A stretch of DNA of 64,000 bases, from IMG/VR virus record IMGVR_UViG_3300037189_024986, positions 18,248-82,247 of that record; one strand, 5' to 3'. How positions within the stretch are numbered: position 1 is the stretch's first letter; each line of letters starts with the position of its first letter. Below, piece after piece: positions 1 through 64,000 of this stretch. The notes under the pieces are model-generated. The model made no database searches and was not told where the DNA came from. It saw only the letters and a program-made list of their open reading frames with translations. This DNA is from a virus. The translations under genes and the position numbers were made by a program.

Positions 1-900
1 TTAAATTATGATCTTCAGTCAGACATTGGAGATGAGTTTGGGTTTGATGTTTCTAACTGGGTCAAAGATACTTATTCTGCTACCATTGATTCTGGTTCAG
101 CATCAATTGATATAAAAGTTGGTTACATTTCTGGTGCATCAATAAAAACTGGATTTTTTGATTATGATGTGGTTTGGGATAATGACAGACTAACAAATAC
201 AGAAAACTGGAAAGTAAATGGGGACTTTAGATGTTTTGGACCATTAGAATATAAAAGAAATCAATTGGATAAATTTAAAACGGCTAATAATATAAATTTA
301 TCGGGAAATGACGCTTGGCGTCCTTATTTATCTGGATTAATAACTTCTTCTCCAATTTATTCGACATTGCATGACTCTTTTAAGAGGTTGTCTTATAATT
401 CCAAAGTTGTCGTAGACGAAAATCAAAAATTAGCCACATTAAGATTGTCTTTGGAATTAAATGCATCATATGAACCCGCAGGCACTTCTGATTTAAGATA
501 TTCTTTAGAAGGCTCTCCATCAAAGTGGATATATGAATTACTCCCTTCTGCAAATATTGAAGGTTCTTTTGTTATTCAAGACTTACAGTTGCAAACACAG
601 CCAAAACAAAAATTTACAATTTCAGCAAAAACATATAATAAAGATGCCGCCGCCTCGACTATCTATGGATATATGGGTGGATTAACTTCAACATATGTAA
701 ATTCTGGCACAGATACAGATGTGGGCGCATTTTTAATTGATGAAAATTTACGCACTGGCGTTTATGATGTTTCTTTGTCTAAAGAATTTTTAGGAAATGA
801 TAATGCCTCAATTTCTTCTACTTTGTTAAAATTGCAGGCAATTGGTACATATTCTGGAACTGTTGCAGTTCGTCCTGGAGGATATAATTTTGGTTATTAA
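1..900 (+). CDS. structural (tail/fibre-like) protein, 5' truncated
   Basis: The reading frame is open from the first base of the window, so the gene begins upstream and only its last 299 codons are seen. The visible part is rich in Ser, Thr, Tyr, Gly and Asp, has few charged patches, no membrane segment and alternating polar and hydrophobic stretches as in beta-rich virion proteins. No named domain is recognised. It leads a run of five same-strand genes with LamG-like, tail-hub-like and fibre-like features, so a virion role is inferred from context. A GTG at 169 could be read as a start, but the open frame to its left argues against it. Confidence 0.6.
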   Translation, partial: LNYDLQSDIGDEFGFDVSNWVKDTYSATIDSGSASIDIKVGYISGASIKTGFFDYDVVWDNDRLTNTENWKVNGDFRCFGPLEYKRNQLDKFKTANNINLSGNDAWRPYLSGLITSSPIYSTLHDSFKRLSYNSKVVVDENQKLATLRLSLELNASYEPAGTSDLRYSLEGSPSKWIYELLPSANIEGSFVIQDLQLQTQPKQKFTISAKTYNKDAAASTIYGYMGGLTSTYVNSGTDTDVGAFLIDENLRTGVYDVSLSKEFLGNDNASISSTLLKLQAIGTYSGTVAVRPGGYNFGY

Positions 901-930
901 GTGTAATTAATCATATTAGGACAAAGGAAA

Positions 931-2727
931 ATGAATACCAACTCTTTTTTAACTTGCTTAAATGCAGCGGGAGTAAACACAGGAATTTCCATTCTTGGTT
1001 TATATTCATTTTCTAGTGGTACCCCTTCACTAGTTTATAATCAAGTATATACAACTGGATTAAACTTATATAATGGTTCTCCTTATGCCCCATCTTTGCC
1101 ATTAATTTTTGTTGGCACAGGCAATCAAACTAGCGGCAGTTTTTCAAAAAAACAACCTTATCAAATAGGTACAGGTATACCCAGTATTTTTTCTACAATT
1201 TTTTCTTTAAACTATAGTGGATGTTTAAATAATCAGGGGAGCAATTATTTACTTGCTTCAACAGTTTTTGATTATAATAGTTCTACTTCTGGGGTTTCGC
1301 TAGGAATCACTCCTTCTAATAGGCTTTTTTTCAATACCAAGAATTATTCATATACTTTACCACAAGAAATTGGAATTGGAGATTTTGCTTGTTTTAGCGT
1401 TCAAGATAATAGATTTGTGAATATTGGATTAATGAATTTAAGAGATAATTCATATACTCAAAAATTTTATGACGCTGGGAGCGGAGCATTAGATTCTTCT
1501 CAATTATTTATCGGAGGAATGAAAAATTATCCTCCCAATTTTACTGGATACTCTGGCGTTATAAAAGATATATATTTATTTAGCGGTAATCTATCAAATC
1601 AATTTATAAGTAATTGTGTAGACTGTTCATTTGCCACCGGCTCATCTTATTCATCTTTAACCTCTGGATATAGTTCTGCCAAAATAACGGGGTCTTATTG
1701 GACTGGTATTTATGAAACTGGCATAACAGGTTATCAAACTGTTTCCACCTCATACATAAAACAAGATGGAACTTCTGGCACCCTATATATTAATTCTGGA
1801 TTAACTGGAAATATTTTATCGTATTATGGTCTTACTCCTCAAATTCAAAATGTCCAGTACAACCTTACTGGAACAGGAATTTCAATTCAATATGATACAG
1901 GAACAAGAGCAGGTTATTCAACTTTTGATTTATATATTCAACAGGGTCTTGTTTCTGGGGATGTAGTAGAAGTTTATACTTATCCCGTCAACAACTCTAA
2001 TATTGAGTTGTCTATATTTAATAATTTATATCCAATTGTAAGTGGTGAGGCGCAGATATATGGCAATGGTCTTGCAGAAACCTCTGGGGTAGATTATACT
2101 GTTGCTTTTAATAATGTAATTAATGGTTTTGACAACAATGATGTCCTTTTGTATGACATTTATCCTGTAACTTTTACAATGCCTTATCAAAGCGGGTATG
2201 TTTCCACTGGTGTTTCTGGTTCTGGTTATATTTTAATTACTGGCATTAGTGGTATAAATTTGAATTCGGGATTTAACTATGATTTTTACCTAAATGGTCA
2301 AAAAATGATTAGCGGCTTAAATTATACTTCTAGTGGATCCACTTTAAGGGTTTCTGGCAATGATTTATCCGACATTAATGACCCATATCAAGATTATCTT
2401 GAGGCCAAATTTATACCCATTTATTCTGGTTTTTTAAGAAAACTTTACCAAATATCTGGAAGTCAGTACTATATTAGCGGAATTTTAGGGTTTAATCAAC
2501 AAATCTGGGTTAATGGTCTTAGACAGAGGCTCAATATTGATTATTATAAATATAGCAGATGTAGGTTCTGTTCTGGTGATTTTAATGACCCTAATTATTC
2601 ATTTAATTTATATAATAATGTATCAAGTACACTAGATTTATTTAATCTATATGACCTAGATTCTATAGTTTTTGGTTTTGATGGACAGCCACTCTTAGAT
2701 ACAAGTGGGCAGTTTATTTATTTTTAA
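931..2727 (+). CDS. tail fibre/adhesin-like protein with LamG-like region
   Basis: A 598-residue protein. Residues about 85-230 look like a concanavalin A/LamG-type jelly roll: an N-terminal strand region, then a segment with YSGVIKDIYLFSGNLS, the usual final strands of this fold. The C-terminal half has at least two copies of a short fibre motif built around NG, a hydrophobic pair and a DY or NY turn (near LNGQKMISGLNY and VNGLRQRLNIDY), a pattern common in phage fibres. Ser, Gly, Tyr and Asn dominate. AAAGGAAA just upstream of the ATG could serve as a ribosome site. A carbohydrate-binding virion role is inferred. Confidence 0.6.
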   Translation: MNTNSFLTCLNAAGVNTGISILGLYSFSSGTPSLVYNQVYTTGLNLYNGSPYAPSLPLIFVGTGNQTSGSFSKKQPYQIGTGIPSIFSTIFSLNYSGCLNNQGSNYLLASTVFDYNSSTSGVSLGITPSNRLFFNTKNYSYTLPQEIGIGDFACFSVQDNRFVNIGLMNLRDNSYTQKFYDAGSGALDSSQLFIGGMKNYPPNFTGYSGVIKDIYLFSGNLSNQFISNCVDCSFATGSSYSSLTSGYSSAKITGSYWTGIYETGITGYQTVSTSYIKQDGTSGTLYINSGLTGNILSYYGLTPQIQNVQYNLTGTGISIQYDTGTRAGYSTFDLYIQQGLVSGDVVEVYTYPVNNSNIELSIFNNLYPIVSGEAQIYGNGLAETSGVDYTVAFNNVINGFDNNDVLLYDIYPVTFTMPYQSGYVSTGVSGSGYILITGISGINLNSGFNYDFYLNGQKMISGLNYTSSGSTLRVSGNDLSDINDPYQDYLEAKFIPIYSGFLRKLYQISGSQYYISGILGFNQQIWVNGLRQRLNIDYYKYSRCRFCSGDFNDPNYSFNLYNNVSSTLDLFNLYDLDSIVFGFDGQPLLDTSGQFIYF

Positions 2728-2737
2728 TAATTAATAT

Positions 2738-5700
2738 ATGATTCAAGTTTTACAAGGAGTAAAGGTTACGCCAAAAGGCTCTAAAAATCGTTTTTTGAGT
2801 GATGCCAAATGGAAGCAGCAATCATATGCTTTCGGGGGATGGATTTATGATGTGTCTACTGAATTAAATTTCAGTACAAGCCCCACAGAAATTCAAATGC
2901 ATGTCGCTTTGGAGACCTCTTCTTTTTCTCAATCTGCCGCTTTTTTTGACATCAATCAGGGGGATTTGAATTGTAGCGCCGACATAGGCGGGGCATCAAA
3001 TGAAAGAACTTTTGATATAGATTTAGATGGACTTGTTTTTTCTGACTTTCTTTTGTATTCCTATGATATTTCAATAGACGCTGGTCAAAAAATTCTTCAT
3101 GTTGTTTTCAAAGACCATTCTCTTATTCTTGATAAAATTTATGTAGGATTATTTAGAAAAGAAGGTTTTACTTTCCCTCATTTTGCCAGTTCGATTATTC
3201 AAATGCCGATGAGATGTCAGACCTGTCAATATGACAGCAGTGTCGTAAGTGGCACGGGTGTTGTTTCCAGAGATATTGGTTATGCTTCTTATGCTGGTAT
3301 GAATGGAAAGGTTTATGATGGATTTTCAAATGTTTATTATGGAGATGGAAATGTTTATGATTCTTGGAATAAATTAATTAAATTTTCAAATAATCAAGGG
3401 GCATCTCCTGGAGCTTTTGGTACATTTGATTTAAATGGTGGATATTTAATTCTTGGCTCTGAAAGCGCAACAACTGAAAGATGCAATAGCTCTCCTGATG
3501 TTACTTATAGTTTCATTGAATTACTTGCATCTCTCAAAAGCAATGGTTTAGCTTTTAAAGGGGCATTTCCTAGTGGATATGCAGATTCAGATTCGTTATA
3601 TAGAAAAAACTATAATGGTCCATTAAGAAATGTTTTAGAAAATTGGTGTTCAGATTTGGGTTATACATTTTATTGCAGTGGCAAAACTTTCATTGGCGTT
3701 AATTTAAAAAACCCTATTGATATTAGTAATTTGACAGGGATTGCCGACCCAACAAGCACGCTTGGCCAAGGATTCCAGATTAATTATGGTGGCAATACAA
3801 ATGGCACCGCTATTCTTTCGATGAATAGTAAGGTTTCCCTTGATGGAACATTTAAACAATCTGTTGTGGTAGAAAATGACTATCCTATCCAAGAAAAGCA
3901 AACAAGCAAAACTGTTAAAAAATATATTGGTATAACTCCATTACATCCCATTTCTTTAAATGAAATAAATCAGGCTCAAATTAGTGATATTAATGTCTAT
4001 GGGACTCCATTCTATAGAAGCGCTTATGATACTGATTGTTTTGACAAACAATTTACTGCTGGTGGTCCAGCAACAATAGAAAACTCTGCTTGGTATCTTA
4101 ATTTTGCTAGATTAGATGGCAGAAGCTATGGCGATGTTGACGCGGCAATTGCGCTAACAAATTATAATTCTTCTTTAAGAGATATGTTTGTCGCTCAAAG
4201 AGCTTTGCGTAATGTAAGTTATGGCGCAAACACCGTATTAAGATATCAAAATGGAGAGCCTGTTACTGATGCAAATGGCGTCATATTGTATGATTCTTTA
4301 GCTAATCCATATTGCGTTGCAAATTTTAATGCCCTTGGAATGTTCCCAGTTTTGGAAATAACTGACCCACAATTCAAAACAGATATTTTATCAGATAACA
4401 TTACTAATGCAGAAAAAGATGGTTTATCCAATCTGAACATTGATCAACAGTATTATAGAGTTTTCTTGGGTTATTATTTTCCTGATTATAAAGAAGATAT
4501 AATAAATTGGGAAAAAGCGGCAGCAGATTCAATGTATAAATATGGTGCTGTAACGCGTGGAACTTTGACAACTTTCCCATTCGTGTCTGGAAATATTTTA
4601 GATGATATTTCTCCAACGGTTGGATTTTATGGTCAAAATGGTCTAGTTTATACAAGATTGGAAAATTCTTTTGACCCATCAACAGATAGATATCAAGATG
4701 TTAAAACTTTTCCAAATCCAGATGTTTTTATTGGTTCTGGATATGTAAAATCACTTTCTCAAGGCACCTATTATAGAAATAATTCAAGTTATACTTCATT
4801 TATCCCTCCTGGTTATAGCGATTACCCTGGAAGAGTTCCGACTGGATTATGGATTGCTTCACTAGATAATCCTTGGGGTACAACTCAAGAAGATTTTAAT
4901 AGGCAATTAACAATGCAGCTAACTGATGTTTGCGCGCAAAACTATAGCATTTCTCAAAGCGCCCAAGAACAGCTTACTCAAACAGATAGACAAAACCAAG
5001 ATTGGAGATTGGAAGATTTTCTTCCTATTGCCAATCCAGACTTAGAAAAGGTGGATGATTTAATTAGAACGCTTGTATACGATGGGTATAATATAGACAC
5101 CTTTCCAGATGAAGTTGTAACGACTTATGTTGATATTCACCGTATTCAAAAGAAGCACTGCAAAAAACTTCATGTTTTAATCATTCCCGATACCATTACT
5201 CATCCAAATATCTACGCACAATTTAATGCAAGACCAATTAATAAAATTAATCCAATTGCTTTAAAAACTTATAAACAAAGATTATATGAGACTGATTTAA
5301 AGAAATTTACAACGGAAACGCCAAGTATTTGTAGCTTAAGTCTTCTTGATGAAATGTGCAGAAATCTATTAACTGGTGCACAAGGGTCAAATTATACGCT
5401 TCAAGGTTTTAATTTTCCTTCTACTCAAGCAAATGGCTGCGTTCTTTTGGAAAATAAAAATAATCCATTTTTTTATGGATTTCAAAATGATACATTATAT
5501 CGCCCCAATTCAAGGAGCTTAGATATTTATATCCAAAAAAATCCCAATAAAGAATTTTCCATGCCCACAGACGTGAATGGAGATATTTATTTTTCTGACT
5601 TAGATGGAACTGTTGTTTTGCAAGATGGGTCATTGAATACATCCATTATTTATCCTGTGCAGCCAAATTCACAACAATATGCTGGATTTGGATATGGATC

Positions 5701-6217
5701 TCAGGCAAACTATTCTGGAGTATTATCTACTACGATATTAGAAGAATATCGTATTCCAAAATTAACAAATATATATGGGTCTCCAGTAAATACCACTGGA
5801 AATAATACAATTAAGCAAAAAATGATTCATACTCCAGTTGATGATACATTGCAACCTCAATTGGATCCAAATTCAAATAAAGCCACTCCATATATTACGG
5901 TCATTTCTGGAGGAGGATATTCCAATATTGTTACTACTCCACAACAATATTATAATTTAATCTCTGGTATCAATAATTACAATCTTGATGTCCCAACTAA
6001 AACAATTGATTTAAGTTTAGCTGGTTCTCCAAGATTTTTCCCATCTGCATTTTTACCTTATTTGACTCCTTCTAATGGTTTAATCAGTATAAAATTAAGC
6101 GTAGGGGAAAATGGTGTAAAAACTGATATGACTTTTTCTGATAGACCAAAGCAATTGCCGACTGAAGAAGCAATCTTAAATAAGATTGGACCAAGGATAA
6201 AAGGAGTTTATAACTAA
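2738..6217 (+). CDS. large structural protein, possible tail hub/baseplate
   Basis: An 1159-residue protein that overlaps the next gene by one base. Residues about 260-320 have the pattern of phage tail-hub proteins: a helix with a small-residue turn, then PLRNVLENWCSDLGYTFY, comparable with the segment in hub proteins where a short helix precedes the next beta strands. Four Cys lie at about residues 160-245, including CQTCQYD, and may bind metal. The C-terminal third is beta-rich and fibre-like. The size and its place between fibre-like genes suit a central tail component. The hub assignment rests on a weak motif and position only. Confidence 0.4.
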   Translation: MIQVLQGVKVTPKGSKNRFLSDAKWKQQSYAFGGWIYDVSTELNFSTSPTEIQMHVALETSSFSQSAAFFDINQGDLNCSADIGGASNERTFDIDLDGLVFSDFLLYSYDISIDAGQKILHVVFKDHSLILDKIYVGLFRKEGFTFPHFASSIIQMPMRCQTCQYDSSVVSGTGVVSRDIGYASYAGMNGKVYDGFSNVYYGDGNVYDSWNKLIKFSNNQGASPGAFGTFDLNGGYLILGSESATTERCNSSPDVTYSFIELLASLKSNGLAFKGAFPSGYADSDSLYRKNYNGPLRNVLENWCSDLGYTFYCSGKTFIGVNLKNPIDISNLTGIADPTSTLGQGFQINYGGNTNGTAILSMNSKVSLDGTFKQSVVVENDYPIQEKQTSKTVKKYIGITPLHPISLNEINQAQISDINVYGTPFYRSAYDTDCFDKQFTAGGPATIENSAWYLNFARLDGRSYGDVDAAIALTNYNSSLRDMFVAQRALRNVSYGANTVLRYQNGEPVTDANGVILYDSLANPYCVANFNALGMFPVLEITDPQFKTDILSDNITNAEKDGLSNLNIDQQYYRVFLGYYFPDYKEDIINWEKAAADSMYKYGAVTRGTLTTFPFVSGNILDDISPTVGFYGQNGLVYTRLENSFDPSTDRYQDVKTFPNPDVFIGSGYVKSLSQGTYYRNNSSYTSFIPPGYSDYPGRVPTGLWIASLDNPWGTTQEDFNRQLTMQLTDVCAQNYSISQSAQEQLTQTDRQNQDWRLEDFLPIANPDLEKVDDLIRTLVYDGYNIDTFPDEVVTTYVDIHRIQKKHCKKLHVLIIPDTITHPNIYAQFNARPINKINPIALKTYKQRLYETDLKKFTTETPSICSLSLLDEMCRNLLTGAQGSNYTLQGFNFPSTQANGCVLLENKNNPFFYGFQNDTLYRPNSRSLDIYIQKNPNKEFSMPTDVNGDIYFSDLDGTVVLQDGSLNTSIIYPVQPNSQQYAGFGYGSQANYSGVLSTTILEEYRIPKLTNIYGSPVNTTGNNTIKQKMIHTPVDDTLQPQLDPNSNKATPYITVISGGGYSNIVTTPQQYYNLISGINNYNLDVPTKTIDLSLAGSPRFFPSAFLPYLTPSNGLISIKLSVGENGVKTDMTFSDRPKQLPTEEAILNKIGPRIKGVYN

Positions 6218-8094
6218 TGACGCTTACTGGTACAAATTATCTTTATTTGCCACAAGTTAATGGATTTTCTTTTAACTTGTATAATATAACTTTGTCAGAT
6301 TTTAATAATCCGGTGACATTCTCTTTTATTGATAAAAACTCTAACTCCTTTTCTTTTCAATTTTTAAGTGGATATATCTACGATAATTCTGGAAAAATCA
6401 TTTCTTCTTGTAATTTGTCGGATTATCAAGTTATAAATGGCTATGTCGGTAATAATACTTTGGATTATCAAATAAATGGCATATTTAATCAAATACCAGT
6501 TTCTTTTTCAAACTTAAATAAATTAACTATTTCATCTAATTCAACGGTAGTAAATTGCGACGTTTCTATCAACTCGAATCCTATAAATTACTCTGTATCT
6601 TTCCCAAGTACATATAATGTTAGCGGGCAGTTAGTTGGGGTAATAAATTCTGATACAAATTTCGCTGTTTATAATCCAAGTTTATTATTTTATAATAATT
6701 CATTTCAATTGTTGACCCCGCCGCCAAATGTTTTTATAATTAATTCTGGCTCTAATAATTTTCCGCTTCAAGATGTTGACCCAGTTAGCGTAAGCTATTT
6801 AAATACATTTTTATTGGGTCTTACTTCTTCTTTTGGAGATATTGGTGGTAAGTTCTATTCTAATCGACAAGTTTATGCAACTAATTTATTAACTTTGTCT
6901 GATTACGATTCAAATGTTTATTACCAAGATTCTTTATTTAATGGTAGTTGGAGTGGAAATTCATTTTCTTATAGCGATAACGCATTGAATTATAATTTTT
7001 CTTTTAATACTATTTATGGGGACATTTTTGGAGACAGTTTGCCATCCATTGTTTCTATTAAATATGAATCATTATATCCTGTTGATAATTCTACATATAT
7101 TTCTTCTTATGTTACAGGTTTTAATTTAACAAATAGTGGATTGTATTCTGGCGCTGCCCCAAGCGCCTCATTTACCAATTATTATTATGTTACAGGATTA
7201 GAAAAGGCAAATGAAAGTTTTCTATTCAGTTCTGGATGTTCAAGTCAAATTTTGACTACTTTTTCTGGAGGGTCACCTAGTGGTAATGCTAGTGGTTATT
7301 TGAATCTTGTTAATGTTTATTTAAGTGGTATATATGGTTCTGGAGTTAAAAATTACAAAGCTGTTTCAAGTTATTCCGCTTTAAGTAGTGGTTCTGGGTA
7401 TAAATATTCTCCAAGTATTATTTTAGCAACAGGAGGTTCGTGTTATAGTTTACCAGATTATTCTGGCGTGGAACTTGGTCAATTTAAAAAGATTAGTGGA
7501 TCTGGCTCGTTGCTTTCTCAGGCTGGTGGACTCTACGGAGAAGTTTTAACAACTGGAATCACTGGTTCTGGAGGGGCGGTAACAGGATATAGAGTCACGG
7601 GATTAAATATTACAAATATAGGTTATGGATATGGATCTAGTTATCCTCCTTTTGTATCCTTTATAAGGAGCACTGGTGACTCTTTAACTAGTAACGCTTC
7701 TGGAACTTTATCATATAAATCTACTGGATTATATAATTTTACTGGATTTTGGAATGCAGCTGTTGGATCTTCTACTTTGCCAATTTATTCTTCAAGTGGC
7801 AAAAATTATTATTCTGGGAATTTTCAATTAGGTCAATTTCAAAATTATATAAATTTAGCAGTGGGAGTTTCTGGATTGGATAATACTTATCCTGTGACGG
7901 GTCTTTTAACTGTATATTTATCAGATGGTTTTACAGGTATCAGTACTCAAAAATTAATATTTCAATCTAGATCTTTTAATTCTTATACCGGCGCGCTTTT
8001 ACCAAATCCATCTTTAATTAGTTATACTCCTCCGCCAGATTTGAGTGGAGTATTCCAACAAACCCAATTACTGTCTCAAACAATTTATTTCTAA
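6217..8094 (+). CDS. repetitive Ser/Gly/Tyr-rich virion protein
   Basis: A 625-residue protein whose ATG overlaps the stop of the previous gene; AAGGAG lies about 12 bases upstream. Its C-terminal half carries at least two repeats of the type (small)GYGY..S-PP-(hydrophobic) strand, seen near SGSGYKYSPSIIL and GYGYGSSYPPFVSF. This GY-x-PP turn-and-strand repeat is common in phage tail fibre and appendage proteins. Lys and Glu are rare. The protein ends in an aromatic IYF, as does the gene at 931. No enzymatic domain is seen. Confidence 0.5.
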   Translation: MTLTGTNYLYLPQVNGFSFNLYNITLSDFNNPVTFSFIDKNSNSFSFQFLSGYIYDNSGKIISSCNLSDYQVINGYVGNNTLDYQINGIFNQIPVSFSNLNKLTISSNSTVVNCDVSINSNPINYSVSFPSTYNVSGQLVGVINSDTNFAVYNPSLLFYNNSFQLLTPPPNVFIINSGSNNFPLQDVDPVSVSYLNTFLLGLTSSFGDIGGKFYSNRQVYATNLLTLSDYDSNVYYQDSLFNGSWSGNSFSYSDNALNYNFSFNTIYGDIFGDSLPSIVSIKYESLYPVDNSTYISSYVTGFNLTNSGLYSGAAPSASFTNYYYVTGLEKANESFLFSSGCSSQILTTFSGGSPSGNASGYLNLVNVYLSGIYGSGVKNYKAVSSYSALSSGSGYKYSPSIILATGGSCYSLPDYSGVELGQFKKISGSGSLLSQAGGLYGEVLTTGITGSGGAVTGYRVTGLNITNIGYGYGSSYPPFVSFIRSTGDSLTSNASGTLSYKSTGLYNFTGFWNAAVGSSTLPIYSSSGKNYYSGNFQLGQFQNYINLAVGVSGLDNTYPVTGLLTVYLSDGFTGISTQKLIFQSRSFNSYTGALLPNPSLISYTPPPDLSGVFQQTQLLSQTIYF

Positions 8095-8099
8095 AACCT

Positions 8100-9056
8100 A
8101 TGGCAGACACAAAAAGCTTGGCTTACGCAAAACAAACAAAGAAAAATGTAGATAGTTTGAATACTAACTCTCTCATTACTGCCACTGTTATTGCCAATTA
8201 TGGCGATCCAGGGCTTGATGAAGATTATTATTTTGATATTTTAAGTAGATATGTAATATGTGTTATAGAATCTTCCAATAGATTAATTACTGCTAATGGA
8301 TGGGCAAATGGAAAGAGTTTAATTGTTGTAAAAAGACCAGAAAGCCTATGGATAAATTATCAAGGTGGATTCCTCAACGACGTAGCCACGCAACAAAGAA
8401 TAGATTATAATTTAAATACAAATGTCGGTCCAGCAGGTAATTATGCTACAAATGTTATACCAAGAATCAATTATCCTTATCAAATGGGTGAAACAATTCA
8501 GGTTAGAAGACTGACTCCAACTGTATCTTCTTTGGTTCAAAATAATTATCAAAAGTTTTTTTATTCACAGTGCACCAATAGCATAACTGATACAAGATAT
8601 AAAAATTATGGAATTTGGCATGAACAAGGAATGGGTACTCTTTCTTATTATTCGTCCGACCAACAAGCAAAAATAACAGAAAAAACCTTGGCAAATATAG
8701 CTGGTTATCCAAATTATTTTGATATTCGCCTCAATAAATATCAATATGAGGCATTTATGCTTACAAAGTATCCCGAATTGACAAAAAGTTTAACTCCATT
8801 CTTTTTAAGCAAAACAACTCCAAATCAAGCATATAAAACTTATCAAGGCGGCTATCTTTTCTTTCAAAATGAATTTATTGCAATAAATAGAGTTTTATAT
8901 GAAGATGTAAACGCTGGACCTTTAACAAAACAAAGATTAAGCGTTGATAGTTGTATACCGCTTATCGTTACCACGCCAAATTCATTTTCTGTGCCAAGCA
9001 CAAGGGCAACAGCAACGATAAGTTATACGCCTACATATATAACAAAAAGTAATTAA
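8100..9056 (+). CDS. hypothetical virion-associated protein
   Basis: A 318-residue protein starting five bases after the previous stop. It has a more ordinary composition than its neighbours and no signal peptide or membrane segment. Residues about 25-60 resemble a small beta barrel (ATVIANYGDPGLDEDYYFDIL). No family is recognised. As last gene of the first plus-strand block, just before a strand switch, it is probably also a virion part. The next gene runs the opposite way and its stop directly abuts this one. Confidence 0.4.
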   Translation: MADTKSLAYAKQTKKNVDSLNTNSLITATVIANYGDPGLDEDYYFDILSRYVICVIESSNRLITANGWANGKSLIVVKRPESLWINYQGGFLNDVATQQRIDYNLNTNVGPAGNYATNVIPRINYPYQMGETIQVRRLTPTVSSLVQNNYQKFFYSQCTNSITDTRYKNYGIWHEQGMGTLSYYSSDQQAKITEKTLANIAGYPNYFDIRLNKYQYEAFMLTKYPELTKSLTPFFLSKTTPNQAYKTYQGGYLFFQNEFIAINRVLYEDVNAGPLTKQRLSVDSCIPLIVTTPNSFSVPSTRATATISYTPTYITKSN

Positions 9057-9794
9057 TTACTTCTTTTTAGATGCGGCTTTCTTTTTAATTCTTTCAATTA
9101 ATTCAAATTGCTTGAATTTAGGAATATCAGAGACTGATTTTAGATCTTGCGCTCCATCAAACTTTTCTTCAATTAGCTTCTCTTTTATCTTTTCAAAAGT
9201 TACGGAATTTGCTGCCATTACTTCTTTTAAAAGGGAGCTTGAAGAATCCTGCGCTTCAGTATCTTGAGATGGAGAACCGCCAATTTCTTCTTGAGAGACG
9301 ATATTGATACGAAGAAAGTTTCTTACGCAACGAACAAAAGCTCTATTTTCAGCAATTGGACCCAGATAATTCTTTGCAAAACTAGTTGTATTATATGGGC
9401 TTGCATCTCCTATACTAGTAAATTTAATAATTCTCCCCTCTGTTTCAAAATTTGGAATCCAACTCATGGTGCAGGTCGCAATAACATAATCAGAAGCGGG
9501 AGAACTGGTTGTATATTCCACAGAATTATATCCCCTGATTTGAGCTAATTCTTTGATTCCCGCAAGAAGAATCATCAAATCTTTGTCTTCTAGACCTTCA
9601 ATGGTCTTTGGAACAGGCTTATTATATCTTTCAAAGTTGAGCTTATTTGGGACAAGATGCTTGGGATTAATCATCTTTCTCCAGTCAATCAAATCGTCTG
9701 GACCATAGACGTAATTAATTGCGGGGCTACAGATTAGACCATATTCATTTCTTGAAATGATCTTATTTGGAATACAGGTATTTTTTTCGCTCAT
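9057..9794 (-). CDS. putative single-strand DNA annealing protein (Rad52/DdrA-like pattern)
   Basis: A 245-residue protein. Residues about 125-180 run GRIIKFTSIGDAS, then a segment ending in AENRAFVRCVRNFLRI. In many phage and bacterial annealing proteins a strand ending in GDA or GYG is followed by a helix of the form AE(K/T)RAxxRAxR. A Lys/Glu-rich tail follows and ends in a basic stretch. The role would be annealing or recombination of phage DNA with the RecA-like protein at 31.4 kb. A promoter with TTGACA and TAGTCT sits just before the ATG, so the message would have almost no leader. Family membership is a motif-level judgement. Confidence 0.45.
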   Translation of the reverse strand: MSEKNTCIPNKIISRNEYGLICSPAINYVYGPDDLIDWRKMINPKHLVPNKLNFERYNKPVPKTIEGLEDKDLMILLAGIKELAQIRGYNSVEYTTSSPASDYVIATCTMSWIPNFETEGRIIKFTSIGDASPYNTTSFAKNYLGPIAENRAFVRCVRNFLRINIVSQEEIGGSPSQDTEAQDSSSSLLKEVMAANSVTFEKIKEKLIEEKFDGAQDLKSVSDIPKFKQFELIERIKKKAASKKK

Positions 9795-9800
9795 ATTAAA

Positions 9801-9828
9801 AGACTAAACAAAATTTAAAAAATGTCAA
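9801..9828 (-). promoter_or_regulatory. sigma70-type promoter for the annealing-protein gene
   Basis: On the minus strand TTGACA (9828-9823) and TAGTCT (9806-9801) are 16 bases apart. The ATG at 9794 lies six bases beyond the -10 box, so transcription should begin at or next to the start codon. The -35 box overlaps the last codons of the upstream gene. Confidence 0.5.
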
Positions 9829-11009
9829 GCGGTTAATTTGACGATTGTAAAAAAATCTAAATTATCCCAAAAAGAAGGAGAATCTATAACTTTTTGATAT
9901 TCAAAATTATTTTTGGCAACGATGTTATTTTCTACTGCCGCCAAGCTGTAATAAAGCTGACCATTTGCTGCCACTGTTTTAGCAGAACGGTAATAAAGAG
10001 AGTCTTTTTCTTTCTTTAATTCTTCTATTTTTTCTTTGCTTGGCTTTTCTATTGGATTTATCGTGCCAAAAGAATAATATTTTATTTTTAATTTTTCTAT
10101 TTTGTCTTGTTCGAGGTCTGAAATTAGAATAAGCTTCAATCCTTCATCCCTGAGCTTCTTTAAAAAATCCAACTGATCTGTTTCGGTAATTTTAAAAACT
10201 AAATTTACAATGTTCTGCTTAAATTGTTTTAATAAATTAATATTGACTGGCTTATCCATTATTAAAAAAGATTTTTTATATTGAGCTAATTGGTAACTAA
10301 GGCTTTCGTCGTCACAATTTACATCGGCACGAATTTCAACTATTGCTTCTGTGTTAAAAATGGCGTTTTTATGATTTGGTAGAGATTCTTGTATTGAAAA
10401 ATGAGAATATTTATTTCCAGTAAAGACTGTCTTAAATGGAATTTTAAAATCAATATTTAATTTCTCTAAAATTAAGTTTGCTATTTCTTCTGGATTGATT
10501 AAATTAATGGACTTTGGATTTTCTTGTTCGTTGAAGGATGGCTTTTTATTTTCGGTCCTTAAAAAACTTTCAAAAACAAATTGATTATTTTTTTCTCCAA
10601 AAAATGGTCCATTATTATTAGCGTAAGATACTGTGCTGATACTAACAATGGGCTTATTCTCTGCGCCAGCAATCTGGGATTCAATTCCATTGACGCCAAA
10701 AAATAATAATGATTTTTCCATTAAATAAGCCATCTGATTTATGGATGCTTTTCCGCACAAATTAATAACTCCTCCATAATTAATGGAATCTGCGTTACCA
10801 AGTTGTAAAATCTTTATATTATGTTCTTCTAATTTTGGCGACAGGCAATTAATCACATCTTGCCAATAAGAATAGTCTTTTGCTGGAATTTTATTTTCTG
10901 GGCGAAAAAGAATATATTTTTCTATGGGTAAAGGAAAATAAGCCTTATAAATAAAAGGTTTATCTATTTTTGCGCCACAGGCTAATGCGTAAGATTCTAA
11001 AGTATGCAT
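9825..11009 (-). CDS. GT9-like glycosyltransferase, C-terminal lobe plus unknown domain
   Basis: A 394-residue protein. Residues about 25-130 match the C-terminal lobe of GT9 (heptosyltransferase-like) enzymes: a strand with LFRPENK, a helix, then NLCGKASINQMAYLMEKS followed by FGVNGIESQIAGAENKPIVSI, which is where GT9 enzymes have their sugar-nucleotide site. The N-terminal lobe is absent here but sits at the end of the upstream protein (11012-12949), whose stop is only two bases away, so the two genes together rebuild one GT9 fold. The C-terminal 200 residues are not recognised. The broken fold may work through coupled translation and subunit pairing. Confidence 0.6.
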   Translation of the reverse strand: MHTLESYALACGAKIDKPFIYKAYFPLPIEKYILFRPENKIPAKDYSYWQDVINCLSPKLEEHNIKILQLGNADSINYGGVINLCGKASINQMAYLMEKSLLFFGVNGIESQIAGAENKPIVSISTVSYANNNGPFFGEKNNQFVFESFLRTENKKPSFNEQENPKSINLINPEEIANLILEKLNIDFKIPFKTVFTGNKYSHFSIQESLPNHKNAIFNTEAIVEIRADVNCDDESLSYQLAQYKKSFLIMDKPVNINLLKQFKQNIVNLVFKITETDQLDFLKKLRDEGLKLILISDLEQDKIEKLKIKYYSFGTINPIEKPSKEKIEELKKEKDSLYYRSAKTVAANGQLYYSLAAVENNIVAKNNFEYQKVIDSPSFWDNLDFFTIVKLTA

Positions 11010-11011
11010 AT

Positions 11012-12949
11012 TTAATTATATTTTAAAGAAAAATCAATTTTATCGTTTCCGTTGTGCATGAATGAAGGAAGCTTTTGGGTTGTAACATATGGCAAATAAG
11101 CAACATTAAAATAACCCTTATGAGAGTTATTGCCTTCTAAAAATACAATATTTTCCATCATTGGATTAAACTCTATCCATTTATCTACAAATTGGTTACC
11201 ATCAATAATCTCTTTGTACTCTCTTTTTGTAGAAACATATAGAGACCATTCAGGATACTTTTCTTTGATCGACCTAAAGAGTGAGGAAATAAGAAATATA
11301 TCTTCTGCATTTCCAGGCTGAACAACAATTACTCTGCCCTTGTCATTTGAATTTAAAAGGTCTTCAAATTTGACACCTTGAGCATTTTTTTCTTGACCAT
11401 TTTTAAATGCGACTTGACGAAAATAATCTTCTATTTGTTGGCGATTTAAATCTTTATCTATTCTCGCCATCCAATGTTTAAATCCGTCATCATTTCTGTC
11501 TATTGACTTTTCGTCAAGGATATTGTGGTAAAGATGCAAAATCCATTCTGCATTATCTTTAATATCTGGGACTTTATAATTAGGATTTGGATTGTTTTTG
11601 ATTGGTTCAAAAGCAGAATCATCATTAATCTTTGGAGCGGCGTCAATAAAATCTTCCAAAAACTTACCAATAACTTCTATGGAAAAATTATCAATTACCC
11701 ACTGCCTACCAGTTTTTCCAAGCTGCTTTCTGACTTCTGGTTTCATATTCAATACCTTTGTTAATTGCTTTGATATTGAATTAGGATAAGTACTTGCTTT
11801 AATGAACATTGTATCTGGCTCTCTATACTCTGCCCAATCAAGTGGCAAAGACCCTGCTCCGTCTTCGCAAGAATCTTCTCCACAGCTATAATTGGTAACA
11901 AGAGTAACAAGTTCAGTTAATTTTGCTTCTTGAATTGGTATTTCCTGCCCACCAGAAGTGAAGGGATGACAATAAACATCCATTAAATTATAAATTTCAT
12001 TTAATTGAACTTCATCTACGCCAAATCCAGGGCCAGTAGTTGTTTGGCTTTTTTCAGCCCTACAAAATCTGCAATTTTCATCATTAGTAGAAAATGACTT
12101 TATTTCATACTTACCGCAATTTCTGCAAACATAAGTGGTCAATACATCGGAAAGTCTTAATCCATGCTCTTCCAAAAGTTTTTGGATATTCCATCCCTCT
12201 ACCCAAGAGGTATGAAGCAATAGCTTTGTTTTCAAAGATGGATTCGCTTGTTTAAACATTTTGAATCCTTGAATCAAATTTGGAACGCTTTTTCTGAGCT
12301 GATTTCTAAAAACAAATCCGACTATAAATGTTTCTGGGTCAATATTGTTTGCCTTTCTTAAGGCTAATCTCTGCGTCTCTGACAATCTATAAAAATTATT
12401 CGTATTCAAAGACCCTCTCACAGTTTTTGTGTGGGTGTGGCCCATTTTATGAAGAGCCTTTGTGGCAAAATCCGCCCAACTCCAATAATTCTTTGTCTTT
12501 TTTGCTGCGACCACTGCTTTATCAAGGATTGGAAGAGAATCCAAAGTGGTCCATAGCGCACAAGTAATTTTATTAAACCAAGGCTTTTCTATTGAGAAAT
12601 CAATTCCCCAAATATCTTGAATACCAATATAAACATCTGGCTTTTCTTGCCTTACAGCGTCATCAATGGCAAATGCCCCATATCCCGCCATTCTACTGAT
12701 TCCATCCCAATTTTTGGGGTCATTTTGTTGTCTAATAAGCTCTATCTTATTGGGCTGAATGGTAGCTAAAGTTTTCCAAGGGGTTCTATTTAATTCCTGA
12801 ATGTTGCCTTCTACAGAACCAACTGCAAGATTGATCAATTCATATTTATCTGTATTAAAAAGATACTCTAGAATATTCCTTGCGTTTTTACCAAAACCAG
12901 TATTTGCCAATGGGAAATCAGTATGAATGAGGACTTTCTTTTTTGCCAT
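11012..12949 (-). CDS. GT4-type glycosyltransferase with zinc ribbon, DUF4214-like and GT9 N-lobe regions
   Basis: A 645-residue multidomain protein. The first 430 residues are a GT-B enzyme of the GT4 type: an N-terminal lobe starting KKVLIHTDFPLANTGFG, a helix-linked C-lobe, and HPFTSGGQEIPIQEAKL as the donor-site loop. An unusual insertion at 275-296 has two CxxC pairs spaced as a zinc ribbon. Residues about 472-525 resemble DUF4214 (LYHNILDEKSID, then a W and a helix). From about 540 to the end it reads as a GT9 N-terminal lobe (RVIVVQPGNAEDIFLISSLF). The next gene supplies the matching C-lobe. A role in building a surface or virion glycan is inferred. Confidence 0.7.
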   Translation of the reverse strand: MAKKKVLIHTDFPLANTGFGKNARNILEYLFNTDKYELINLAVGSVEGNIQELNRTPWKTLATIQPNKIELIRQQNDPKNWDGISRMAGYGAFAIDDAVRQEKPDVYIGIQDIWGIDFSIEKPWFNKITCALWTTLDSLPILDKAVVAAKKTKNYWSWADFATKALHKMGHTHTKTVRGSLNTNNFYRLSETQRLALRKANNIDPETFIVGFVFRNQLRKSVPNLIQGFKMFKQANPSLKTKLLLHTSWVEGWNIQKLLEEHGLRLSDVLTTYVCRNCGKYEIKSFSTNDENCRFCRAEKSQTTTGPGFGVDEVQLNEIYNLMDVYCHPFTSGGQEIPIQEAKLTELVTLVTNYSCGEDSCEDGAGSLPLDWAEYREPDTMFIKASTYPNSISKQLTKVLNMKPEVRKQLGKTGRQWVIDNFSIEVIGKFLEDFIDAAPKINDDSAFEPIKNNPNPNYKVPDIKDNAEWILHLYHNILDEKSIDRNDDGFKHWMARIDKDLNRQQIEDYFRQVAFKNGQEKNAQGVKFEDLLNSNDKGRVIVVQPGNAEDIFLISSLFRSIKEKYPEWSLYVSTKREYKEIIDGNQFVDKWIEFNPMMENIVFLEGNNSHKGYFNVAYLPYVTTQKLPSFMHNGNDKIDFSLKYN

Positions 12950-12968
12950 ATTTTAAATTATTATATAC

Positions 12969-13469
12969 TTAGAATGAACTTTTTTCTGGAAGAGTTTCTT
13001 GTTTTTGAAAAGACTTATCCAAAGCGTGAATCAAGAATTCTCGGATCAATCTTCCTTCTGCAAAAGTTAAACCAATATAAAAACTATTTTTTGCGCTAGA
13101 GTCTTCCTTGTCTGTTACTGCAATACTAAAGGAATAACCTCTTTGAGAAGGTTTTTCACCTTCTGCCACTTTGTTCATCCATTGACCAAATTTAATAGCT
13201 TTAAGATTTTTATCGCTATCATGTACAGTTGAGAATTCCCTGCCTCTATCTAATGCATCTAAAATCGCAGCAGCCTCAACTTGACCAAGTTTTACATTAA
13301 CCTGCTTAAATGGGTCGTTTCTACTAGCAGAAAATGTTCCAATTTGGCTTTTTGGGTCCCAAGTTGATTGTTTTATTAATGTTGCAAAAATAGCATTGTC
13401 TTTTGAAGATTGGGAAAAAGAGCAGGCAAATCCAGTATTGTTTTTATTCGGATGATATATGGCCAACAT
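12969..13469 (-). CDS. putative ssDNA-binding protein (Whirly/PC4-like pattern)
   Basis: A 166-residue protein. Beta-rich segments (TGFACSFSQSSKDNAIFATL, then VNVKLGQVEAAAILDAL) lead into a helix and end in a long helix with FAEGRLIREFLIHAL. Strand sets closed by a helix of this kind are seen in Whirly- and PC4-like ssDNA-binding proteins of phages, where the strand before VEAAAIL would be a core strand. The gene is divergent from the 1616-residue structural gene, with only 47 bases between them that include TATATAAT. With the annealing protein it would bracket the two glycosyltransferase genes. The fold call is tentative. Confidence 0.35.
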   Translation of the reverse strand: MLAIYHPNKNNTGFACSFSQSSKDNAIFATLIKQSTWDPKSQIGTFSASRNDPFKQVNVKLGQVEAAAILDALDRGREFSTVHDSDKNLKAIKFGQWMNKVAEGEKPSQRGYSFSIAVTDKEDSSAKNSFYIGLTFAEGRLIREFLIHALDKSFQKQETLPEKSSF

Positions 13470-13516
13470 AGTGTATTTTATTATATAATAGAATGGACAA
13501 AGGTTCTAATAATTAG

Positions 13517-16500
13517 ATGAATATTACGACAAATAATTCAATTAAAAATAATATTTTTGATGGCTCTTATCAAATTACTGTTTTGCCAATTCCTACTGGT
13601 TCGGCGTATTCTTTTTGGTCTGGTAAAATACTCAATCCCGCTGGGATAACTGGGAGTCTTGTATATTTATCTGATGAACAAAGAGACTCTGGTTATCTTT
13701 TTTCTGGATACTCCTATACTGGAGACTCTTTTCCTTTTCCAAAGGGCGTTTTTTTAAGTGGAGCCACTTCAGAAACAACCTCCGTTAGTGGTTATTTATA
13801 TTATTCTTTAAATACTCCATTATTAGGTGTTTGTCATGGAGTAGGAAATACGGGAGAAAATATGTGGTATAATGGTTATAATTTTTATAACGCATTTCAT
13901 CCAGAGGGTACTTTTTCTCCACCTTTTGGTCAAAATATTTCGGTTTATAAATCTAATTCAAATGGTACTGCTGCTCTTGCCGAAAATGGAAGCTGTTCGA
14001 GTTTGACAAGTCAAGAATATAATGATTTTTTTGGCATTGTTTCCAAAGCAGATGTAAACGCGGAGGCTTCTGCGGATGGTATTGCTAATGGTGGGACTTC
14101 ATTTATTAATTCTCCTGCTTATGCCTGTCCCGAAGAGGTTATTACGGTCTATTATTGGCACGAATCCCAATACAATATTATTGGTGGCACAGTTGGGGCA
14201 ATAACGGCAAATACTTTTTTTAACACAAATCCGATTCCTACTTCTTTAGATAATTTTGATAGAAAAACTGATTTAAGATATTCTGTTTCTAGTGAACAGG
14301 GTGGAACTTTGCCAAATGGACAAAAAGAAACTATACAACATGTTTTATATGATGGTGGCGGAAAGCCAATTCCCGCTTATCAAACTGTTGGCGCAAATAT
14401 TTTAAATACTGTTTTGTGTCCATCTATTACCGCTGAAAGCTCTCTTTCCGTTGGAACACAAACAGAAAGTCAATTATTGCTTGCCGCAGATGTATTAAGT
14501 AATCCATCTAAAGGGTTTTTTGATTATTTTAATTGGTGGAATCTTTGGCACTTTCTTTACAAAGAAAATACTGATGGGTTTCCATTTCAAAATGATTATG
14601 GACTTTTTCAAGGCGAGGGGATAGTTATTCCAGCCGGTAGAAGCTCAAATTATGGTAGTCAACTTTTTGAGGCTCAAATTTCTAATGAAAATAATTATTG
14701 GGACAGAAGGCAGTGCCCAATGGGTATAAATTTTCTTCCGCATACATTTGGCGGAGCAATTTATGCTTGTCCATCTTATACTTTTGAAATTCCATATTAC
14801 GCTGCAACTAAAAAATTTGGATTTTATGGAGCTAGATTTCTCGATGGATGCATTAGCTTAAGTTTAAATAATACTCTCAATGGACAGCCAAATTCCTCGG
14901 ATTTACCACCTAATTTTACTTATACTACCCCACAAGAAGAAGAGCCAAGCCCAGATGTTGGTACACTTTCAAGTAATAGTCGCTATGATAATCTTTTAGA
15001 TATTGCCAATAAAGAAGAATTACATTCTGACTTTTACGCCATGAATAAAGGATTATTCCTTTGGTCAAATTCTGGATTAATTAATTCGTCTCCTGATTTT
15101 ATTAATTTAAGTTTAGTGCCAGGATTCTCTCAATTATTTACCAATTTATTGTCTCAATATTCTGCTGTTTTTCCTGGCGGAAAATCTGATATATTAAAAA
15201 ATGATTATTTATATATTAGTGGAGAAGAAAGTCAGTTTTATGATACTGGTATTTATTCTTTGATATTGTCGCAGAATTCTAATTACAAAAATTTTAAAAA
15301 TAATTTATACGATCTTTTATCAGGATCTTTACAGATTAGCTATTGGAATAATATAGAAAAAGATTATTCATACGCTATTCTTTCTCAAAAAAATCAAGTT
15401 GATAATAGTTTCTATAGTCAATTGCAAGCTGGTAAACAATCAAGGTTTTTCACTAGGTATTTAGAAAATTATGTAAAAGGTAATTCCGTTGATTTGTATC
15501 CAACGAATAAGATTTATTTTAGTTATGATTCTGCTAGTAGTTATGTTGAAAGCTCTGGGTGGGCAAAATCCCCGAATTCTTTTGGAACAGCCAGTCATTT
15601 TGATCCAAAAATAACAAGAAGATATTTTCTTGGAGCATATAGTAATGGTCAAGATGTTACTGGAGTGGCTAATTTTTCTCAAAATTTCGCGGGGATTAAT
15701 TTGAATAATTACTCCTTTTATCCTGGATATTTTAATGGAAATATAGGATTAGAATTGCCTCCTCCTTCTTTTTTGCCCGTCATTTCTGGAGTATATGATT
15801 CAACAAATAATCCTAACTTTAATAACGAATCAATTCAAGGAAATAGTTTTCCAGCAGTAACAAACGGTTGGAATTTAGTAGGATATAATGGAATAGGAAG
15901 ATTAAATTTAAACTTCTCTTGTTTTACTCCTATATTTGTTCAAAACCCTCTTCCCATAACCCATTGTAAAATTGGTCAAGCTCCTACATTTAGGGCTTAC
16001 GCAGTAGATTATCATACTATTCCAGAAGATAAGATGAATAATCGCTATCCTGAAATTAGATATTGGATGGATAAGTTAAAAATAAGTAATGGCAATAAAT
16101 CAGTCACAGCAAAAACGACAAACGCTTATCCATTGTCTTATAAATGGTATAGAATTAAAAAAAGTGATTGCACTGGATCAGTTTCTGACCCAACGATTCA
16201 AAATGGTGACTTTAAGAAATTTTTATTAAATCCTGATTTTTCTAAAATAGTGCCCTCTAGTCAATCTGGTGAATGGTGCTGTTTGGAAGGTGATGACCAA
16301 TATTGCACATTAATCCATCCATCTGGATGCATCCCTCCATTGCCTTCTCCAATATCAAGTTTAAAATACAAGTATGCCAATTACCCAATGCAGCAAACTT
16401 TAAAACAAAATAATTATAATATGACTTTTGTTAAGGGGGCGCAAAAAAATGAAGATGAAAACTATTATTACTTCTGTATGGCAAGGGGAAGATTTGGTAT

Positions 16501-18367
16501 AAGAATAAGCGAGCCTTCTCAATTATTTATTGAAGATTGGATAGATTTTGATGTGAGTATGCGTAATGGAGGAAATAATGCATTCACAGCGAATAAAGCA
16601 TTAACAGTCTCTTTCCAAGCTGGAGACGTGACCGTAAATTGTAACGCTTCTTCTGTTCCTTCTTACGCTGGATTCGTTCAAGATACTGATGCAATTCCAG
16701 AAGACGTAGTAGAAGAACAAATTCCTCCGCCAAATCGTGGATATGGAGATGTTTTTTCTTATAAATTTGTTGGACCATGGGGCTATAGAGGGGCAGTGCA
16801 AAGTTATACTCCTGGAACATTAAATGATACAAGAGGACTTAGAGAAACCTGGGGTAGACTTTTACATTATGGTTCTCTTTTCCATTATCACAAACAGCTT
16901 TCTCAAACAGAAGGCGATGCCTTATATGGAAGAAATCACTTGCCAGTTTGTAACGCAGGGCATCAAATGTCCGACAAACAACAAGGCATAAAAGTTGTTG
17001 TAAATGGCATCACTCATTGGGCCAATATGCAAAATCCTATTGCAGACACAAAGGGTAAATATGGAGTACTTTGGAGCAAGTTGGGTAATGCCGCAGAGCT
17101 TTATAATCCTGCCGTTTCTATTACAAATGGCGCTATTGACACTAGTCCATCGCCAGGATTAGGACAATGGCAATACGGAAACAACTTTGGAGCAATTCAT
17201 AATTTTGGCTGGTTTAGTAATTTGATTGAGCCTGGCGGTAACACTAATGTCGAAAACGGTGATTTAACTACTACTCCTGGAACATTATCTACGACGGATT
17301 TTAAAAAGCTTAAAACAAATGTTCTTCCCGCTGGAACTCTTGCGGGGAAAAATTGTGGCTGGCACAAGGGCGGATTAGGAAGGTCTACTTCTTATTGGAT
17401 AGAGGGTTTTAATGCTTTTTATGTTTTCTGCGACCCTTTAAAAAAGAAAAATGTTACAAATTATAGCTATATGAGTCCAGGATTGAGGCAGTCTAATAGC
17501 TCAATTCAATATTTTTGGTTGGGTAAACCAAATAATTCATACCTCGAAAGATATCCAATGTTTGGTCCTTATGCTTACCAATGGAGGGTAAGAAGGCAAA
17601 ATAGAGATAGAAATGGTAATGGTGTTTCAGAAGGCTTTTATTCTTATGGATGGGGATCAAACTATAGTTTAATGTATGATAATCCCGCCATTTATGGCCT
17701 TTTTATTAAATATAAACAAAAAGATCAATCTGCTCTTGCACAGATTAATAGCTATAGAATTTCTGCATTTGGCTCTCCTGATGCAGCTTTAAGTGTTTCG
17801 CACACTAGATTTGGATTTACAAATGGAGATGGTGGAGCGCGACCCTATCCTTCTCCTGGAATTTGGATAGGTAATATTTCCGACCCAACTCCAAATACAA
17901 CCAGAGATTATGTAAACAAAGGATATGCCAATGCTTTAAGCCCACAATTTTCTTTGTATGGATGTTCTGATGCTGATATTAATGCTGGAAACTGTTTTGA
18001 TCCATGTATTAGTATGAGATATCAAAATGGGTTCTTGCCAGGTGGCAAAAAACAAGATCTTTTTACAGCGAATAATTCATATCGTATCATTGCAAATAAT
18101 CCAGTAGTAAATAATGTTACTGGCTCTTCAACAGTCGTTTTATCAGAAAACACTTATTTTCGTGGTCCTTTTGGTGCGCCACATATAAAATACTTGTCAT
18201 CTTTGGGAACAAAAGTAAATGGATTTTCCCCTTGTTTTGATGGCGGTGCAGATCATTGTAATTATATTACCCCCACTATTAACATTGGAGATTCAACTTA
18301 CTATGAATCAAAGGGTCCAGTTATAATAAATACTGCAATAAGTGTATCGCAGGTCGTGAATTTTTAA
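13517..18367 (+). CDS. giant structural protein (tail/fibre-like), 1616 aa
   Basis: A very large protein rich in Asn, Ser, Tyr, Gly and Pro, with no membrane segment and no recognised enzyme motif. It carries many Cys, for example in the C-rich stretch near residues 880-960 (WCCLEGDDQYCTLIHPSGC), which may form disulphides or bind metal in the virion. Repeated NG/SG turns and aromatic strands point to a beta-rich fibre or sheath-like object. It ends in VVNF, similar to the aromatic ends of the other structural genes. It heads the second plus-strand block and is followed 21 bases later by a similar-sized structural gene. Confidence 0.5.
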   Translation: MNITTNNSIKNNIFDGSYQITVLPIPTGSAYSFWSGKILNPAGITGSLVYLSDEQRDSGYLFSGYSYTGDSFPFPKGVFLSGATSETTSVSGYLYYSLNTPLLGVCHGVGNTGENMWYNGYNFYNAFHPEGTFSPPFGQNISVYKSNSNGTAALAENGSCSSLTSQEYNDFFGIVSKADVNAEASADGIANGGTSFINSPAYACPEEVITVYYWHESQYNIIGGTVGAITANTFFNTNPIPTSLDNFDRKTDLRYSVSSEQGGTLPNGQKETIQHVLYDGGGKPIPAYQTVGANILNTVLCPSITAESSLSVGTQTESQLLLAADVLSNPSKGFFDYFNWWNLWHFLYKENTDGFPFQNDYGLFQGEGIVIPAGRSSNYGSQLFEAQISNENNYWDRRQCPMGINFLPHTFGGAIYACPSYTFEIPYYAATKKFGFYGARFLDGCISLSLNNTLNGQPNSSDLPPNFTYTTPQEEEPSPDVGTLSSNSRYDNLLDIANKEELHSDFYAMNKGLFLWSNSGLINSSPDFINLSLVPGFSQLFTNLLSQYSAVFPGGKSDILKNDYLYISGEESQFYDTGIYSLILSQNSNYKNFKNNLYDLLSGSLQISYWNNIEKDYSYAILSQKNQVDNSFYSQLQAGKQSRFFTRYLENYVKGNSVDLYPTNKIYFSYDSASSYVESSGWAKSPNSFGTASHFDPKITRRYFLGAYSNGQDVTGVANFSQNFAGINLNNYSFYPGYFNGNIGLELPPPSFLPVISGVYDSTNNPNFNNESIQGNSFPAVTNGWNLVGYNGIGRLNLNFSCFTPIFVQNPLPITHCKIGQAPTFRAYAVDYHTIPEDKMNNRYPEIRYWMDKLKISNGNKSVTAKTTNAYPLSYKWYRIKKSDCTGSVSDPTIQNGDFKKFLLNPDFSKIVPSSQSGEWCCLEGDDQYCTLIHPSGCIPPLPSPISSLKYKYANYPMQQTLKQNNYNMTFVKGAQKNEDENYYYFCMARGRFGIRISEPSQLFIEDWIDFDVSMRNGGNNAFTANKALTVSFQAGDVTVNCNASSVPSYAGFVQDTDAIPEDVVEEQIPPPNRGYGDVFSYKFVGPWGYRGAVQSYTPGTLNDTRGLRETWGRLLHYGSLFHYHKQLSQTEGDALYGRNHLPVCNAGHQMSDKQQGIKVVVNGITHWANMQNPIADTKGKYGVLWSKLGNAAELYNPAVSITNGAIDTSPSPGLGQWQYGNNFGAIHNFGWFSNLIEPGGNTNVENGDLTTTPGTLSTTDFKKLKTNVLPAGTLAGKNCGWHKGGLGRSTSYWIEGFNAFYVFCDPLKKKNVTNYSYMSPGLRQSNSSIQYFWLGKPNNSYLERYPMFGPYAYQWRVRRQNRDRNGNGVSEGFYSYGWGSNYSLMYDNPAIYGLFIKYKQKDQSALAQINSYRISAFGSPDAALSVSHTRFGFTNGDGGARPYPSPGIWIGNISDPTPNTTRDYVNKGYANALSPQFSLYGCSDADINAGNCFDPCISMRYQNGFLPGGKKQDLFTANNSYRIIANNPVVNNVTGSSTVVLSENTYFRGPFGAPHIKYLSSLGTKVNGFSPCFDGGADHCNYITPTINIGDSTYYESKGPVIINTAISVSQVVNF

Positions 18368-18388
18368 AGATATTAGTATAATAATAAA

Positions 18389-21300
18389 ATGAGTATCAAT
18401 AGTCAATTATTTGGTTTGGCGTCAGCAGTTGCCTATATAAGACAAGGCGGCGGCACCACAGCTAAAAATATTATACAGGGTATGAGCAATGCCTTTGGCG
18501 GCACCAATGATGATGGGACATATGCATATAATTTGTTTCAGGCTGATACTGGCATACTTTATACAAATGGGTTTAATTTATCATATATAAGTTATGCTAA
18601 CCTTGAAAACACTGTGTCTCCTCTCGTTGGTAACATTCCCGTCCTAAATGTTGGTATTTCTGCTTTAACTTATGGGTATGGGAACTATTACTCTATTGGC
18701 GAGTCAAATATAGTAAATTATATAAATAAATTTAATACAGCAATGGGATATCCCAATATTTCTATTACTGAATCAGACTTTGATATCATTTTTTCTAGCT
18801 TATCTTTAGAAGGCATAAATAATGATGTAATAAATTCTCCTGATTCAGCAAACCCGATTGGTAAAAATGTCAATTATAATTGGTATGATTCTTCTGTTTT
18901 GTTTGGCTTAGATAAGTCTACTTCCCACGCCACATTAATTAAAGATATAGAAAATCAATATTATTACCTTACAGGAAAATTAATCTATGATCCTATTCCT
19001 GGAGATTTAGTAAAATGCATTTCTTCTGGAACACTGATAAATACTTCTAGTGGAGTAATTTTTACTAATTATATTTTAAATCAGCCTTGTTATGATGCGG
19101 ATTCTTATATCGGTCCTGTTTCTGGAATTAATTTTTTTAGAACATTTAATGATGGTCCAGGAACATCTGGATATTTTGATGATACCGTTACCCAAGAATA
19201 TGTGAATTTTGATAAAGCTATTTTAGCAAAAGAAGATTATTCTTCAAACAATAGAGCTTTATATTCTTATCAAACTGATGAAAATGGCAATTATTTATTT
19301 TTGAAATCTGGAGTAAATATTGATGTTCCTGGAGTGTTTAATCCGTCAGAAGAATATGGAGCAGGACATACAAATAAAATATCTGCTGGACAGTATTGTT
19401 CTTTTACTGGATATTATGCAGAAGGCGTTCCATTAATGAGAATGCATCAAGGCGATAATCAATTAAAATGGAATGTCCAAAAGAGTTATGTCGGAGATTA
19501 TCCTAATGGCATTTGTGTTATCACTAGCTCTTTGGAAAATTGGACTGGTTGGAAATTGGTTAATTTTGAACTTGATGAAAGTCAATCTGAATATTTTCAA
19601 AATGTCTTGACAAATCCTGACGCCAATTTAAAAAGATTTTTAAAAAGATGTTTAAGTTTAACTAATTCAAAAGATTCTCATGGTAATCCAGTGACTCCTT
19701 ATAGTTTGGTATATGAATATAATACTGGGGTATTGGCTTGCTATGGGCCTTATAATGCTCCGACTGATGAACTTGGTCATCTTATCCCAACTTATGTTGG
19801 TCCTCCTCAATTAAATGGCTCTGCCGACTTGCCTGGACTTGCTTTTTATCAAACTTTTGATAATTCAAATTTCCCAGACTCAGGCGGAGAATATATTACA
19901 ATTAATATTCGTCCAGTAATATCTAGTTCTTCTGCGGGATCAATAAATGGAGATTCTACAAGGACTTTTTCTTCCAGCGTCTCTAATTCTAATCTTTTTT
20001 CTTTGTCTGGGTCGTCCCATGCAGGTTTAAATGCCGCAAAATTAAGTTTTAATAAAAAAATTGATTCTTCGGGTCTTTCTGGTTACGATGATATATTCAA
20101 AAAATGTTTATCTATTGGTGATAATTTTCAAAACTCTATTTCTGGAGCTTTATATCCACAATCGAATGCTGGATTTAATTATTCTGGTGGAATATATTTT
20201 TCTGGAAACGAAATTGTGTATCCTCAAGACTTATTGCATTTGTCCAAACTTATTGGTTCAGAATATTCTGGCGTAATGTTTTTAACTGGGTTTCAAAATA
20301 TAAATGATAATTCTGTGTCATTGATAAACAGATATGATTCACAATTTTATACTGGTAATGTTTCTAATGGAGCAAAGACCGCTGGAGAAAATGTAGGATA
20401 CTATTATTTTCAAGACACAATATTGGGTGCATCAAACGCTGGTTGGGAAAGTTTTTCTCCAATTCCTCCAGATGTTCAAAATGACGCTGATAATCTACCT
20501 TATCTTTCTGGTATATATTCTGGAATTTCTTTAACTAGTAAAGTAGAAAATTATTTACCAAGATATTATTCTGGACCATATAGAAGCTATTCTATAAAAT
20601 TTTTATATCCAAATGCTTCTGGTGCAACAATCACATATGATTCTAAACTAAATGGATTTCCGTATAAAATTACGTATTCCATGACAATTAAAGAAGAATC
20701 TGTTAGAGAAGTATATGGCTTGTCTGGACTCTATAGCAGTCAGCAAAATTTATATCCTATTAGAGCCAATGCTTTTGGTGGAACATCTGCATTAAATGAA
20801 TTAATGCCGACCATGTTTTTAAGTCCATATACATATAATTTTAATGTAAATAAATCTATTTATCCAGATTCAGGGGGCTTTAATCATTCAGCTTCTTATG
20901 GTGGATTTGTTAATGGATTTTATGTTCCTAATTTTAGAAACAATATAAATGACCCATATAATGCGCCGAATTATTGTACTCAATCTTTTTTAAATAGTAA
21001 CGCGTACCAAGATTCTTGTTCTTTTATAAATGGCATTAAAACTACTGGAAAAGTTAATTATAAAGTTATTTATACTGGCGGAGGACTTACAAAGAAAATT
21101 GGTTTTATTGAGCCAGCCCTAGATTCTACTTTGTTTTGGAATTATTCTTCAAATAAAATAACGGGAGAAGCTTTTTATGTTCCTCCAGTTTTTGATTTGT
21201 CTACATATACAATTAATCCTTCTCAAAATTTATTAGACATGACTGTGAATAGATTGTTTGGTAAAAAAACTGATCCAACTTTTTCAAACAATGGTCTTGT

Positions 21301-23188
21301 AAGAACAGGTATTCTGGTCGATGGATTTGATCCAATTTTCTATGAGTATGTTGGTGGAAGAATTGGTTCTGGGGCAAATAATGAAGGTGGCTATAATAGC
21401 AAAAATATTATTGGCGATCAATGGTTGGATTTTTACGCAAAAAATTGGGGAGTTTATAATGCCCCAAATTGCCCTAATTATGGTACTCACGAGGAGCGTC
21501 TTGCTAAGAATGATAATTATTTGATACTTTCATCATTTACAAATAGCGGTCTAAATATTTATGCCAGAGGATTAAACTATTATCCCTATTTTAGCAATTG
21601 GACTTATACTAAAATGAATGGGTTGGGCAATATAGGCGTTACAACCAGCCAAATTAATTTAAATGGTGAATCTTATTATAATTTTGATTTGCAAAATATA
21701 TTCCCCACCAAAACTGTTCCATTAAGTGGTCAATTTTATTCTTCTGGCGGTTTTAATCTTGGACCTTTCCCTCAAGATGTTGAGCTTTGTGTTTCTGGAG
21801 CAGATTCTATTATTCCAAGCGGTTATCTTTTTGTGGATGGAGAGCAAATGACTTTTAATTATCTCGGTAACTGTCCAATAAATAATATGGAAAATTTTGT
21901 TCCTAATTCTGGAATTATTACAAGTCAAGCTGGAAGAGGGTCTCTATTAACTACTTTTAAATTAATTCCTTCTGGTTCTTTTGTAAACTTAAATATAAAA
22001 AGTTTTACATCTATTGGTTCAGGTTTAATTGGAATTACTGGAAAATCAACGGTGACCATTCGTCCAAGAACTTTGCTTGGCGCAGTCAATACTGATAATT
22101 ATGATGATTATGGGTATCCATTCATTTCTGGGGATTATCTCGCTAATATGAATGCTTCTAATTATATAAATAATGGCTCAGAAAGCATTTTCTCTGCAAA
22201 TCTTAGTCAATTTACAGATTTGATTGGTCAAAATATATCAAAGCAGACCCCAGTGCGTTCGGAGATAATTTTCCCCGTTCCTGGTCCTGATTTTATTCCT
22301 TATCTTAGTGGTTTGGGTCTAGTTACTTCGGACGCCAATGGAAATTATGTATTTACAACTACAAGAGGGCCCACTTATGATTATTGGGTAAATAAAAATC
22401 CTTATGCCTTATTTACTGGAATTAGAGAATCAACAAGGCTTTCAATTCAAATTGATAATATTTCTTTAGATTATTCTCCTGTACCATATCAAAGCTATAA
22501 AAATATTATTGTGTCTGGGGCATGTACAATAAGCGGAGAATTTTCTTATACTGGACAAGCAGAAAGCGCAATACTTTCCCAAGGTATAGTTTTGTCGGGA
22601 TGGACTGGAAGCGGATATTCTGCTGCTGTATTAAGAGATATTTCTGCGCCAATTTATGTTTCTGATATATTAAGTCGTCTTCCTGGAAATTTGCTTCCTT
22701 CTGGACAAGGGATAAACTATCTTTTAGAAGCCCCCTCTTTAATGAAAAAGAGAAAGCGCTTTTTTCAAATTACTGGTGGAGATACTTATATTGATGCTCC
22801 GCCTCCAGGGGTAACCAATTACAATAAATTCGCTTGGCCAGCTTTAAGTGATTTAGCTACTTTGAATCCAAACATTGTTTACGAACAGCTTCCTCCAGAA
22901 GATGGGTTTATTTTTCCAACAGATAATTTAATATTTAGCGCATCTCAAGGGCAAGCGATTTTAACTGGAGCAACATCTGGAACAAAATTCAATCCAGTAG
23001 AAAACGTCACCTATCAAGCAATTTTAAATTACGCTTTTCTAGATAGTACTGCGACTAATTCACTATATAATTCTGGAAAATGTATTTTTCCATTTACAGA
23101 AGGCTCTAATATAATAAATAGCGGCAATCTAACTGGAGTACTCGTACAAGAGCGCACTCCTTTGGCAGTCTATATAAATTTCGTATAA
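18389..23188 (+). CDS. giant structural protein (tail/fibre-like), 1599 aa
   Basis: Similar in size and composition to its upstream neighbour: Ser, Gly, Tyr and Asn rich, with repeated SG turns flanked by aromatic residues, and few Lys or Glu. No catalytic motif or membrane segment is seen. GTATAATAA lies six bases before the ATG and there is no Shine-Dalgarno sequence. The protein ends in YINFV and abuts the convergent polymerase gene with one base between. A long appendage or fibre is the likely product. Whether it is a distant paralogue of the 1616-residue protein cannot be judged by eye. Confidence 0.5.
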   Translation: MSINSQLFGLASAVAYIRQGGGTTAKNIIQGMSNAFGGTNDDGTYAYNLFQADTGILYTNGFNLSYISYANLENTVSPLVGNIPVLNVGISALTYGYGNYYSIGESNIVNYINKFNTAMGYPNISITESDFDIIFSSLSLEGINNDVINSPDSANPIGKNVNYNWYDSSVLFGLDKSTSHATLIKDIENQYYYLTGKLIYDPIPGDLVKCISSGTLINTSSGVIFTNYILNQPCYDADSYIGPVSGINFFRTFNDGPGTSGYFDDTVTQEYVNFDKAILAKEDYSSNNRALYSYQTDENGNYLFLKSGVNIDVPGVFNPSEEYGAGHTNKISAGQYCSFTGYYAEGVPLMRMHQGDNQLKWNVQKSYVGDYPNGICVITSSLENWTGWKLVNFELDESQSEYFQNVLTNPDANLKRFLKRCLSLTNSKDSHGNPVTPYSLVYEYNTGVLACYGPYNAPTDELGHLIPTYVGPPQLNGSADLPGLAFYQTFDNSNFPDSGGEYITINIRPVISSSSAGSINGDSTRTFSSSVSNSNLFSLSGSSHAGLNAAKLSFNKKIDSSGLSGYDDIFKKCLSIGDNFQNSISGALYPQSNAGFNYSGGIYFSGNEIVYPQDLLHLSKLIGSEYSGVMFLTGFQNINDNSVSLINRYDSQFYTGNVSNGAKTAGENVGYYYFQDTILGASNAGWESFSPIPPDVQNDADNLPYLSGIYSGISLTSKVENYLPRYYSGPYRSYSIKFLYPNASGATITYDSKLNGFPYKITYSMTIKEESVREVYGLSGLYSSQQNLYPIRANAFGGTSALNELMPTMFLSPYTYNFNVNKSIYPDSGGFNHSASYGGFVNGFYVPNFRNNINDPYNAPNYCTQSFLNSNAYQDSCSFINGIKTTGKVNYKVIYTGGGLTKKIGFIEPALDSTLFWNYSSNKITGEAFYVPPVFDLSTYTINPSQNLLDMTVNRLFGKKTDPTFSNNGLVRTGILVDGFDPIFYEYVGGRIGSGANNEGGYNSKNIIGDQWLDFYAKNWGVYNAPNCPNYGTHEERLAKNDNYLILSSFTNSGLNIYARGLNYYPYFSNWTYTKMNGLGNIGVTTSQINLNGESYYNFDLQNIFPTKTVPLSGQFYSSGGFNLGPFPQDVELCVSGADSIIPSGYLFVDGEQMTFNYLGNCPINNMENFVPNSGIITSQAGRGSLLTTFKLIPSGSFVNLNIKSFTSIGSGLIGITGKSTVTIRPRTLLGAVNTDNYDDYGYPFISGDYLANMNASNYINNGSESIFSANLSQFTDLIGQNISKQTPVRSEIIFPVPGPDFIPYLSGLGLVTSDANGNYVFTTTRGPTYDYWVNKNPYALFTGIRESTRLSIQIDNISLDYSPVPYQSYKNIIVSGACTISGEFSYTGQAESAILSQGIVLSGWTGSGYSAAVLRDISAPIYVSDILSRLPGNLLPSGQGINYLLEAPSLMKKRKRFFQITGGDTYIDAPPPGVTNYNKFAWPALSDLATLNPNIVYEQLPPEDGFIFPTDNLIFSASQGQAILTGATSGTKFNPVENVTYQAILNYAFLDSTATNSLYNSGKCIFPFTEGSNIINSGNLTGVLVQERTPLAVYINFV

Positions 23189-23189
23189 A

Positions 23190-25751
23190 TTACGATTCCT
23201 TTAATTCTGCCAATTTACTATAAATTTTATTTTGTTGGGTAGCGATGATGTCTGCAAAGACACAATCATCTTCCATTTTTGTGCCGCAAACAATGACAAT
23301 GTCTCCTTCTTTTGGCAAACCATTATTCAAAGACTTACATTGTTCAAGCTTGTCTTTAAAAATCATGACCTTCAAGCTTCCTGTTTCGTCGCTGATTTGA
23401 AATCTAGCATAAGTATTTCCATTTTTTGTTTTTCCTGTTTTGGGCGCTTCTTCTAATACTCCAATGAAATCGCATTTTGTTTTTTCTCCATATCCTTGGA
23501 TATCAACAATAGGCTCTAGGGTTTCTTTTTTAGAAAGGAATATATCAATCAATTTTTTGCCATGAGTATATCCAATCAACTTGTTCTCATACCACCAATT
23601 TGCAAAATCCATGCATCCCTTGTTCTGCAAATAAATTAATTTATATTTTTCCGAATGCTTCTTTATCGTTTCAAATCGAGAGGCCTTAATAAGATTTTTG
23701 CCTTTTTCATCTTTAATTGTATCAACTAAAGCTTTGACTGTTTTGGAGACGCTATTTTCATAATTGTTTGCATAATTGATAACGTGCCTTTTTTCTTTAT
23801 CCGTTAAGATATTCCAAAGCTGCGCCTCGTAAACAAGTAATGGGCGATTATTAGATAAGCTATCAAGCGTACCAGCTTGAATAAGAGCAGACAAAACACC
23901 TATTCCAAGACCAGCTTCTTTAGAAGACTCAAAAAGTTCAAATTTATTAGAATGGCGTCTTTTAAAATTATTAAATTTTTCAATTGTTTTTTCACTTATG
24001 CCCCTAATAGAAGACAAGCCAAATCGAATGTTTTTGCCTTCAATAGAGAAATCGACTTCGGAGAGGGTTAAACTTGGAGGAAGCAATTCAACCTTCAATG
24101 CGTTCATTTCTTTATGAATCTTAGAGATTTCGCCAATTGGGTCGGGTTCATGCCTAGTCATTTTCAACAATGACAAATAAAATTGAGTAGGATGATTAAA
24201 CTTTAAATATACTGTTTGCGCACACAATACGGAATAAGAGAAGCTGTGAGACTTGTTAAATTGATAACCGCCAGAGTCTTCAACGATTTTCCAGAAGACT
24301 TCGCCCACTTCTTTGGGGAGTTTATTTTCTTTGACCTTTTCTTCAATCTTTGCTTTCCAAGTTTTAATTTCTTCAATCTTCTTTTTACCAATGCATCGAC
24401 GAATCTGTTCTGATTCATCCAAGGTAAAGCCAATTTTATTAGCCATTTTCATAGCCTGTTCTTGATAAAGACACAGTCCGCCGGTTTCTCGTAAAACATC
24501 ATCAAAGAATGGATGAATTGAATCTACTGTTCCTGTATTAGAATAATTTGCAAAGTTATCTGCAAATTGCAAGGCTCCTGGTCGAGCAATAGCCAATACA
24601 GCACTGATTTCAGACAAATTCTTTGGTTTAACTTTCTTTGCGACCTTAAAATTAGTCTCTGCTTCAATTTGAAAGACTCCATGAGGATATTTCAAATCTT
24701 GTAGATGCAAATAAATAGATTCTTCATTTACATTGATATCTTGAGGCTTAATTCCCAAAGACTTGCAGCAATCATCAATTACTGATACGCTTCTCAAGCC
24801 GAGGGCGTCCAGCTTAACAGCAAACTCTGCCACCCATCCCATGTCATAACTAGATACTTCTTCTTTGTCAGAAGAAAGTTCTGTTGGGCAACAGTCTTCC
24901 AGCTTGTCAAAAGAAATCAGGATTCCAGAAGGATGGACTCCCTTGTTTTTAATTAAATCTTTTAATTTTAAAGCGGTATCATAAATCAAAGAATTTTTAC
25001 TGCACCATTCTTTAAACTCTGGGGAAGTCTCATACGCCTCCTTCATGTCCATAATGATACCATGGTTTTTTGGAATAAAACCCGTAACCATCGTCATTTC
25101 TTCCTCGGGCTTCATTCCTAGAACTTTGCCAACTTCTTTAATACAAAGCTTTGCAGAAAGAGTGTTGAGAGTAAGGATTTTTGAAGTTTTACCTTTGTAT
25201 TTTTGATTGATATAATCAATAACTTTAGAACGCTGATAATAATCAAAATCAATATCAACATCCATCAGAAGAGAGCCAGCAAGATAAATAATTCCATCAA
25301 TAACAGTCTTTTTTGAGCGAGTTTTTGAAATGAAGCGTTCAAAATATAATTCATTTTTTAATGAATCAATCTTTGTCACACCAATAAGAAAAAGAACAAG
25401 ACTTCCAGCGGCAGATCCACGACCTGGACCAGTGGGAATATTTTGCTCTCTGCAAAAGTTTACAACATCCCATACCAACAGAATATAATCGACTAGACCA
25501 AGGTCATTGATTGTATCTAATTCGTATTTGACTCTGGTGGAATAATCTTTGTATTCTTTTGAGCCTTTTGCATGACCCAAAGCAAGGAAACCTTTTTTAC
25601 AAAGAGAACGTAAAAAATCAAAATTAGAGCAATCCTCTCCTAATCCCAAATCTTTTCTATGGCGTTCCTCGATTTTAATTTCTGGAAGACGCACTCCTTT
25701 AATTGGGCTTTCAATTGTAGAGAACTGACTGACAAAATCCAAAGTATTCAT
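23190..25751 (-). CDS. DNA polymerase III alpha, polymerase part (DnaE/PolC family)
   Basis: An 853-residue replicative DNA polymerase core. GPGRGSAAGS at 108-117 is the phosphate-binding palm motif. DVDIDFD at 164-170 supplies the first two catalytic aspartates (D166, D168) and KLDALGL the third (D315), so the active site looks intact. A tandem helix-hairpin-helix region and a C-terminal OB domain (from about 750, with a TYARFQISDETGSLKVMIF-type strand set) follow. The N-terminal PHP domain is missing because it is a separate gene upstream, with a proofreading exonuclease gene between. The ATG overlaps the exonuclease stop by four bases. Confidence 0.92.
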   Translation of the reverse strand: MNTLDFVSQFSTIESPIKGVRLPEIKIEERHRKDLGLGEDCSNFDFLRSLCKKGFLALGHAKGSKEYKDYSTRVKYELDTINDLGLVDYILLVWDVVNFCREQNIPTGPGRGSAAGSLVLFLIGVTKIDSLKNELYFERFISKTRSKKTVIDGIIYLAGSLLMDVDIDFDYYQRSKVIDYINQKYKGKTSKILTLNTLSAKLCIKEVGKVLGMKPEEEMTMVTGFIPKNHGIIMDMKEAYETSPEFKEWCSKNSLIYDTALKLKDLIKNKGVHPSGILISFDKLEDCCPTELSSDKEEVSSYDMGWVAEFAVKLDALGLRSVSVIDDCCKSLGIKPQDINVNEESIYLHLQDLKYPHGVFQIEAETNFKVAKKVKPKNLSEISAVLAIARPGALQFADNFANYSNTGTVDSIHPFFDDVLRETGGLCLYQEQAMKMANKIGFTLDESEQIRRCIGKKKIEEIKTWKAKIEEKVKENKLPKEVGEVFWKIVEDSGGYQFNKSHSFSYSVLCAQTVYLKFNHPTQFYLSLLKMTRHEPDPIGEISKIHKEMNALKVELLPPSLTLSEVDFSIEGKNIRFGLSSIRGISEKTIEKFNNFKRRHSNKFELFESSKEAGLGIGVLSALIQAGTLDSLSNNRPLLVYEAQLWNILTDKEKRHVINYANNYENSVSKTVKALVDTIKDEKGKNLIKASRFETIKKHSEKYKLIYLQNKGCMDFANWWYENKLIGYTHGKKLIDIFLSKKETLEPIVDIQGYGEKTKCDFIGVLEEAPKTGKTKNGNTYARFQISDETGSLKVMIFKDKLEQCKSLNNGLPKEGDIVIVCGTKMEDDCVFADIIATQQNKIYSKLAELKES

Positions 25752-26392
25752 ATTTCTATTTGATATTTTAGCTTATTCCAGACTTTGAGGTTTAATTGCA
25801 AATCAACCAGTGCGTTATGCAAATTGTCATAGTCATGATCTATATTATACTCTTTACCAAGAGAAGTCAAGTTCGTTTTAATGCCTTTTATATGTGCGTT
25901 TGCCATCGTGTATTGATAATCCATCCAAACATCATCATTTGGTCTATATGGGCGGTTCATTTTGATTCCTTGCGCAACGGATTTTGTATCAATGATTTTA
26001 TCAAGGATAAAAGACCAATCTTCACCCATATATTCGAAATATCCTTTTAATAAGTAAATGTCAAATCGTAAACCATTGTGCATTATAATTTTATCTGCCC
26101 ATTTTAACGATTCAATGATTTTCGGAAATGCCTCATCGGGCGTAACACTGTTTTTATCAAAATGAGCTTGATTGAACTTGGTTACCATTGCCGCCCCTGC
26201 GCCTATTTTAAATTTACAATCATCCCACTTGATTAGAAGATCTATTTCTTCGATAATCTGTTCTCCTTCTACCTTTAATACTGCAATCTGCCAAGGTCTA
26301 TTTGCCTGAAAATTTAAATTTAAATTAAATGTTTCGCAATCAATAAGTGCAATCTTTGCTTTTTTATTAAATCTGATAAGATGTTCGTCCAT
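25748..26392 (-). CDS. DnaQ-like 3'-5' proofreading exonuclease (DEDDh)
   Basis: A 214-residue exonuclease with all three Exo motifs: DCE (D18, E20), HNGLRFD (H105 to D111) and HNALVD (H192, D197), so a catalytically competent DEDDh enzyme is expected. The start at 26392 is preferred over an upstream ATG at 26443 because it lies four bases after the PHP gene stop and begins directly before the first strand. The stop overlaps the polymerase start in an ATGA. Its place between PHP and polymerase genes recalls PolC, where this exonuclease is inserted inside the PHP domain. Confidence 0.88.
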   Translation of the reverse strand: MDEHLIRFNKKAKIALIDCETFNLNLNFQANRPWQIAVLKVEGEQIIEEIDLLIKWDDCKFKIGAGAAMVTKFNQAHFDKNSVTPDEAFPKIIESLKWADKIIMHNGLRFDIYLLKGYFEYMGEDWSFILDKIIDTKSVAQGIKMNRPYRPNDDVWMDYQYTMANAHIKGIKTNLTSLGKEYNIDHDYDNLHNALVDLQLNLKVWNKLKYQIEI

Positions 26393-26396
26393 AATA

Positions 26397-27158
26397 TTAT
26401 TTGTTATTTTCACGCAGCCAACGGTCATAATTAAATGAATCACTGCAAAGATGATTAAATTCTGGCTTTTCTATATTTGTTCTTTCCGAAATGCATCTAA
26501 ATGTGTTGTAGGCAATAAAGTCAAGTTTTGATTTATAATAAATGCTTTGAACTTCAAGCGTTTCTAATTTATTATTTTTACTATAATCAAGTACTTTTTT
26601 TCGCAGCAGCCCATCAAACGGAATTCCATTATCTTCTAAAAACATTATTGGTTTAATTGCGCCAAATTCAGGGACATGAAAATGACCTTCAAAAGAATTT
26701 AAATGAAGAAAAGAGTCATAAAATGGCACTGCGAGACTCAAATCTTCTACCCATAATCTATGAAGATTTGCAAAGTCTAAACAGGCATTGTAGTAAAACC
26801 CCTCTTTTGCCGCAATGCTCCAAAGCTTTATTAAAGCCTGATAACCTTTATTATTTTTGGCGAAAATGATATATTTCGCCCTGCTGTTTAGCGAATCTGC
26901 GTCCTGATTTTTAATATCTTTTGTTATTGAAATTCTTAATCCAAAGATTAATTTAAGTTTATTTTCTGTGCATCGAGTAATTGCCTCTAAAAAAGAAGAA
27001 ACATTATCCTCGACAAGACAAAGATGGTCTTGTTTGGAATGAAGAACTAAATCAATGATAGAAACAGGATAATTTTCAATTGAACCAGATGGCTTTTCTA
27101 GGGTATTAATTGATTTTCCCAAAGAAAAATGGCTTTTGTAACAAGCAAGTTTTTGCAT
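26397..27158 (-). CDS. stand-alone PHP-like domain of DNA polymerase III alpha, probably inactive
   Basis: A 253-residue protein that matches the N-terminal part of DnaE: YKSHFSLGKSINTLEKP, then a helix, then LCLVEDNVSSFLEAITRC and KLIFGLRISI, corresponding to the usual LHxHSxYS, TDHxNxxG and GxE stretches. The metal-binding histidines of the first motif (HxH) are not present, since the segment reads CYKSHFS, and D-H of the second is E-D. Phosphoesterase activity is therefore unlikely and the domain is probably structural. It is the first gene of a three-gene replicase operon. A -10-like TATGAT lies five bases before its ATG. Confidence 0.75.
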   Translation of the reverse strand: MQKLACYKSHFSLGKSINTLEKPSGSIENYPVSIIDLVLHSKQDHLCLVEDNVSSFLEAITRCTENKLKLIFGLRISITKDIKNQDADSLNSRAKYIIFAKNNKGYQALIKLWSIAAKEGFYYNACLDFANLHRLWVEDLSLAVPFYDSFLHLNSFEGHFHVPEFGAIKPIMFLEDNGIPFDGLLRKKVLDYSKNNKLETLEVQSIYYKSKLDFIAYNTFRCISERTNIEKPEFNHLCSDSFNYDRWLRENNK

Positions 27159-27163
27159 ATGTT

Positions 27164-27194
27164 ATCATAGTGCCATTAGTTTAAAAAAAGTCAA
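27164..27194 (-). promoter_or_regulatory. possible promoter of the replicase operon
   Basis: On the minus strand TTGACT (27194-27189) and TATGAT (27169-27164) are separated by 19 bases, wider than ideal. The -10-like box ends five bases before the ATG at 27158, which would give a leaderless message. The position between two same-strand genes makes a promoter plausible but not certain. Confidence 0.35.
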
Positions 27195-27196
27195 GC

Positions 27197-28249
27197 TTAA
27201 AAATCATCTAATGCATCTTTATATTTCTTCTCTATCTTAGTCTCTGGCAATTCGCCTATTGCATTACAATATCTTGGGCAACCTTTATAAACTGCTTCTT
27301 CAATAACTTGACCTTCTTTTAAAACAATATCTTCTTTCTTTTTGTAAGATTTGATTTCTTTTCCGTCTTTTTTAACAATATAGTAAGTAAAGCCAAATTT
27401 ATAACTGCAATGCCACATTGGGGTGCCATCTTTTTTTAATTGACCAGGTTCTTTGGCAAAACCGCACATGAGCTTTCCAGAAAAAGTTCCATCTGTTGGC
27501 ATACCCTTATCTGCCGCCATATTAGAATAAGCCTGTTTTTCAGAAAAATTTTCTAATCTGTTTTGAATAGATTCAAGATAATATTCTGCTCCCTTTAATT
27601 GGTCTTCATTAAATGATACTTCAACAATTGGGTCTTCTGGAAATTGTAAAAAGACAAACCTGACTTTTGGGGTCAATTCTGGCCATATTTTTTTGCAAGC
27701 AATAGAATAAATTATGCCCTGAAGATTAGAATCAATATCTTCTCCCTCAAATTTCTTTTTTGAAGTCTTATAGTCATCAATAATAATCTCGTTGCCTTTT
27801 TTAGATGGGCGGTCAATAAATCCTCGAATCAAATATCTAGGAGATTCATTAAGAATATTAAATTCATATTCTGGCTTAATTAGTTTTGCGCCCTTCACAT
27901 AAAAGTCAGCCTTTAGACCAACAAGAATCATTTGATTGATATGGTCGTAAACTTCTTTTGTATTTGGAAGCTTATACTTTTTAATTCTATTTTTGATAAA
28001 TCTATTTACCGTTGGGCATCCAGAGATATGGTCTTTTTTAATTATTAATTTATATTTATTTTTGTGCTTTGGCAGAATCAATAGTTCAAATAGGTCATGA
28101 ACAACAGAACCCTTCAATGCTCCCTCATTTGTAGAATCAGGCACATTATTTTTATACTTTTGAAAGTATGTCCAGCTACAGCCTTCAAAAGTCTTGACCT
28201 TTGATGCAGATATTGCTGTAAGCTCTAATTTAGGTATTGCTTCTTCCAT
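27197..28249 (-). CDS. RecB/Cas4-like PD-(D/E)XK nuclease
   Basis: A 350-residue nuclease. The family signature is visible in order: SASKVKTFEGCSWTYFQKY at the N-terminus, GSVVHDLFE (H51), GFIDRP (D146), DDYKT (D159, K161) and QGIIYS (Q177). One Cys (C24) near the start and several near the end (CGF, HCSY, CPRYC) could hold an Fe-S cluster as in Cas4 and AddB nucleases. The gene overlaps the primase by 25 bases. It probably processes DNA ends during phage recombination or replication. Its neighbours are all replication genes. Confidence 0.8.
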   Translation of the reverse strand: MEEAIPKLELTAISASKVKTFEGCSWTYFQKYKNNVPDSTNEGALKGSVVHDLFELLILPKHKNKYKLIIKKDHISGCPTVNRFIKNRIKKYKLPNTKEVYDHINQMILVGLKADFYVKGAKLIKPEYEFNILNESPRYLIRGFIDRPSKKGNEIIIDDYKTSKKKFEGEDIDSNLQGIIYSIACKKIWPELTPKVRFVFLQFPEDPIVEVSFNEDQLKGAEYYLESIQNRLENFSEKQAYSNMAADKGMPTDGTFSGKLMCGFAKEPGQLKKDGTPMWHCSYKFGFTYYIVKKDGKEIKSYKKKEDIVLKEGQVIEEAVYKGCPRYCNAIGELPETKIEKKYKDALDDF

Positions 28250-29124
28250 GAATAAATTTCCTCGCAGCTCATTTCACCAAAATCTTTGGCAGTCGGTAGA
28301 GCAATAGTGACTTGACTTTCATCAAAATAATTCAAAAGCTTTTCTTTATATTCCAATGAAGCTTTGTTTCCAACAAAACTGTTATATTCATCATTGTTTA
28401 AAGAAATGATGATGCGTCCTGCATCCAATTTTAAAAGGTGTTGTATAATTTTGGGGCTAAGACTAACGCCAAAAGACACAAGAACATTATTTATTCCACA
28501 TTCCATCATCTTTAAGCAGTCTCCAATTGATTCAACCAATATGACACAGTTTGCTTTTTTAATTGCTTCTGAAGCATTGGTTGGGAAAATAAAGTCTTTC
28601 TTTTGCCCCAATATCTTCCATTTTGGTAGAGAATCATTATTTTGCAATAGTCTTCCAGCAAAACCAATCAAATCTTCCCTATCGTTGAATATTGGAAACA
28701 CATATCTACCTTTCATCCTGCCATTTTGGGCTACTCCACCGCCAAACTGATTCAAAACATGGTCAGAAATGCCTCTTTTCTTCCAATATGAGTTATCTTT
28801 TAATAATTTAATTAAAAGTTCCTTGTCAAACTTCTTGGTGTCGCACAATTCTATGGATTCTGAATTACTTATAGATATTGGTAGGTCTCCAATATAATTT
28901 TTAGTATCTCTTATAGAGGGCAAATTAAGCGTTTTCTGCACTAACTGTGCCAAACCACCACCAATACGCTCCGCGTGGTCGTACCATTGACCATTTGATT
29001 TTTTAATACAAAGAACTGTCGGGTTATCAGAATCACGATATAGGGGTTTTGCCCTCCATACATCTCCAGAATCAACCAAAGTGACATATCCAATACTATT
29101 TAATACTGAAAGAACATCGCTCAT
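28225..29124 (-). CDS. DnaG-like primase with Toprim domain, no zinc cysteines
   Basis: A 299-residue primase. The N-terminal part resembles the primase zinc-binding fold (PLYRDSDNPTVLCIKKSNGQWYDH, GGGLAQL) but lacks the usual Cys set. The middle matches the DnaG core (GRMKGRYVFPIF, DLIGFAGR). The Toprim domain starts with VILVESIGDCLKMMECGI, where the Glu is catalytic, and continues to ISLNND as the second acidic motif. It would make primers for the adjacent DnaB-like helicase; its start overlaps the helicase stop in an ATGA. The short length is usual for phage DnaG-like primases. Confidence 0.85.
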   Translation of the reverse strand: MSDVLSVLNSIGYVTLVDSGDVWRAKPLYRDSDNPTVLCIKKSNGQWYDHAERIGGGLAQLVQKTLNLPSIRDTKNYIGDLPISISNSESIELCDTKKFDKELLIKLLKDNSYWKKRGISDHVLNQFGGGVAQNGRMKGRYVFPIFNDREDLIGFAGRLLQNNDSLPKWKILGQKKDFIFPTNASEAIKKANCVILVESIGDCLKMMECGINNVLVSFGVSLSPKIIQHLLKLDAGRIIISLNNDEYNSFVGNKASLEYKEKLLNYFDESQVTIALPTAKDFGEMSCEEIYSWKKQYLN

Positions 29125-30605
29125 AGTGTTTCCTCCCTTATTGTGGGTTGATCTGCAACCAGAAATTGAGAATTTTGTCTGTTTATTGTATCAAGCAGAG
29201 AACCTCTTTCTTCTACTTTAAAATTATTAATATTAAAATTAATAAAATTAGGCACATATTTCTGGGTTCCATCTGGAAAAGTCCTACGAATCAAGTTGTT
29301 GTGCCCTGCCGCATTCCTCCCTTGATAGCGAGCCTTGATTTCAATCAATTTGTGCGTTCCGCTTTCTGGAGTATCCATAACCATTTCATCCTCTGTTCTG
29401 CGACGAAAAATGCCCAAATAAGTAGTAAACCACATTAGTCGGTCTGAAAGAGCGATTGCTGAACCATCATCCGTGACATCCTGAGCTTTTTTATTTGTAT
29501 TTTCTCCAGAGCGATTCAATTGGATGGCAGTCAACAAAGGAAAGTCGAATTCCACAGAGATTCTCTTGAGCTTGTCTACTTTTTCTCCCAAAGCTTGATG
29601 CTCTGCCCAATTTTGGGCAAGTTTTTCTCCAGTCAATTTCAGATAATCATAAACTACAATAGCTTTATTACCCCTTCCAACCACATTCAAATACCAACGA
29701 CGAATAATAGAACACACTTCGTCAACGTTTTTATTGCCAACATAATAATGATAAGTTTTATAATCTTTCTTAAGATTTTTAAGATGCTTTCTTACCTTTT
29801 CAACGTAATCAGGATTTTTTCTCCAATTACCGCTTTCAAGATACCAAAGAGGTACTCCTGAATTTGCGGCAGCGGTACGAAATTTAATTTCTTCCGTGGT
29901 CATTTCTGTGTCAAGAACAAGAACGGGGACTTTATTAATCCTTCCTGATTCATTGGCCCAATCATTAAGGATTGTTGTTTTACCTTGTCCTGCGCGAGAA
30001 GCAATTGCATAAATGTTTCCGCCGCGCAATCCACCATAGCAACGATTAAATTCAGGATACGGAGTGACCAAGCCATTTTCTTCTTGAGGATTATTCCCTC
30101 TTTCTTCGACCATTTCAAGAATATCTTCGAAAAGCGCAGAGGGCTTACCATCAGTATCAAAAGAAATCATCTTTTCTCCATAGATTGCATCTACTTCAGA
30201 AATGGTTGTATTTAGTTCTTGATTTGCAGATTTATTAACATGGTCTTTGATTCTATTGCAAGACTCTTCAATATCTCTCAAAGCCCTGAGCTTAACAAGC
30301 TCTTTGCAAGCTTTAAGCGTTGCCTCTTTTGTAATAGAGGCAAAAGAAATACTTTCTACATAAGAAAAAATATCAATATTGTCTTTAAATGCAATACCAA
30401 GATTTTTAATCTTTTGAGCGAGGATAACTTTGTCAATTTTTTCGTTTTGAAGAAAAGAAGACCTAATGCAGCTATAAATTGTCGAATGAGGCTGGGCAAC
30501 AAAATCTTTTTCAGAAACAAAAGATTCTATTTCAGATATTGCATCTTGATTTTGAATCAATCCTGCTAAAACGTGTTTTTCTATCTGTAATGAATGTAAA
30601 GGCAT
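29121..30605 (-). CDS. DnaB-like replicative helicase
   Basis: A 494-residue helicase. Residues 1-140 form the DnaB N-terminal domain (SLQIEKHVLAGLI, HSTIYSCI). The RecA-like motor starts near 185 with Walker A IASRAGQGKTT (about 201-211). LVLDTEMTTEEIKFR follows as motif H1a, IVVYDYLKL as Walker B, and TAIQLNRSGE as motif H3. It would unwind phage DNA with the primase that overlaps it. The ATG lies inside a 9-bp inverted repeat, discussed separately, which could block translation or bind a regulator. Confidence 0.92.
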   Translation of the reverse strand: MPLHSLQIEKHVLAGLIQNQDAISEIESFVSEKDFVAQPHSTIYSCIRSSFLQNEKIDKVILAQKIKNLGIAFKDNIDIFSYVESISFASITKEATLKACKELVKLRALRDIEESCNRIKDHVNKSANQELNTTISEVDAIYGEKMISFDTDGKPSALFEDILEMVEERGNNPQEENGLVTPYPEFNRCYGGLRGGNIYAIASRAGQGKTTILNDWANESGRINKVPVLVLDTEMTTEEIKFRTAAANSGVPLWYLESGNWRKNPDYVEKVRKHLKNLKKDYKTYHYYVGNKNVDEVCSIIRRWYLNVVGRGNKAIVVYDYLKLTGEKLAQNWAEHQALGEKVDKLKRISVEFDFPLLTAIQLNRSGENTNKKAQDVTDDGSAIALSDRLMWFTTYLGIFRRRTEDEMVMDTPESGTHKLIEIKARYQGRNAAGHNNLIRRTFPDGTQKYVPNFINFNINNFKVEERGSLLDTINRQNSQFLVADQPTIREETL

Positions 30606-30627
30606 ACGATACTTTATAGTATGCCTT
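30599..30627. repeat. inverted repeat covering the helicase start codon
   Basis: AAGGCATAC (30599-30607) and GTATGCCTT (30619-30627) are perfect inverted repeats with an 11-base centre that contains TATAAAG on the minus strand. In the minus-strand message the ATG of the helicase (30605-30603) is within the 3' arm. It could be an operator, a translation-blocking hairpin or both. Confidence 0.6.
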
Positions 30628-30649
30628 AAAATTAGTTTTTGGTCAAGAT

Positions 30650-30952
30650 TTAAATTACGTCTGAATCGTCTTCACCAGACTGAGCCTCTTCATCCCTTAC
30701 GGACGTTTCAATATTGAATCTTGCGCTTTCAATATTCATGTCGTTTAATGCTACAGCCCAATCTGTTATATGCTTTTGTAAAGCTAAACAATGCGCGGGA
30801 GAATCAAATGTCATTATATTTTCTGGTTGGCCATCTTCATTATTAAAATAAAATAAAATAAACCCTCCAGCCGTATGCTCAACCAATTGATTGATTACTT
30901 GGTCTGGAACTGACCCATTGTTTTTACTTTTTTGCTTCGACATCTTGCTCAT
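30650..30952 (-). CDS. hypothetical protein, 100 aa
   Basis: A small acidic protein of unknown function between the helicase and the Vsr-like nuclease. It has a strand-rich middle (GGFILFYFNNEDGQPENIMTF) followed by a helix (CLALQKHITDWAVAL) and an acidic tail. The message contains GTGTAATT just before the ATG, one of the recurring upstream motifs in this genome. A second in-frame ATG three codons in could also be used. Confidence 0.6.
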   Translation of the reverse strand: MSKMSKQKSKNNGSVPDQVINQLVEHTAGGFILFYFNNEDGQPENIMTFDSPAHCLALQKHITDWAVALNDMNIESARFNIETSVRDEEAQSGEDDSDVI

Positions 30953-31021
30953 AATTACACACTTATACCCATCAAGTATATAATATTAATATTAATCATT
31001 AATAATTAAAAAATAAATATA

Positions 31022-31435
31022 TCAGAGTGTAATATTAAATCTTTCTAAGAAGAAGGTTGTTGATAATTCTTTAATTTCTTTTGTATAGATAATGACTTGT
31101 TGAAATTTATTGTCTAACAACCATTGAGACTTTATTTCGTCGTTCTTTATTCCTTTTAAAAAACTGGCTCTAGAATTATTATGAAAATAATGAAAGTCTT
31201 CATGCTGTGGGCCATGAACTTCTATAGCGATTTTTCTTGTAGCATTTAAAATATCAACTTTCAATAAGCTTCCGTAAACAGGAAATTCTTCATATACGAT
31301 ATTATTTTTCCAATAAGGATATAAAAATTTTTTTACATCAGCTTGAGCAATGGAGCGAGACTTCTTATCCCATTTGATAAGAAATCTCGTTACATTCTTA
31401 TTAATCAATTTACCATTTACGCTTAAAAGTCTCAT
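31022..31435 (-). CDS. Vsr/DUF559-like PD-(D/E)XK endonuclease
   Basis: A 137-residue nuclease-like protein. YEEFPVYGSLLKVDIL, then KIAIEVHGPQHEDFHYF and a final WLLDNKFQQVIIY give the Vsr-fold order: E, D, E-V-x-G-x-Q/H and a last strand. In DUF559 and Vsr-type enzymes D and E of these strands bind metal. The ATG overlaps the RecA-like gene stop in ATGA, so the two are probably cotranslated. Nicking or resolving DNA in recombination is a likely role. A free-standing homing-type role is an alternative. Confidence 0.65.
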   Translation of the reverse strand: MRLLSVNGKLINKNVTRFLIKWDKKSRSIAQADVKKFLYPYWKNNIVYEEFPVYGSLLKVDILNATRKIAIEVHGPQHEDFHYFHNNSRASFLKGIKNDEIKSQWLLDNKFQQVIIYTKEIKELSTTFFLERFNITL

Positions 31436-32526
31436 GCTTTGTTCAACGCATTTCTAAATTTATTAAAAAGATAATCTCTAATATCAGTATGCTCTTCTAA
31501 ATATTTTCTAAGATTGTCTGAGCCTTGATGTTGTTTTTCCATTTCCAATTTATTTTCTTTTAGTTCCGTCAATAGAGAATCAGAAATCGTTACCCATGCA
31601 CCTTTGGCAAGCGCAAACTGCCAAGATAAAAGCTGGTCAATAATTTCGTATTCAATCCAGACGCTTTGTCCATCTTTGCGGCCATATTTGATTGGATACT
31701 TTACCTCTGTTCCTGTCTTTTCATTTGGCGTCTTGCGAAACATTATTTTGCACCAATGACCAATGGGTTTCTCTTCCTTATCTTTAATGATATCTTTTTG
31801 CCATCTCTGCTGAAATTCAAGAATCCAATCGCTGTAATGCAAAGCGGCATTTCCTCCTGAAGCATTTGTGACCTTTGGGTCGCCTTTGACATATTGGCTA
31901 ATCTGAATAGATGAGCGAACTTGAGAGATTAAGAAGCAGATATGCCCTCTGCTTGAGAACGCTGCCGCCATCTTCCTAAGAAGGTCTGCCGTCAACAATG
32001 CTGCACCAGCAGTTTTATTTGCTTCTGTCGCAGATTTAAGCAAATCATTTCTAGGAACAAGGGCGTCAAGAGAATCAAGGATAAAGAAATAATATTTATC
32101 ATCATCTTTATCTCTAATAAGACCTCTCATTAAGTCGATTACAAATTCGTAATCGTTAGTAGGAATGACTCTCCATTGATTTGGGTCAGTAGAAACCCCA
32201 GACCTACTAATAATGTCCGCGCTTAGTCTTCCTTCTGATTTGATATAAATTACTTGACCTTTCTTTGGATGAAGCTTTTGAAAACTTGCTGCAAAAGCCA
32301 TTGCATTGCTTGTTTTTCCACCCTCGGTGATTCCACTAGAGCGCACAATTCCTGGGCGAATTCCTCCACCCATCTCAATATCTAAATTGAGACTGCCGCT
32401 GCTAACGACATAATCTACTGCTTCGTCAAAAGCATAATGATATTCAGAATTGTCCTTAAGATATTTGTCTAGGACAGTCATTTGCTTATTATCTGGTTCT
32501 TCTTTTTGTTCTTTGATTTTTGCCAT
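31432..32526 (-). CDS. RecA-like recombinase
   Basis: A 364-residue RecA/UvsX-type ATPase. Walker A is GITEGGKTS (65-73), QVIYIKSEG corresponds to the RecA segment with the catalytic Glu, and YYFFILDSLDALVP is Walker B. LISQVRSSI fits the DNA-binding loop region that follows. Upstream of the ATG lies TATATAAATAACATT, close to a T4-type late promoter. Homologous recombination and replication restart of phage DNA are expected, with the overlapping nuclease gene as partner. Confidence 0.88.
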   Translation of the reverse strand: MAKIKEQKEEPDNKQMTVLDKYLKDNSEYHYAFDEAVDYVVSSGSLNLDIEMGGGIRPGIVRSSGITEGGKTSNAMAFAASFQKLHPKKGQVIYIKSEGRLSADIISRSGVSTDPNQWRVIPTNDYEFVIDLMRGLIRDKDDDKYYFFILDSLDALVPRNDLLKSATEANKTAGAALLTADLLRKMAAAFSSRGHICFLISQVRSSIQISQYVKGDPKVTNASGGNAALHYSDWILEFQQRWQKDIIKDKEEKPIGHWCKIMFRKTPNEKTGTEVKYPIKYGRKDGQSVWIEYEIIDQLLSWQFALAKGAWVTISDSLLTELKENKLEMEKQHQGSDNLRKYLEEHTDIRDYLFNKFRNALNKA

Positions 32527-32530
32527 AATG

Positions 32531-32920
32531 TTATTTATATAAATTTAAAAAGTCTTTTAGGGATTTGGGTTGTTTTTTAAAAACAGTGTCTTCTCCTATT
32601 TTATTTTGAGACAGCATTATTTCCTGATGTTTAGGAGAAAAATCGGAAATAGATTTTTTATAATTAAAAAACTGCTCTTGCAAATATTGCTGCCCATAAT
32701 CCGCAATAAAATAAGCAAGAGATGGTACTTTTTTATTATACGGAGGAATAACCCAAAGAAGAAAATCTGGATTATACTTTGCGCAAAGAGTATTTGCAAT
32801 CTTCATTTCCCTTGGCCAGAAATACTTTTCAGAGAAACTGGCTGGATCAATGAATTTAGAAATAATTTTATGCTGAATCTTCGGCTCTTTTTTAAGAGGT
32901 TTTTCTTGAATTAATTTCAT
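32531..32920 (-). CDS. hypothetical protein, 129 aa
   Basis: A basic protein of unknown function. The N-terminus is Lys rich; the middle carries FWPREMKIANTLCAKYNPDFLL and a helix with YFIADYGQQYLQEQFF. No known domain is recognised. It lies between gmd, which it overlaps by 29 bases, and the RecA-like gene, which starts five bases after its stop. A helper in recombination or replication is possible by position only. Confidence 0.5.
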   Translation of the reverse strand: MKLIQEKPLKKEPKIQHKIISKFIDPASFSEKYFWPREMKIANTLCAKYNPDFLLWVIPPYNKKVPSLAYFIADYGQQYLQEQFFNYKKSISDFSPKHQEIMLSQNKIGEDTVFKKQPKSLKDFLNLYK

Positions 32921-33965
32921 TTACATCTGATAGTACCATACGTTCTACCAGTTTGTCAAATGAAATTTTCGGGGTCCAGCCGAGTTCAGTTCTTGCAAGC
33001 GTTGAATCCCCCAAAAGAATATCAACTTCCGCAGGGCGATAAAATTTTGGATTAATTTTGACCAAAACAGAGCCTTTGACATTCAAATCTTCCGCCAATT
33101 TATTTGTGATTGAATATTCTTCGCTCAAACCCTTTCCGTGCCATGCTCCATCAATTCCAGCAACTTTAAATGCTTTTTCAATAAATTCTCTAATGGAATG
33201 CGTTTCGTTAGAAGAGAGAATATATTCCTTTGGCTTTTCTTGATTCATCATTAGCCATACGCCTTCAATAAAGTCTTGTGCATGAGACCAATCGCGTTTT
33301 GCATCAATATTTCCAAGTTCAAGCGGGGCGAATTCTTGATTATTTTCTATTGCGTTTTTAATTCTTGCTACATTGGTCGTGATTTTTCTTGTAACAAACT
33401 CAATGCCGCGTCTTTCGCTTTCATGATTGTATAAAATACAATGAACAGCATATAAATTATAAGAATCTCTATAAACTTTGGTTAAATGTCTTGCCGCAGC
33501 TTTTGCTGCTCCATACGGGCTTCTTGGACGAATTGGATGGTTGAGGTCTTGAGGGGTATAAATTACATCCCCCATCTCTTCAGAGCTTCCTGCGCTGTAA
33601 AAACGACAATGTGGTGCAAATTTTCGGATAGCTTCAAGGCATCGAAGCACTCCCATTGCTCCCGCATCAAAAGTCTGCTCTGGGATTTGCCAACTGATAC
33701 CTACAAAAGATTGAGAAGCGAAATTAATAAAATAATCTGGATTAACTTCTCTAACAACGTTTTCTATTGATTGAGAATCACACAAATCTCCTGTGACCAA
33801 TTGGAATCGGGGATTTTTTAATGCATTTTCAATATTTGAATAGTCTGGTTTAGCAGATCTTCTAACCATCCCATAAATTTGATGATTAGTATGTTCAAGC
33901 AGATAGTCTACCATATAAGACCCATCTTGACCAGTCACGCCCGAAACTATAATTTTCTTATTCAT
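32892..33965 (-). CDS. gmd: GDP-mannose 4,6-dehydratase
   Basis: A 357-residue short-chain dehydrogenase/reductase of the extended type. It makes GDP-4-keto-6-deoxy-mannose from GDP-mannose, the first step to GDP-fucose, GDP-colitose and related sugars. The NAD(P) motif is GVTGQDGSY (9-17), MVRR follows as the cofactor-specificity loop, AGSSEEMG supplies the catalytic Ser and Glu, and YGAAK supplies Tyr and Lys. The NHESERRG stretch is typical of GDP-mannose dehydratases. Length and motifs are full. It begins the glycan island next to replication genes, with ATGA overlap to the next SDR gene. Confidence 0.93.
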   Translation of the reverse strand: MNKKIIVSGVTGQDGSYMVDYLLEHTNHQIYGMVRRSAKPDYSNIENALKNPRFQLVTGDLCDSQSIENVVREVNPDYFINFASQSFVGISWQIPEQTFDAGAMGVLRCLEAIRKFAPHCRFYSAGSSEEMGDVIYTPQDLNHPIRPRSPYGAAKAAARHLTKVYRDSYNLYAVHCILYNHESERRGIEFVTRKITTNVARIKNAIENNQEFAPLELGNIDAKRDWSHAQDFIEGVWLMMNQEKPKEYILSSNETHSIREFIEKAFKVAGIDGAWHGKGLSEEYSITNKLAEDLNVKGSVLVKINPKFYRPAEVDILLGDSTLARTELGWTPKISFDKLVERMVLSDVNEINSRKTS

Positions 33966-34768
33966 AGTTCATTATAAATCTGCTTGATACCATTTGTCAA
34001 GTTTATTTTGGGATTCCAAAGATTTAAAATATATTTATCTGGTTCATTTTTCTTATTCATTTGGATATCGTATGAATCTCCAATAGAAATTGAGGCACCA
34101 GACATAGAAGAAATTATTTTGGCTATGTCAATAATCTTTGTCCATTCAAAGTTTGTAATGTGAAGATTTTCATTTCTGGAAATTTCTTGATATTTATTCA
34201 TTAAAATCTCAAGACATTCAGAACAGTCATCTGCGTGCAAAAATTGCCTCTCTTCTTCTCCAGAAGTTTTTATGGCAATGTGGCCTTTGCTTTTTGCTGC
34301 TTTGATAAAATCAGTGATTACATGAAACTTCTTTTCGTCTGTTTCTAGCCCATAAACATTCCAAAATTTAACAAGCAATCCGCCAAGATTTTGAGTGTAC
34401 TTCTCTCCTATAGACTTCAATAATCCATAATTTGAATAACTCATATTTGCCATTTGACTTGAAGCAAACAAAAATGGGGTTTTGTATTTTTCTAAAGACT
34501 CAAACGTATAAAGCATAAGCTTCATATTGTTATCCATAAATTCTTTGGTATCTTGATACTTCTTCAAATATGTTGAGCCTCCCACATCAAACGCTAAAAA
34601 GAATACAAAATCTATTGATGGCAAAATAGTATTTAAAATGTCTTTTTGTCGCAAGTCTTGTTCTGGATTTTTTTCTATATCAAATTCCTTAACATTATGA
34701 TTTTTGCTGAGATGGTTTTTTAATGCTGCGCCAATTTGACCTTGAGAACCTAGTATTAAAATGTTCAT
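33962..34768 (-). CDS. NAD-dependent epimerase/reductase-like SDR protein
   Basis: A 268-residue extended SDR. NILILGSQGQIGAAL is the nucleotide-binding motif. ASSQMANMSYSNYGLLKSIGEKY contains the Ser and YxxxK active-site elements. The start at 34768 is supported by ATGA overlap with the stop of the fucosyltransferase-like gene; a longer frame from 34786 is possible. It may complete the pathway started by Gmd, for instance as an epimerase-reductase, but the sequence is not clearly GDP-fucose synthase. Overlaps gmd by four bases. Confidence 0.75.
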   Translation of the reverse strand: MNILILGSQGQIGAALKNHLSKNHNVKEFDIEKNPEQDLRQKDILNTILPSIDFVFFLAFDVGGSTYLKKYQDTKEFMDNNMKLMLYTFESLEKYKTPFLFASSQMANMSYSNYGLLKSIGEKYTQNLGGLLVKFWNVYGLETDEKKFHVITDFIKAAKSKGHIAIKTSGEEERQFLHADDCSECLEILMNKYQEISRNENLHITNFEWTKIIDIAKIISSMSGASISIGDSYDIQMNKKNEPDKYILNLWNPKINLTNGIKQIYNEL

Positions 34769-35595
34769 ATATGTTTTAAAAAGCAATTTTCATATAACCA
34801 TTTGTCTGGTGAAGCAAATTTCTGAAATTTATTAAAATTTTCTTCAATTACTTGCTTTTTGTTATTATAGTCTTCTACGCTAATTTTTGCCAGTATCTGT
34901 TTCAGGTCTTCTATTGTTTCCCAAGTATAAAATCCATCTTTATTAAAATGATTTGACATATTTGGGTCTCCCCAATAAATAGGAATACATCCCGAAGCAA
35001 AACAATCAATAATTTTATCTGTAAAATAATTGGGAAATCTACAGTTTTCCGCAACTATCATATACATATAGTCTTTAAATGGCGCCACTCTTCCATCTGG
35101 CTCATCGCTAAACCATTTATAACCACTTCCCCAAAGTTCAAGTTCGGGGTGCAAATTCATGGATATCAATTTGTGGCGAAGCTGATGTCCTGGAGCATAA
35201 TTTTTATTTGATGCAACAATTGATAATAATTTGTTCTTGGGATAGATTTTGCAATTTTGCTTTGGTATCCAACAAGCCCCACCGCAATAAGCTTGTTTAT
35301 ATTTTGGATTATTTGGGATTGGAGCGTAAGTATAAATATAATCAAATTTATGTTCTATTTGATGAATATGATTGATTACATACGGTTTTATTATTGGACT
35401 TTCTGCTGCTAGTGCAATTTTGTATTTTGATTTAACTTTGTCTACAATTGGGTCAAAACACATTTCATCTGTAAATAAAGATATGCCGTCAAATTCCATT
35501 AGCGGGGGCTTGATATATTCTACCAAAGGCTCTGGCCAATGCATGTTAATATAAGGTCCATCTCCAGTATTCTTGTCAAAAAAATTAATTTTCAT
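34765..35595 (-). CDS. GT10-type (fucosyltransferase-like) glycosyltransferase
   Basis: A 276-residue enzyme. Its C-terminal lobe has the GT10 pattern: AENCRFPNYFTDKI (from 182), then CFASGCIPIYWGDPNM and a GFYTWETIEDL helix. In alpha-1,3/4-fucosyltransferases the same region (FENS..DYVTEK, then G-x-PVV-x-G) binds GDP-fucose. The N-lobe is short. Being beside gmd and an SDR gene, it would use a GDP-deoxysugar made by them. The acceptor is unknown and could be a virion glycan, host lipopolysaccharide or DNA. Confidence 0.8.
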   Translation of the reverse strand: MKINFFDKNTGDGPYINMHWPEPLVEYIKPPLMEFDGISLFTDEMCFDPIVDKVKSKYKIALAAESPIIKPYVINHIHQIEHKFDYIYTYAPIPNNPKYKQAYCGGACWIPKQNCKIYPKNKLLSIVASNKNYAPGHQLRHKLISMNLHPELELWGSGYKWFSDEPDGRVAPFKDYMYMIVAENCRFPNYFTDKIIDCFASGCIPIYWGDPNMSNHFNKDGFYTWETIEDLKQILAKISVEDYNNKKQVIEENFNKFQKFASPDKWLYENCFLKHI

Positions 35596-36290
35596 ATATT
35601 TTTTTTGTGTTCGTCTATCTTTTTCTCCAATTCTGCTTCTGTATAGTCTTGAAAATGCTGAAAACCTCGTGGGGACATTTGGCGACCCAGATAATTAATT
35701 ATTGCTTCTGGATTATTTGAAATATCATGGATATGAGAATATACGCATTCGTTTGCTTTGGCCGTTATATATCCTTTTGTTGCGGCTCTGTATGCAAGCT
35801 CTCTTTCGCAGCCAAGTGGGGAAGCAATTTCATCATAAACATAATCTCCGCAATCTTTTATCATTTTAGATTTTAAACCCAAAACAAATCCCTGCGGTAT
35901 TGATACTATGTCGTTTGGTTTTCCTCCCATTCCCACGCATGAAATTCCTATATTATCTGGGATAAGTGTCTCAACTAAAGACTTATATGTCGCTGGATGA
36001 ACTGCACAATCATCACTCAACATTATTAAATATTTTGACCAAGAAATTTTGTATGCTAGATTTATAGCTTTTGCAAATCCCATATTTTGACTGGAAAAAA
36101 TAAATCTTGTTATTCTTGGCTCATTTTTTGCATATTCTAATATTTTCCAACTTTCTTCTGAGTAAAAATTTATAATTAAAATAAATTCATCAGGTGGGAA
36201 TCCGCTATATGCTTCCTCGACTCTTTTTTTGATATTATCTAAAGATTTATAGCCTATCGTTAATATTGCATAATTATTTTTATTATCCAT
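35592..36290 (-). CDS. GT2-family glycosyltransferase
   Basis: A 232-residue GT-A fold enzyme. YAILTIGYKSLDNI starts the first strand, SSQNMGFAKAINLAYKISWSKYLIMLSDDCAV gives the GxxxAxN and DD metal motif, and FVLGLKSKMIKDCGDYVYDE and CERELAYRAATKG are the later acceptor-side elements. The start at 36290 is chosen because AAGGA stands eight bases before it; the longer frame to 36308 has none. It overlaps the GT8-like gene by eight bases and the next gene by ATGA. Confidence 0.8.
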   Translation of the reverse strand: MDNKNNYAILTIGYKSLDNIKKRVEEAYSGFPPDEFILIINFYSEESWKILEYAKNEPRITRFIFSSQNMGFAKAINLAYKISWSKYLIMLSDDCAVHPATYKSLVETLIPDNIGISCVGMGGKPNDIVSIPQGFVLGLKSKMIKDCGDYVYDEIASPLGCERELAYRAATKGYITAKANECVYSHIHDISNNPEAIINYLGRQMSPRGFQHFQDYTEAELEKKIDEHKKNI

Positions 36291-36975
36291 AGAGTTCCTT
36301 ATAGTCATTTTCTATTGTTTGGAATTTATTTCCATTTCCATACTTGCATGGACCGGCATAATGAATAAAATTGGAGTTATATCTATTATTCTGTTCGTCA
36401 AATTCTCCCAAATCCATTCTGTTGAAGCTATGAGATAAAGATTTAAATGGAATTTTGTTCTTGGCTACAGCAAAATTTAAAGCAGTTTGCTCTCCTCCGT
36501 CAATGCTAAAGCATTTTTGTGTAAATTGAATTTTTGAAATCAAAGAAAATAGATTAACGTGAGGCTTTGAATATAAAACGCACCCAGAATTAAAATACAT
36601 TTTTCTGTTATCTATCAACGGCCATTCAAAATCTGGACTATAAGTATCAATCCAGGAGTCCCTTTTCATATGTTCTGCATCGCCGTTTTCATTGAATGCG
36701 TATAAATAATTTTCGTCTGGATATTCTTCAAATATATTTTTTGCAGAAGGGGTAACTAATACGTCTGCATCTAAACATAATACTCTATCATATTCTTCCA
36801 AGAGTTCCAAACATTGAAATTTTTCAAAATAGTGATTTATAAAATTATATTTTTGCCCATTGCACAAAAAGAAAGACAATTGATATTTTTCTGCGTATTT
36901 TGCTATAGAATTTAAACAAAATTTATATCTGGAAGGATCTCCAAGAGCCAAGCTGAATATTGCTAATTTTTTCAT
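36283..36975 (-). CDS. GT8-like glycosyltransferase
   Basis: A 230-residue GT-A enzyme. LLEEYDRVLCLDADVLV gives the DxD metal site (D69-D71), MYFNSGCVLYSKP the FNSGV-type element, and FSIDGGEQTALNFAVAK the DQ-type helix; IHYAGPCK near the end matches the H-x-G-x-x-K motif. The full set is typical of GT8 and related enzymes that transfer galactose, glucose or GlcNAc. It overlaps the upstream GT9-like gene by 53 bases, which is unusual but fits the packed island. Confidence 0.78.
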   Translation of the reverse strand: MKKLAIFSLALGDPSRYKFCLNSIAKYAEKYQLSFFLCNGQKYNFINHYFEKFQCLELLEEYDRVLCLDADVLVTPSAKNIFEEYPDENYLYAFNENGDAEHMKRDSWIDTYSPDFEWPLIDNRKMYFNSGCVLYSKPHVNLFSLISKIQFTQKCFSIDGGEQTALNFAVAKNKIPFKSLSHSFNRMDLGEFDEQNNRYNSNFIHYAGPCKYGNGNKFQTIENDYKELYG

Positions 36976-37963
36976 TATTTATAACTTCTTTTATTATATA
37001 TTCTGCGAGTAATTTCGGAGATAAATTCTCGCATTCTCTTTTGCATGATTGAGATAAATTTTCTCCACCAAAAGCTTCTAAAAAATATGATGGACATTTC
37101 TTTCTGCATTCTAAATGCAAATGACTTGGAAAAAATGAATTTCCAAGTTTAAAAAATTCTACTTTATTAATTAAACACGCTTGAAACAAAACAATGGGCT
37201 TATTTCTTATATTAAATGCATGATGTACTCCGCCATCACTCATTATTCCATAATCCATAAAATCTACATTCCTTATTAAATTAAAAATGTCTCCTGTGTC
37301 TGGGCAATGCTCGTCTCCAATTCCAAAATTTTCTTGAGAAAACTCAAATATTTTTATTCTAGGATTGGAATATTTTAATGTTTTTACTAGCTCTTTCCAT
37401 GATTCTAGCCCTTTCATACCATTAAATCTAAACCCTTTTCCATCGCAATGGGGGTGAGGCGTTGTTTTGCCTGAAAGTTTTGTGGTGGGAACAATTCCTA
37501 TGTTAATAAAATTAGTATTATTTTCGTATTTTGGCACATTTATTTCTGATAAAAAGCTTTGTTTTTTATCAAAAAGTAGGTTTTCTAGCCCTAATTGAAG
37601 TAGGTAATTCAATGTGATTATATTTGCTGTTGGATGGTTTTCTAAAAGTTCAGCATTATCTTTCCAGAATGTAAACGTCTTTGGGTGCCAATCTGGATAA
37701 ATTACCTTTATATTTTCTATTTTCTCATCCGAAAGGGCGTATTGATGATAATTAACGTATATTTCTTGCTGATTTGGTTCTCTAACCAAGTCTACGTTTT
37801 TATCCAATTTAAATATATCTATAAGAAATCCATAAGTGATTACTTCTAGGGTGCAATCTGGATATACTGATTTTAAAATCTTGGGAACAAAAGTAAAAAT
37901 TAAACTATCCCCAAGGTTTTTTGGAAATATCCATCTTGGAAAATATAATCGAATATTTTTCAT
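36923..37963 (-). CDS. GT9-like (heptosyltransferase family) glycosyltransferase
   Basis: A 346-residue GT-B enzyme. The start WIFPKNLGDSLIFTFVPKILKS resembles the GT9 N-lobe motif GxGDxxxxxP. FSQENFGIGDEH, then FNLIRNVDFMDYGIMSDGGVHHAFNIRNKPIVLF, matches the C-lobe motif with the GG-x-H-x-A signature. The start at 37963 fits the ATGA overlap with the previous gene; 24 more codons could be read upstream. C-terminal Cys (CRKKCPS, CKREC) may form a metal site. Unlike the island member at 9.8-11 kb it is unbroken. Confidence 0.75.
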   Translation of the reverse strand: MKNIRLYFPRWIFPKNLGDSLIFTFVPKILKSVYPDCTLEVITYGFLIDIFKLDKNVDLVREPNQQEIYVNYHQYALSDEKIENIKVIYPDWHPKTFTFWKDNAELLENHPTANIITLNYLLQLGLENLLFDKKQSFLSEINVPKYENNTNFINIGIVPTTKLSGKTTPHPHCDGKGFRFNGMKGLESWKELVKTLKYSNPRIKIFEFSQENFGIGDEHCPDTGDIFNLIRNVDFMDYGIMSDGGVHHAFNIRNKPIVLFQACLINKVEFFKLGNSFFPSHLHLECRKKCPSYFLEAFGGENLSQSCKRECENLSPKLLAEYIIKEVINNEKISNIQLGSWRSFQI

Positions 37964-38778
37964 TCTATTAACTCTTTTATTCCATTTTTTATATCTATTT
38001 TTTGCACAAAACCCATCTTTTTTATCTTTTCGCAATCTAAAACCATATCTTTTGTCTGTACTATTTTATGGAAATTTGACGCTTCTATAGGAGTAATTTT
38101 ACTCGTAGACCCTGTTTCTTTTATTATAAAGTCAATAATTTCTCTAAAGTTTTGTGGAATTCCGCTCCCTATATTTATTATCTGATTGTGGTCTGAATTA
38201 TTAATACATAAATTGATTGCATTGCATACATCAGAGACATGCATATAATCTCTTACAAATTGGCCATCATTATATAATTCTATATCTTCTTTATTTTTTA
38301 TTTTTTTGACAAGATACTGTAACGCATTTTTTTGTTTAGATATTCCTTTGTCATTCTTACCGTAAACATTACATAGTCGAAGTATTCTATATTTTATATT
38401 AAACGTTGCGCAATAGCTTATAATTAAATCTTCTGCGCATTTTTTTGTTATACTATAAAAACCTTTTGGATTACAGCAAAAATCTTCCTTCGCTGGTAAA
38501 TCAACATTTCCATAAACAAACCAGCTGCTTATAAAATTAAAAGTAATATCTTTGTCTTTGCAGTGACTTAATACTTTTAATAATTTAATTAAATTTGTAT
38601 TTACATCTTTGTAGATATCATCGAATACATGATAATTATGAGTGGTGCTAATCATGTATAGCACATCTTTAAATAAGGGAATATCGCCTGCCCTGTTGTG
38701 TATATGGGTAGACTCAGGGTACAGATTATAATAATTGCTACCTATAAATCCTGTGCCGCCAAACAAGTCAACTTTCAT
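37960..38778 (-). CDS. NAD-dependent epimerase/dehydratase-like SDR protein
   Basis: A 272-residue extended SDR. DLFGGTGFIGSNYY is the NAD motif, FISSWFVYG contains the catalytic Ser and the usual YG, and FYSITKKCAEDL supplies YxxxK. RDYMHVSDVCNAI and NIGSG are the conserved sugar-nucleotide epimerase elements. It overlaps the E1-like dehydrase by 11 bases and the next gene by ATGA. It may reduce or epimerise the 4-keto group made by the dehydratase and dehydrase. Confidence 0.8.
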   Translation of the reverse strand: MKVDLFGGTGFIGSNYYNLYPESTHIHNRAGDIPLFKDVLYMISTTHNYHVFDDIYKDVNTNLIKLLKVLSHCKDKDITFNFISSWFVYGNVDLPAKEDFCCNPKGFYSITKKCAEDLIISYCATFNIKYRILRLCNVYGKNDKGISKQKNALQYLVKKIKNKEDIELYNDGQFVRDYMHVSDVCNAINLCINNSDHNQIINIGSGIPQNFREIIDFIIKETGSTSKITPIEASNFHKIVQTKDMVLDCEKIKKMGFVQKIDIKNGIKELIE

Positions 38779-40069
38779 ATTTCGACAAAACTTCTTGAAT
38801 ATATTCTATATTTTCTTTTGATATTGTTGGGGAGCATCCGACAAAGAATACTAAATCCAGAACTTTATTCGATTCTGGATATTTTTTATAATCATCAAGG
38901 TGTTTATAGCCTTTATGCATTAGGAGATTGCCTGCAAAATAATTACGGGTCTGTATACCATTTTTCTCTAAATAATTAACTAGATTGAGCTTTTGAGTCT
39001 TATTGTTGCAAATGATAGGTACTCCAAATGGAACCCAATCTGTATCACTCAAGCATTTTGGAAATCTTATGTCTTTGACGTTGTCTTTGAACACTTTCCA
39101 TATTTCTAATAAATTATCTGCTCTTTTTTCGCAAATAAAGTCAAGCTTCTTTAACTGTTCTATTCCTATTGCCCCTTGCAAGTCTAAAGGTTTTAGATTG
39201 TATCCAATTCTATTGAATACATATTTATGGTCAATTATTGTGTCTGGAAAGTCACTTAGCCAGTTTGAAAATCTCTTTCCACAAGAGCCATTGGCTAAAA
39301 GATTACATGTTCCTACGCACCAGCAATCTCTTCCCCAAGTTCCATAGCTTCTGGCTAATTGAACAATTTGCTCTATGTCAGAAGATACCATTCCGCCTTC
39401 TAAAGTGGTTATTTCATGCGCTGGATAGAAAGAACATGATGAAGCTATAGCATATTCATTTAAATATTTGCCTTTCCATTTTGACCCAAGAGAATCGCAA
39501 TTATCTAGCAAAAGAGTGATGTCTCCCATTTCGCATATATTTAATAAAACATCCATGTCTGGTGGATTACCCAATACAGGACTTAAAAATATTGCTTTTG
39601 TATTTTTGGTAATTTTGTTTTTTAATTTGTCAAGATCAAAGTTTAAAGTATCCCATTCAATATCTATAAATACTGGTTTCAGTCCATTTTGAACTATTGA
39701 AGATACTGTCGTTGGGAATCCCACCGCAGAAACAATAATTTCATCTCCGTCTTGCCATTTAAAATATTCTTTGCAAGCGGCAATTAAAAGTAAATTTGCT
39801 GAACTCCCGCTATTGGTAAAAAATGAGAACTTTTGATTTGTCTTTTTTCCAAATTCTTTTTCAAATTGGGCGCATGTTTCTCCAGAGCTTGACCATTTTC
39901 CAAATAACAAAGCTTCGATTGCTGCCGCCATTTCATTCTCATCAAAAAATGCTCCTGAATAATAAACTTTATTCTTTGGAGCATTCAGATTATGGCAAAA
40001 CTTTGGAAGATTTCCATGTTCTTCCTGTAGTTTTAATATGAAATTTTTTATGACTTCTCTTTTATCCAT
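38768..40069 (-). CDS. rfbH: NDP-4-keto-6-deoxyhexose 3-dehydrase (E1/RfbH type)
   Basis: A 433-residue enzyme of the DegT/DnrJ/EryC1 aminotransferase fold. SFYPAHEIT has His218 where PLP aminotransferases have the Schiff-base Lys, as in the E1 dehydrase of 3,6-dideoxyhexose synthesis. The [2Fe-2S] cysteines are present in order: C191, C249, C251, C263. C191 to C249 to C251 keeps the E1 spacing of 57 and 1; the last interval is 11 instead of 7. CGKRF follows the last Cys as in E1. The enzyme removes the 3-hydroxyl of a nucleotide 4-keto-6-deoxysugar, usually a CDP-sugar. The partner reductase is not seen nearby. Confidence 0.85.
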   Translation of the reverse strand: MDKREVIKNFILKLQEEHGNLPKFCHNLNAPKNKVYYSGAFFDENEMAAAIEALLFGKWSSSGETCAQFEKEFGKKTNQKFSFFTNSGSSANLLLIAACKEYFKWQDGDEIIVSAVGFPTTVSSIVQNGLKPVFIDIEWDTLNFDLDKLKNKITKNTKAIFLSPVLGNPPDMDVLLNICEMGDITLLLDNCDSLGSKWKGKYLNEYAIASSCSFYPAHEITTLEGGMVSSDIEQIVQLARSYGTWGRDCWCVGTCNLLANGSCGKRFSNWLSDFPDTIIDHKYVFNRIGYNLKPLDLQGAIGIEQLKKLDFICEKRADNLLEIWKVFKDNVKDIRFPKCLSDTDWVPFGVPIICNNKTQKLNLVNYLEKNGIQTRNYFAGNLLMHKGYKHLDDYKKYPESNKVLDLVFFVGCSPTISKENIEYIQEVLSKYES

Positions 40070-40083
40070 AATTTATTATTGTT

Positions 40084-40809
40084 TTATCTATTAAATCCAA
40101 TTTTATCGTGATTAACAAGGAATTTTAGATATATTTTTTCTGCCCCTTTGTTTATTTTCTCTGAATATTCTGGACTTCTGTTCTCATAATCATAAGTATA
40201 ATTAACCAAAAGCTTTGGAATATTATAAAATTGATAATGTTTCACTGCTCTGCTAAATAAATCATAATCTTCGCTAACACAAGAATCGTCATATCCCCCG
40301 CATTTAGTCAATATTCTTTTGTTAAAAATTAAAGATGGGTGAGCCATTGGGTTGTTTCCAATATGATAACTGTGAAGAATTTGTTCGTGTGTTTCTGGAT
40401 AAAAAACTTCTTTGACCCCATCTTTTGTATGAAAGAACATGCCTGTTCCGCAAACATCAATTTTATTTTCAATGACGAATGGCAGTTGAATTTCTATCTT
40501 ATTTAATAGCCATTCATCATCACAGTCAAGAATTGAAAAATAATCACAATCAGTGATTTTCATTGCTGTAAAAAGACTAGTATTTCTTCCTGCCACTAAT
40601 CCTTTTTCTGGGCTTTTTGCATAAATTATATTTTCATACTCCGATACAACTTCTAAAAGGTTGTCTGTCGAGGCGAGATCATTTACTATAACTATTTTAT
40701 AATCAAACATACCCTTTTTAAAGGCTGTTTGATTAACTATAGAATCAAGAGCTTTTTTTATTATTCCTGCTCCGTTTTTCACCGTCATTAAGATTGCAAT
40801 TGTTTCCAT
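40084..40809 (-). CDS. GT2-family glycosyltransferase
   Basis: A 241-residue enzyme of standard GT2 form. METIAILMTVKNGAGIIKKALDSI starts the fold, YKIVIVNDLASTDNLLEVV gives the first Asp, GLVAGRNTSLFTAMKITDCDYFSILDCDDEWL is the donor-binding helix and DxDD metal motif, and NPMAHPSLIF with CGGYDDSCVSEDYDLFSR is the catalytic ED element. All catalytic positions look intact. It sits 15 bases after the E1-like dehydrase gene begins and is probably cotranscribed. The sugar and acceptor are not predictable. Confidence 0.85.
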   Translation of the reverse strand: METIAILMTVKNGAGIIKKALDSIVNQTAFKKGMFDYKIVIVNDLASTDNLLEVVSEYENIIYAKSPEKGLVAGRNTSLFTAMKITDCDYFSILDCDDEWLLNKIEIQLPFVIENKIDVCGTGMFFHTKDGVKEVFYPETHEQILHSYHIGNNPMAHPSLIFNKRILTKCGGYDDSCVSEDYDLFSRAVKHYQFYNIPKLLVNYTYDYENRSPEYSEKINKGAEKIYLKFLVNHDKIGFNR

Positions 40810-40812
40810 TTT

Positions 40813-41421
40813 TTATAATAGTTCGTCTAATTTAAAGTCTTTTCTTTTAAAAATCGCGCAAAACACTCCTTCGCTATCGTAAATGTTATGAAGATTTAAA
40901 TAACAAAAAAAGTCAAAATTGTTCTTGGAAAAAGTCTTTACCCACGTTTTTTTACATTTCCTATTTATGTGCGTTGGATCTTTTTCTGAGATTTCCAATA
41001 CAAATTTTGCGTTATCTTCAAGCGGGACAGGTATTCTTACGAGAACAAAATTAGATTTTAAATTGGTTAAAATTTCATCGACTTCCTTCTCTGGAATATG
41101 CTCTAAAACATCTAAAAAGAAAACAAGATTTTGCTGAGGTATATTTTTTGGGTCAAAAACAGTAAAACCCTTTGATTCTGTGACTGACCTTGCCCAATTT
41201 GATATTTCTACTCCATGGATTTTATTATAACCAATCTGTTTAAATCCCTGCATTAAAAAACCGACGGCACAACCATAATCAAGAATTGGTTGATTTTTAA
41301 AATCAAGACCCATGCTATCAAAAAAAGAATCTATTTCTCTTGCAAGCTTGGCATATCTTTGGCCTCTAGAAAGATAATTTTTATAATTATTTGTCTCGTA
41401 GTATTCTTTTTCAAAGTTCAT
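40813..41421 (-). CDS. class I SAM-dependent methyltransferase
   Basis: A 202-residue protein with a Rossmann methyltransferase core. ILDYGCAVGFLMQGF is motif I, KIHGVEISNWARSV motif II and FFLDVLEHIPEKEVDEIL the later DxLEH segment common in methyltransferases acting on sugars and small molecules. It overlaps the radical SAM gene stop by four bases and ends close to a GT2 gene. A role in methylating a glycan or its precursor is likely but inferred from the neighbourhood. Confidence 0.8.
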   Translation of the reverse strand: MNFEKEYYETNNYKNYLSRGQRYAKLAREIDSFFDSMGLDFKNQPILDYGCAVGFLMQGFKQIGYNKIHGVEISNWARSVTESKGFTVFDPKNIPQQNLVFFLDVLEHIPEKEVDEILTNLKSNFVLVRIPVPLEDNAKFVLEISEKDPTHINRKCKKTWVKTFSKNNFDFFCYLNLHNIYDSEGVFCAIFKRKDFKLDELL

Positions 41422-42524
41422 GGGAAGTTTTTGTCTGGCATATCATTACATACGGTATGCAATAGTTTATTATTAAATTTATAATAGCAGTATTTACAAG
41501 TACTTTCCCAATTTTCGCCATTATTATTTTTTATTTCGTATGGGAAACCTTTTTCTTTAAAGTTTTCGTTTATTTTATTCCATGTGACAATAATGTCTTC
41601 AACCTTGCATAAAGAATAGTCTAAATCATAATTTCTTTTATTCAAAACATGACTTGTGCATGTATAGACATGGTATTCATTTTTGCCATGTGGGTCTGGG
41701 GCAACATAGGGGCGAATCATTCCTACATAGCATCCATCATTAAATGGAGAGTCATCATATCCAATGTCTTTGATAAAGATTTTATTAAATTTGTCTACTT
41801 CATCAATCGTTTCTTGAAATTCCTGTCTTACACTTGCGTTGTTTCCTTTTATTAAGCAATTTCCTGCTATTCTAACGAATTTAATTTCTGGATTCAATTC
41901 AAGGACTTTTGCAATTCTTCTAATTGTCTCTGCGTTCGTGGGCGTATATTTCTTTCCAATTCTTGTTCCTGTTCCAGATTCTTCATCATAAATAATGTAA
42001 GAAAGACCCATTTTATTGGCTGGAAAAGAACAAAAGTCATAGTCTTCTGGATTAAATCCTTCGTCTAGCTTAATTAAACTTATTCTTATCCAAGAAATTT
42101 TATCAAAGTTTTCTTTTTTAATTTTGTTTAGTTTTAGGGTATTAGTAATTATTCCAATAAAATAACCAAGTTCATTTGCATATTCTATGATTGAATTAAT
42201 ATCATCACCTGTGTCTTTGTCTCTATAAATCAAAGGCTCTCCTCCGCCGGTTATTTCTACGCTTTTTGCACCCAGCAACTTGAAATCTCTTAGAGTTTGC
42301 TTTATTTTTTCAAATGGCATATAGCTCTTAAGTGGTCTTTCTGCAACCGAGCAAAATGGGCAACCGCTTGAGCAAGCCTCAATTGGCGCGAGTTGAATAG
42401 TTATAGGTTTAAAAGTTCTATCTTTTTGAATTGAATGCAGAACGTCTGTATGTTGAAGAAGCTTATCTCCCCAAGTGCTGTATTTTTGGGTAAGGTCTTG
42501 ATGTTTTTTTGTTTTGTTTTCCAT
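41418..42524 (-). CDS. radical SAM enzyme with C-terminal cysteine cluster
   Basis: A 368-residue radical SAM protein. CSSGCPFC (C51, C55, C58) is the CxxxCxxC cluster motif, and SVEITGGGEPLIY is the GGEP SAM-binding element. In the C-terminal third, Cys in CYVG, CTSH, CKVED and CKYCYYK suggest SPASM-like auxiliary Fe-S clusters. Such enzymes modify peptides or sugars; the substrate is unknown. The stop overlaps the methyltransferase start in ATGA, so the two may act on the same substrate. Confidence 0.82.
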   Translation of the reverse strand: MENKTKKHQDLTQKYSTWGDKLLQHTDVLHSIQKDRTFKPITIQLAPIEACSSGCPFCSVAERPLKSYMPFEKIKQTLRDFKLLGAKSVEITGGGEPLIYRDKDTGDDINSIIEYANELGYFIGIITNTLKLNKIKKENFDKISWIRISLIKLDEGFNPEDYDFCSFPANKMGLSYIIYDEESGTGTRIGKKYTPTNAETIRRIAKVLELNPEIKFVRIAGNCLIKGNNASVRQEFQETIDEVDKFNKIFIKDIGYDDSPFNDGCYVGMIRPYVAPDPHGKNEYHVYTCTSHVLNKRNYDLDYSLCKVEDIIVTWNKINENFKEKGFPYEIKNNNGENWESTCKYCYYKFNNKLLHTVCNDMPDKNFP

Positions 42525-42527
42525 ATT

Positions 42528-43322
42528 CTATTTTATTAGATAAGCAAATTTATCTCTATTTTTCATTACATAACTCGGTAGGCCAATTGAATCGTCTTTA
42601 ACGATATGAAATCCATTTCTATCATAAGGGTCTCTCAATGAGTCTCTTCTTTCTTTTATTTTCTCGACAGACAGGTATTCTGGAGAATGATACTCGCTAT
42701 GAGAGCTTGCGAGCATTTTATAAGCAATTTGATTTTCATCTCCTAAATGAGAAAAATGCCAGCCAGAATTGTAAATTCTATTAAGATGGTCTTTTGATTG
42801 CCTTACGTCATTAAAGTTTTTATTTTTTAAATTTTTATATCTATCGCAAACAACAGAAGGAAACCAATAATGATTATCTGGAGACAATATCGGAGTATTC
42901 ATATACCAGAAAAATCCTCTTAGAGTTAAAACGCATGGGAAAGTTTTAAGTTCTGATACGGATTTTGCCGTAGGAATTTCATCTAAATCAGAAAACATAA
43001 TGATATCTTCGTCATCGCAATGAGCCAAGGCATTTTTTACCGCATCTCTTTGAAGAAACATTAATGAATGCCTATGTTCGTCACCTTTGTTATAAAATTC
43101 TGAAGAAGGGTTCTGCAAACCTTTCTCAAGTTTTAAATAAATAATCTTATCTTTGTATTTTTGATATATTTCTGAATTTTCAAGATAGAATGGCTTTTTT
43201 ACATTAGAAACAGTAATATCTGATTCGCAAATAACAAATTTATCAACTACATCTTTTAGTTCTTCAATTCTTATTTCTAAAATGTGGGTTTCGTTTAAAA
43301 AGTTAAAACAATCGTAAATCAT
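42528..43322 (-). CDS. GT17-type glycosyltransferase
   Basis: A 264-residue enzyme. YDCFNFLNETHILEIRIEEL at the N-terminus, VDKFVICESDITVSN and the acidic SDLDEIP (111-117) follow the GT17 order; this family includes beta-1,4-mannosyl-glycoprotein GlcNAc transferases and bacterial relatives. LRGFFWYMNT and GWHFSHLGD are the later conserved blocks. It is packed between radical SAM and GT4 genes with spacings of four to five bases, so one operon is likely. Confidence 0.8.
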   Translation of the reverse strand: MIYDCFNFLNETHILEIRIEELKDVVDKFVICESDITVSNVKKPFYLENSEIYQKYKDKIIYLKLEKGLQNPSSEFYNKGDEHRHSLMFLQRDAVKNALAHCDDEDIIMFSDLDEIPTAKSVSELKTFPCVLTLRGFFWYMNTPILSPDNHYWFPSVVCDRYKNLKNKNFNDVRQSKDHLNRIYNSGWHFSHLGDENQIAYKMLASSHSEYHSPEYLSVEKIKERRDSLRDPYDRNGFHIVKDDSIGLPSYVMKNRDKFAYLIK

Positions 43323-43326
43323 ATTT

Positions 43327-44169
43327 TTATTCAGTTATGATGTTCCAAAAATCAAATGATGCAGTATTGCATTTATTTAAAAACTCTTTCATTCCGAGTC
43401 TTTTCATTTCATGGATACATCCTATCTTATCATTAATCATCATTTCCATTCCTGATAAAGCTGCCTCTCCTGCGGCTCTACAAAAGGGTTCATCTATTCT
43501 AGGGAAATATATAAAAGTTTTATATTTATTATATAGTTCGGGCATCTTTTCGTGAGATACTTTTCCAAGGAATTCTATATTTGGAATGCTTGTGGCTAAA
43601 TGTTCAAAAATCTTTTCTCCCCATCCAGCGACGACAAATTGTATTTGCGGATTATCTATAGCGTATCTAAAAAAGTCAAAAGTGCCTTTGAATTCGTGCA
43701 TGAATCCAACGTAAAGGACTTTATCTTCCCTATTATTCTTATTATCAAAAAAGATAGATGAATCTATTGGGTCTGGAACTATTCTAACGTTAATAAAATA
43801 ATCTCCGTAATGATTTTTAAATAAATTATAATGATATTCAGTTAGGAAGAATGCATTTTTGCAGCTTGTGTAAAGCTGATGTCTTTTAGACTGAGAAAGA
43901 TATCTATTCATATCATGCTCGACTCTTGAATGAGCTTTTGCAGAAGATAAATAATCAATTATAAATGGATATTTCTGGTTTAAAAATTCAAGATTTGCAG
44001 AAATCACATGGTCGTAAGAGTTTTTAAGCAATTCTGGGTCTGAATCACAAGTAAAATGAGTTATATTTAAACCCATCTGCCTTCCCTTTTTAATAATAAT
44101 ATCATCGCTTCTTTGAGCGCCTCCAGGACTATGCAAGATTGAAAAATCAGAAACCCAAAGAATGTTCAT
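43327..44169 (-). CDS. GT4-type glycosyltransferase, compact
   Basis: A 280-residue GT-B enzyme, shorter than the usual 350-400. NILWVSDFSILHSPGGAQRS begins the N-lobe; VLYVGFMHEFKGTFDFF and GWGEKIFEHLATSIPNIEFLGKVSHEKMPELYNKYKTFIYFPRIDEPFCRAAGEAALSG form the C-lobe with the EPFCRxxxEA donor motif. The protein ends soon after this, so the last helix is reduced. Its place in the island suggests surface glycan assembly. Confidence 0.8.
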   Translation of the reverse strand: MNILWVSDFSILHSPGGAQRSDDIIIKKGRQMGLNITHFTCDSDPELLKNSYDHVISANLEFLNQKYPFIIDYLSSAKAHSRVEHDMNRYLSQSKRHQLYTSCKNAFFLTEYHYNLFKNHYGDYFINVRIVPDPIDSSIFFDNKNNREDKVLYVGFMHEFKGTFDFFRYAIDNPQIQFVVAGWGEKIFEHLATSIPNIEFLGKVSHEKMPELYNKYKTFIYFPRIDEPFCRAAGEAALSGMEMMINDKIGCIHEMKRLGMKEFLNKCNTASFDFWNIITE

Positions 44170-44179
44170 ATTTTATATA

Positions 44180-45025
44180 TTATCTATTCCACGAAATAGC
44201 GTGGTTTTTAATTAGACCATCATTCTTGTCTATATATTCAAAAATAAATTCTATTTGTGGTATATTGGTACTCTTTGCTTCCCTGAGTTTTCCAAAAAGA
44301 TCTTTTAATGATACTGTTTTGGGTATATTTATTTCTGCGAGTTGCTGTTTTAAGGCAGAGTATCCTGTAACTTTCTTAATATAAATATGTGACTTAGATT
44401 GTTTTAATAATTTAAATATTTGAGTAAAAAATATATCATTCTGACTCTTTGTATAAGAAGTTAGATTTCCAAATCTAACAGATTTAAATGCCACTGCGCC
44501 ATCAAAATAATCTAATCCAAAATTAAAAACATCATCGCATTCAAATTTTATTCCATCTTCATCTAAGAAATACCCATAAAAAGTAAAAATTTCTTCATTA
44601 GCTTTTATATCTTTTGAGGCAGTAAATATAAATGTTTTATCTTTTATTTTCCACTCAGCATTGTTTCCGCTGTTTGAAGTATTGTAGATTGGTCCAAATC
44701 CCAATGGTAAAACTGTATAAACTACTTCTTCTCCATCTGGATGATATTTTGGCATCCATTTAAAATAATAATCTTCCGCATCTTTAAAACCAAGATTCTT
44801 TCGAAGATTTTCTATGAATTTTTCTTTTGGATGAAGAAGGTTTTGAGATTTTAATGTATCAATAATTGGCTTTAAAGATAATACTTGCTGTGGGAGAACA
44901 ATAAATGGCGACTCTTCTAGCGTCTCTCCATTTTGAATATCCTCTTTTGCAAATACCCCAAATCCTTCTATTGGAGAATTTCTTACTTCTATTTTAGATG
45001 AGAAAATCAGTTTGTTTTTTTGCAT
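44180..45025 (-). CDS. SET-domain protein
   Basis: A 281-residue protein. The SET fold is visible as NSPIEGFGVFAKEDIQNGETLEESPFIVL near the N-terminus, then LPLGFGPIYNTSNSGNNAEW, FIFTASKDIKANEEIFTFYGY. The last matches the SET NHSxxPN and GEELxxxYG elements, though the NHS motif is altered to NTSNS. SET proteins methylate lysines, so the phage may methylate a protein of its own or of the host. It overlaps the next upstream gene by 32 bases. Its location inside the glycan island is unusual. Confidence 0.75.
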   Translation of the reverse strand: MQKNKLIFSSKIEVRNSPIEGFGVFAKEDIQNGETLEESPFIVLPQQVLSLKPIIDTLKSQNLLHPKEKFIENLRKNLGFKDAEDYYFKWMPKYHPDGEEVVYTVLPLGFGPIYNTSNSGNNAEWKIKDKTFIFTASKDIKANEEIFTFYGYFLDEDGIKFECDDVFNFGLDYFDGAVAFKSVRFGNLTSYTKSQNDIFFTQIFKLLKQSKSHIYIKKVTGYSALKQQLAEINIPKTVSLKDLFGKLREAKSTNIPQIEFIFEYIDKNDGLIKNHAISWNR

Positions 45026-45353
45026 GAGGATGTTTCTTTCCAGTTCTCTGTTCGTATTTCAATTCTGCATTTCTACGCATTTCATCTTGACCAGAGTTGC
45101 CTCCTCTTTTTTCAGAAAGCTCTGCGCTTTTATCCCACAATTGTCCTAAAGAATAATTTTTTTGCCTAGTCTTTCTTACAAAGTCATTTGGGTCGGTTAA
45201 ACTTAACTGTGTATCTATTGAAGCCTGTGGTTTACAAAATTCTCTTTGCCATTTTACACCTTTTTCGTCTATATAAATATGTTCATCGCTCATAGCTTGA
45301 ACGACTTCTATGATTTTTCCATTTTCTGGATGAGAGAATGTATAAATAGGCAT
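44994..45353 (-). CDS. conserved phage-type protein, FmdB-like N-terminus
   Basis: A 119-residue protein. It begins MPIYTFSHPENGKIIEVVQ, followed by HIYIDEKGVKWQREF, a pattern like FmdB-type regulatory proteins but without their zinc Cys. The C-terminal half is basic with short helices. Similar small proteins occur in T4-like phages of water bacteria; no function is known to me. It precedes and overlaps the SET gene. Confidence 0.55.
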   Translation of the reverse strand: MPIYTFSHPENGKIIEVVQAMSDEHIYIDEKGVKWQREFCKPQASIDTQLSLTDPNDFVRKTRQKNYSLGQLWDKSAELSEKRGGNSGQDEMRRNAELKYEQRTGKKHPHAKKQTDFLI

Positions 45354-45356
45354 ATC

Positions 45357-46052
45357 TTAAATAGTTATATCAAAATTATCTGAAATTGGTACGCGAGACG
45401 CAATGAATAAAGCCCTTGATTTTTCCTTTATTGGAATAGAAAAACAATTTACAAAACCTTTTATACCCATAGCTTTTTTAAAGTCAATAAATTCTTCTTC
45501 ATTACACGAGACTTCTCCACAAATAGATTTAACATTCTTTTCTATTAGCTTAGAATTTGTAAGGATTTCTCTTTCGGCATATCCTATATTTAATTTCATT
45601 ATATCAATTTCTTCTCCATAGCAGTATTCTGTTAAAATAGTATCTAAGTTATGGCATTGACATGGATAATAATTTTCCTGTTCTTCTTTAATTAAACCAA
45701 TGGAAGACAAGTCGAAATAGATATTATCAACAAATTCTGGAGTAGAAAATCTACCAATTATTGACTCTGTATATATTCCCAGTTGAAAGGGAGTAACTCT
45801 CCCAACAAAATCTAATTTATAACAATTTTGAAGCAATGACTTAAAATTATCTAAAAATGGCTCGATTGCATATACTTTTCTTGCTCCAAGCGTGAGGGCA
45901 GTAAATGAGAAAAAACCAGCGTGCGCGCCAATATCCAAGAATACTTTTGAATTGTCTTTGTTTGCTTTTAATTTGTAATAATTATTAAAAAAGACATTGT
46001 CAAAAATACCTTGGTCATTGGTAAAGCTTCTGGTTATAATTTCTGGGGTCAT
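45357..46052 (-). CDS. FkbM-family methyltransferase
   Basis: A 231-residue protein. KVFLDIGAHAGFFSFTALTLGARKVYAIEPFLDNFKSLLQNC is the SAM-binding region of FkbM-type enzymes, which usually O-methylate sugars or polyketides. IDIMKLNIGYAEREIL corresponds to the family's D-x-x-K-x-D-x-E block. It stands between GT4 and the FmdB-like gene and probably decorates the glycan built by the island. Confidence 0.85.
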   Translation of the reverse strand: MTPEIITRSFTNDQGIFDNVFFNNYYKLKANKDNSKVFLDIGAHAGFFSFTALTLGARKVYAIEPFLDNFKSLLQNCYKLDFVGRVTPFQLGIYTESIIGRFSTPEFVDNIYFDLSSIGLIKEEQENYYPCQCHNLDTILTEYCYGEEIDIMKLNIGYAEREILTNSKLIEKNVKSICGEVSCNEEEFIDFKKAMGIKGFVNCFSIPIKEKSRALFIASRVPISDNFDITI

Positions 46053-46054
46053 AT

Positions 46055-47149
46055 TTATGATACCGAGGCAATAACATTTTCAACAAACTTTTCTTTAGAG
46101 AATGTGGTTTGAAGGGTTTTACCTGCTTCGTTTTGCCTATTAGATAAAACTTTTCTACAGGCTAATTCACAGGCAGAGATAAAATCTGCTTCATTAAAGT
46201 CATAAATATTACCTTGATTGAAAGGCTGGCCCTTTTGAAAAAACATTCCATCATACGCTGGAATTTTTTCAGAAGGATTTACCCAAGTTACCATTTCGTC
46301 CGTTGCCCAGTCTTTATAGGTATGAGCATTAAGCAATACAGCGTGTTTACCTATTGCAACACTTTGGAATTCTGGAAGCGCCCATCCTTCTCCACCAGAA
46401 AGACCAAGAACAACATCTCCACTATTAAGGAAATCATTGTACATTGAATTTTCATTCATTGATGGATAGAAACTGACATTGAAAGGTTTTTCTCCGCCAA
46501 GGATTCCACCAATAATCTGCTGATTCTGTTGCTCAGATAAAAATCCATTATAAATTGCGCACTGAAGTGAATAATTAGGTTTGTTTCCAAATTTTTTTAT
46601 CCAAGACTGAATAACCTTGGCATGATTTTTCCTTTTCTCAAATTTACCGCAAAGATTAAAAACAACTCTTTCATCATTAAAGAACTTCTTTTTGACGGAA
46701 AAAAAGTTAAAAGAATCAAAAGCTAAAGGCAAATATCCTGTTTCTACTCCAGCATTTTTAAATGCTTCGCAGCTATATTTTGAAGAAAAATACGTTTTAT
46801 TATTTTTTGCAATATTGACTTCTACTTTTGTTGGCTCGTCCAATTCATGAAAAGACAACAAGCTCTGGCTTTTTGAAAAAGACTCTAAAGAACCATTTAA
46901 ATGCCAAAGCTTGAAAATTGGGATATCTCTCGTATAATTTTCAAGGCCATTTATGATTTTAGAATTAATCCAGTCGCTAAATTCTTTTGTTACTGATTGA
47001 CTAGATAAATCCACTGGACCAATAGGAAATAAATAAATATCATGCTTTATTCCGGTTGACTTTTCTTGTTCAAAGATTGTGCGGATTAAAAGTGATGATA
47101 CTTGACCAAAACTAACTCTATTGAGTGGTAAATTTAATGCTAATTTCAT
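46055..47149 (-). CDS. GT4-type glycosyltransferase
   Basis: A 364-residue GT-B enzyme. ISFGQVSS-type and SRSV-type N-lobe loops are followed by a C-lobe with RVVFNLCGKFEKRKNHAKVIQSW, SYNG-type turns and GDVVLGLSGGEGWALPEFQSVAIGKHAVLLN, in which GEGWALPEFQ is the E-x7-E donor motif. DEMVTWVNPSEKIPAYDG follows as the terminal element. First gene of the island on its strand; a strong terminator just downstream of the next upstream gene isolates it. Confidence 0.82.
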   Translation of the reverse strand: MKLALNLPLNRVSFGQVSSLLIRTIFEQEKSTGIKHDIYLFPIGPVDLSSQSVTKEFSDWINSKIINGLENYTRDIPIFKLWHLNGSLESFSKSQSLLSFHELDEPTKVEVNIAKNNKTYFSSKYSCEAFKNAGVETGYLPLAFDSFNFFSVKKKFFNDERVVFNLCGKFEKRKNHAKVIQSWIKKFGNKPNYSLQCAIYNGFLSEQQNQQIIGGILGGEKPFNVSFYPSMNENSMYNDFLNSGDVVLGLSGGEGWALPEFQSVAIGKHAVLLNAHTYKDWATDEMVTWVNPSEKIPAYDGMFFQKGQPFNQGNIYDFNEADFISACELACRKVLSNRQNEAGKTLQTTFSKEKFVENVIASVS

Positions 47150-47156
47150 ATTTAAA

Positions 47157-47189
47157 TTAAAAAAAAGGAGGAGCGGTTGCTCCTCCTTT
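47157..47189 (-). terminator. intrinsic terminator after the DUF736-like gene
   Basis: A perfect 11-bp stem AAAGGAGGAGC/GCTCCTCCTTT with GGTT loop (47164-47189) is followed on the minus strand by a run of eight T. It ends transcription of the gene at 47200-47505 ahead of the glycan island, so the island needs its own promoter or read-through. Confidence 0.85.
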
Positions 47190-47199
47190 ATTGGACAGC

Positions 47200-47505
47200 T
47201 TAGATAAGCTCTTCTGCTTCTTCCTGCTGAACTGGAGCGGCGACAGTCTTTACAACCTTTTTAATTGGTGCTTGCGCTGCCACAGGGGCGGCACTGGCTC
47301 TAGGCTTAGACAAATACATTCTCAAATCAGGATGATTGTCTGCCTTCTTAAATTTATTAGAGAAGATGACGACCTGAATGTCTTCATTGCCTTCTGGGAG
47401 AGCGGAACGCTTAATTGTGCCAGACAAGAACTTCTGTCCCTTGCCTTCCTTCTTCCACAATGCGCCAAGCTCAATTTGCTCCGACTTAGTATTAGTTTGT
47501 TCCAT
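47200..47505 (-). CDS. DUF736-like small phage protein
   Basis: A 101-residue protein. ALWKKEGKGQKFLSGTIK, then QVVIFSNKFKKADNHPDLRMYLSKP, matches the beta-sheet pattern of DUF736-like proteins (a G-x-L/W start and a final PDxRxY). The tail is Ala, Pro and Val rich and ends acidic, a likely disordered tip of the type seen on ssDNA-binding proteins. It has its own promoter, a hairpin leader and a strong terminator, so it is probably highly expressed as a single gene. Confidence 0.65.
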   Translation of the reverse strand: MEQTNTKSEQIELGALWKKEGKGQKFLSGTIKRSALPEGNEDIQVVIFSNKFKKADNHPDLRMYLSKPRASAAPVAAQAPIKKVVKTVAAPVQQEEAEELI

Positions 47506-47529
47506 ATGTTTAGTTAGTTTTATAGTTAA

Positions 47530-47585
47530 AGCTTATTTTTATAAGCTAGTAAAATTATTGTATTTAATATTTCTGATAAAGTCAA
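47530..47585 (-). promoter_or_regulatory. promoter and hairpin leader of the DUF736-like gene
   Basis: TTGACT (47585-47580) and TACAAT (47562-47557) are spaced by 17 bases, a good sigma70-type promoter. The expected leader of about 45 bases contains a perfect 7-bp hairpin AGCTTAT/ATAAGCT with TTTT or AAAA loop (47530-47547), which may stabilise the message. Confidence 0.6.
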
Positions 47586-47593
47586 ATTATTTT

Positions 47594-48223
47594 TTAAACT
47601 AAATCGCAAATATTGTTTGAATCTTTCATTTTGTTTTTAATTAAAATTAAACCTTTTTTATGCAAGCACATGACTGTTTGTGGCGATGCTTTTACTTTTC
47701 TTGCAATTTTATTCCAAATCATCTTTTTTCCTGCAAAATATCTATATTCGAATATATCTTTGATTCTTGGGTCTTTCATTTGGCCTAGTATATCGAATAT
47801 ATAATCTTTGCTTTCTTCCAAAGAGTTTTGTGATTCAAAATAATTATTAAAAATTTGCTGCTCTTCTATTTTTTTCTGAACATCTTCGTCGCAAGAAGGC
47901 ATGATAAATCTTCTTGAATTTATCGAATTAAGGCAAAGATATCTTGCGTAATTACCTATCCACGAAGATAATTTTGTTTTCTTTTTTGGATTAAAAGTCT
48001 TAATACAATGAAAGATAATCATATCTTTTTCATTAAAAATATCCTGTAAGTGGAATCCGCAATTACTTATTGAAGAAGAATATTTTTGACACATTTTATA
48101 AAAAACGTTCTCATATCTTCTACAAACCTCTAAAAAACATTCGCTACAGGCTTTATTTTTAACTTGCCTAATCAAATAAAGGTCAGATTTGTTTTCTAAT
48201 GAATTGTTCAACAGTTTTGACAT
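47594..48223 (-). CDS. phage RNA polymerase sigma factor
   Basis: A 209-residue protein with sigma-70 region 2: a helix with YSSSISNCGFHLQDIFNEKDMIIFHCI, then FNPKKKTKLSSWIGNYARYLCLNSI, the segment that melts and reads the -10 box. The C-terminal half has MIWNKIARKVKASPQTVMCLHKKGLILI, a helix-turn-helix like sigma region 4. Size and pattern resemble late sigma factors of T4-like phages. It overlaps the dNMP kinase gene by 41 bases. It could read the recurring STRTAAK motif described in the findings. Confidence 0.8.
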   Translation of the reverse strand: MSKLLNNSLENKSDLYLIRQVKNKACSECFLEVCRRYENVFYKMCQKYSSSISNCGFHLQDIFNEKDMIIFHCIKTFNPKKKTKLSSWIGNYARYLCLNSINSRRFIMPSCDEDVQKKIEEQQIFNNYFESQNSLEESKDYIFDILGQMKDPRIKDIFEYRYFAGKKMIWNKIARKVKASPQTVMCLHKKGLILIKNKMKDSNNICDLV

Positions 48224-48770
48224 ATTTATTTAATCCTGAGCTTTTTAACGAAAAGTTCGGCTGCTTTTGCCATTCTATAAGAAGGTCAGAGTTTTCTTTT
48301 AAAAATGGGTCATTTTTCTTTTCATCATTGTTGGCTGGAGCAACAGTTTTTCCATCATCAATCATTGAAATATGAATCAATTTTCCTCCAAGGGTATTTC
48401 TTACCCAGTACACTTCATCTTTTTCATACTCGCAATACCTGATATCAGTTATTACTGCAATATTTTTATTTGATTCTCTAACATAGTCTTGTATATGACT
48501 AGTTACAAGACTTGTCCAATGCGTTCCATCCGACTGCTTTCTTCTAATCTTTCCATGTTCAACAAGAATTGGTCGAACCAAATCTTTTTCTTCTCTCGAA
48601 CAATTGAATATATCTATATTATATAATTCTTTAATAAATGAAAATAACTCAGTTTTTAATGCATCCGCCAATGCGAAACGCTTAACATTTGGGTTGTTAA
48701 AATTTAGCAGAGAAAACATGGTGTCTTTGCCAGAACCTGCAACACCGCATAATCCAATAATTTGATTCAT
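48183..48770 (-). CDS. deoxynucleoside monophosphate kinase-like P-loop protein
   Basis: A 195-residue kinase. IIGLCGVAGSGKDTMFSLL is the P-loop, VKRFALADALKTELFSF the substrate helix, and AVITDIRYCEYEKDEVYWVR contains the D-x-R-x-x-x-E block of phage dNMP kinases (T4 gp1 type). The product would feed nucleotides to DNA synthesis with the class II ribonucleotide reductase. A promoter with TTGAAC and TAGTCT lies just upstream. Confidence 0.82.
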   Translation of the reverse strand: MNQIIGLCGVAGSGKDTMFSLLNFNNPNVKRFALADALKTELFSFIKELYNIDIFNCSREEKDLVRPILVEHGKIRRKQSDGTHWTSLVTSHIQDYVRESNKNIAVITDIRYCEYEKDEVYWVRNTLGGKLIHISMIDDGKTVAPANNDEKKNDPFLKENSDLLIEWQKQPNFSLKSSGLNKYVKTVEQFIRKQI

Positions 48771-48781
48771 ATCTACTACTT

Positions 48782-48809
48782 AGACTAGCAAATGTCTAAA
48801 ATTGTTCAA
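48782..48809 (-). promoter_or_regulatory. promoter of the dNMP kinase and sigma genes
   Basis: TTGAAC (48809-48804) and TAGTCT (48787-48782) are 16 bases apart on the minus strand, with 11 bases to the ATG at 48770. The same TAGTCT box precedes the annealing-protein gene at 9.8 kb. Confidence 0.5.
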
Positions 48810-48829
48810 GCTTTATAAAACGTGGGTAG

Positions 48830-48898
48830 AATTGCTTCGCAATTAAATCCTGCGGATTTATGTGATGGAAGTAATTATATTTCGTTAATATTAACGAA
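48830..48898. repeat. cluster of three inverted repeats
   Basis: Three perfect inverted repeats lie side by side in a gene-free region: AATTGC-TTC-GCAATT (48830-48844), TAAATCC-TGC-GGATTTA (48844-48860) and an 18-base palindrome TTCGTTAATATTAACGAA (48881-48898). They sit between the kinase promoter and the terminator of a minus-strand RNA. They may be operators, RNA hairpins or part of a replication origin. Confidence 0.6.
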
Positions 48899-48928
48899 CG
48901 CGTAAGCCTGTTATAATTTCTTTAAGCA

Positions 48929-48983
48929 AAAATAGAAAAAATACCCCCAAAATAATAATATTTTTATTATTACTTGGGAGTAT
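48929..48983 (-). terminator. terminator of the minus-strand structured RNA
   Basis: ATACCCCCAA (48941-48950) pairs with TTGGGAGTAT (48974-48983) with one mismatch, and the A/T-rich inside (AATAATAATA against TATTATTA) lengthens the stem to about 20 bp. On the minus strand it is followed by TTTTTTCTATTTTT, so it should end transcription from the promoter at 49.3 kb. Confidence 0.7.
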
Positions 48984-49308
48984 CCTGAAATAATTTCTTC
49001 GAAGGGCATTATTATTTAATCGTCCTAGCCAACGGACAGAAATTCAGAAGTGATTTTCACACTAGACAGCTACCATATAGGTGATGAGAGAGATTCTAAA
49101 ACTCATTTACGCTGCCAATACCTCGTTTCCGAAATGTCGGGTAAACTCCACAATTTACTTGCAGACTCTTTTTTTATCCCATCTGATAATGGGGGCCTTT
49201 CTCCTTTGGGCATGGTATTAAAGACAGTTTACCAATCTACTTTGCTTCGATTGCCGCAGGAAAACCTCACGATTGTCGTATGGCTTAAAAGATTCACTCT
49301 TTTTGTAT
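48935..49308 (-). ncRNA. candidate structured non-coding RNA, about 375 nt
   Basis: A minus-strand transcript is bounded by a consensus promoter (49315-49344) and a strong terminator. No good reading frame or ribosome site lies on that strand; a 99-codon plus-strand frame opposes it and looks spurious. The RNA has an 8-bp helix GGUAAACU (49233-49226)/AGUUUACC (49147-49140) and a 6-bp helix AAUACC (49219-49214)/GGUAUU (49122-49117) whose order is a, b, a', b', that is a pseudoknot. Local hairpins include CCGA-CAUU-UCGG, AUGAG/CUCAU and GUCC/GGAC. It does not show the signature motifs I know for RNase P, tmRNA, 6S, SRP, cobalamin riboswitches or group I/II introns. Confidence 0.6.
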
Positions 49309-49314
49309 TTACTT

Positions 49315-49344
49315 ATACTAAGCATTTATTTACAAAAATGTCAA
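49315..49344 (-). promoter_or_regulatory. consensus promoter of the structured RNA
   Basis: TTGACA (49344-49339) and TAGTAT (49320-49315) are 18 bases apart on the minus strand. No start codon follows with a useful frame, so it most likely drives the structured RNA. Confidence 0.65.
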
Positions 49345-49370
49345 CATAAAATCTATAATAAGATTGAGTT

Positions 49371-49724
49371 ATGAATAATATTTTATTTATCTTTTGGAAT
49401 ATTTTAATTTTATATATTTTATTAGAGACAGATGCGGTATATAAATGGGCAAAGCTTTTTAAGTTAAAATGCCTTAAGTACCAAGAATTTGAAGAAAAAC
49501 AGGCAATATTTCAGCGTTATCAATATTTTTTATCAAGCAAATATCCAAATTTTATTGTTTCTTTAATAACTTGTCAAGAATGTTTAACCATTTGGTTAAA
49601 TATAATTCAATTTGTATTTTTTTCTGATATATTGGGGGGTTGGATATTTTTTGGATTAAACTGTATAGTAACTTTATATGGAATATCTGCTTTCAAATAT
49701 CTTTTAAAAAAAACATATGAGTAA
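49371..49724 (+). CDS. small membrane protein with CxxC-type turn
   Basis: A 117-residue protein with hydrophobic segments at about 3-20 and 80-105 and a shorter one near 60-75. SLITCQECLTIWLN in the middle resembles the LxTCxxCxxxW motif of small phage and bacterial DUF1360-like membrane proteins. CTATAATAA is 11-18 bases before the ATG and no Shine-Dalgarno is visible. It overlaps the next gene by eight bases. Confidence 0.6.
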   Translation: MNNILFIFWNILILYILLETDAVYKWAKLFKLKCLKYQEFEEKQAIFQRYQYFLSSKYPNFIVSLITCQECLTIWLNIIQFVFFSDILGGWIFFGLNCIVTLYGISAFKYLLKKTYE

Positions 49725-50232
49725 CATTGTTTACGAAAGGATAGCTAGGGAGAAGACTCAAAAAATAAACTTTGTACGCAAAAAAGAACAACCAAAAGAA
49801 ATCGACGAAATGAATCAACAGCAAGAAAAAGATTCATCTCCACCAATTAGTCCAGAAATATTAAAACAAGAGCTTTTAAAAAAAATAAATCCAAAGCCTA
49901 AAATAACCATGAACGAACAATCGACGCAAACAGAAGAACCAGTAATTGAATTAATTCATTTTTCGGCACTAATAGAATTTGTTAGCTGGTACGAACAAAA
50001 TTCAGATAAATTTTCAGAGGGCCAGAACAAAGCTCTAAAAACTTTAACAGAAGCAAGAGACATGACTCTTGGTGGATGCAACTGCGACAGAGAAAAAAGA
50101 AAATATATCGCAGAAGATTATTTTAAGAAATTTTGGGTCACAAATCAATCAACGGACCTTCTTCCTACACTATTAAAAATAGTAAAATCAAAAAAAATCA
50201 TTTTCGGAGATTTTTTAAGTTATCCATCTTAA
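49717..50232 (+). CDS. hypothetical protein, 171 aa
   Basis: No family is recognised. The first 80 residues are polar and probably disordered (many Lys, Glu, Gln and Pro). The C-terminal half has helices and a Cys pair (GGCNCDREKRKYIAEDYF) that resembles small phage proteins in which CxC precedes a basic helix. It lies between a membrane protein and nrdJ. Confidence 0.5.
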   Translation: MSNIVYERIAREKTQKINFVRKKEQPKEIDEMNQQQEKDSSPPISPEILKQELLKKINPKPKITMNEQSTQTEEPVIELIHFSALIEFVSWYEQNSDKFSEGQNKALKTLTEARDMTLGGCNCDREKRKYIAEDYFKKFWVTNQSTDLLPTLLKIVKSKKIIFGDFLSYPS

Positions 50233-50265
50233 AATATTGTATCTATCTTTGCATCAAAAAAAGTC

Positions 50266-50294
50266 TTGCGCTATTATCAAAAGTAGCGTAAGAT
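50266..50294 (+). promoter_or_regulatory. promoter of the ribonucleotide reductase gene
   Basis: TTGCGC (50266-50271) and TAAGAT (50289-50294) are 17 bases apart, ending 18 bases before the ATG. CGCTA and TAGCG within the box region form a small inverted repeat that could be an operator. Confidence 0.5.
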
Positions 50295-50312
50295 AAGAAT
50301 ACATTTTATTTT

Positions 50313-52283
50313 ATGGACAAAAACAACTTTAATGGTCTTGAGGAAATGGCGAATTTTACATTCACTACTAAATACGCCAAGTATGATGAAAAAAAGAAAC
50401 GCAGAGAAACTTGGGACGAAACTGTTTCTCGCGTTGAAAAGATGCATTTAAAGAAATTCAATTATCTTTCGGAAAAAGATAAGGCTCAAATTTCTCAAGC
50501 TTTTGACTTTGTAAGAGAGAAAAAGATTACCCCTTCGATGCGCTCAATGCAATTTGGCGGTAAAGCCGTTGAGGCTCATAATGGTAGAATTTTCAATTGC
50601 GCTGTGCGCCATATTGATTCTCTTCGTTCTTTTGCGGAATCTTTTTATACTTTGCTGTGTGGCACTGGCGTCGGTTTTGGCATCACTAATTTCTTTCTGA
50701 ATCGCTTACCTGACTTAGTAAATTCAGGCGATAAAACTGGCACTGTCGTAACATATGTCGTTCAAGACAGCATTGAAGGATGGGGCGATTCAATTGAAGC
50801 ATTGATGAATTGTTATTTCAAAAATACTCCTTACTCTGGTCGTAAGATTGTATTTGATTACAGCCGCATTCGCCCAAAGGGAGCAAAATTAAAGACTGGT
50901 GGCGGCAAAGCTCCAGGATATAAAGGGCTAAAAAATTGCCATAAGAAAGTCAAAGCAATGCTTGATAAGATTATTGAAGATAATGGTCAGAAAAGACTCA
51001 AGACAATTGACGCTTATGATATTTTGATGCACTGTGCTGATGCAGTTCTTAGCGGTGGAATTCGTCGCTCTGCTTGTAGCGTCATTTTTGAAGCCTCTGA
51101 TGAGGACATGATGAACGCAAAAACTGGAAAGTGGTTTGAAGAAAATGCGCAGAGAGCAAGAAGCAATAATTCTGCAATCATTATCCGTGAGAAAACTTCT
51201 TATAAAGAGTTTTGTAATCTTATCGAAAAAACCAAGCAATTTGGAGAACCAGGATTTTTATATGTTGTAGATGAAAAGCAACTTTTGAATCCCTGTTTTG
51301 AAATTTCATTTATTCCAATGACTGCTGATGGGCGATGTGGTTTTCAATTTTGTAACTTGACATCTGTCAACGGGGCAAAAACTACAACTCTTCAAGAGTT
51401 TAAGGATGCAACTTGGGCAGCATCTCTTATTGGAACATTACAGGCTGGATATACAACATTCCCATATCTGGGGCACACCTCAGAAGAGTTGACTAGAGAA
51501 GAATCCTTGCTTGGCGTCTCAATAACAGGAATGATGGATAACCCAGATGTCTTGTTTAACGCCAAGAATCAAAAAGAAGCCGCAAAAGTTGCCGTCGAAA
51601 CTAACAAAGAATGGGCGAAAAAGATTGGCATTAATCAAGCTGCACGTGTGACCTGCATCAAGCCAGAAGGAACAAATTCCATTGTTTTGTCTGCTGCTTC
51701 TGGTATTCATCCACATCATGCTAGAAAGTATTTTCGCCGCATTCAGGTTAATAAAGAAGATAATGTCTATAATTTCTTTAAAATGTTTAATGACCACGCT
51801 TGTGAAGAAAGCGTCTGGAGCGCAAATAAGACTGATGATGTTATAACCTTTCCAATCGTCATCTCTGATAAAGCCAAAATCAAGAGCGATTTGAATGCAA
51901 TTGAGCATTTAAAATTAATTAAATTAACCCAAGAAAATTGGGTTAATACAGGAACAACAGAGGTAAATAAAAAGCCTCTCAACCATAGTGTTAGCTGCAC
52001 CGTAATGGTTAAAGATGACGAATGGGAAGAGGTAACAAAGTTCTTGTTTGAAAATCAAAAGGACTTTACTGCCGTTTCTCTTCTCCCATATTCTGGCGAC
52101 AAGATTTATAAACAAGCTCCTATGGAAGCAGTAATTACTCCAGAAGATGAAGCCAAGTTTGATGCCTTATTGAAAAATTGGAACAAGGTTGATTATAAAA
52201 AGCTTGAGGAAGACGAAGACACAACCAATCATGGAGCAGAAGCAGCGTGCGCTAGTGGAGCGTGTGAAGTAACTAAAATATAA
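50313..52283 (+). CDS. nrdJ: class II (B12-dependent) ribonucleotide reductase
   Basis: A 656-residue monomeric-type enzyme that reduces ribonucleotides with adenosylcobalamin. The catalytic set is complete: C96 (FNCAV), N-P-C328-F-E330, C347 in FQFCNL, and a C-terminal redox pair C646 and C651, spaced as in the Lactobacillus triphosphate reductase. RRSAC and KPEGTNS are further family blocks. It needs cobalamin from the host or environment and works without oxygen. Upstream is a TTGCGC/TAAGAT promoter; downstream are a micro-ORF and the tmRNA. Confidence 0.93.
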   Translation: MDKNNFNGLEEMANFTFTTKYAKYDEKKKRRETWDETVSRVEKMHLKKFNYLSEKDKAQISQAFDFVREKKITPSMRSMQFGGKAVEAHNGRIFNCAVRHIDSLRSFAESFYTLLCGTGVGFGITNFFLNRLPDLVNSGDKTGTVVTYVVQDSIEGWGDSIEALMNCYFKNTPYSGRKIVFDYSRIRPKGAKLKTGGGKAPGYKGLKNCHKKVKAMLDKIIEDNGQKRLKTIDAYDILMHCADAVLSGGIRRSACSVIFEASDEDMMNAKTGKWFEENAQRARSNNSAIIIREKTSYKEFCNLIEKTKQFGEPGFLYVVDEKQLLNPCFEISFIPMTADGRCGFQFCNLTSVNGAKTTTLQEFKDATWAASLIGTLQAGYTTFPYLGHTSEELTREESLLGVSITGMMDNPDVLFNAKNQKEAAKVAVETNKEWAKKIGINQAARVTCIKPEGTNSIVLSAASGIHPHHARKYFRRIQVNKEDNVYNFFKMFNDHACEESVWSANKTDDVITFPIVISDKAKIKSDLNAIEHLKLIKLTQENWVNTGTTEVNKKPLNHSVSCTVMVKDDEWEEVTKFLFENQKDFTAVSLLPYSGDKIYKQAPMEAVITPEDEAKFDALLKNWNKVDYKKLEEDEDTTNHGAEAACASGACEVTKI

Positions 52284-52284
52284 T

Positions 52285-52389
52285 ATGTATATTCAATTAG
52301 AATTTCCATTTGTAGATCAATTCTATATAAAAAAAGAAACAACATCTTATCATTATGAATATGGTGTAACTATTGTTACTATTAAATAA
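52285..52389 (+). CDS. micro-ORF, 34 aa
   Basis: A 34-codon frame begins two bases after the nrdJ stop and ends six bases before the tmRNA. The peptide is aromatic and beta-like (QLEFPFVDQFYIKK). No ribosome site is obvious, so translation would depend on coupling with nrdJ. It may also be only spacer. Confidence 0.35.
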   Translation: MYIQLEFPFVDQFYIKKETTSYHYEYGVTIVTIK

Positions 52390-52394
52390 TTTTT

Positions 52395-52769
52395 GGGGAC
52401 GTACTGGTTTCGATTTGCGAAAAACGACCTTAATTGCACACAGAGGATGATGGTTGGCCTCTTAAAATATCTATCAAAAACTCAACTGCTAACGCATTGA
52501 AATCGCTCGCTTTTGTGCCTGTTGTGGGCAGAGAAGTGGCTGCCGTAGCCTAATTGTTGGCTACCCGTTTGTCTCTTGATTCTCGCTATAGAGAACAAAC
52601 GATATTGGCGAGAAAAAACGCAGGGGCTAATGTGCGTAATCAGGAGCTAAAAACTCAAAAGGAATGGAAAGTCAGTTCCAGTCTTTTGTTTTATCAAGTC
52701 TGACTAAGTGTGTAGAAATTTTGGGAGTTCGTTGCAAAGACGCGGGTTCAACTCCCGCCGTCTCCACCA
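52395..52769 (+). ncRNA. ssrA: tmRNA
   Basis: A 375-nt tmRNA with encoded CCA. GGGGACG at the 5' end pairs with CGTCTCC before the discriminator A, forming a tRNA-like acceptor, and GCGGGTTCAACTCCCGC is a canonical T-arm. The resume codon appears to be GCT at 52488; the tag then runs 21 codons to TAA at 52551, beginning ANALKSLA and ending REVAAVA. It rescues stalled ribosomes and adds the tag for proteolysis. The tag is long and hydrophobic with an AVA end rather than the frequent LAA. Phage-borne tmRNAs are uncommon. Confidence 0.93.
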
Positions 52770-52816
52770 ATTTATTTATTTGAATAATTTCTCGTATAAC
52801 CTTGTCTAATATAGAG

Positions 52817-53107
52817 ATGAATACTCCACCAGAAGATTTAAAGTCTCAAATGCTCACAGAAGCCATGCTTATCCTAAATTCTGTAGCCTTTCTTGAAAAA
52901 CAAGTCTATAATAAGATAGCTGAAATCGAAGAAGCCACAAACAACAACTTATACGAAGATGTTGAAAGATTAGAGATGGAAACAAAAGCCCTTCTTCGAA
53001 AAATCCAGTTGGAAAATTCCAACATGGACAGCTTTACAAAAAAGTATCAAGAAAGGGTCAATAATGAAAAAAAAGCAATTTTATCTAGTATTAAACAAAA
53101 AAAATAA
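52817..53107 (+). CDS. helical protein of unknown function, 96 aa
   Basis: A Glu/Lys-rich helical protein; residues about 15-85 look like one or two coiled-coil helices. The ATG at 52817 is preferred over a TTG at 52802 because TAATATAGAG precedes it directly. No family is recognised. It begins a short run of small, overlapping genes after the tmRNA. Confidence 0.5.
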   Translation: MNTPPEDLKSQMLTEAMLILNSVAFLEKQVYNKIAEIEEATNNNLYEDVERLEMETKALLRKIQLENSNMDSFTKKYQERVNNEKKAILSSIKQKK

Positions 53108-53216
53108 ATATACATACGGCGCATTTCCAAGAACAAAAAAAGGAAAAGAAGAAGCTCTGGCGTATAAGGAAACACTTAAAAAAACTAATAAAAAATTAGA
53201 ATTTGTAATAAAGTGA
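53064..53216 (+). CDS. small basic protein, 50 aa
   Basis: A 50-codon frame overlapping the end of the previous gene; AAAGGG lies a few bases before its ATG. It is Lys rich (about one third) with YLVLNKKNKYTYGAF then TKKGKEEALAYKETL, a strand plus helix. The overlap and ribosome site support it as real. Function unknown. Confidence 0.5.
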   Translation: MKKKQFYLVLNKKNKYTYGAFPRTKKGKEEALAYKETLKKTNKKLEFVIK

Positions 53217-53218
53217 TT

Positions 53219-53407
53219 ATGGACAACGGAACAGATAAAAAAGAAAAAGCCCTAGAATTAATAGATCAATTAATCTCTCTTGAGAAACAAGTTGACCTTG
53301 AATACAAGAAACTTCTCTATGCCCAAAAGGGAGAAATGGTTGGCGCAGGAGATAATATAGTAGTCTTTCATTTAAAAATATTAAAAGATTTAGTCAAAGA
53401 ACTATGA
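53219..53407 (+). CDS. small helical protein, 62 aa
   Basis: A Lys/Glu-rich helical protein with no recognised family. A GTG six bases upstream overlaps the previous stop and could be the start. Its stop overlaps the next gene's ATG by four bases (ATGA), so coupled translation is likely. Confidence 0.45.
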   Translation: MDNGTDKKEKALELIDQLISLEKQVDLEYKKLLYAQKGEMVGAGDNIVVFHLKILKDLVKEL

Positions 53408-53697
53408 TTACTATTGGTTTGATAAACGAGCTTAAATTTATTTCGGATTCGTTAAAGTCTCCAGTATCTATGGAGCTAAAGACCGACAGAGTAAAAGAAA
53501 AAATTATCGTTAAAATAAAAGATGATTTTTTAGATATATGGTATATGGACAACCATATATGGACTGAAAATCTAAAAGAGTCAAGGAGCATGTTTGGGAT
53601 AGAAAGCTGTGATAATATCGCAAAGATAATTTGGATTATTGATTCTGGAGACAAAGAGAATTGGGGGCGCTTCGCTTTTTATGATGAAAAAACTTGA
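53404..53697 (+). CDS. hypothetical protein, 97 aa
   Basis: An alpha/beta protein without known family: a start helix, two strands with VKEKIIVKIKDDFLDIWYM, and a Trp-rich end. The ATGA overlap with the previous gene supports the start. The end overlaps the promoter of the ECF-like sigma gene. Confidence 0.5.
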   Translation: MITIGLINELKFISDSLKSPVSMELKTDRVKEKIIVKIKDDFLDIWYMDNHIWTENLKESRSMFGIESCDNIAKIIWIIDSGDKENWGRFAFYDEKT

Positions 53698-53722
53698 CAA
53701 ATAAAGAACCATAAGTTATTCT
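53694..53722 (+). promoter_or_regulatory. consensus promoter of the ECF-like sigma gene
   Basis: TTGACA (53694-53699) and TATTCT (53717-53722) are 17 bases apart. The start codon is 11 bases downstream of the -10 box, so the leader is only a few bases long. Confidence 0.65.
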
Positions 53723-53733
53723 TTTGTCATCAA

Positions 53734-54249
53734 ATGACAAATCAAGAATTTTCAGAAAAAATAGAGTCTTCAATTCAAAAAGGAAAAGCTTTTTTACATA
53801 CTAAATTTAAACTATCATCACACGACGCAGAAGATTGCGTGCAGAATTCAGCCGTAAAAGCTTATAAAAATCTTTCTTCTTTTAATGCAAAATCCCAATT
53901 TGATACATGGTTTCTAACGATAGTTAGAAATGAAGCGTTAAATTTCCTTTCCAAGAAGAGTTTGCAATGCGTTGAGTTGCAAGAAGCCCTGTCAGTCAAA
54001 GCAATAGAAGAAGAGTCAAATAAAGACTACATCTCCTTGGTGGAGCAGGGGCTTACCCATCTTAATGAGAAAAATAAAACAATCATTGAAATGTCTTTAA
54101 AAGATTGTTATTCGACAAAAGAAATGTCGGAGATTTTAAATATCCCAATGTCCTCAGTAAGGACCCGTCTTTTTTACGCAAAAAAGAAATTAAAAAGTAT
54201 AATAAAGAGAAATGCATACAAATCAAACATACAACTCCCTAATCATTGA
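53734..54249 (+). CDS. ECF-like RNA polymerase sigma factor
   Basis: A 171-residue protein with ECF sigma regions. Region 2 reads HDAEDCVQNSAVKAYKNL and QFDTWFLTIVRNEALNFLS, the -10 reading helices; region 4 reads NKTIIEMSLKDCYSTKEMSEILNIPMSSVRTRLFYAKKKL, a helix-turn-helix for the -35 box. It overlaps by 38 bases a downstream protein with a possible membrane helix. Two sigma-like proteins in one phage window suggest staged transcription. Confidence 0.82.
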   Translation: MTNQEFSEKIESSIQKGKAFLHTKFKLSSHDAEDCVQNSAVKAYKNLSSFNAKSQFDTWFLTIVRNEALNFLSKKSLQCVELQEALSVKAIEEESNKDYISLVEQGLTHLNEKNKTIIEMSLKDCYSTKEMSEILNIPMSSVRTRLFYAKKKLKSIIKRNAYKSNIQLPNH

Positions 54250-54778
54250 AAACGTGGGGAAGATTCAGTTCCCTGCTTCTCTAAATAAAACAATAGAGAA
54301 AATTGATTGGGCAAAACAATCTTGGATGTCTATTGGTCTTCCGGCGTTTGGTTCTGTTTTTTGTGTCTCTAATGATATCTTGTATTTTCAAGAAGATGCA
54401 TCAGGTAATGTTTCGCTAAAATTGAGCGAATTTACTGGAGAAGTCTTGGCAAACACAACCTTGGTTCCTGAAGAAAAAGACCAAGATAGCTATGTTGTTT
54501 CCTTTAAACTCTTGTTCTTTAAGGGTCTACTTTGTGAATCAGAGATGAAAGAATTAAAAGCCATTCCTTATAAAGAATATTCGGAGGGCTTTGAGAAGTT
54601 TAAAATTGAAACAGACAAAAAGATAAAAATAATTAATAGTTTCTGGTATAGAAGGGTTTATAAACCTTATTCTTTTTTGGTAAAGGGAGTGGCACTAGTC
54701 TTTATTGCCCCCGTAGAATTCATTACAAAGATAATGTATAAATCTTTTGAGGCGATGCTATTCATTGATGAATCTTAA
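54212..54778 (+). CDS. hypothetical protein with C-terminal hydrophobic segment
   Basis: A 188-residue protein whose first 38 bases overlap the sigma gene. The middle is beta-rich; residues about 148-170 (YSFLVKGVALVFIAPVEFITKI) could cross a membrane or pack as a helix. Anti-sigma factors often follow ECF genes and carry a membrane helix, so regulation of the neighbour is possible, but no anti-sigma motif is seen. Confidence 0.45.
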   Translation: MHTNQTYNSLIIENVGKIQFPASLNKTIEKIDWAKQSWMSIGLPAFGSVFCVSNDILYFQEDASGNVSLKLSEFTGEVLANTTLVPEEKDQDSYVVSFKLLFFKGLLCESEMKELKAIPYKEYSEGFEKFKIETDKKIKIINSFWYRRVYKPYSFLVKGVALVFIAPVEFITKIMYKSFEAMLFIDES

Positions 54779-54786
54779 AAAATAAT

Positions 54787-54815
54787 TTGACAAAATACAA
54801 AACTTAATTAATAAT
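54787..54815 (+). promoter_or_regulatory. promoter of the zinc-ribbon gene
   Basis: TTGACA (54787-54792) and AATAAT (54810-54815) are 17 bases apart. The ATG at 54822 is six bases past the box, so the message is probably leaderless. Confidence 0.5.
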
Positions 54816-54821
54816 AACTAT

Positions 54822-55043
54822 ATGAATCAACAAATGGACCAACAAATGGCTCTAAATGAGCTACTCAAAGATGCGACAGACATGGCTTGTTCTTGTGGTA
54901 ATATTTATTTTACCCCAGCAATTAACCTTAAAAAGGTCTCTGCCTTGATTTCTCCCACCCAAAAGGAAGAACTCGCGCAAATGGGCGTACTGCTATGTTC
55001 AAAATGCGGTATCAAGTTTGAACGCCCAACGATAATTTCGTAA
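54822..55043 (+). CDS. small zinc-ribbon protein, 73 aa
   Basis: A 73-residue protein with CSCG and CSKCG about 35 residues apart, a likely single zinc ribbon. The N-terminus is Gln rich. Such proteins often bind nucleic acid or partner proteins in phages. It is followed by a strong bidirectional terminator. Confidence 0.6.
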   Translation: MNQQMDQQMALNELLKDATDMACSCGNIYFTPAINLKKVSALISPTQKEELAQMGVLLCSKCGIKFERPTIIS

Positions 55044-55063
55044 TAGCACTAGAAAACAAAAAA

Positions 55064-55102
55064 ACCCGCCAGATGAAAATCTAGCGGGTCATTCTTTTTT
55101 TT
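55064..55102. terminator. bidirectional terminator between convergent genes
   Basis: ACCCGC-c-AGAT-GAAA-ATCT-a-GCGGGT (55064-55089) is a GC-rich hairpin with a GAAA loop, followed on the plus strand by a T run (55094-55102) and preceded by an A run that gives T on the minus strand. It separates the plus-strand zinc-ribbon gene from the minus-strand gene at 55111. Confidence 0.85.
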
Positions 55103-55110
55103 ACTCTTTA

Positions 55111-55764
55111 CTAGAACTTGTCTTTTAATTCTTTTTCTCTGGCTGGATTAAGAGGGGAGTCATAAGGATATTCTTTTCCAGTCTTGTTAACTGCAACTTC
55201 GTCATCATAACAAGGTTCAACATTACGCAATTCAGGCAATGATTTAAGAATGTCGTCCTCAGAATACCATGTGTATCCATCCCAATCTTCATTTGGGTCA
55301 ACAAGAACAGGTTTTTCATAATAGTATTCAGTCAGCTCTTTGAGTCTTGATGGCTGTTCTTGAACAAGAGGATTGGTAGGGGAAATAATTTTATTCAAAT
55401 GATTCATTTCATCACTCAAACCAGCAACATCTCCAATTTTTGTTGGAGTTTGTGGTTCATTTCTTGAGGCAATTGATGAAACTGGCTTTGAACTCCACAT
55501 TTTGCAAGACCAATAATTGGCTTTCCATTTGGGTCCAGGAGTTTCGCAATGATGACGGGCGCGATAACTTTTTTGACGCTCTGGATTATCGCGTTTGATT
55601 TCCATGTTTGGGTCACCAAATGTAACTTTAACAATGTTGCCTTTGTCATTTTTTACATAAACGGCAAACTTTTTGGGGCCATCTGGGGTACGAAAAGGCT
55701 TATTTAAAGCTCTCTTTTCTTTTGTGGCAGCAAGACTGTGTGAAAAATCAACAATGTATTTCAT
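55111..55764 (-). CDS. conserved phage protein with FGDPNM/RARHHC motif
   Basis: A 217-residue protein. Residues about 30-100 hold KKFAVYVKNDKGNIVKVTFG, DPNMEIKRDNPERQKSYRARHHC and ANYWSCKMW. I recognise this as a conserved region of T4-like and other large phages of aquatic bacteria; its function is not firmly known to me, though virion or assembly roles are likely. The C-terminal half is acidic. AGTGTAATAA lies upstream of the ATG, one of the recurring motifs. Confidence 0.6.
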   Translation of the reverse strand: MKYIVDFSHSLAATKEKRALNKPFRTPDGPKKFAVYVKNDKGNIVKVTFGDPNMEIKRDNPERQKSYRARHHCETPGPKWKANYWSCKMWSSKPVSSIASRNEPQTPTKIGDVAGLSDEMNHLNKIISPTNPLVQEQPSRLKELTEYYYEKPVLVDPNEDWDGYTWYSEDDILKSLPELRNVEPCYDDEVAVNKTGKEYPYDSPLNPAREKELKDKF

Positions 55765-55800
55765 ATAATTATATTTATTATTACACTTTTATCTGTTATC

Positions 55801-56790
55801 TTACAGGGCTTTTTCTTTTACCTTCTTTTCGATGATTTCTCCCAAGTTTATCAAGGGTTTTGTCTTTTCCGTTGATTGGAAGCTGTCTTGAAATCCGCCA
55901 TCATCAAATTTTTGAGCATCCCAACCGCTAGAAATCTGCTTGTTTGGAGGAGTAAAGCCAGAATCAAATGAGTCTTTTGGCAAATAATTGTCTCCAATAG
56001 GAGTAACTTGATTTTGTCCTTTTATTTCTAATTGTAAAGAATCAACTACTCCGCCTTCATAAGGGTAACCGCCTTTATGGTCGTCTCCAGAAATTTGTTT
56101 TTTAATATCTTTTGATTTGGGTTTTTCGCCTTTATAGTCAAGATGACCATCCTCATTGCGGTATGTTTTTAAAATCCACAAATTTTTAACATAAGAGTTT
56201 TTCTCTCCAAATTTATGATTGGCTCTCTGTTTAATACGAGATAGCTTCTCTTGATCTTTGTAAGTCACAGAAGCAAAATCAATTTCTTGTTTATGAATAT
56301 CAGATATTGGTTTCATAGCAGCACTTTGAGGGTTTTGATTTCCATAGGGATAAATTTCCATAAAAGCATCTTGTGGCGTAGGTTTCATCTTGTCCAATTC
56401 TTTTGGAGTTAAAAAGTCAGCTGGGCGGTGATGTTGTTGTTCAAATAAAGTCGTTTTATCACTTTTGTCTATTTTTTCTTGTTCGGCTAGAGTTTGAGCA
56501 GGCAAGACATCTTTAGTTAAATCAAGCTGTGCATCAAAAAAGACTTTGCTATCTTCAGTATAATCTCTCTTTTTTAATACAGTATCAACAGAACCTTTGA
56601 AAAAATCTATCTCATCATCAATAAAAGGATTTTTATCGTTTCCAATGGGATTTTTTGAAGCAGTATTAATTTCTTCTGAAATTTCTTGGACTGCGTCTTT
56701 ATTTTTATTTTTTTCTATCCAATATTTTTCTCTCCAAGAATCATAAGGTTCGTCATGGAAAAGGTCAATATTCTTAAATATATTAGCCAT
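55801..56790 (-). CDS. hypothetical acidic/basic mixed protein, 329 aa
   Basis: A polar, mostly charged protein with Lys, Asp and Gln rich stretches, no membrane segment and no recognised domain. Its pattern suggests largely disordered or scaffold-like structure. GTGTAATATAAT precedes the ATG by 17 bases. It follows the conserved FGDPNM gene in the same minus-strand pair. Confidence 0.45.
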   Translation of the reverse strand: MANIFKNIDLFHDEPYDSWREKYWIEKNKNKDAVQEISEEINTASKNPIGNDKNPFIDDEIDFFKGSVDTVLKKRDYTEDSKVFFDAQLDLTKDVLPAQTLAEQEKIDKSDKTTLFEQQHHRPADFLTPKELDKMKPTPQDAFMEIYPYGNQNPQSAAMKPISDIHKQEIDFASVTYKDQEKLSRIKQRANHKFGEKNSYVKNLWILKTYRNEDGHLDYKGEKPKSKDIKKQISGDDHKGGYPYEGGVVDSLQLEIKGQNQVTPIGDNYLPKDSFDSGFTPPNKQISSGWDAQKFDDGGFQDSFQSTEKTKPLINLGEIIEKKVKEKAL

Positions 56791-56850
56791 ATCTAATTAT
56801 ATTACACAAAAAATGACATTCTATTATTTTATTTGTGTGTAAGTATTTTT

Positions 56851-57084
56851 ATGAACGAACAAGATAAACCAAAATTGAATGACCCAGAGCCAAATAAAGA
56901 AAATCCTCAAACAAATGATAATTCTTCTATTCTTGGAGTATCAATTAGGGGATGGATTGCAATGGTTGTGGTTGCAACAATCTGCTTAATGTCTGGATTA
57001 AAGATAGACATTAAAGAACCTTTATATACATTAGCTGGATTGATTGTTGGGTTCTACTTTGGGCAGAATCCTAAAAAGTCATAA
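56851..57084 (+). CDS. small membrane protein, holin-like
   Basis: A 77-residue protein with a polar N-terminus and hydrophobic segments at about 30-50 and 55-70 (WIAMVVVATICLMSGL and TLAGLIVGFYFGQNP). The GFYFGQ end is common in small phage membrane proteins called holin-like. The start at 56851 is chosen because GTGTAAGTATTTTT stands directly before it. It leads the lipoprotein and membrane gene group, so a lysis role is inferred. Confidence 0.5.
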   Translation: MNEQDKPKLNDPEPNKENPQTNDNSSILGVSIRGWIAMVVVATICLMSGLKIDIKEPLYTLAGLIVGFYFGQNPKKS

Positions 57085-57087
57085 GTC

Positions 57088-57606
57088 ATGCCTTACAAAA
57101 ATCCAGAGCAAAAAGCTGCCTATGCCGCGAGGTATAGAGAGACAAATAGAAAAAAAGCAAATACTTATGCCAAGCAGTATCGCATAGAAAATAAGGAGAT
57201 AGTTGTTTCTAAAGTCAAAGCATGGAGGCAACATAATCCTAATTGGGAAAGAGTTTCAGGTTACAATATAAAAAGGAACGCCAGTAGAAAAAAACGCTAT
57301 AATACCAATATTCTGTATCGTTTGAAAGCTATTTACCGCGCCAATTTGACTCGTTATGTTTATCTAAAAAATGGCAAACACACCGATGAATTACTAGGAT
57401 GCTCGATTGAGGAATTAAAAAATTATTTGACTTCAAAATTTCAAAAAGGAATGACTTGGGGGAATTATGGCAAGGGATGGCACATTGACCATATTGAACC
57501 ATTATGCAGAGCAAAAACTTATAAAGAATTTGAGACTCTTTCTCATTTCACCAATTTACAACCACTATGGGCAGAGGATAATTTATCTAAAGGAAATAAG
57601 TTTTGA
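57088..57606 (+). CDS. HNH endonuclease
   Basis: A 172-residue protein. The N-terminal half is very basic (YAARYRETNRKKANTYAKQY), as in DNA-binding regions of homing enzymes. The catalytic end has WHIDHIEPL and LSHFTNLQPLWAEDNLSKGNKF, an HNH set with D-H, N and final N-x-x-K. It sits only three bases after the holin-like gene and is probably a free-standing homing-type endonuclease inserted in the lysis region. Confidence 0.85.
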   Translation: MPYKNPEQKAAYAARYRETNRKKANTYAKQYRIENKEIVVSKVKAWRQHNPNWERVSGYNIKRNASRKKRYNTNILYRLKAIYRANLTRYVYLKNGKHTDELLGCSIEELKNYLTSKFQKGMTWGNYGKGWHIDHIEPLCRAKTYKEFETLSHFTNLQPLWAEDNLSKGNKF

Positions 57607-57621
57607 TTCTATAATAAGTAT

Positions 57622-58137
57622 ATGAAAAAGTTTTTAACTATTATTGGTATTGGATTAGTTAGTTTTGGCCTTTTAACTGGCTGTGTGACTGCATCAAACC
57701 CAAGCGGTCAAGTTGCTGTTGGTGGAGTTCATATTGACCCCGCTGCAACAGGCAATGCTGTTCGCATTGCTGCTAAATTGGGCGCAATGGCAGAAATTAG
57801 ACATGACCCTAAAACTAGAGAATACTTTCAGCTTTCGGCGGCAGGAGTGGGAGCAATTATTGCGGCAGGAAACTATAATCCAACCAATATTCAAGCATCT
57901 CTTGATGGTTTAACTGGTAATTCTACAGTTTCAATGAGTATTGCAGATGCCCTTTCTCTTTATCAAGACTTTTTTGGTAAATTAGTTTCCGAAAAGCTTG
58001 ATGCACAAAGCCCATATACAATTCCTGTGCTTACTGGTCTTGCCTTGGGATTACAAGATGCTGTAAATTTGACTGCTCCAGCATCAAATAATACAGATGC
58101 CACGACCCCTAATACGATACCATCTCCAACAAAATAA
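57622..58137 (+). CDS. lipoprotein, 171 aa
   Basis: A lipoprotein with signal MKKFLTIIGIGLVSFGLLTGC, where LTGC is the lipobox. The mature part, AAKLGAMAEIRHDPKTREYFQLSAAGVGAIIAAG, is helical and matches a family seen in many large phages; role not known to me. CTATAATAA lies six bases upstream of the ATG. It may act on the host envelope with the neighbouring lipoproteins. Confidence 0.65.
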   Translation: MKKFLTIIGIGLVSFGLLTGCVTASNPSGQVAVGGVHIDPAATGNAVRIAAKLGAMAEIRHDPKTREYFQLSAAGVGAIIAAGNYNPTNIQASLDGLTGNSTVSMSIADALSLYQDFFGKLVSEKLDAQSPYTIPVLTGLALGLQDAVNLTAPASNNTDATTPNTIPSPTK

Positions 58138-58143
58138 ATTATT

Positions 58144-58338
58144 ATGGGTTTTTTATCTGGAATCTTTACTGCAATAACTGGAGTCTTTAACTATATTGTT
58201 GGGCGTTCTAATGCAAATAACGCTGCGGATGTAAAAGCTGCCCAAAAAGGTAAAGATGAAGCCATGCAAGTAGATAAAACAAATAAAGCCATTGAAAAAA
58301 GAGACACCAAGGAAATGCAAAATGAACTTAGTGAATAA
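58144..58338 (+). CDS. small protein with hydrophobic N-terminus, 64 aa
   Basis: A 64-residue protein. The first 25 residues are hydrophobic or amphipathic (MGFLSGIFTAITGVFNYIVG), the rest a charged helix. It could be an auxiliary holin or a membrane-bound regulator. It overlaps the next lipoprotein gene by 17 bases. The function cannot be assigned from sequence alone. Confidence 0.5.
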   Translation: MGFLSGIFTAITGVFNYIVGRSNANNAADVKAAQKGKDEAMQVDKTNKAIEKRDTKEMQNELSE

Positions 58339-58675
58339 ATATATTTTATTATTATCTGTGGCTTTATTTTTAAGCGTGGGATGTGTTAGTACAATCACAC
58401 CTGTTCAAGTTGTTTCAAATGGAGCCTCGTTTGATAATGGAGAAAGAAATAGCGGATTCATTGGATGGACAACAAATAATTCAATTACTTATGCTATTAT
58501 TTCTGAACACGCAAGAGATAGATACAATGCTTTAATTGATATTTACGGCAATAAAATTATACCACCAATTAAAAAAGATTATGGTGTAACAGATAATAAA
58601 ACAAATTGCTTTATTACTCTTGAGGCGCTCTCTAATTTTGCCAAAATGAATCGTTGGCGCAAAAACGGGCAATAA
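58322..58675 (+). CDS. small lipoprotein, 117 aa
   Basis: A lipoprotein with signal VNKYILLLSVALFLSVGC (the Cys near residue 21). The mature part reads HARDRYNALIDIYGNKIIPP and ALSNFAKMNRWRKNGQ, a conserved pattern in small phage envelope proteins. The start is at 58322 because a longer frame at 58292 lies inside the preceding gene and lacks a signal. It could be part of the lysis or spanin-type apparatus. Confidence 0.6.
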   Translation: MNLVNKYILLLSVALFLSVGCVSTITPVQVVSNGASFDNGERNSGFIGWTTNNSITYAIISEHARDRYNALIDIYGNKIIPPIKKDYGVTDNKTNCFITLEALSNFAKMNRWRKNGQ

Positions 58676-58716
58676 ATTAACATATTCCCCTTTGTTTTGT
58701 GTAATAAAGGAGGAAT

Positions 58717-59343
58717 ATGGAACAATTTTTTTTAGACAATTCCAATAAAATTTATTATTTAATTTCTGTTTTTACGGCAGTTGTCACTTTTGTAGGTTTT
58801 TTATCTAAATATTTAAGAAAGATAATAATTAAAATTAGAGAAAGAAACGCTAGAGTGGAGGAAATCCACAATAAAGTAGAAAAAATCTTTGAAGAAATTA
58901 CCCCAAACCACGGCTCCTCAATAAAAGATAAGATAAATTCATTAGATAAACGAATGGATAAAGTAGACGAAAATCTTGTTCTAAATAACAAATTAACTGA
59001 AAAAATATTTTACAGACAAAGATGGATATTAGATAATCAAGCCGCAGCAGTTTTTGAAAGTGATGTTAATGGAAAATGTATCTGGGCAAATGTTCATTAT
59101 TTAAAATTAGTTCAAAGAGACATGGCTTTTATACTTGGCAATGGATGGAAAAATATTATTCATCCAGATGATAGAGAAAGAGTCATAATTAATTGGGATC
59201 GTTGCGTAGAAGATGGGATTGACGCAGAAGATACATACAGAATCATTGATATTGAAGGAAGAGTTTATAGGGTTTTCTGTTCTGCTACCAAAACAGAAGG
59301 TAATGGATACATTGGCTCAATAAAAGTGCTTGATAACGAGTAA
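58717..59343 (+). CDS. membrane-anchored PAS-domain protein
   Basis: A 208-residue protein with three parts: a membrane segment at about 10-30, a coiled coil with PNHGSSIKDKINSLDKRM at about 35-95, and a PAS-fold sensor at about 105-205 (AVFESDVNGKCIWANVHYLKLV, GNGWKNIIHPDDRE, RIIDIEGRVYRVFCSATK). No kinase, cyclase or other output domain follows. A strong AAAGGAGG site precedes the ATG by six bases, the best in the window. Its place after the lipoproteins suggests a sensor that times lysis or monitors the host envelope. Confidence 0.75.
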   Translation: MEQFFLDNSNKIYYLISVFTAVVTFVGFLSKYLRKIIIKIRERNARVEEIHNKVEKIFEEITPNHGSSIKDKINSLDKRMDKVDENLVLNNKLTEKIFYRQRWILDNQAAAVFESDVNGKCIWANVHYLKLVQRDMAFILGNGWKNIIHPDDRERVIINWDRCVEDGIDAEDTYRIIDIEGRVYRVFCSATKTEGNGYIGSIKVLDNE

Positions 59344-59390
59344 TATTTATTTTTTATAAAAGAATCATTTTTTGCCCTATAATAAACATT

Positions 59391-59948
59391 ATGGAGCAGG
59401 AAAATAGAAGCCGCACTTATAAAAGGCGCACCAATATAACAATAAATTGTTCTGGGTGCGGTAAATCTTTCGAAAGAATAGAATACGAATTTGAAAGAAA
59501 ATCTGCGCAAGGACAAACAAAATTCTTTTGTACTGAAAGCTGCGCTAAAAAATCAATTGGATTGGCAAGGATAAACGAATTTAGTCCATTTAAAATAATT
59601 TTTGCGGCATCAAAAAGTGGTGCAAAAAAGAAAAAACTAGAATTTAATTTGACCCTAATTGAATTGAAAAAGAAATGGGACGAACAAAAAGGAATTTGCC
59701 CCTATTCTAAAAAGAAAATGGTTTTACCCACAAGTGCTTCCAAAAAAACTGTTATACCTTCACTAAAATCTGCCTCTTTAGACAGAATAGATTCTTCAAA
59801 GGGTTATACATTGGATAATATAGAATTTGTTACCAGATTTGTAAATTTAGGAAAAAATACATATTCAGGAGAAGATGTTCATAGTTTTTTAAAAGAAATG
59901 GTTGAAGAGTGGAATCGTAACAAAATTGACTCACTGCCAAACATATAA
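59391..59948 (+). CDS. HNH endonuclease with zinc finger
   Basis: A 185-residue protein. CSGCGKSFERIEYEFERK with FFCTESCAKK forms a zinc-binding N-terminus; the HNH part has CPYSKKKM, SLDRIDSSKGYTLDNIEFVT and NLGKN. The LDRIDxxxGYTxxN block is typical of free-standing phage HNH endonucleases. CTATAATAA lies seven bases upstream of the ATG. It probably moves as a homing-type element. Confidence 0.8.
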   Translation: MEQENRSRTYKRRTNITINCSGCGKSFERIEYEFERKSAQGQTKFFCTESCAKKSIGLARINEFSPFKIIFAASKSGAKKKKLEFNLTLIELKKKWDEQKGICPYSKKKMVLPTSASKKTVIPSLKSASLDRIDSSKGYTLDNIEFVTRFVNLGKNTYSGEDVHSFLKEMVEEWNRNKIDSLPNI

Positions 59949-59968
59949 AGCGTGTAAGTTAAGATAGA

Positions 59969-60691
59969 ATGAAATATCTTAGCGTATTTATATCAGACAC
60001 CCACATTGGAAGCAAAAATACTAATATAAAGAAGCTTTTGTCTTTTTTAAAAGAAGTAGAATGCGAAAACTTATTTATCGTTGGAGATTTTATTGATGGA
60101 TGGGAATTAAAATCCAAATGGCGTTGGAAAAATGACTATAACACGCTCTTGCAAAAACTCTTAAGAAAGAGTCGCAAAGGAACAAAAATATACCTATTGA
60201 TTGGAAATCACGATGATTTCCTTTTTCCTTTTAAAGATACAGAATTTGGCAATATATCCATACTGCGCGATTATGTTCATGTTACCGCAAATAAGAAAAA
60301 ATGTTTAGTTATTCATGGCGACCAGTTTGATGGCATAATTAAATATGCAAAATGGTTGCAACACATTGGCTCTCACCTCTATAATTTAATCATTGACCTA
60401 AATACCCTAATCAATAGATTAGCTAGAAAATTTGGCAAAACATATAGCTTTGCAAAAGCAATAAAACAAAACACAAAAGCCGCATTAAGTTTTATAAACA
60501 AATTTGAGCAATGCGTAATTGATGATGCAAAAAAGCATAACGCAGAAATTGTGATTTGCGGTCATGTTCATACCCCTTGTCATAAAAAAATAGAAGGCAT
60601 TGAATATTTTAATTGTGGTTCTTGGCAGGAAGATGAATTTCATGCTGTGGTAGAGACTCAAGATGGAAAATTAAAACTAATTGATTTATGA
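59969..60691 (+). CDS. LpxH-like metallophosphoesterase
   Basis: A 240-residue calcineurin-like phosphoesterase. ISDTHIG (D10, H12), FIVGDFIDGW (D40), GNHDD (N80, H81), IHGDQFD (H116) and GHVHTP (H199, H201) are all present, giving a full di-metal site. IHGDQFDGIIKYAKWLQHIGSHLY and NCGSWQEDEF match the UDP-2,3-diacylglucosamine hydrolase-like subgroup. It overlaps the next glycosyltransferase gene by four bases. The pair resembles bacterial gene pairs for lipid A-like or cell-envelope glycolipid synthesis. Confidence 0.85.
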   Translation: MKYLSVFISDTHIGSKNTNIKKLLSFLKEVECENLFIVGDFIDGWELKSKWRWKNDYNTLLQKLLRKSRKGTKIYLLIGNHDDFLFPFKDTEFGNISILRDYVHVTANKKKCLVIHGDQFDGIIKYAKWLQHIGSHLYNLIIDLNTLINRLARKFGKTYSFAKAIKQNTKAALSFINKFEQCVIDDAKKHNAEIVICGHVHTPCHKKIEGIEYFNCGSWQEDEFHAVVETQDGKLKLIDL

Positions 60692-61728
60692 AATGCGTAT
60701 TTATTATTCAAGGAGAAGGCAGAGGGCATTCGACCCAAGCAATAGCGTTAGCGCAAATGCTAAAAGAACTTGGGGTAGAAGTTATTGCAGCATATATTGG
60801 TAAAAATCATATTGGACGTAACCATGATTGGGTATTTAAAGAAATTGGAGTTGATGAGAATTATTTTTATAGCCCCAATTTTGTTTACAAAAACAACGAA
60901 GTGTCATTAAAAAGAACTGCTTTTAAATTCATTAAAAATATTTTTCAAATAAGAAAATCAATAAAACATCTCAAAAATGAACTTAAACAAATCAATCCAG
61001 ATTTTGTGGTCAATTTTTATGAGCCACTTGCCCCTTTTGCTAAATCTGGCTTACAGATTCCTACTGTAACCATAGGGCATCAATTTTTAATTGACCATCC
61101 AAGTTATCCGCAGCAATTACCAATGCAAAGGAAATTAATCAGCCTTTTTAACAAATTAGTATCCTACCATAGCACTAAAGTAATAGCCCTTAGCTTTTAT
61201 CCTTTAGTTGGTCAATACAAACACTATATCGCTCCTCCTCTTTTAAGAGAAGAAGTATTAAAAGCAAAACCAAAAACTATTTTCAATAAAGTTGTTGCGT
61301 ATGTAATTAATCCAATTTTTGTTCATAGTATCACTCAACAAGCATTTTGTTATTTAAAATATAAATTCACAATTTATAACGAATTATACGAACACAAAGG
61401 ATTTAATTTTCAATCTAAGAAAATTTCCCCAGCTTTTGTTGATGATTTATTATCTGCCGAATATATTGTAACATCGGGGGGTTTTGAAACAATTTCAGAA
61501 GCTCATTATCACGAAAAAAAGATTTTAGCCGTGCCTGTTAAAAATCATGCAGAACAAACCCTCAATACTATAGATGCATCAGAGAGAGGAATCATATTAA
61601 CAAATAATGATTATGATTTAAGTAAACTGCTTTTAAAAAATAATAGATTTCAAAAATCGCAATTTTCAAAAGAAGAATATAAAGAATGGTATATTAGATT
61701 CTTTAAAAACTTTATCAAAAATATTTGA
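60688..61728 (+). CDS. GT28-like glycosyltransferase
   Basis: A 346-residue GT-B enzyme. GEGRGHSTQAIALAQML is the N-lobe glycine/histidine motif of MurG- and MGD-like enzymes, PTVTIGHQFLIDHPSY is the central linker, and TSGGFETISEAHYHEKKILAVPVKNHAEQTLNTIDA is the C-lobe donor motif with the E-Q end. It overlaps the LpxH-like phosphoesterase by four bases. The pair could change a host membrane glycolipid, for example to block superinfection; this is inference. Confidence 0.8.
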   Translation: MKCVFIIQGEGRGHSTQAIALAQMLKELGVEVIAAYIGKNHIGRNHDWVFKEIGVDENYFYSPNFVYKNNEVSLKRTAFKFIKNIFQIRKSIKHLKNELKQINPDFVVNFYEPLAPFAKSGLQIPTVTIGHQFLIDHPSYPQQLPMQRKLISLFNKLVSYHSTKVIALSFYPLVGQYKHYIAPPLLREEVLKAKPKTIFNKVVAYVINPIFVHSITQQAFCYLKYKFTIYNELYEHKGFNFQSKKISPAFVDDLLSAEYIVTSGGFETISEAHYHEKKILAVPVKNHAEQTLNTIDASERGIILTNNDYDLSKLLLKNNRFQKSQFSKEEYKEWYIRFFKNFIKNI

Positions 61729-61776
61729 GATTTAATAAAAAATAAGCGTATTATACATTAAATAGAGTTTTAAGAG

Positions 61777-61805
61777 TTGACAAAATTTTAACGAGTTGAT
61801 ATACT
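61777..61805 (+). promoter_or_regulatory. consensus promoter of the tRNA region
   Basis: TTGACA (61777-61782) and TATACT (61800-61805) are exactly 17 bases apart, the best sigma70-type promoter in the window. Transcription would start near 61812 and run into the tRNA-Tyr gene. Confidence 0.75.
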
Positions 61806-61811
61806 GATTTA

Positions 61812-61884
61812 GGCTTAGACCAGTAGGTGTGCCATAACACCATGCTGCGTTCTGCGGGGTTAAAAACCGCGTGAGCGGCTGAAT
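61812..61884 (+). other. tRNA-operon leader with hairpins and acceptor-like ACCATGC
   Basis: The leader before tRNA-Tyr has GGTGT/ACACC and GCGG/CCGC hairpins and contains ACCATGC about 40 bases before the GCATGGT that opens the tRNA. That heptamer is identical to the tRNA's 3' acceptor strand, so it could pair with the 5' acceptor strand in its place. It has neither CCA nor a canonical tRNA fold; I do not call it a tRNA. Confidence 0.4.
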
Positions 61885-61970
61885 GCATGGTTATTCCGTA
61901 GGAGTAGCGGGGCAGACTGTAAATCTGCTGCTTAATTGCTCGGGGAGTGCGACTCTCTCACCATGCACCA
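61885..61970 (+). tRNA. tRNA-Tyr (anticodon GTA)
   Basis: An 86-nt tRNA. GCATGGT pairs with ACCATGC; discriminator A and an encoded CCA follow. The anticodon stem GCAGA/TCTGC holds loop CTGTAAA, giving GTA (61919-61921). A longer variable region fits Tyr. The T-stem is GGGAG/CTCTC and the T-loop TGCGACT, which lacks the usual T55. Confidence 0.88.
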
Positions 61971-61974
61971 TTTA

Positions 61975-62050
61975 CGAAGCGTAGGATAATGGCTATTCCG
62001 CCAGTTTTGGGTACTGGATATTGTGGATTCGAGTTCCACCGCTTCGACCA
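61975..62050 (+). tRNA. tRNA-Pro (anticodon TGG)
   Basis: A 76-nt tRNA. CGAAGCG pairs with CGCTTCG, then discriminator A and encoded CCA. The anticodon arm CCAGT-TTTGGGT-ACTGG gives TGG (62008-62010), and the T-arm GTGGA-TTCGAGT-TCCAC is canonical. It reads proline CCN codons and lies four bases after tRNA-Tyr. Confidence 0.9.
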
Positions 62051-62051
62051 T

Positions 62052-62423
62052 TTAATCAGCGTGAAGTTCTGCGTGGCAATTAGCGCAAATTAACTCGCAT
62101 TTTTCGGCTTCTTTATAAGCAGCAGCTTTTCCTTTTAAAGCAAATAATTTACTAACTAAAGCTTCTTTTTTTAAAGGGTCTTTATGGTGAAAATGTAAAG
62201 CATCAAAACACTTATCATAAGAACACCTAGAGCATTTTCCCCCGTAAAGATTTTTTAATTCAAATAATTGAATTTTTCTATTTTTTCGGCGATATGCTAA
62301 AAATTTTTCTTTTGCTCCTTCGGCGCAATGATAATTAATTGTAGCTTTTGAGCAGTTTAGTATTTTGGAAATTTCACTATAAGATTTCCCTTTTTTTCTT
62401 AATTTGAGTATTTTTTCTTTCAT
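62052..62423 (-). CDS. HNH endonuclease with N-terminal helix-turn-helix
   Basis: A 123-residue protein. KILKLRKKGKSYSEISKILNCSKATINYH is a helix-turn-helix; the HNH part reads LYGGKCSRCSYDKCFDALHFHHKDP and CELICANCHAELH, with zinc Cys pairs and the HH catalytic core. The gene is antiparallel and adjoins tRNA-Pro by one base, a frequent place for homing-type endonucleases. GTGTAAGTT stands before its ATG. Confidence 0.85.
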   Translation of the reverse strand: MKEKILKLRKKGKSYSEISKILNCSKATINYHCAEGAKEKFLAYRRKNRKIQLFELKNLYGGKCSRCSYDKCFDALHFHHKDPLKKEALVSKLFALKGKAAAYKEAEKCELICANCHAELHAD

Positions 62424-62523
62424 AAAAGAACTTACACAAGTTTAAATCATTTGAGAAGACTCGAACTATTTATGCGACAATAATCATAATTTAATTTTAT
62501 GCGTTATATAGCAGATAATTTAT

Positions 62524-62597
62524 GCGGTAGTGTTGTAGTAGTAGCAAACGAGTTTTCCAAACTTGGAGTGACGGGGCAGAACCGTCTTACCGCACCA
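62524..62597 (+). tRNA. tRNA-Gly (anticodon TCC)
   Basis: A 74-nt tRNA. GCGGTAG pairs with TTACCGC (one G-T pair), then A and encoded CCA. The anticodon arm CGAGT-TTTCCAA-ACTTG gives TCC (62576-ish by strand order, bases 62556-62558). The D-loop AGTAGTA lacks GG and the T-loop is GGCAGAA, so the normal elbow contact is not expected. Confidence 0.82.
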
Positions 62598-62604
62598 TCT
62601 TTAT

Positions 62605-62697
62605 ACCCCCCGCAAACGCTATGCTATTGCAAAATAGCATCGACGCAGCATGAGACTAGGACACATGATGGTCTAGTGGACGCACTAGAATGGGGGT
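62605..62697 (+). ncRNA. structured RNA element between tRNA genes
   Basis: ACCCCC (62605-62610) and GGGGGT (62692-62697) close a compact element. Inside are an 8-bp hairpin with a GCAA tetraloop (ATGCTATT/AATAGCAT, 62621-62640) and a 7-bp hairpin TCTAGTG/CACTAGA with a GACG loop (62672-62689). It lies in the tRNA transcript, has no coding frame and does not fold as a tRNA. Confidence 0.5.
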
Positions 62698-62710
62698 TTG
62701 TTAATTTCAT

Positions 62711-62785
62711 TCCAAAATAGCTCAATGGTGGAGCAAGATGCTGTTAACATCAAGGTTCTAGGTTCAAGTCCTAGTTTTGGAGCCA
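62711..62785 (+). tRNA. tRNA-Asn (anticodon GTT)
   Basis: A 75-nt tRNA. TCCAAAA pairs with TTTTGGA; discriminator G and encoded CCA follow. D-arm GCTC/GAGC, anticodon loop CTGTTAA (GTT at 62743-62745) and canonical T-arm CTAGG-TTCAAGT-CCTAG are clear. Confidence 0.92.
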
Positions 62786-62787
62786 AT

Positions 62788-62844
62788 TCTAATTATATGA
62801 AAAATATCTTTTTAGAGGTTTTTGAGCGTCTAATTATATGAAAA
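62788..62844 (+). repeat. short direct repeat after tRNA-Asn
   Basis: TCTAATTATATGAAAA occurs at 62788-62803 and again at 62829-62844, 41 bases apart. It may be a small duplication or a repeated signal; nothing else is known. Confidence 0.6.
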
Positions 62845-62871
62845 TCTTTTCGCAGGTGCGAGAATGGTGGA

Positions 62872-62901
62872 GGCGCAGGGAAACCTGCGCCCTTTTAATT
62901 T
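62872..62901 (+). terminator. hairpin with GAAA loop, likely terminator
   Basis: GGCGCAGG-GAAA-CCTGCGCC (62872-62891) is an 8-bp GC-rich stem followed by CTTTTAATTT. It may end the tRNA-Asn transcript. CGCAGG at 62851 can pair with the same 3' arm, so alternative folding is possible. Confidence 0.55.
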
Positions 62902-63030
62902 ATGTTTAAATATTTAATAATAATTTCTTTGTTTTTGGCAGGTGGATGTAGCTCAATGCAGCAAAATCAAAATTCTGATTCTCCAAATATTATGATAATT
63001 GGTGGTTATGTGTTAGTAATGCCAGAATAG
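62902..63030 (+). CDS. very small lipoprotein, 42 aa
   Basis: A 42-codon frame with a lipoprotein signal: MFKYLIIISLFLAGGC, where LAGGC is the lipobox, then SSMQ and a short polar tail. No ribosome site is obvious, but the signal is unlikely by chance. It follows the GAAA-loop hairpin and precedes tRNA-Gln. The role is unknown. Confidence 0.55.
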   Translation: MFKYLIIISLFLAGGCSSMQQNQNSDSPNIMIIGGYVLVMPE

Positions 63031-63111
63031 AGTGTAAGCCATTATGAGTGATTATTTTTTGGATAATGTTAGGAATTTGTTTTTTATATTTATGTAAAAA
63101 TAAAGATTAAC

Positions 63112-63185
63112 TCCCGCTTAGTATAAAAGTATTACAAGAGACTTTGAATCTCAAGAAATTGGAGCATTACCAGTAGCGGGAACCA
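63112..63185 (+). tRNA. tRNA-Gln (anticodon TTG)
   Basis: A 74-nt tRNA. TCCCGCT pairs with AGCGGGA, then A and encoded CCA. The anticodon arm AGAGA-CTTTGAA-TCTCA gives TTG (63144-63146). The T-arm ATTGG-AGCATTA-CCAGT has an unusual loop, and the D-loop has no GG. Confidence 0.8.
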
Positions 63186-63206
63186 TAAAGCCGTGTATTA
63201 TAAATT

Positions 63207-63497
63207 ATGAGTAATAAATATTATTTAGAAATCAATTTGTTAAGCAATGCAGACATAGAATCTGATGCAAGAGACATTTCCTATAAATCTCGCAAGGAAA
63301 TGAAAGATAGTGATTTTCTTGACCCAGAAAATCGCAGTTTTCCAGTCACAACCTGTGAAGATGTAATGGCAGCAGTTCACGCATGGGGAAGATATAAAGG
63401 CTCAATGAGCTTTGAAACTTTTAAAGCTAAACTCACTCGCAAAGCGCATCAACTTGGATGCAAACTTCCAGAAAGCTGGACAGAAAAAAAGGATTAA
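63207..63497 (+). CDS. DUF6582-like small phage protein
   Basis: A 96-residue protein. FLDPENRSFPVTTCEDVMAAVHAWGRYKGS and FKAKLTRKAHQLGCKLPESW match the conserved part of DUF6582-like proteins, in which a proline-rich start precedes a helical pair. These are seen in phage head or assembly gene sets. The ATG follows GTGTATTATAAAT, a variant of the recurring upstream motif. Confidence 0.65.
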   Translation: MSNKYYLEINLLSNADIESDARDISYKSRKEMKDSDFLDPENRSFPVTTCEDVMAAVHAWGRYKGSMSFETFKAKLTRKAHQLGCKLPESWTEKKD

Positions 63498-63498
63498 T

Positions 63499-63792
63499 AT
63501 GCCCTCAGTAAAAAAAGGTGAGAAACAATCTCACTATATGCACCGCTGCGTACCTATGCTCATCAAAGAAGGCAAGAAGCAAGACCAAGCTGTAGCTCAA
63601 TGCCTTTCCATGTTTAAACAAAAATGGAAAGCAAAAGGCGAAGAAGTACCAGATGAATCATCCGCTGAATTTCAAAATGCCCTTGCCAACTTTGATTGGG
63701 ATAATTGCCCCGAATGTCTTGCTAGAGAATCAGAAGCAAATCATAAAATCGGCATATTTAATATTGACTTTCCAAATAAAAAACTTTCTTAA
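63499..63792 (+). CDS. small phage protein with CysHis-rich N-terminus, 97 aa
   Basis: A 97-residue protein. MPSVKKGEKQSHYMHRCVPMLIKEGKKQDQAVAQCLSMFKQKW matches a widely found short phage region of the form RC-(x)n-QAxAxC. The C-terminal half is acidic with CPECL. The ATG at 63499 is chosen over a longer frame that overlaps the previous gene. Function unknown; a structural or assembly role is suggested by known contexts of this region. Confidence 0.6.
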   Translation: MPSVKKGEKQSHYMHRCVPMLIKEGKKQDQAVAQCLSMFKQKWKAKGEEVPDESSAEFQNALANFDWDNCPECLARESEANHKIGIFNIDFPNKKLS

Positions 63793-63795
63793 ATT

Positions 63796-64000
63796 GTGCA
63801 AAATATAATTGAAATAGATTTTAGCGAACTTAACAGTTTTAGTTCTTTAGGTTTTAATAAAGAATCATTAACAAATACAATTAATTATTTATCAAATAAA
63901 AATAAAGTTTTAGTTTTGGCTACTTCCAATCGCTGGGAAGGCGGCGATTATGAACCAGCAAAATCAACGCAACTTGCCCAATTTGTTACTAAAAAGTTAG
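63796..64000 (+). CDS. possible flavodoxin-like/FMN reductase-like protein, 3' truncated
   Basis: A frame from GTG at 63796 runs off the window. The visible 68 residues include KVLVLATSNRWEGGDYEPAKSTQLAQF, a strand followed by the loop with S-x-R and S-T-Q of flavodoxin-like NAD(P)H-dependent FMN reductases. The call is weak because only the start is seen and the start codon is not certain. Confidence 0.4.
   Translation, partial: MQNIIEIDFSELNSFSSLGFNKESLTNTINYLSNKNKVLVLATSNRWEGGDYEPAKSTQLAQFVTKKL

Follow-up and report, generated by a model that had tools for sequence, protein, structure and literature searches.

The RNA described here lies on the minus strand of a 64,000-nucleotide stretch of viral DNA, called the window below, which was taken from an 82,247-bp IMG/VR virus record; the record holds one copy of it. 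A sequence-only reading of the window had claimed that an orphan structured RNA, provided with a promoter and a terminator of its own, is encoded here. The claimed promoter, TTGACA (49344-49339)-N18-TAGTAT (49320-49315), which is sigma-70-like, was found on the minus strand by scanning, and transcription is predicted to start near 49308. Folding also recovered the claimed strong terminator as a long hairpin followed by a U run (48986-48938), a hairpin that a simple terminator scan did not flag. From the positions of the promoter and the terminator and from the homologues, an RNA of ~370 nt (48938-49308, minus strand) is predicted. One sequence alone proves little, as the single-sequence scan found 11 promoter-like matches against 12.8 expected in shuffles, which is not above chance, and the fold of this single sequence surpassed those of shuffles only slightly (z -2.1). 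The case therefore rests on the relatives of the RNA.

Homologues and distribution of the RNA

The same RNA is present, at the corresponding genomic position, in four related viral contigs, L006, L004, L002 and L014 (L006 is the same contig as L020 and L023, and L004 is nearly the same as L003). Searches with NrdJ, the dNMP kinase, a 117-aa protein, a 171-aa protein and a sigma-like protein all led to these four phages. In all five sequences nrdJ, p171 and mem117 follow each other in this order on one strand, and the other strand carries the RNA, a variable gene and the sigma-like, ssb and glycosyltransferase genes. The earlier placement of the RNA between the dNMP kinase and nrdJ genes holds for the window and for the relative closest to it, but in three of the five the kinase does not adjoin the RNA. 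A phage tmRNA gene with the tag ANALKSLAFVPVVGREVAAVA is present just after nrdJ (window 52395-52769, plus strand), and also in the four RNA-carrying relatives.

The -35 box TTGAC[A/T] is invariant in 5/5 homologues, and the -10 box reads TAGTAT, TAGTAT, TATTAT and TATAAT in four of them and is weak in L004. It is this conservation, not the single-sequence match, that makes the promoter credible. Both promoter and terminator are retained despite sequence divergence; in the terminator of the relatives the hairpin has been kept and its sequence has diverged.

A covariance model of the 3′ core gave one RNA match in each of the five sequences and none in the remaining records with NrdJ, one of which is 96 kb long and has a 76% identical NrdJ. 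NrdJ relatives without the neighbouring genes were also without the RNA. DNA searches with the window, L006 and L002 versions found no copy in isolated phages. Four isolated phages gave chance-level scores only, and plasmids yielded a single 31-base chance match. A pattern scan of 85,000 prokaryote genomes returned 0 matches. In IMG/VR, the strict core pattern added a single new contig, L027, in which the match proved to be a chance one inside a coding region, and the relaxed pattern hit 115 stretches; none of the 78 new loci among these that were examined by the covariance model contained the RNA. A search of prokaryote genomes with NrdJ found no relative, so these give no hint of the host. 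With the data searched so far, the RNA class is narrow and belongs to one lineage of uncultured phages.

Secondary structure and pseudoknot

RNAalifold was run on a plain MAFFT alignment of the 3′ core of the five sequences and, unaided, proposed 39 pairs, 15 of them with compensatory changes. In the plain-core alignment A6, the 31 pairs were 95.4% paired, and both sides had changed with pairing kept in 14 of them, compared with 6.0 ± 1.7 in shuffles (0/500). When the partner was slid by 1-3 columns in the same alignment, pairing fell from 95% to 33-50%; this control leans in favour of the structure because the sequences used were also those from which the structure had been derived, and for these alignments the shuffle control and the compensatory-change count are the stronger support. 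As two of the five members are close, the covariation rests on about four independent sequences. A search for stems common to the five sequences added P1, P10, P11 and the long-range helix PK. The counts of pairs changed on both sides that are given below for P1, P2, P10, P11 and PK are from a hand-registered alignment; P3, P4, P6 and P9 covary in A6 as well.

Starting from the 5′ end of the minus-strand RNA, hairpin P1 (AAAGA/UCUUU, 49302-49288) is found in 5/5 sequences with one both-side change, and hairpin P2 (AGCC...GGUU with the inner stem ACGA/UCGU, 49285-49263) has the same architecture in 5/5 alleles, including that of L006, with covariation in the inner stem. Hairpin P3 (CCCAU/AUGGG, 49193-49178) is 100% paired, with both-side changes in 3/5 pairs, and a conserved A-rich linker (49175-49166) precedes hairpin P4 (UCUGCAA/UUGUGGA, 49165-49147), which covaries in two pairs. 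P6 (GGCAGC/GCUGUC, 49116-49065), again 100% paired and changed on both sides in 4/6 pairs, closes a three-way junction with P7 (AUGAG/CUCAU, 49106-49084; one pair changed) and P8 (ACC/GGU, 49082-49072). Hairpin P9 (AGUG/CACU, 49063-49049) has both-side changes in 3-4 of its 4 pairs, with four in the hand-registered alignment. P10 (GUCC/GGAC, 49037-49022; 2/4 pairs changed) is stacked directly on P11, which pairs AAUUUCU (49044-49038) with AGAAAUU (48998-48992) and shows both-side changes in 6/7 pairs, with a per-sequence shuffle control. PK pairs GGUAUU (49122-49117) with AAUGCC (49010-49005) in 4/5 sequences and, in a shifted register, GAGGG with CCCUC in L002, from which its four both-side changes come.

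As P10 and the 3′ strand of PK both lie within P11, PK and P11 form a pseudoknot, and this arrangement is supported by the comparison of the homologues. The pseudoknot of the sequence-only reading, an 8-bp helix interlocked with a 6-bp helix, for which no helix coordinates had been given, most likely involved the wrong pair of helices. Its best candidates, e.g., 49149-49142/49046-49039 crossing 49072-49067/49031-49026, are incompatible with P4 and P11 and not conserved in L002 and L014. The wider claim, that the RNA is a structured orphan equipped with a promoter and a terminator, is supported by the homologues and the covariation.

RNAalifold also suggested that CCGAC (49140-49136) pairs with the P10 loop, a pairing that was not retained because of its poor fit in L002 and L014. 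The P10 loop core UGGCU (49033-49026), invariant in 5/5 sequences, is complementary to the invariant AGCC of P2 (49285-49282). On this complementarity, AGCC could switch between P2 and the P10 loop; AGCC is already explained by P2.

Exchange of the 5′ domain

By its alignment, the RNA is composed of a constant 3′ domain (P3-P11) and a 5′ domain (49308-49195, minus strand) that contains P1, P2 and a variable insert and is replaced wholesale. Between the window and L006, the 5′ domain from the start site to P3 is identical in 50% of the alignment columns, compared with 47% after shuffling, whereas its flanks are 87-97% identical; the 3′ domain is about 96-97% identical, above the neighbour genes at 87-89%. 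Between the window and L004 the order is reversed, the 5′ domains being 80% alike and the neighbouring genes only 63-68%. Sliding identity agrees that the 5′ domain was replaced between close relatives and is common to a more distant one. A third version is common to L002 and L014 and includes an 18-nt motif, conserved between the two, that was found nowhere else in IMG/VR. P2 can be recognised even in L006, whose 5′ domain is otherwise unrelated. The identities among the window, L006 and L004 thus indicate that the 5′ domain was exchanged as a unit, while the promoter, the P1/P2 architecture and the 3′ domain stayed. Near-identical phages that differ in the 5′ domain amount to a natural domain-swap experiment.

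Relation to the downstream operon

The gene downstream of the RNA is the dNMP kinase gene in the window and L006, an IMPDH/GMP-reductase-like gene in L002, the sigma-like gene directly in L004 and another ORF in L014. In L002, the IMPDH/GMP-reductase-like gene (2592-3566, minus strand) is inserted between the RNA and the dNMP kinase. Outside the RNA, 8 nt before the dNMP kinase ATG, lies a motif, TTGAAC-N20-TCTAAG (48809-48779, minus strand), that may be a separate promoter for the downstream operon, and in 4/5 (window, L006, L004 and L014) TTGAA-N19-20-TCTAA precedes the downstream start codon by a few bases. The window has 5 occurrences of this motif against 1.8 expected, and 5 were reached in 6/100 shuffles. 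A separate promoter for the downstream operon appears likely and, together with the terminator, favours a free-standing RNA. Since the promoter of the RNA is kept while the downstream operon varies and has its own apparent promoter, the RNA is better explained as a separate gene than as a leader. We consider it very probable that it is an independent structured non-coding RNA, and infer the independent transcript from the terminator, the promoter and the conservation only.

The motif TTGAA-N19-20-TCTAA[T/G] is found upstream of genes at 48809-48779 (minus), 13541-13512 (minus) and 52780-52810 (plus) in the window, and also in L004, L006 and L014. In places it lies only 4-8 nt before the start codon, which may point to leaderless mRNAs. 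Two sigma-70-like proteins encoded in the window (47594-48223, minus, and 53734-54249, plus) possibly read it.

Comparison with known RNA families

Few large structured RNAs are known from phages. At the gathering score no family of Rfam 15 matched the RNA, and at E ≤ 10 three homologues gave chance-level matches only. The ORF lists of the homologues revealed no conserved peptide on either strand, in agreement with the earlier claim that there is no convincing reading frame, and no description of the RNA was found in the open-access literature. tmRNA (RF00023) is likewise a structured phage RNA of similar length; however, the RNA had no tmRNA match, and only its neighbour 3 kb away on the other strand is a tmRNA.

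The closest analogue in design, though not in sequence, is GOLLD, which has a conserved 3′ region and a less conserved 5′ region (PMC12286853). Like GOLLD, the RNA is phage-encoded and pseudoknotted and combines a conserved 3′ region with a variable 5′ region. It differs in length, as GOLLD is often >800 nt whereas the RNA predicted from the promoter and terminator here is ~370 nt, and in setting, since GOLLD occurs near tRNA islands and no tRNA array stands beside the RNA; the GOLLD covariance model had no match in it at the gathering score or at E ≤ 10. ROOL is similarly a pseudoknotted phage or prophage RNA without a known protein partner (PMC12286853). Its covariance model did not match the RNA either, the RNA is not near tRNA islands, and the 5′/3′ split is described for GOLLD, not for ROOL (PMC12286853).

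The sequence-only reading had recognised none of the known large RNAs here and suggested a new class in the style of the ornate phage RNAs. The Rfam search agrees with the former, the homologues and the covariation make the latter probable, and the likeness in style is fair in view of the GOLLD-like division into domains, although the RNA is less than half the size of GOLLD. As no Rfam 15 family matched and the plan shared with GOLLD extends to neither sequence, size nor setting, the RNA probably represents a new family of the broad kind of large structured phage RNAs, with the documented domain exchange as its special feature.

Discussion

The locus probably holds a free-standing ~370-nt non-coding phage RNA gene of a new class, with a conserved 3′ domain and an exchangeable 5′ domain. 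The RNA would be transcribed from its own sigma-70-type promoter, which suggests that it is probably made by the unmodified host RNA polymerase, and would end at its own terminator. The pseudoknotted 3′ domain (P3-P11) may serve as a rigid scaffold, most likely for the binding of a constant partner, i.e., a host or phage protein or a ribonucleoprotein. The 5′ domain, in which P1 and P2 are kept and the body is exchanged between phages, would most likely recognise something that differs between hosts or competitors. This division of labour between a scaffold and a recognition module is drawn from the conservation pattern alone and is offered tentatively, at somewhat less than even confidence; the exchange of the 5′ part may also be selectively neutral.

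Phages change targets by swapping the tips of their tail fibres. By analogy, and with more reserve than the division of labour itself, the RNA could be pictured as a two-domain machine in which interchangeable 5′ specificity domains are mounted on a fixed pseudoknotted 3′ scaffold, so that a one-module swap would retarget an RNA effector. If the 5′ domain does set specificity, a comparison of hosts between phages that differ in this allele would point to the target. Its small size puts the RNA within reach of rapid structural and genetic studies, and its secondary structure is backed by covariation.

Four alternatives were ranked, from an anti-defence decoy through an RNA-only particle and a leader down to a guide RNA for a missing enzyme. 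As a decoy for anti-defence or host takeover, the RNA would mimic or sequester a host RNA-binding component, and its 5′ variants would follow the defence alleles of the hosts. Both the strong host-type promoter and the swapping of the 5′ domain among close relatives would be expected from an arms race, but the searches showed no likeness to any known RNA family, and we regard the decoy as rather unlikely. It would be a special case of the scaffold with an exchangeable recognition module.

The RNA could also assemble into an RNA-only particle, a homo-oligomer as in GOLLD and ROOL, built up through the 3′ domain as its assembly unit, the variable 5′ part lying either within it or on its exterior. 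The conserved 3′ and variable 5′ regions and the phage origin recall GOLLD (PMC12286853), but the smaller size, the lack of a GOLLD model match and the lack of an adjacent tRNA array make such a particle improbable.

A cis-acting leader, i.e., an attenuator or riboswitch controlling the downstream minus-strand operon (dNMP kinase, sigma-like gene and ssb), would be compatible with the shared strand, with the ~168 nt between the terminator and the next start codon, and with the nucleotide-metabolism genes that follow in the window (dNMP kinase) and L002 (GMP reductase/IMPDH-like). However, the RNA is not kept upstream of one gene or pathway, the downstream ORF has its own promoter-like motif in 4/5, the shared-stem search among the five sequences found no conserved antiterminator or alternative terminator pairing, and ~370 nt with a wholesale-swapped 5′ part fit a sensor poorly. 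A leader is thus very unlikely. That the RNA guides or templates a phage-borne enzyme (retron, DGR or TnpB/IscB-like), a role to which a structured RNA with a variable segment might lend itself, is hardly credible, as the whole 82-kb record, which may be incomplete, has no match to RVT_1 or to the Cas12f/TnpB zinc ribbon, and the RNA is not repeated elsewhere in the window except for terminator-like A/T-rich pieces.

Other features of these phages are mentioned briefly. NrdJ contains in-frame inserts that start with Cys at two different sites in L006 (5289-6212) and L014 (about 5985-6947), which we read as inteins; the NrdJ of the window has no insert, and those of L013 and L011/L012 have further insertions. 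The window also carries a long minus-strand block (32892-46052) of sugar-nucleotide, glycosyltransferase and radical-SAM genes together with a gene for a SET-domain protein. One member of this block has a weak match to viperin models and is perhaps just a radical-SAM protein.
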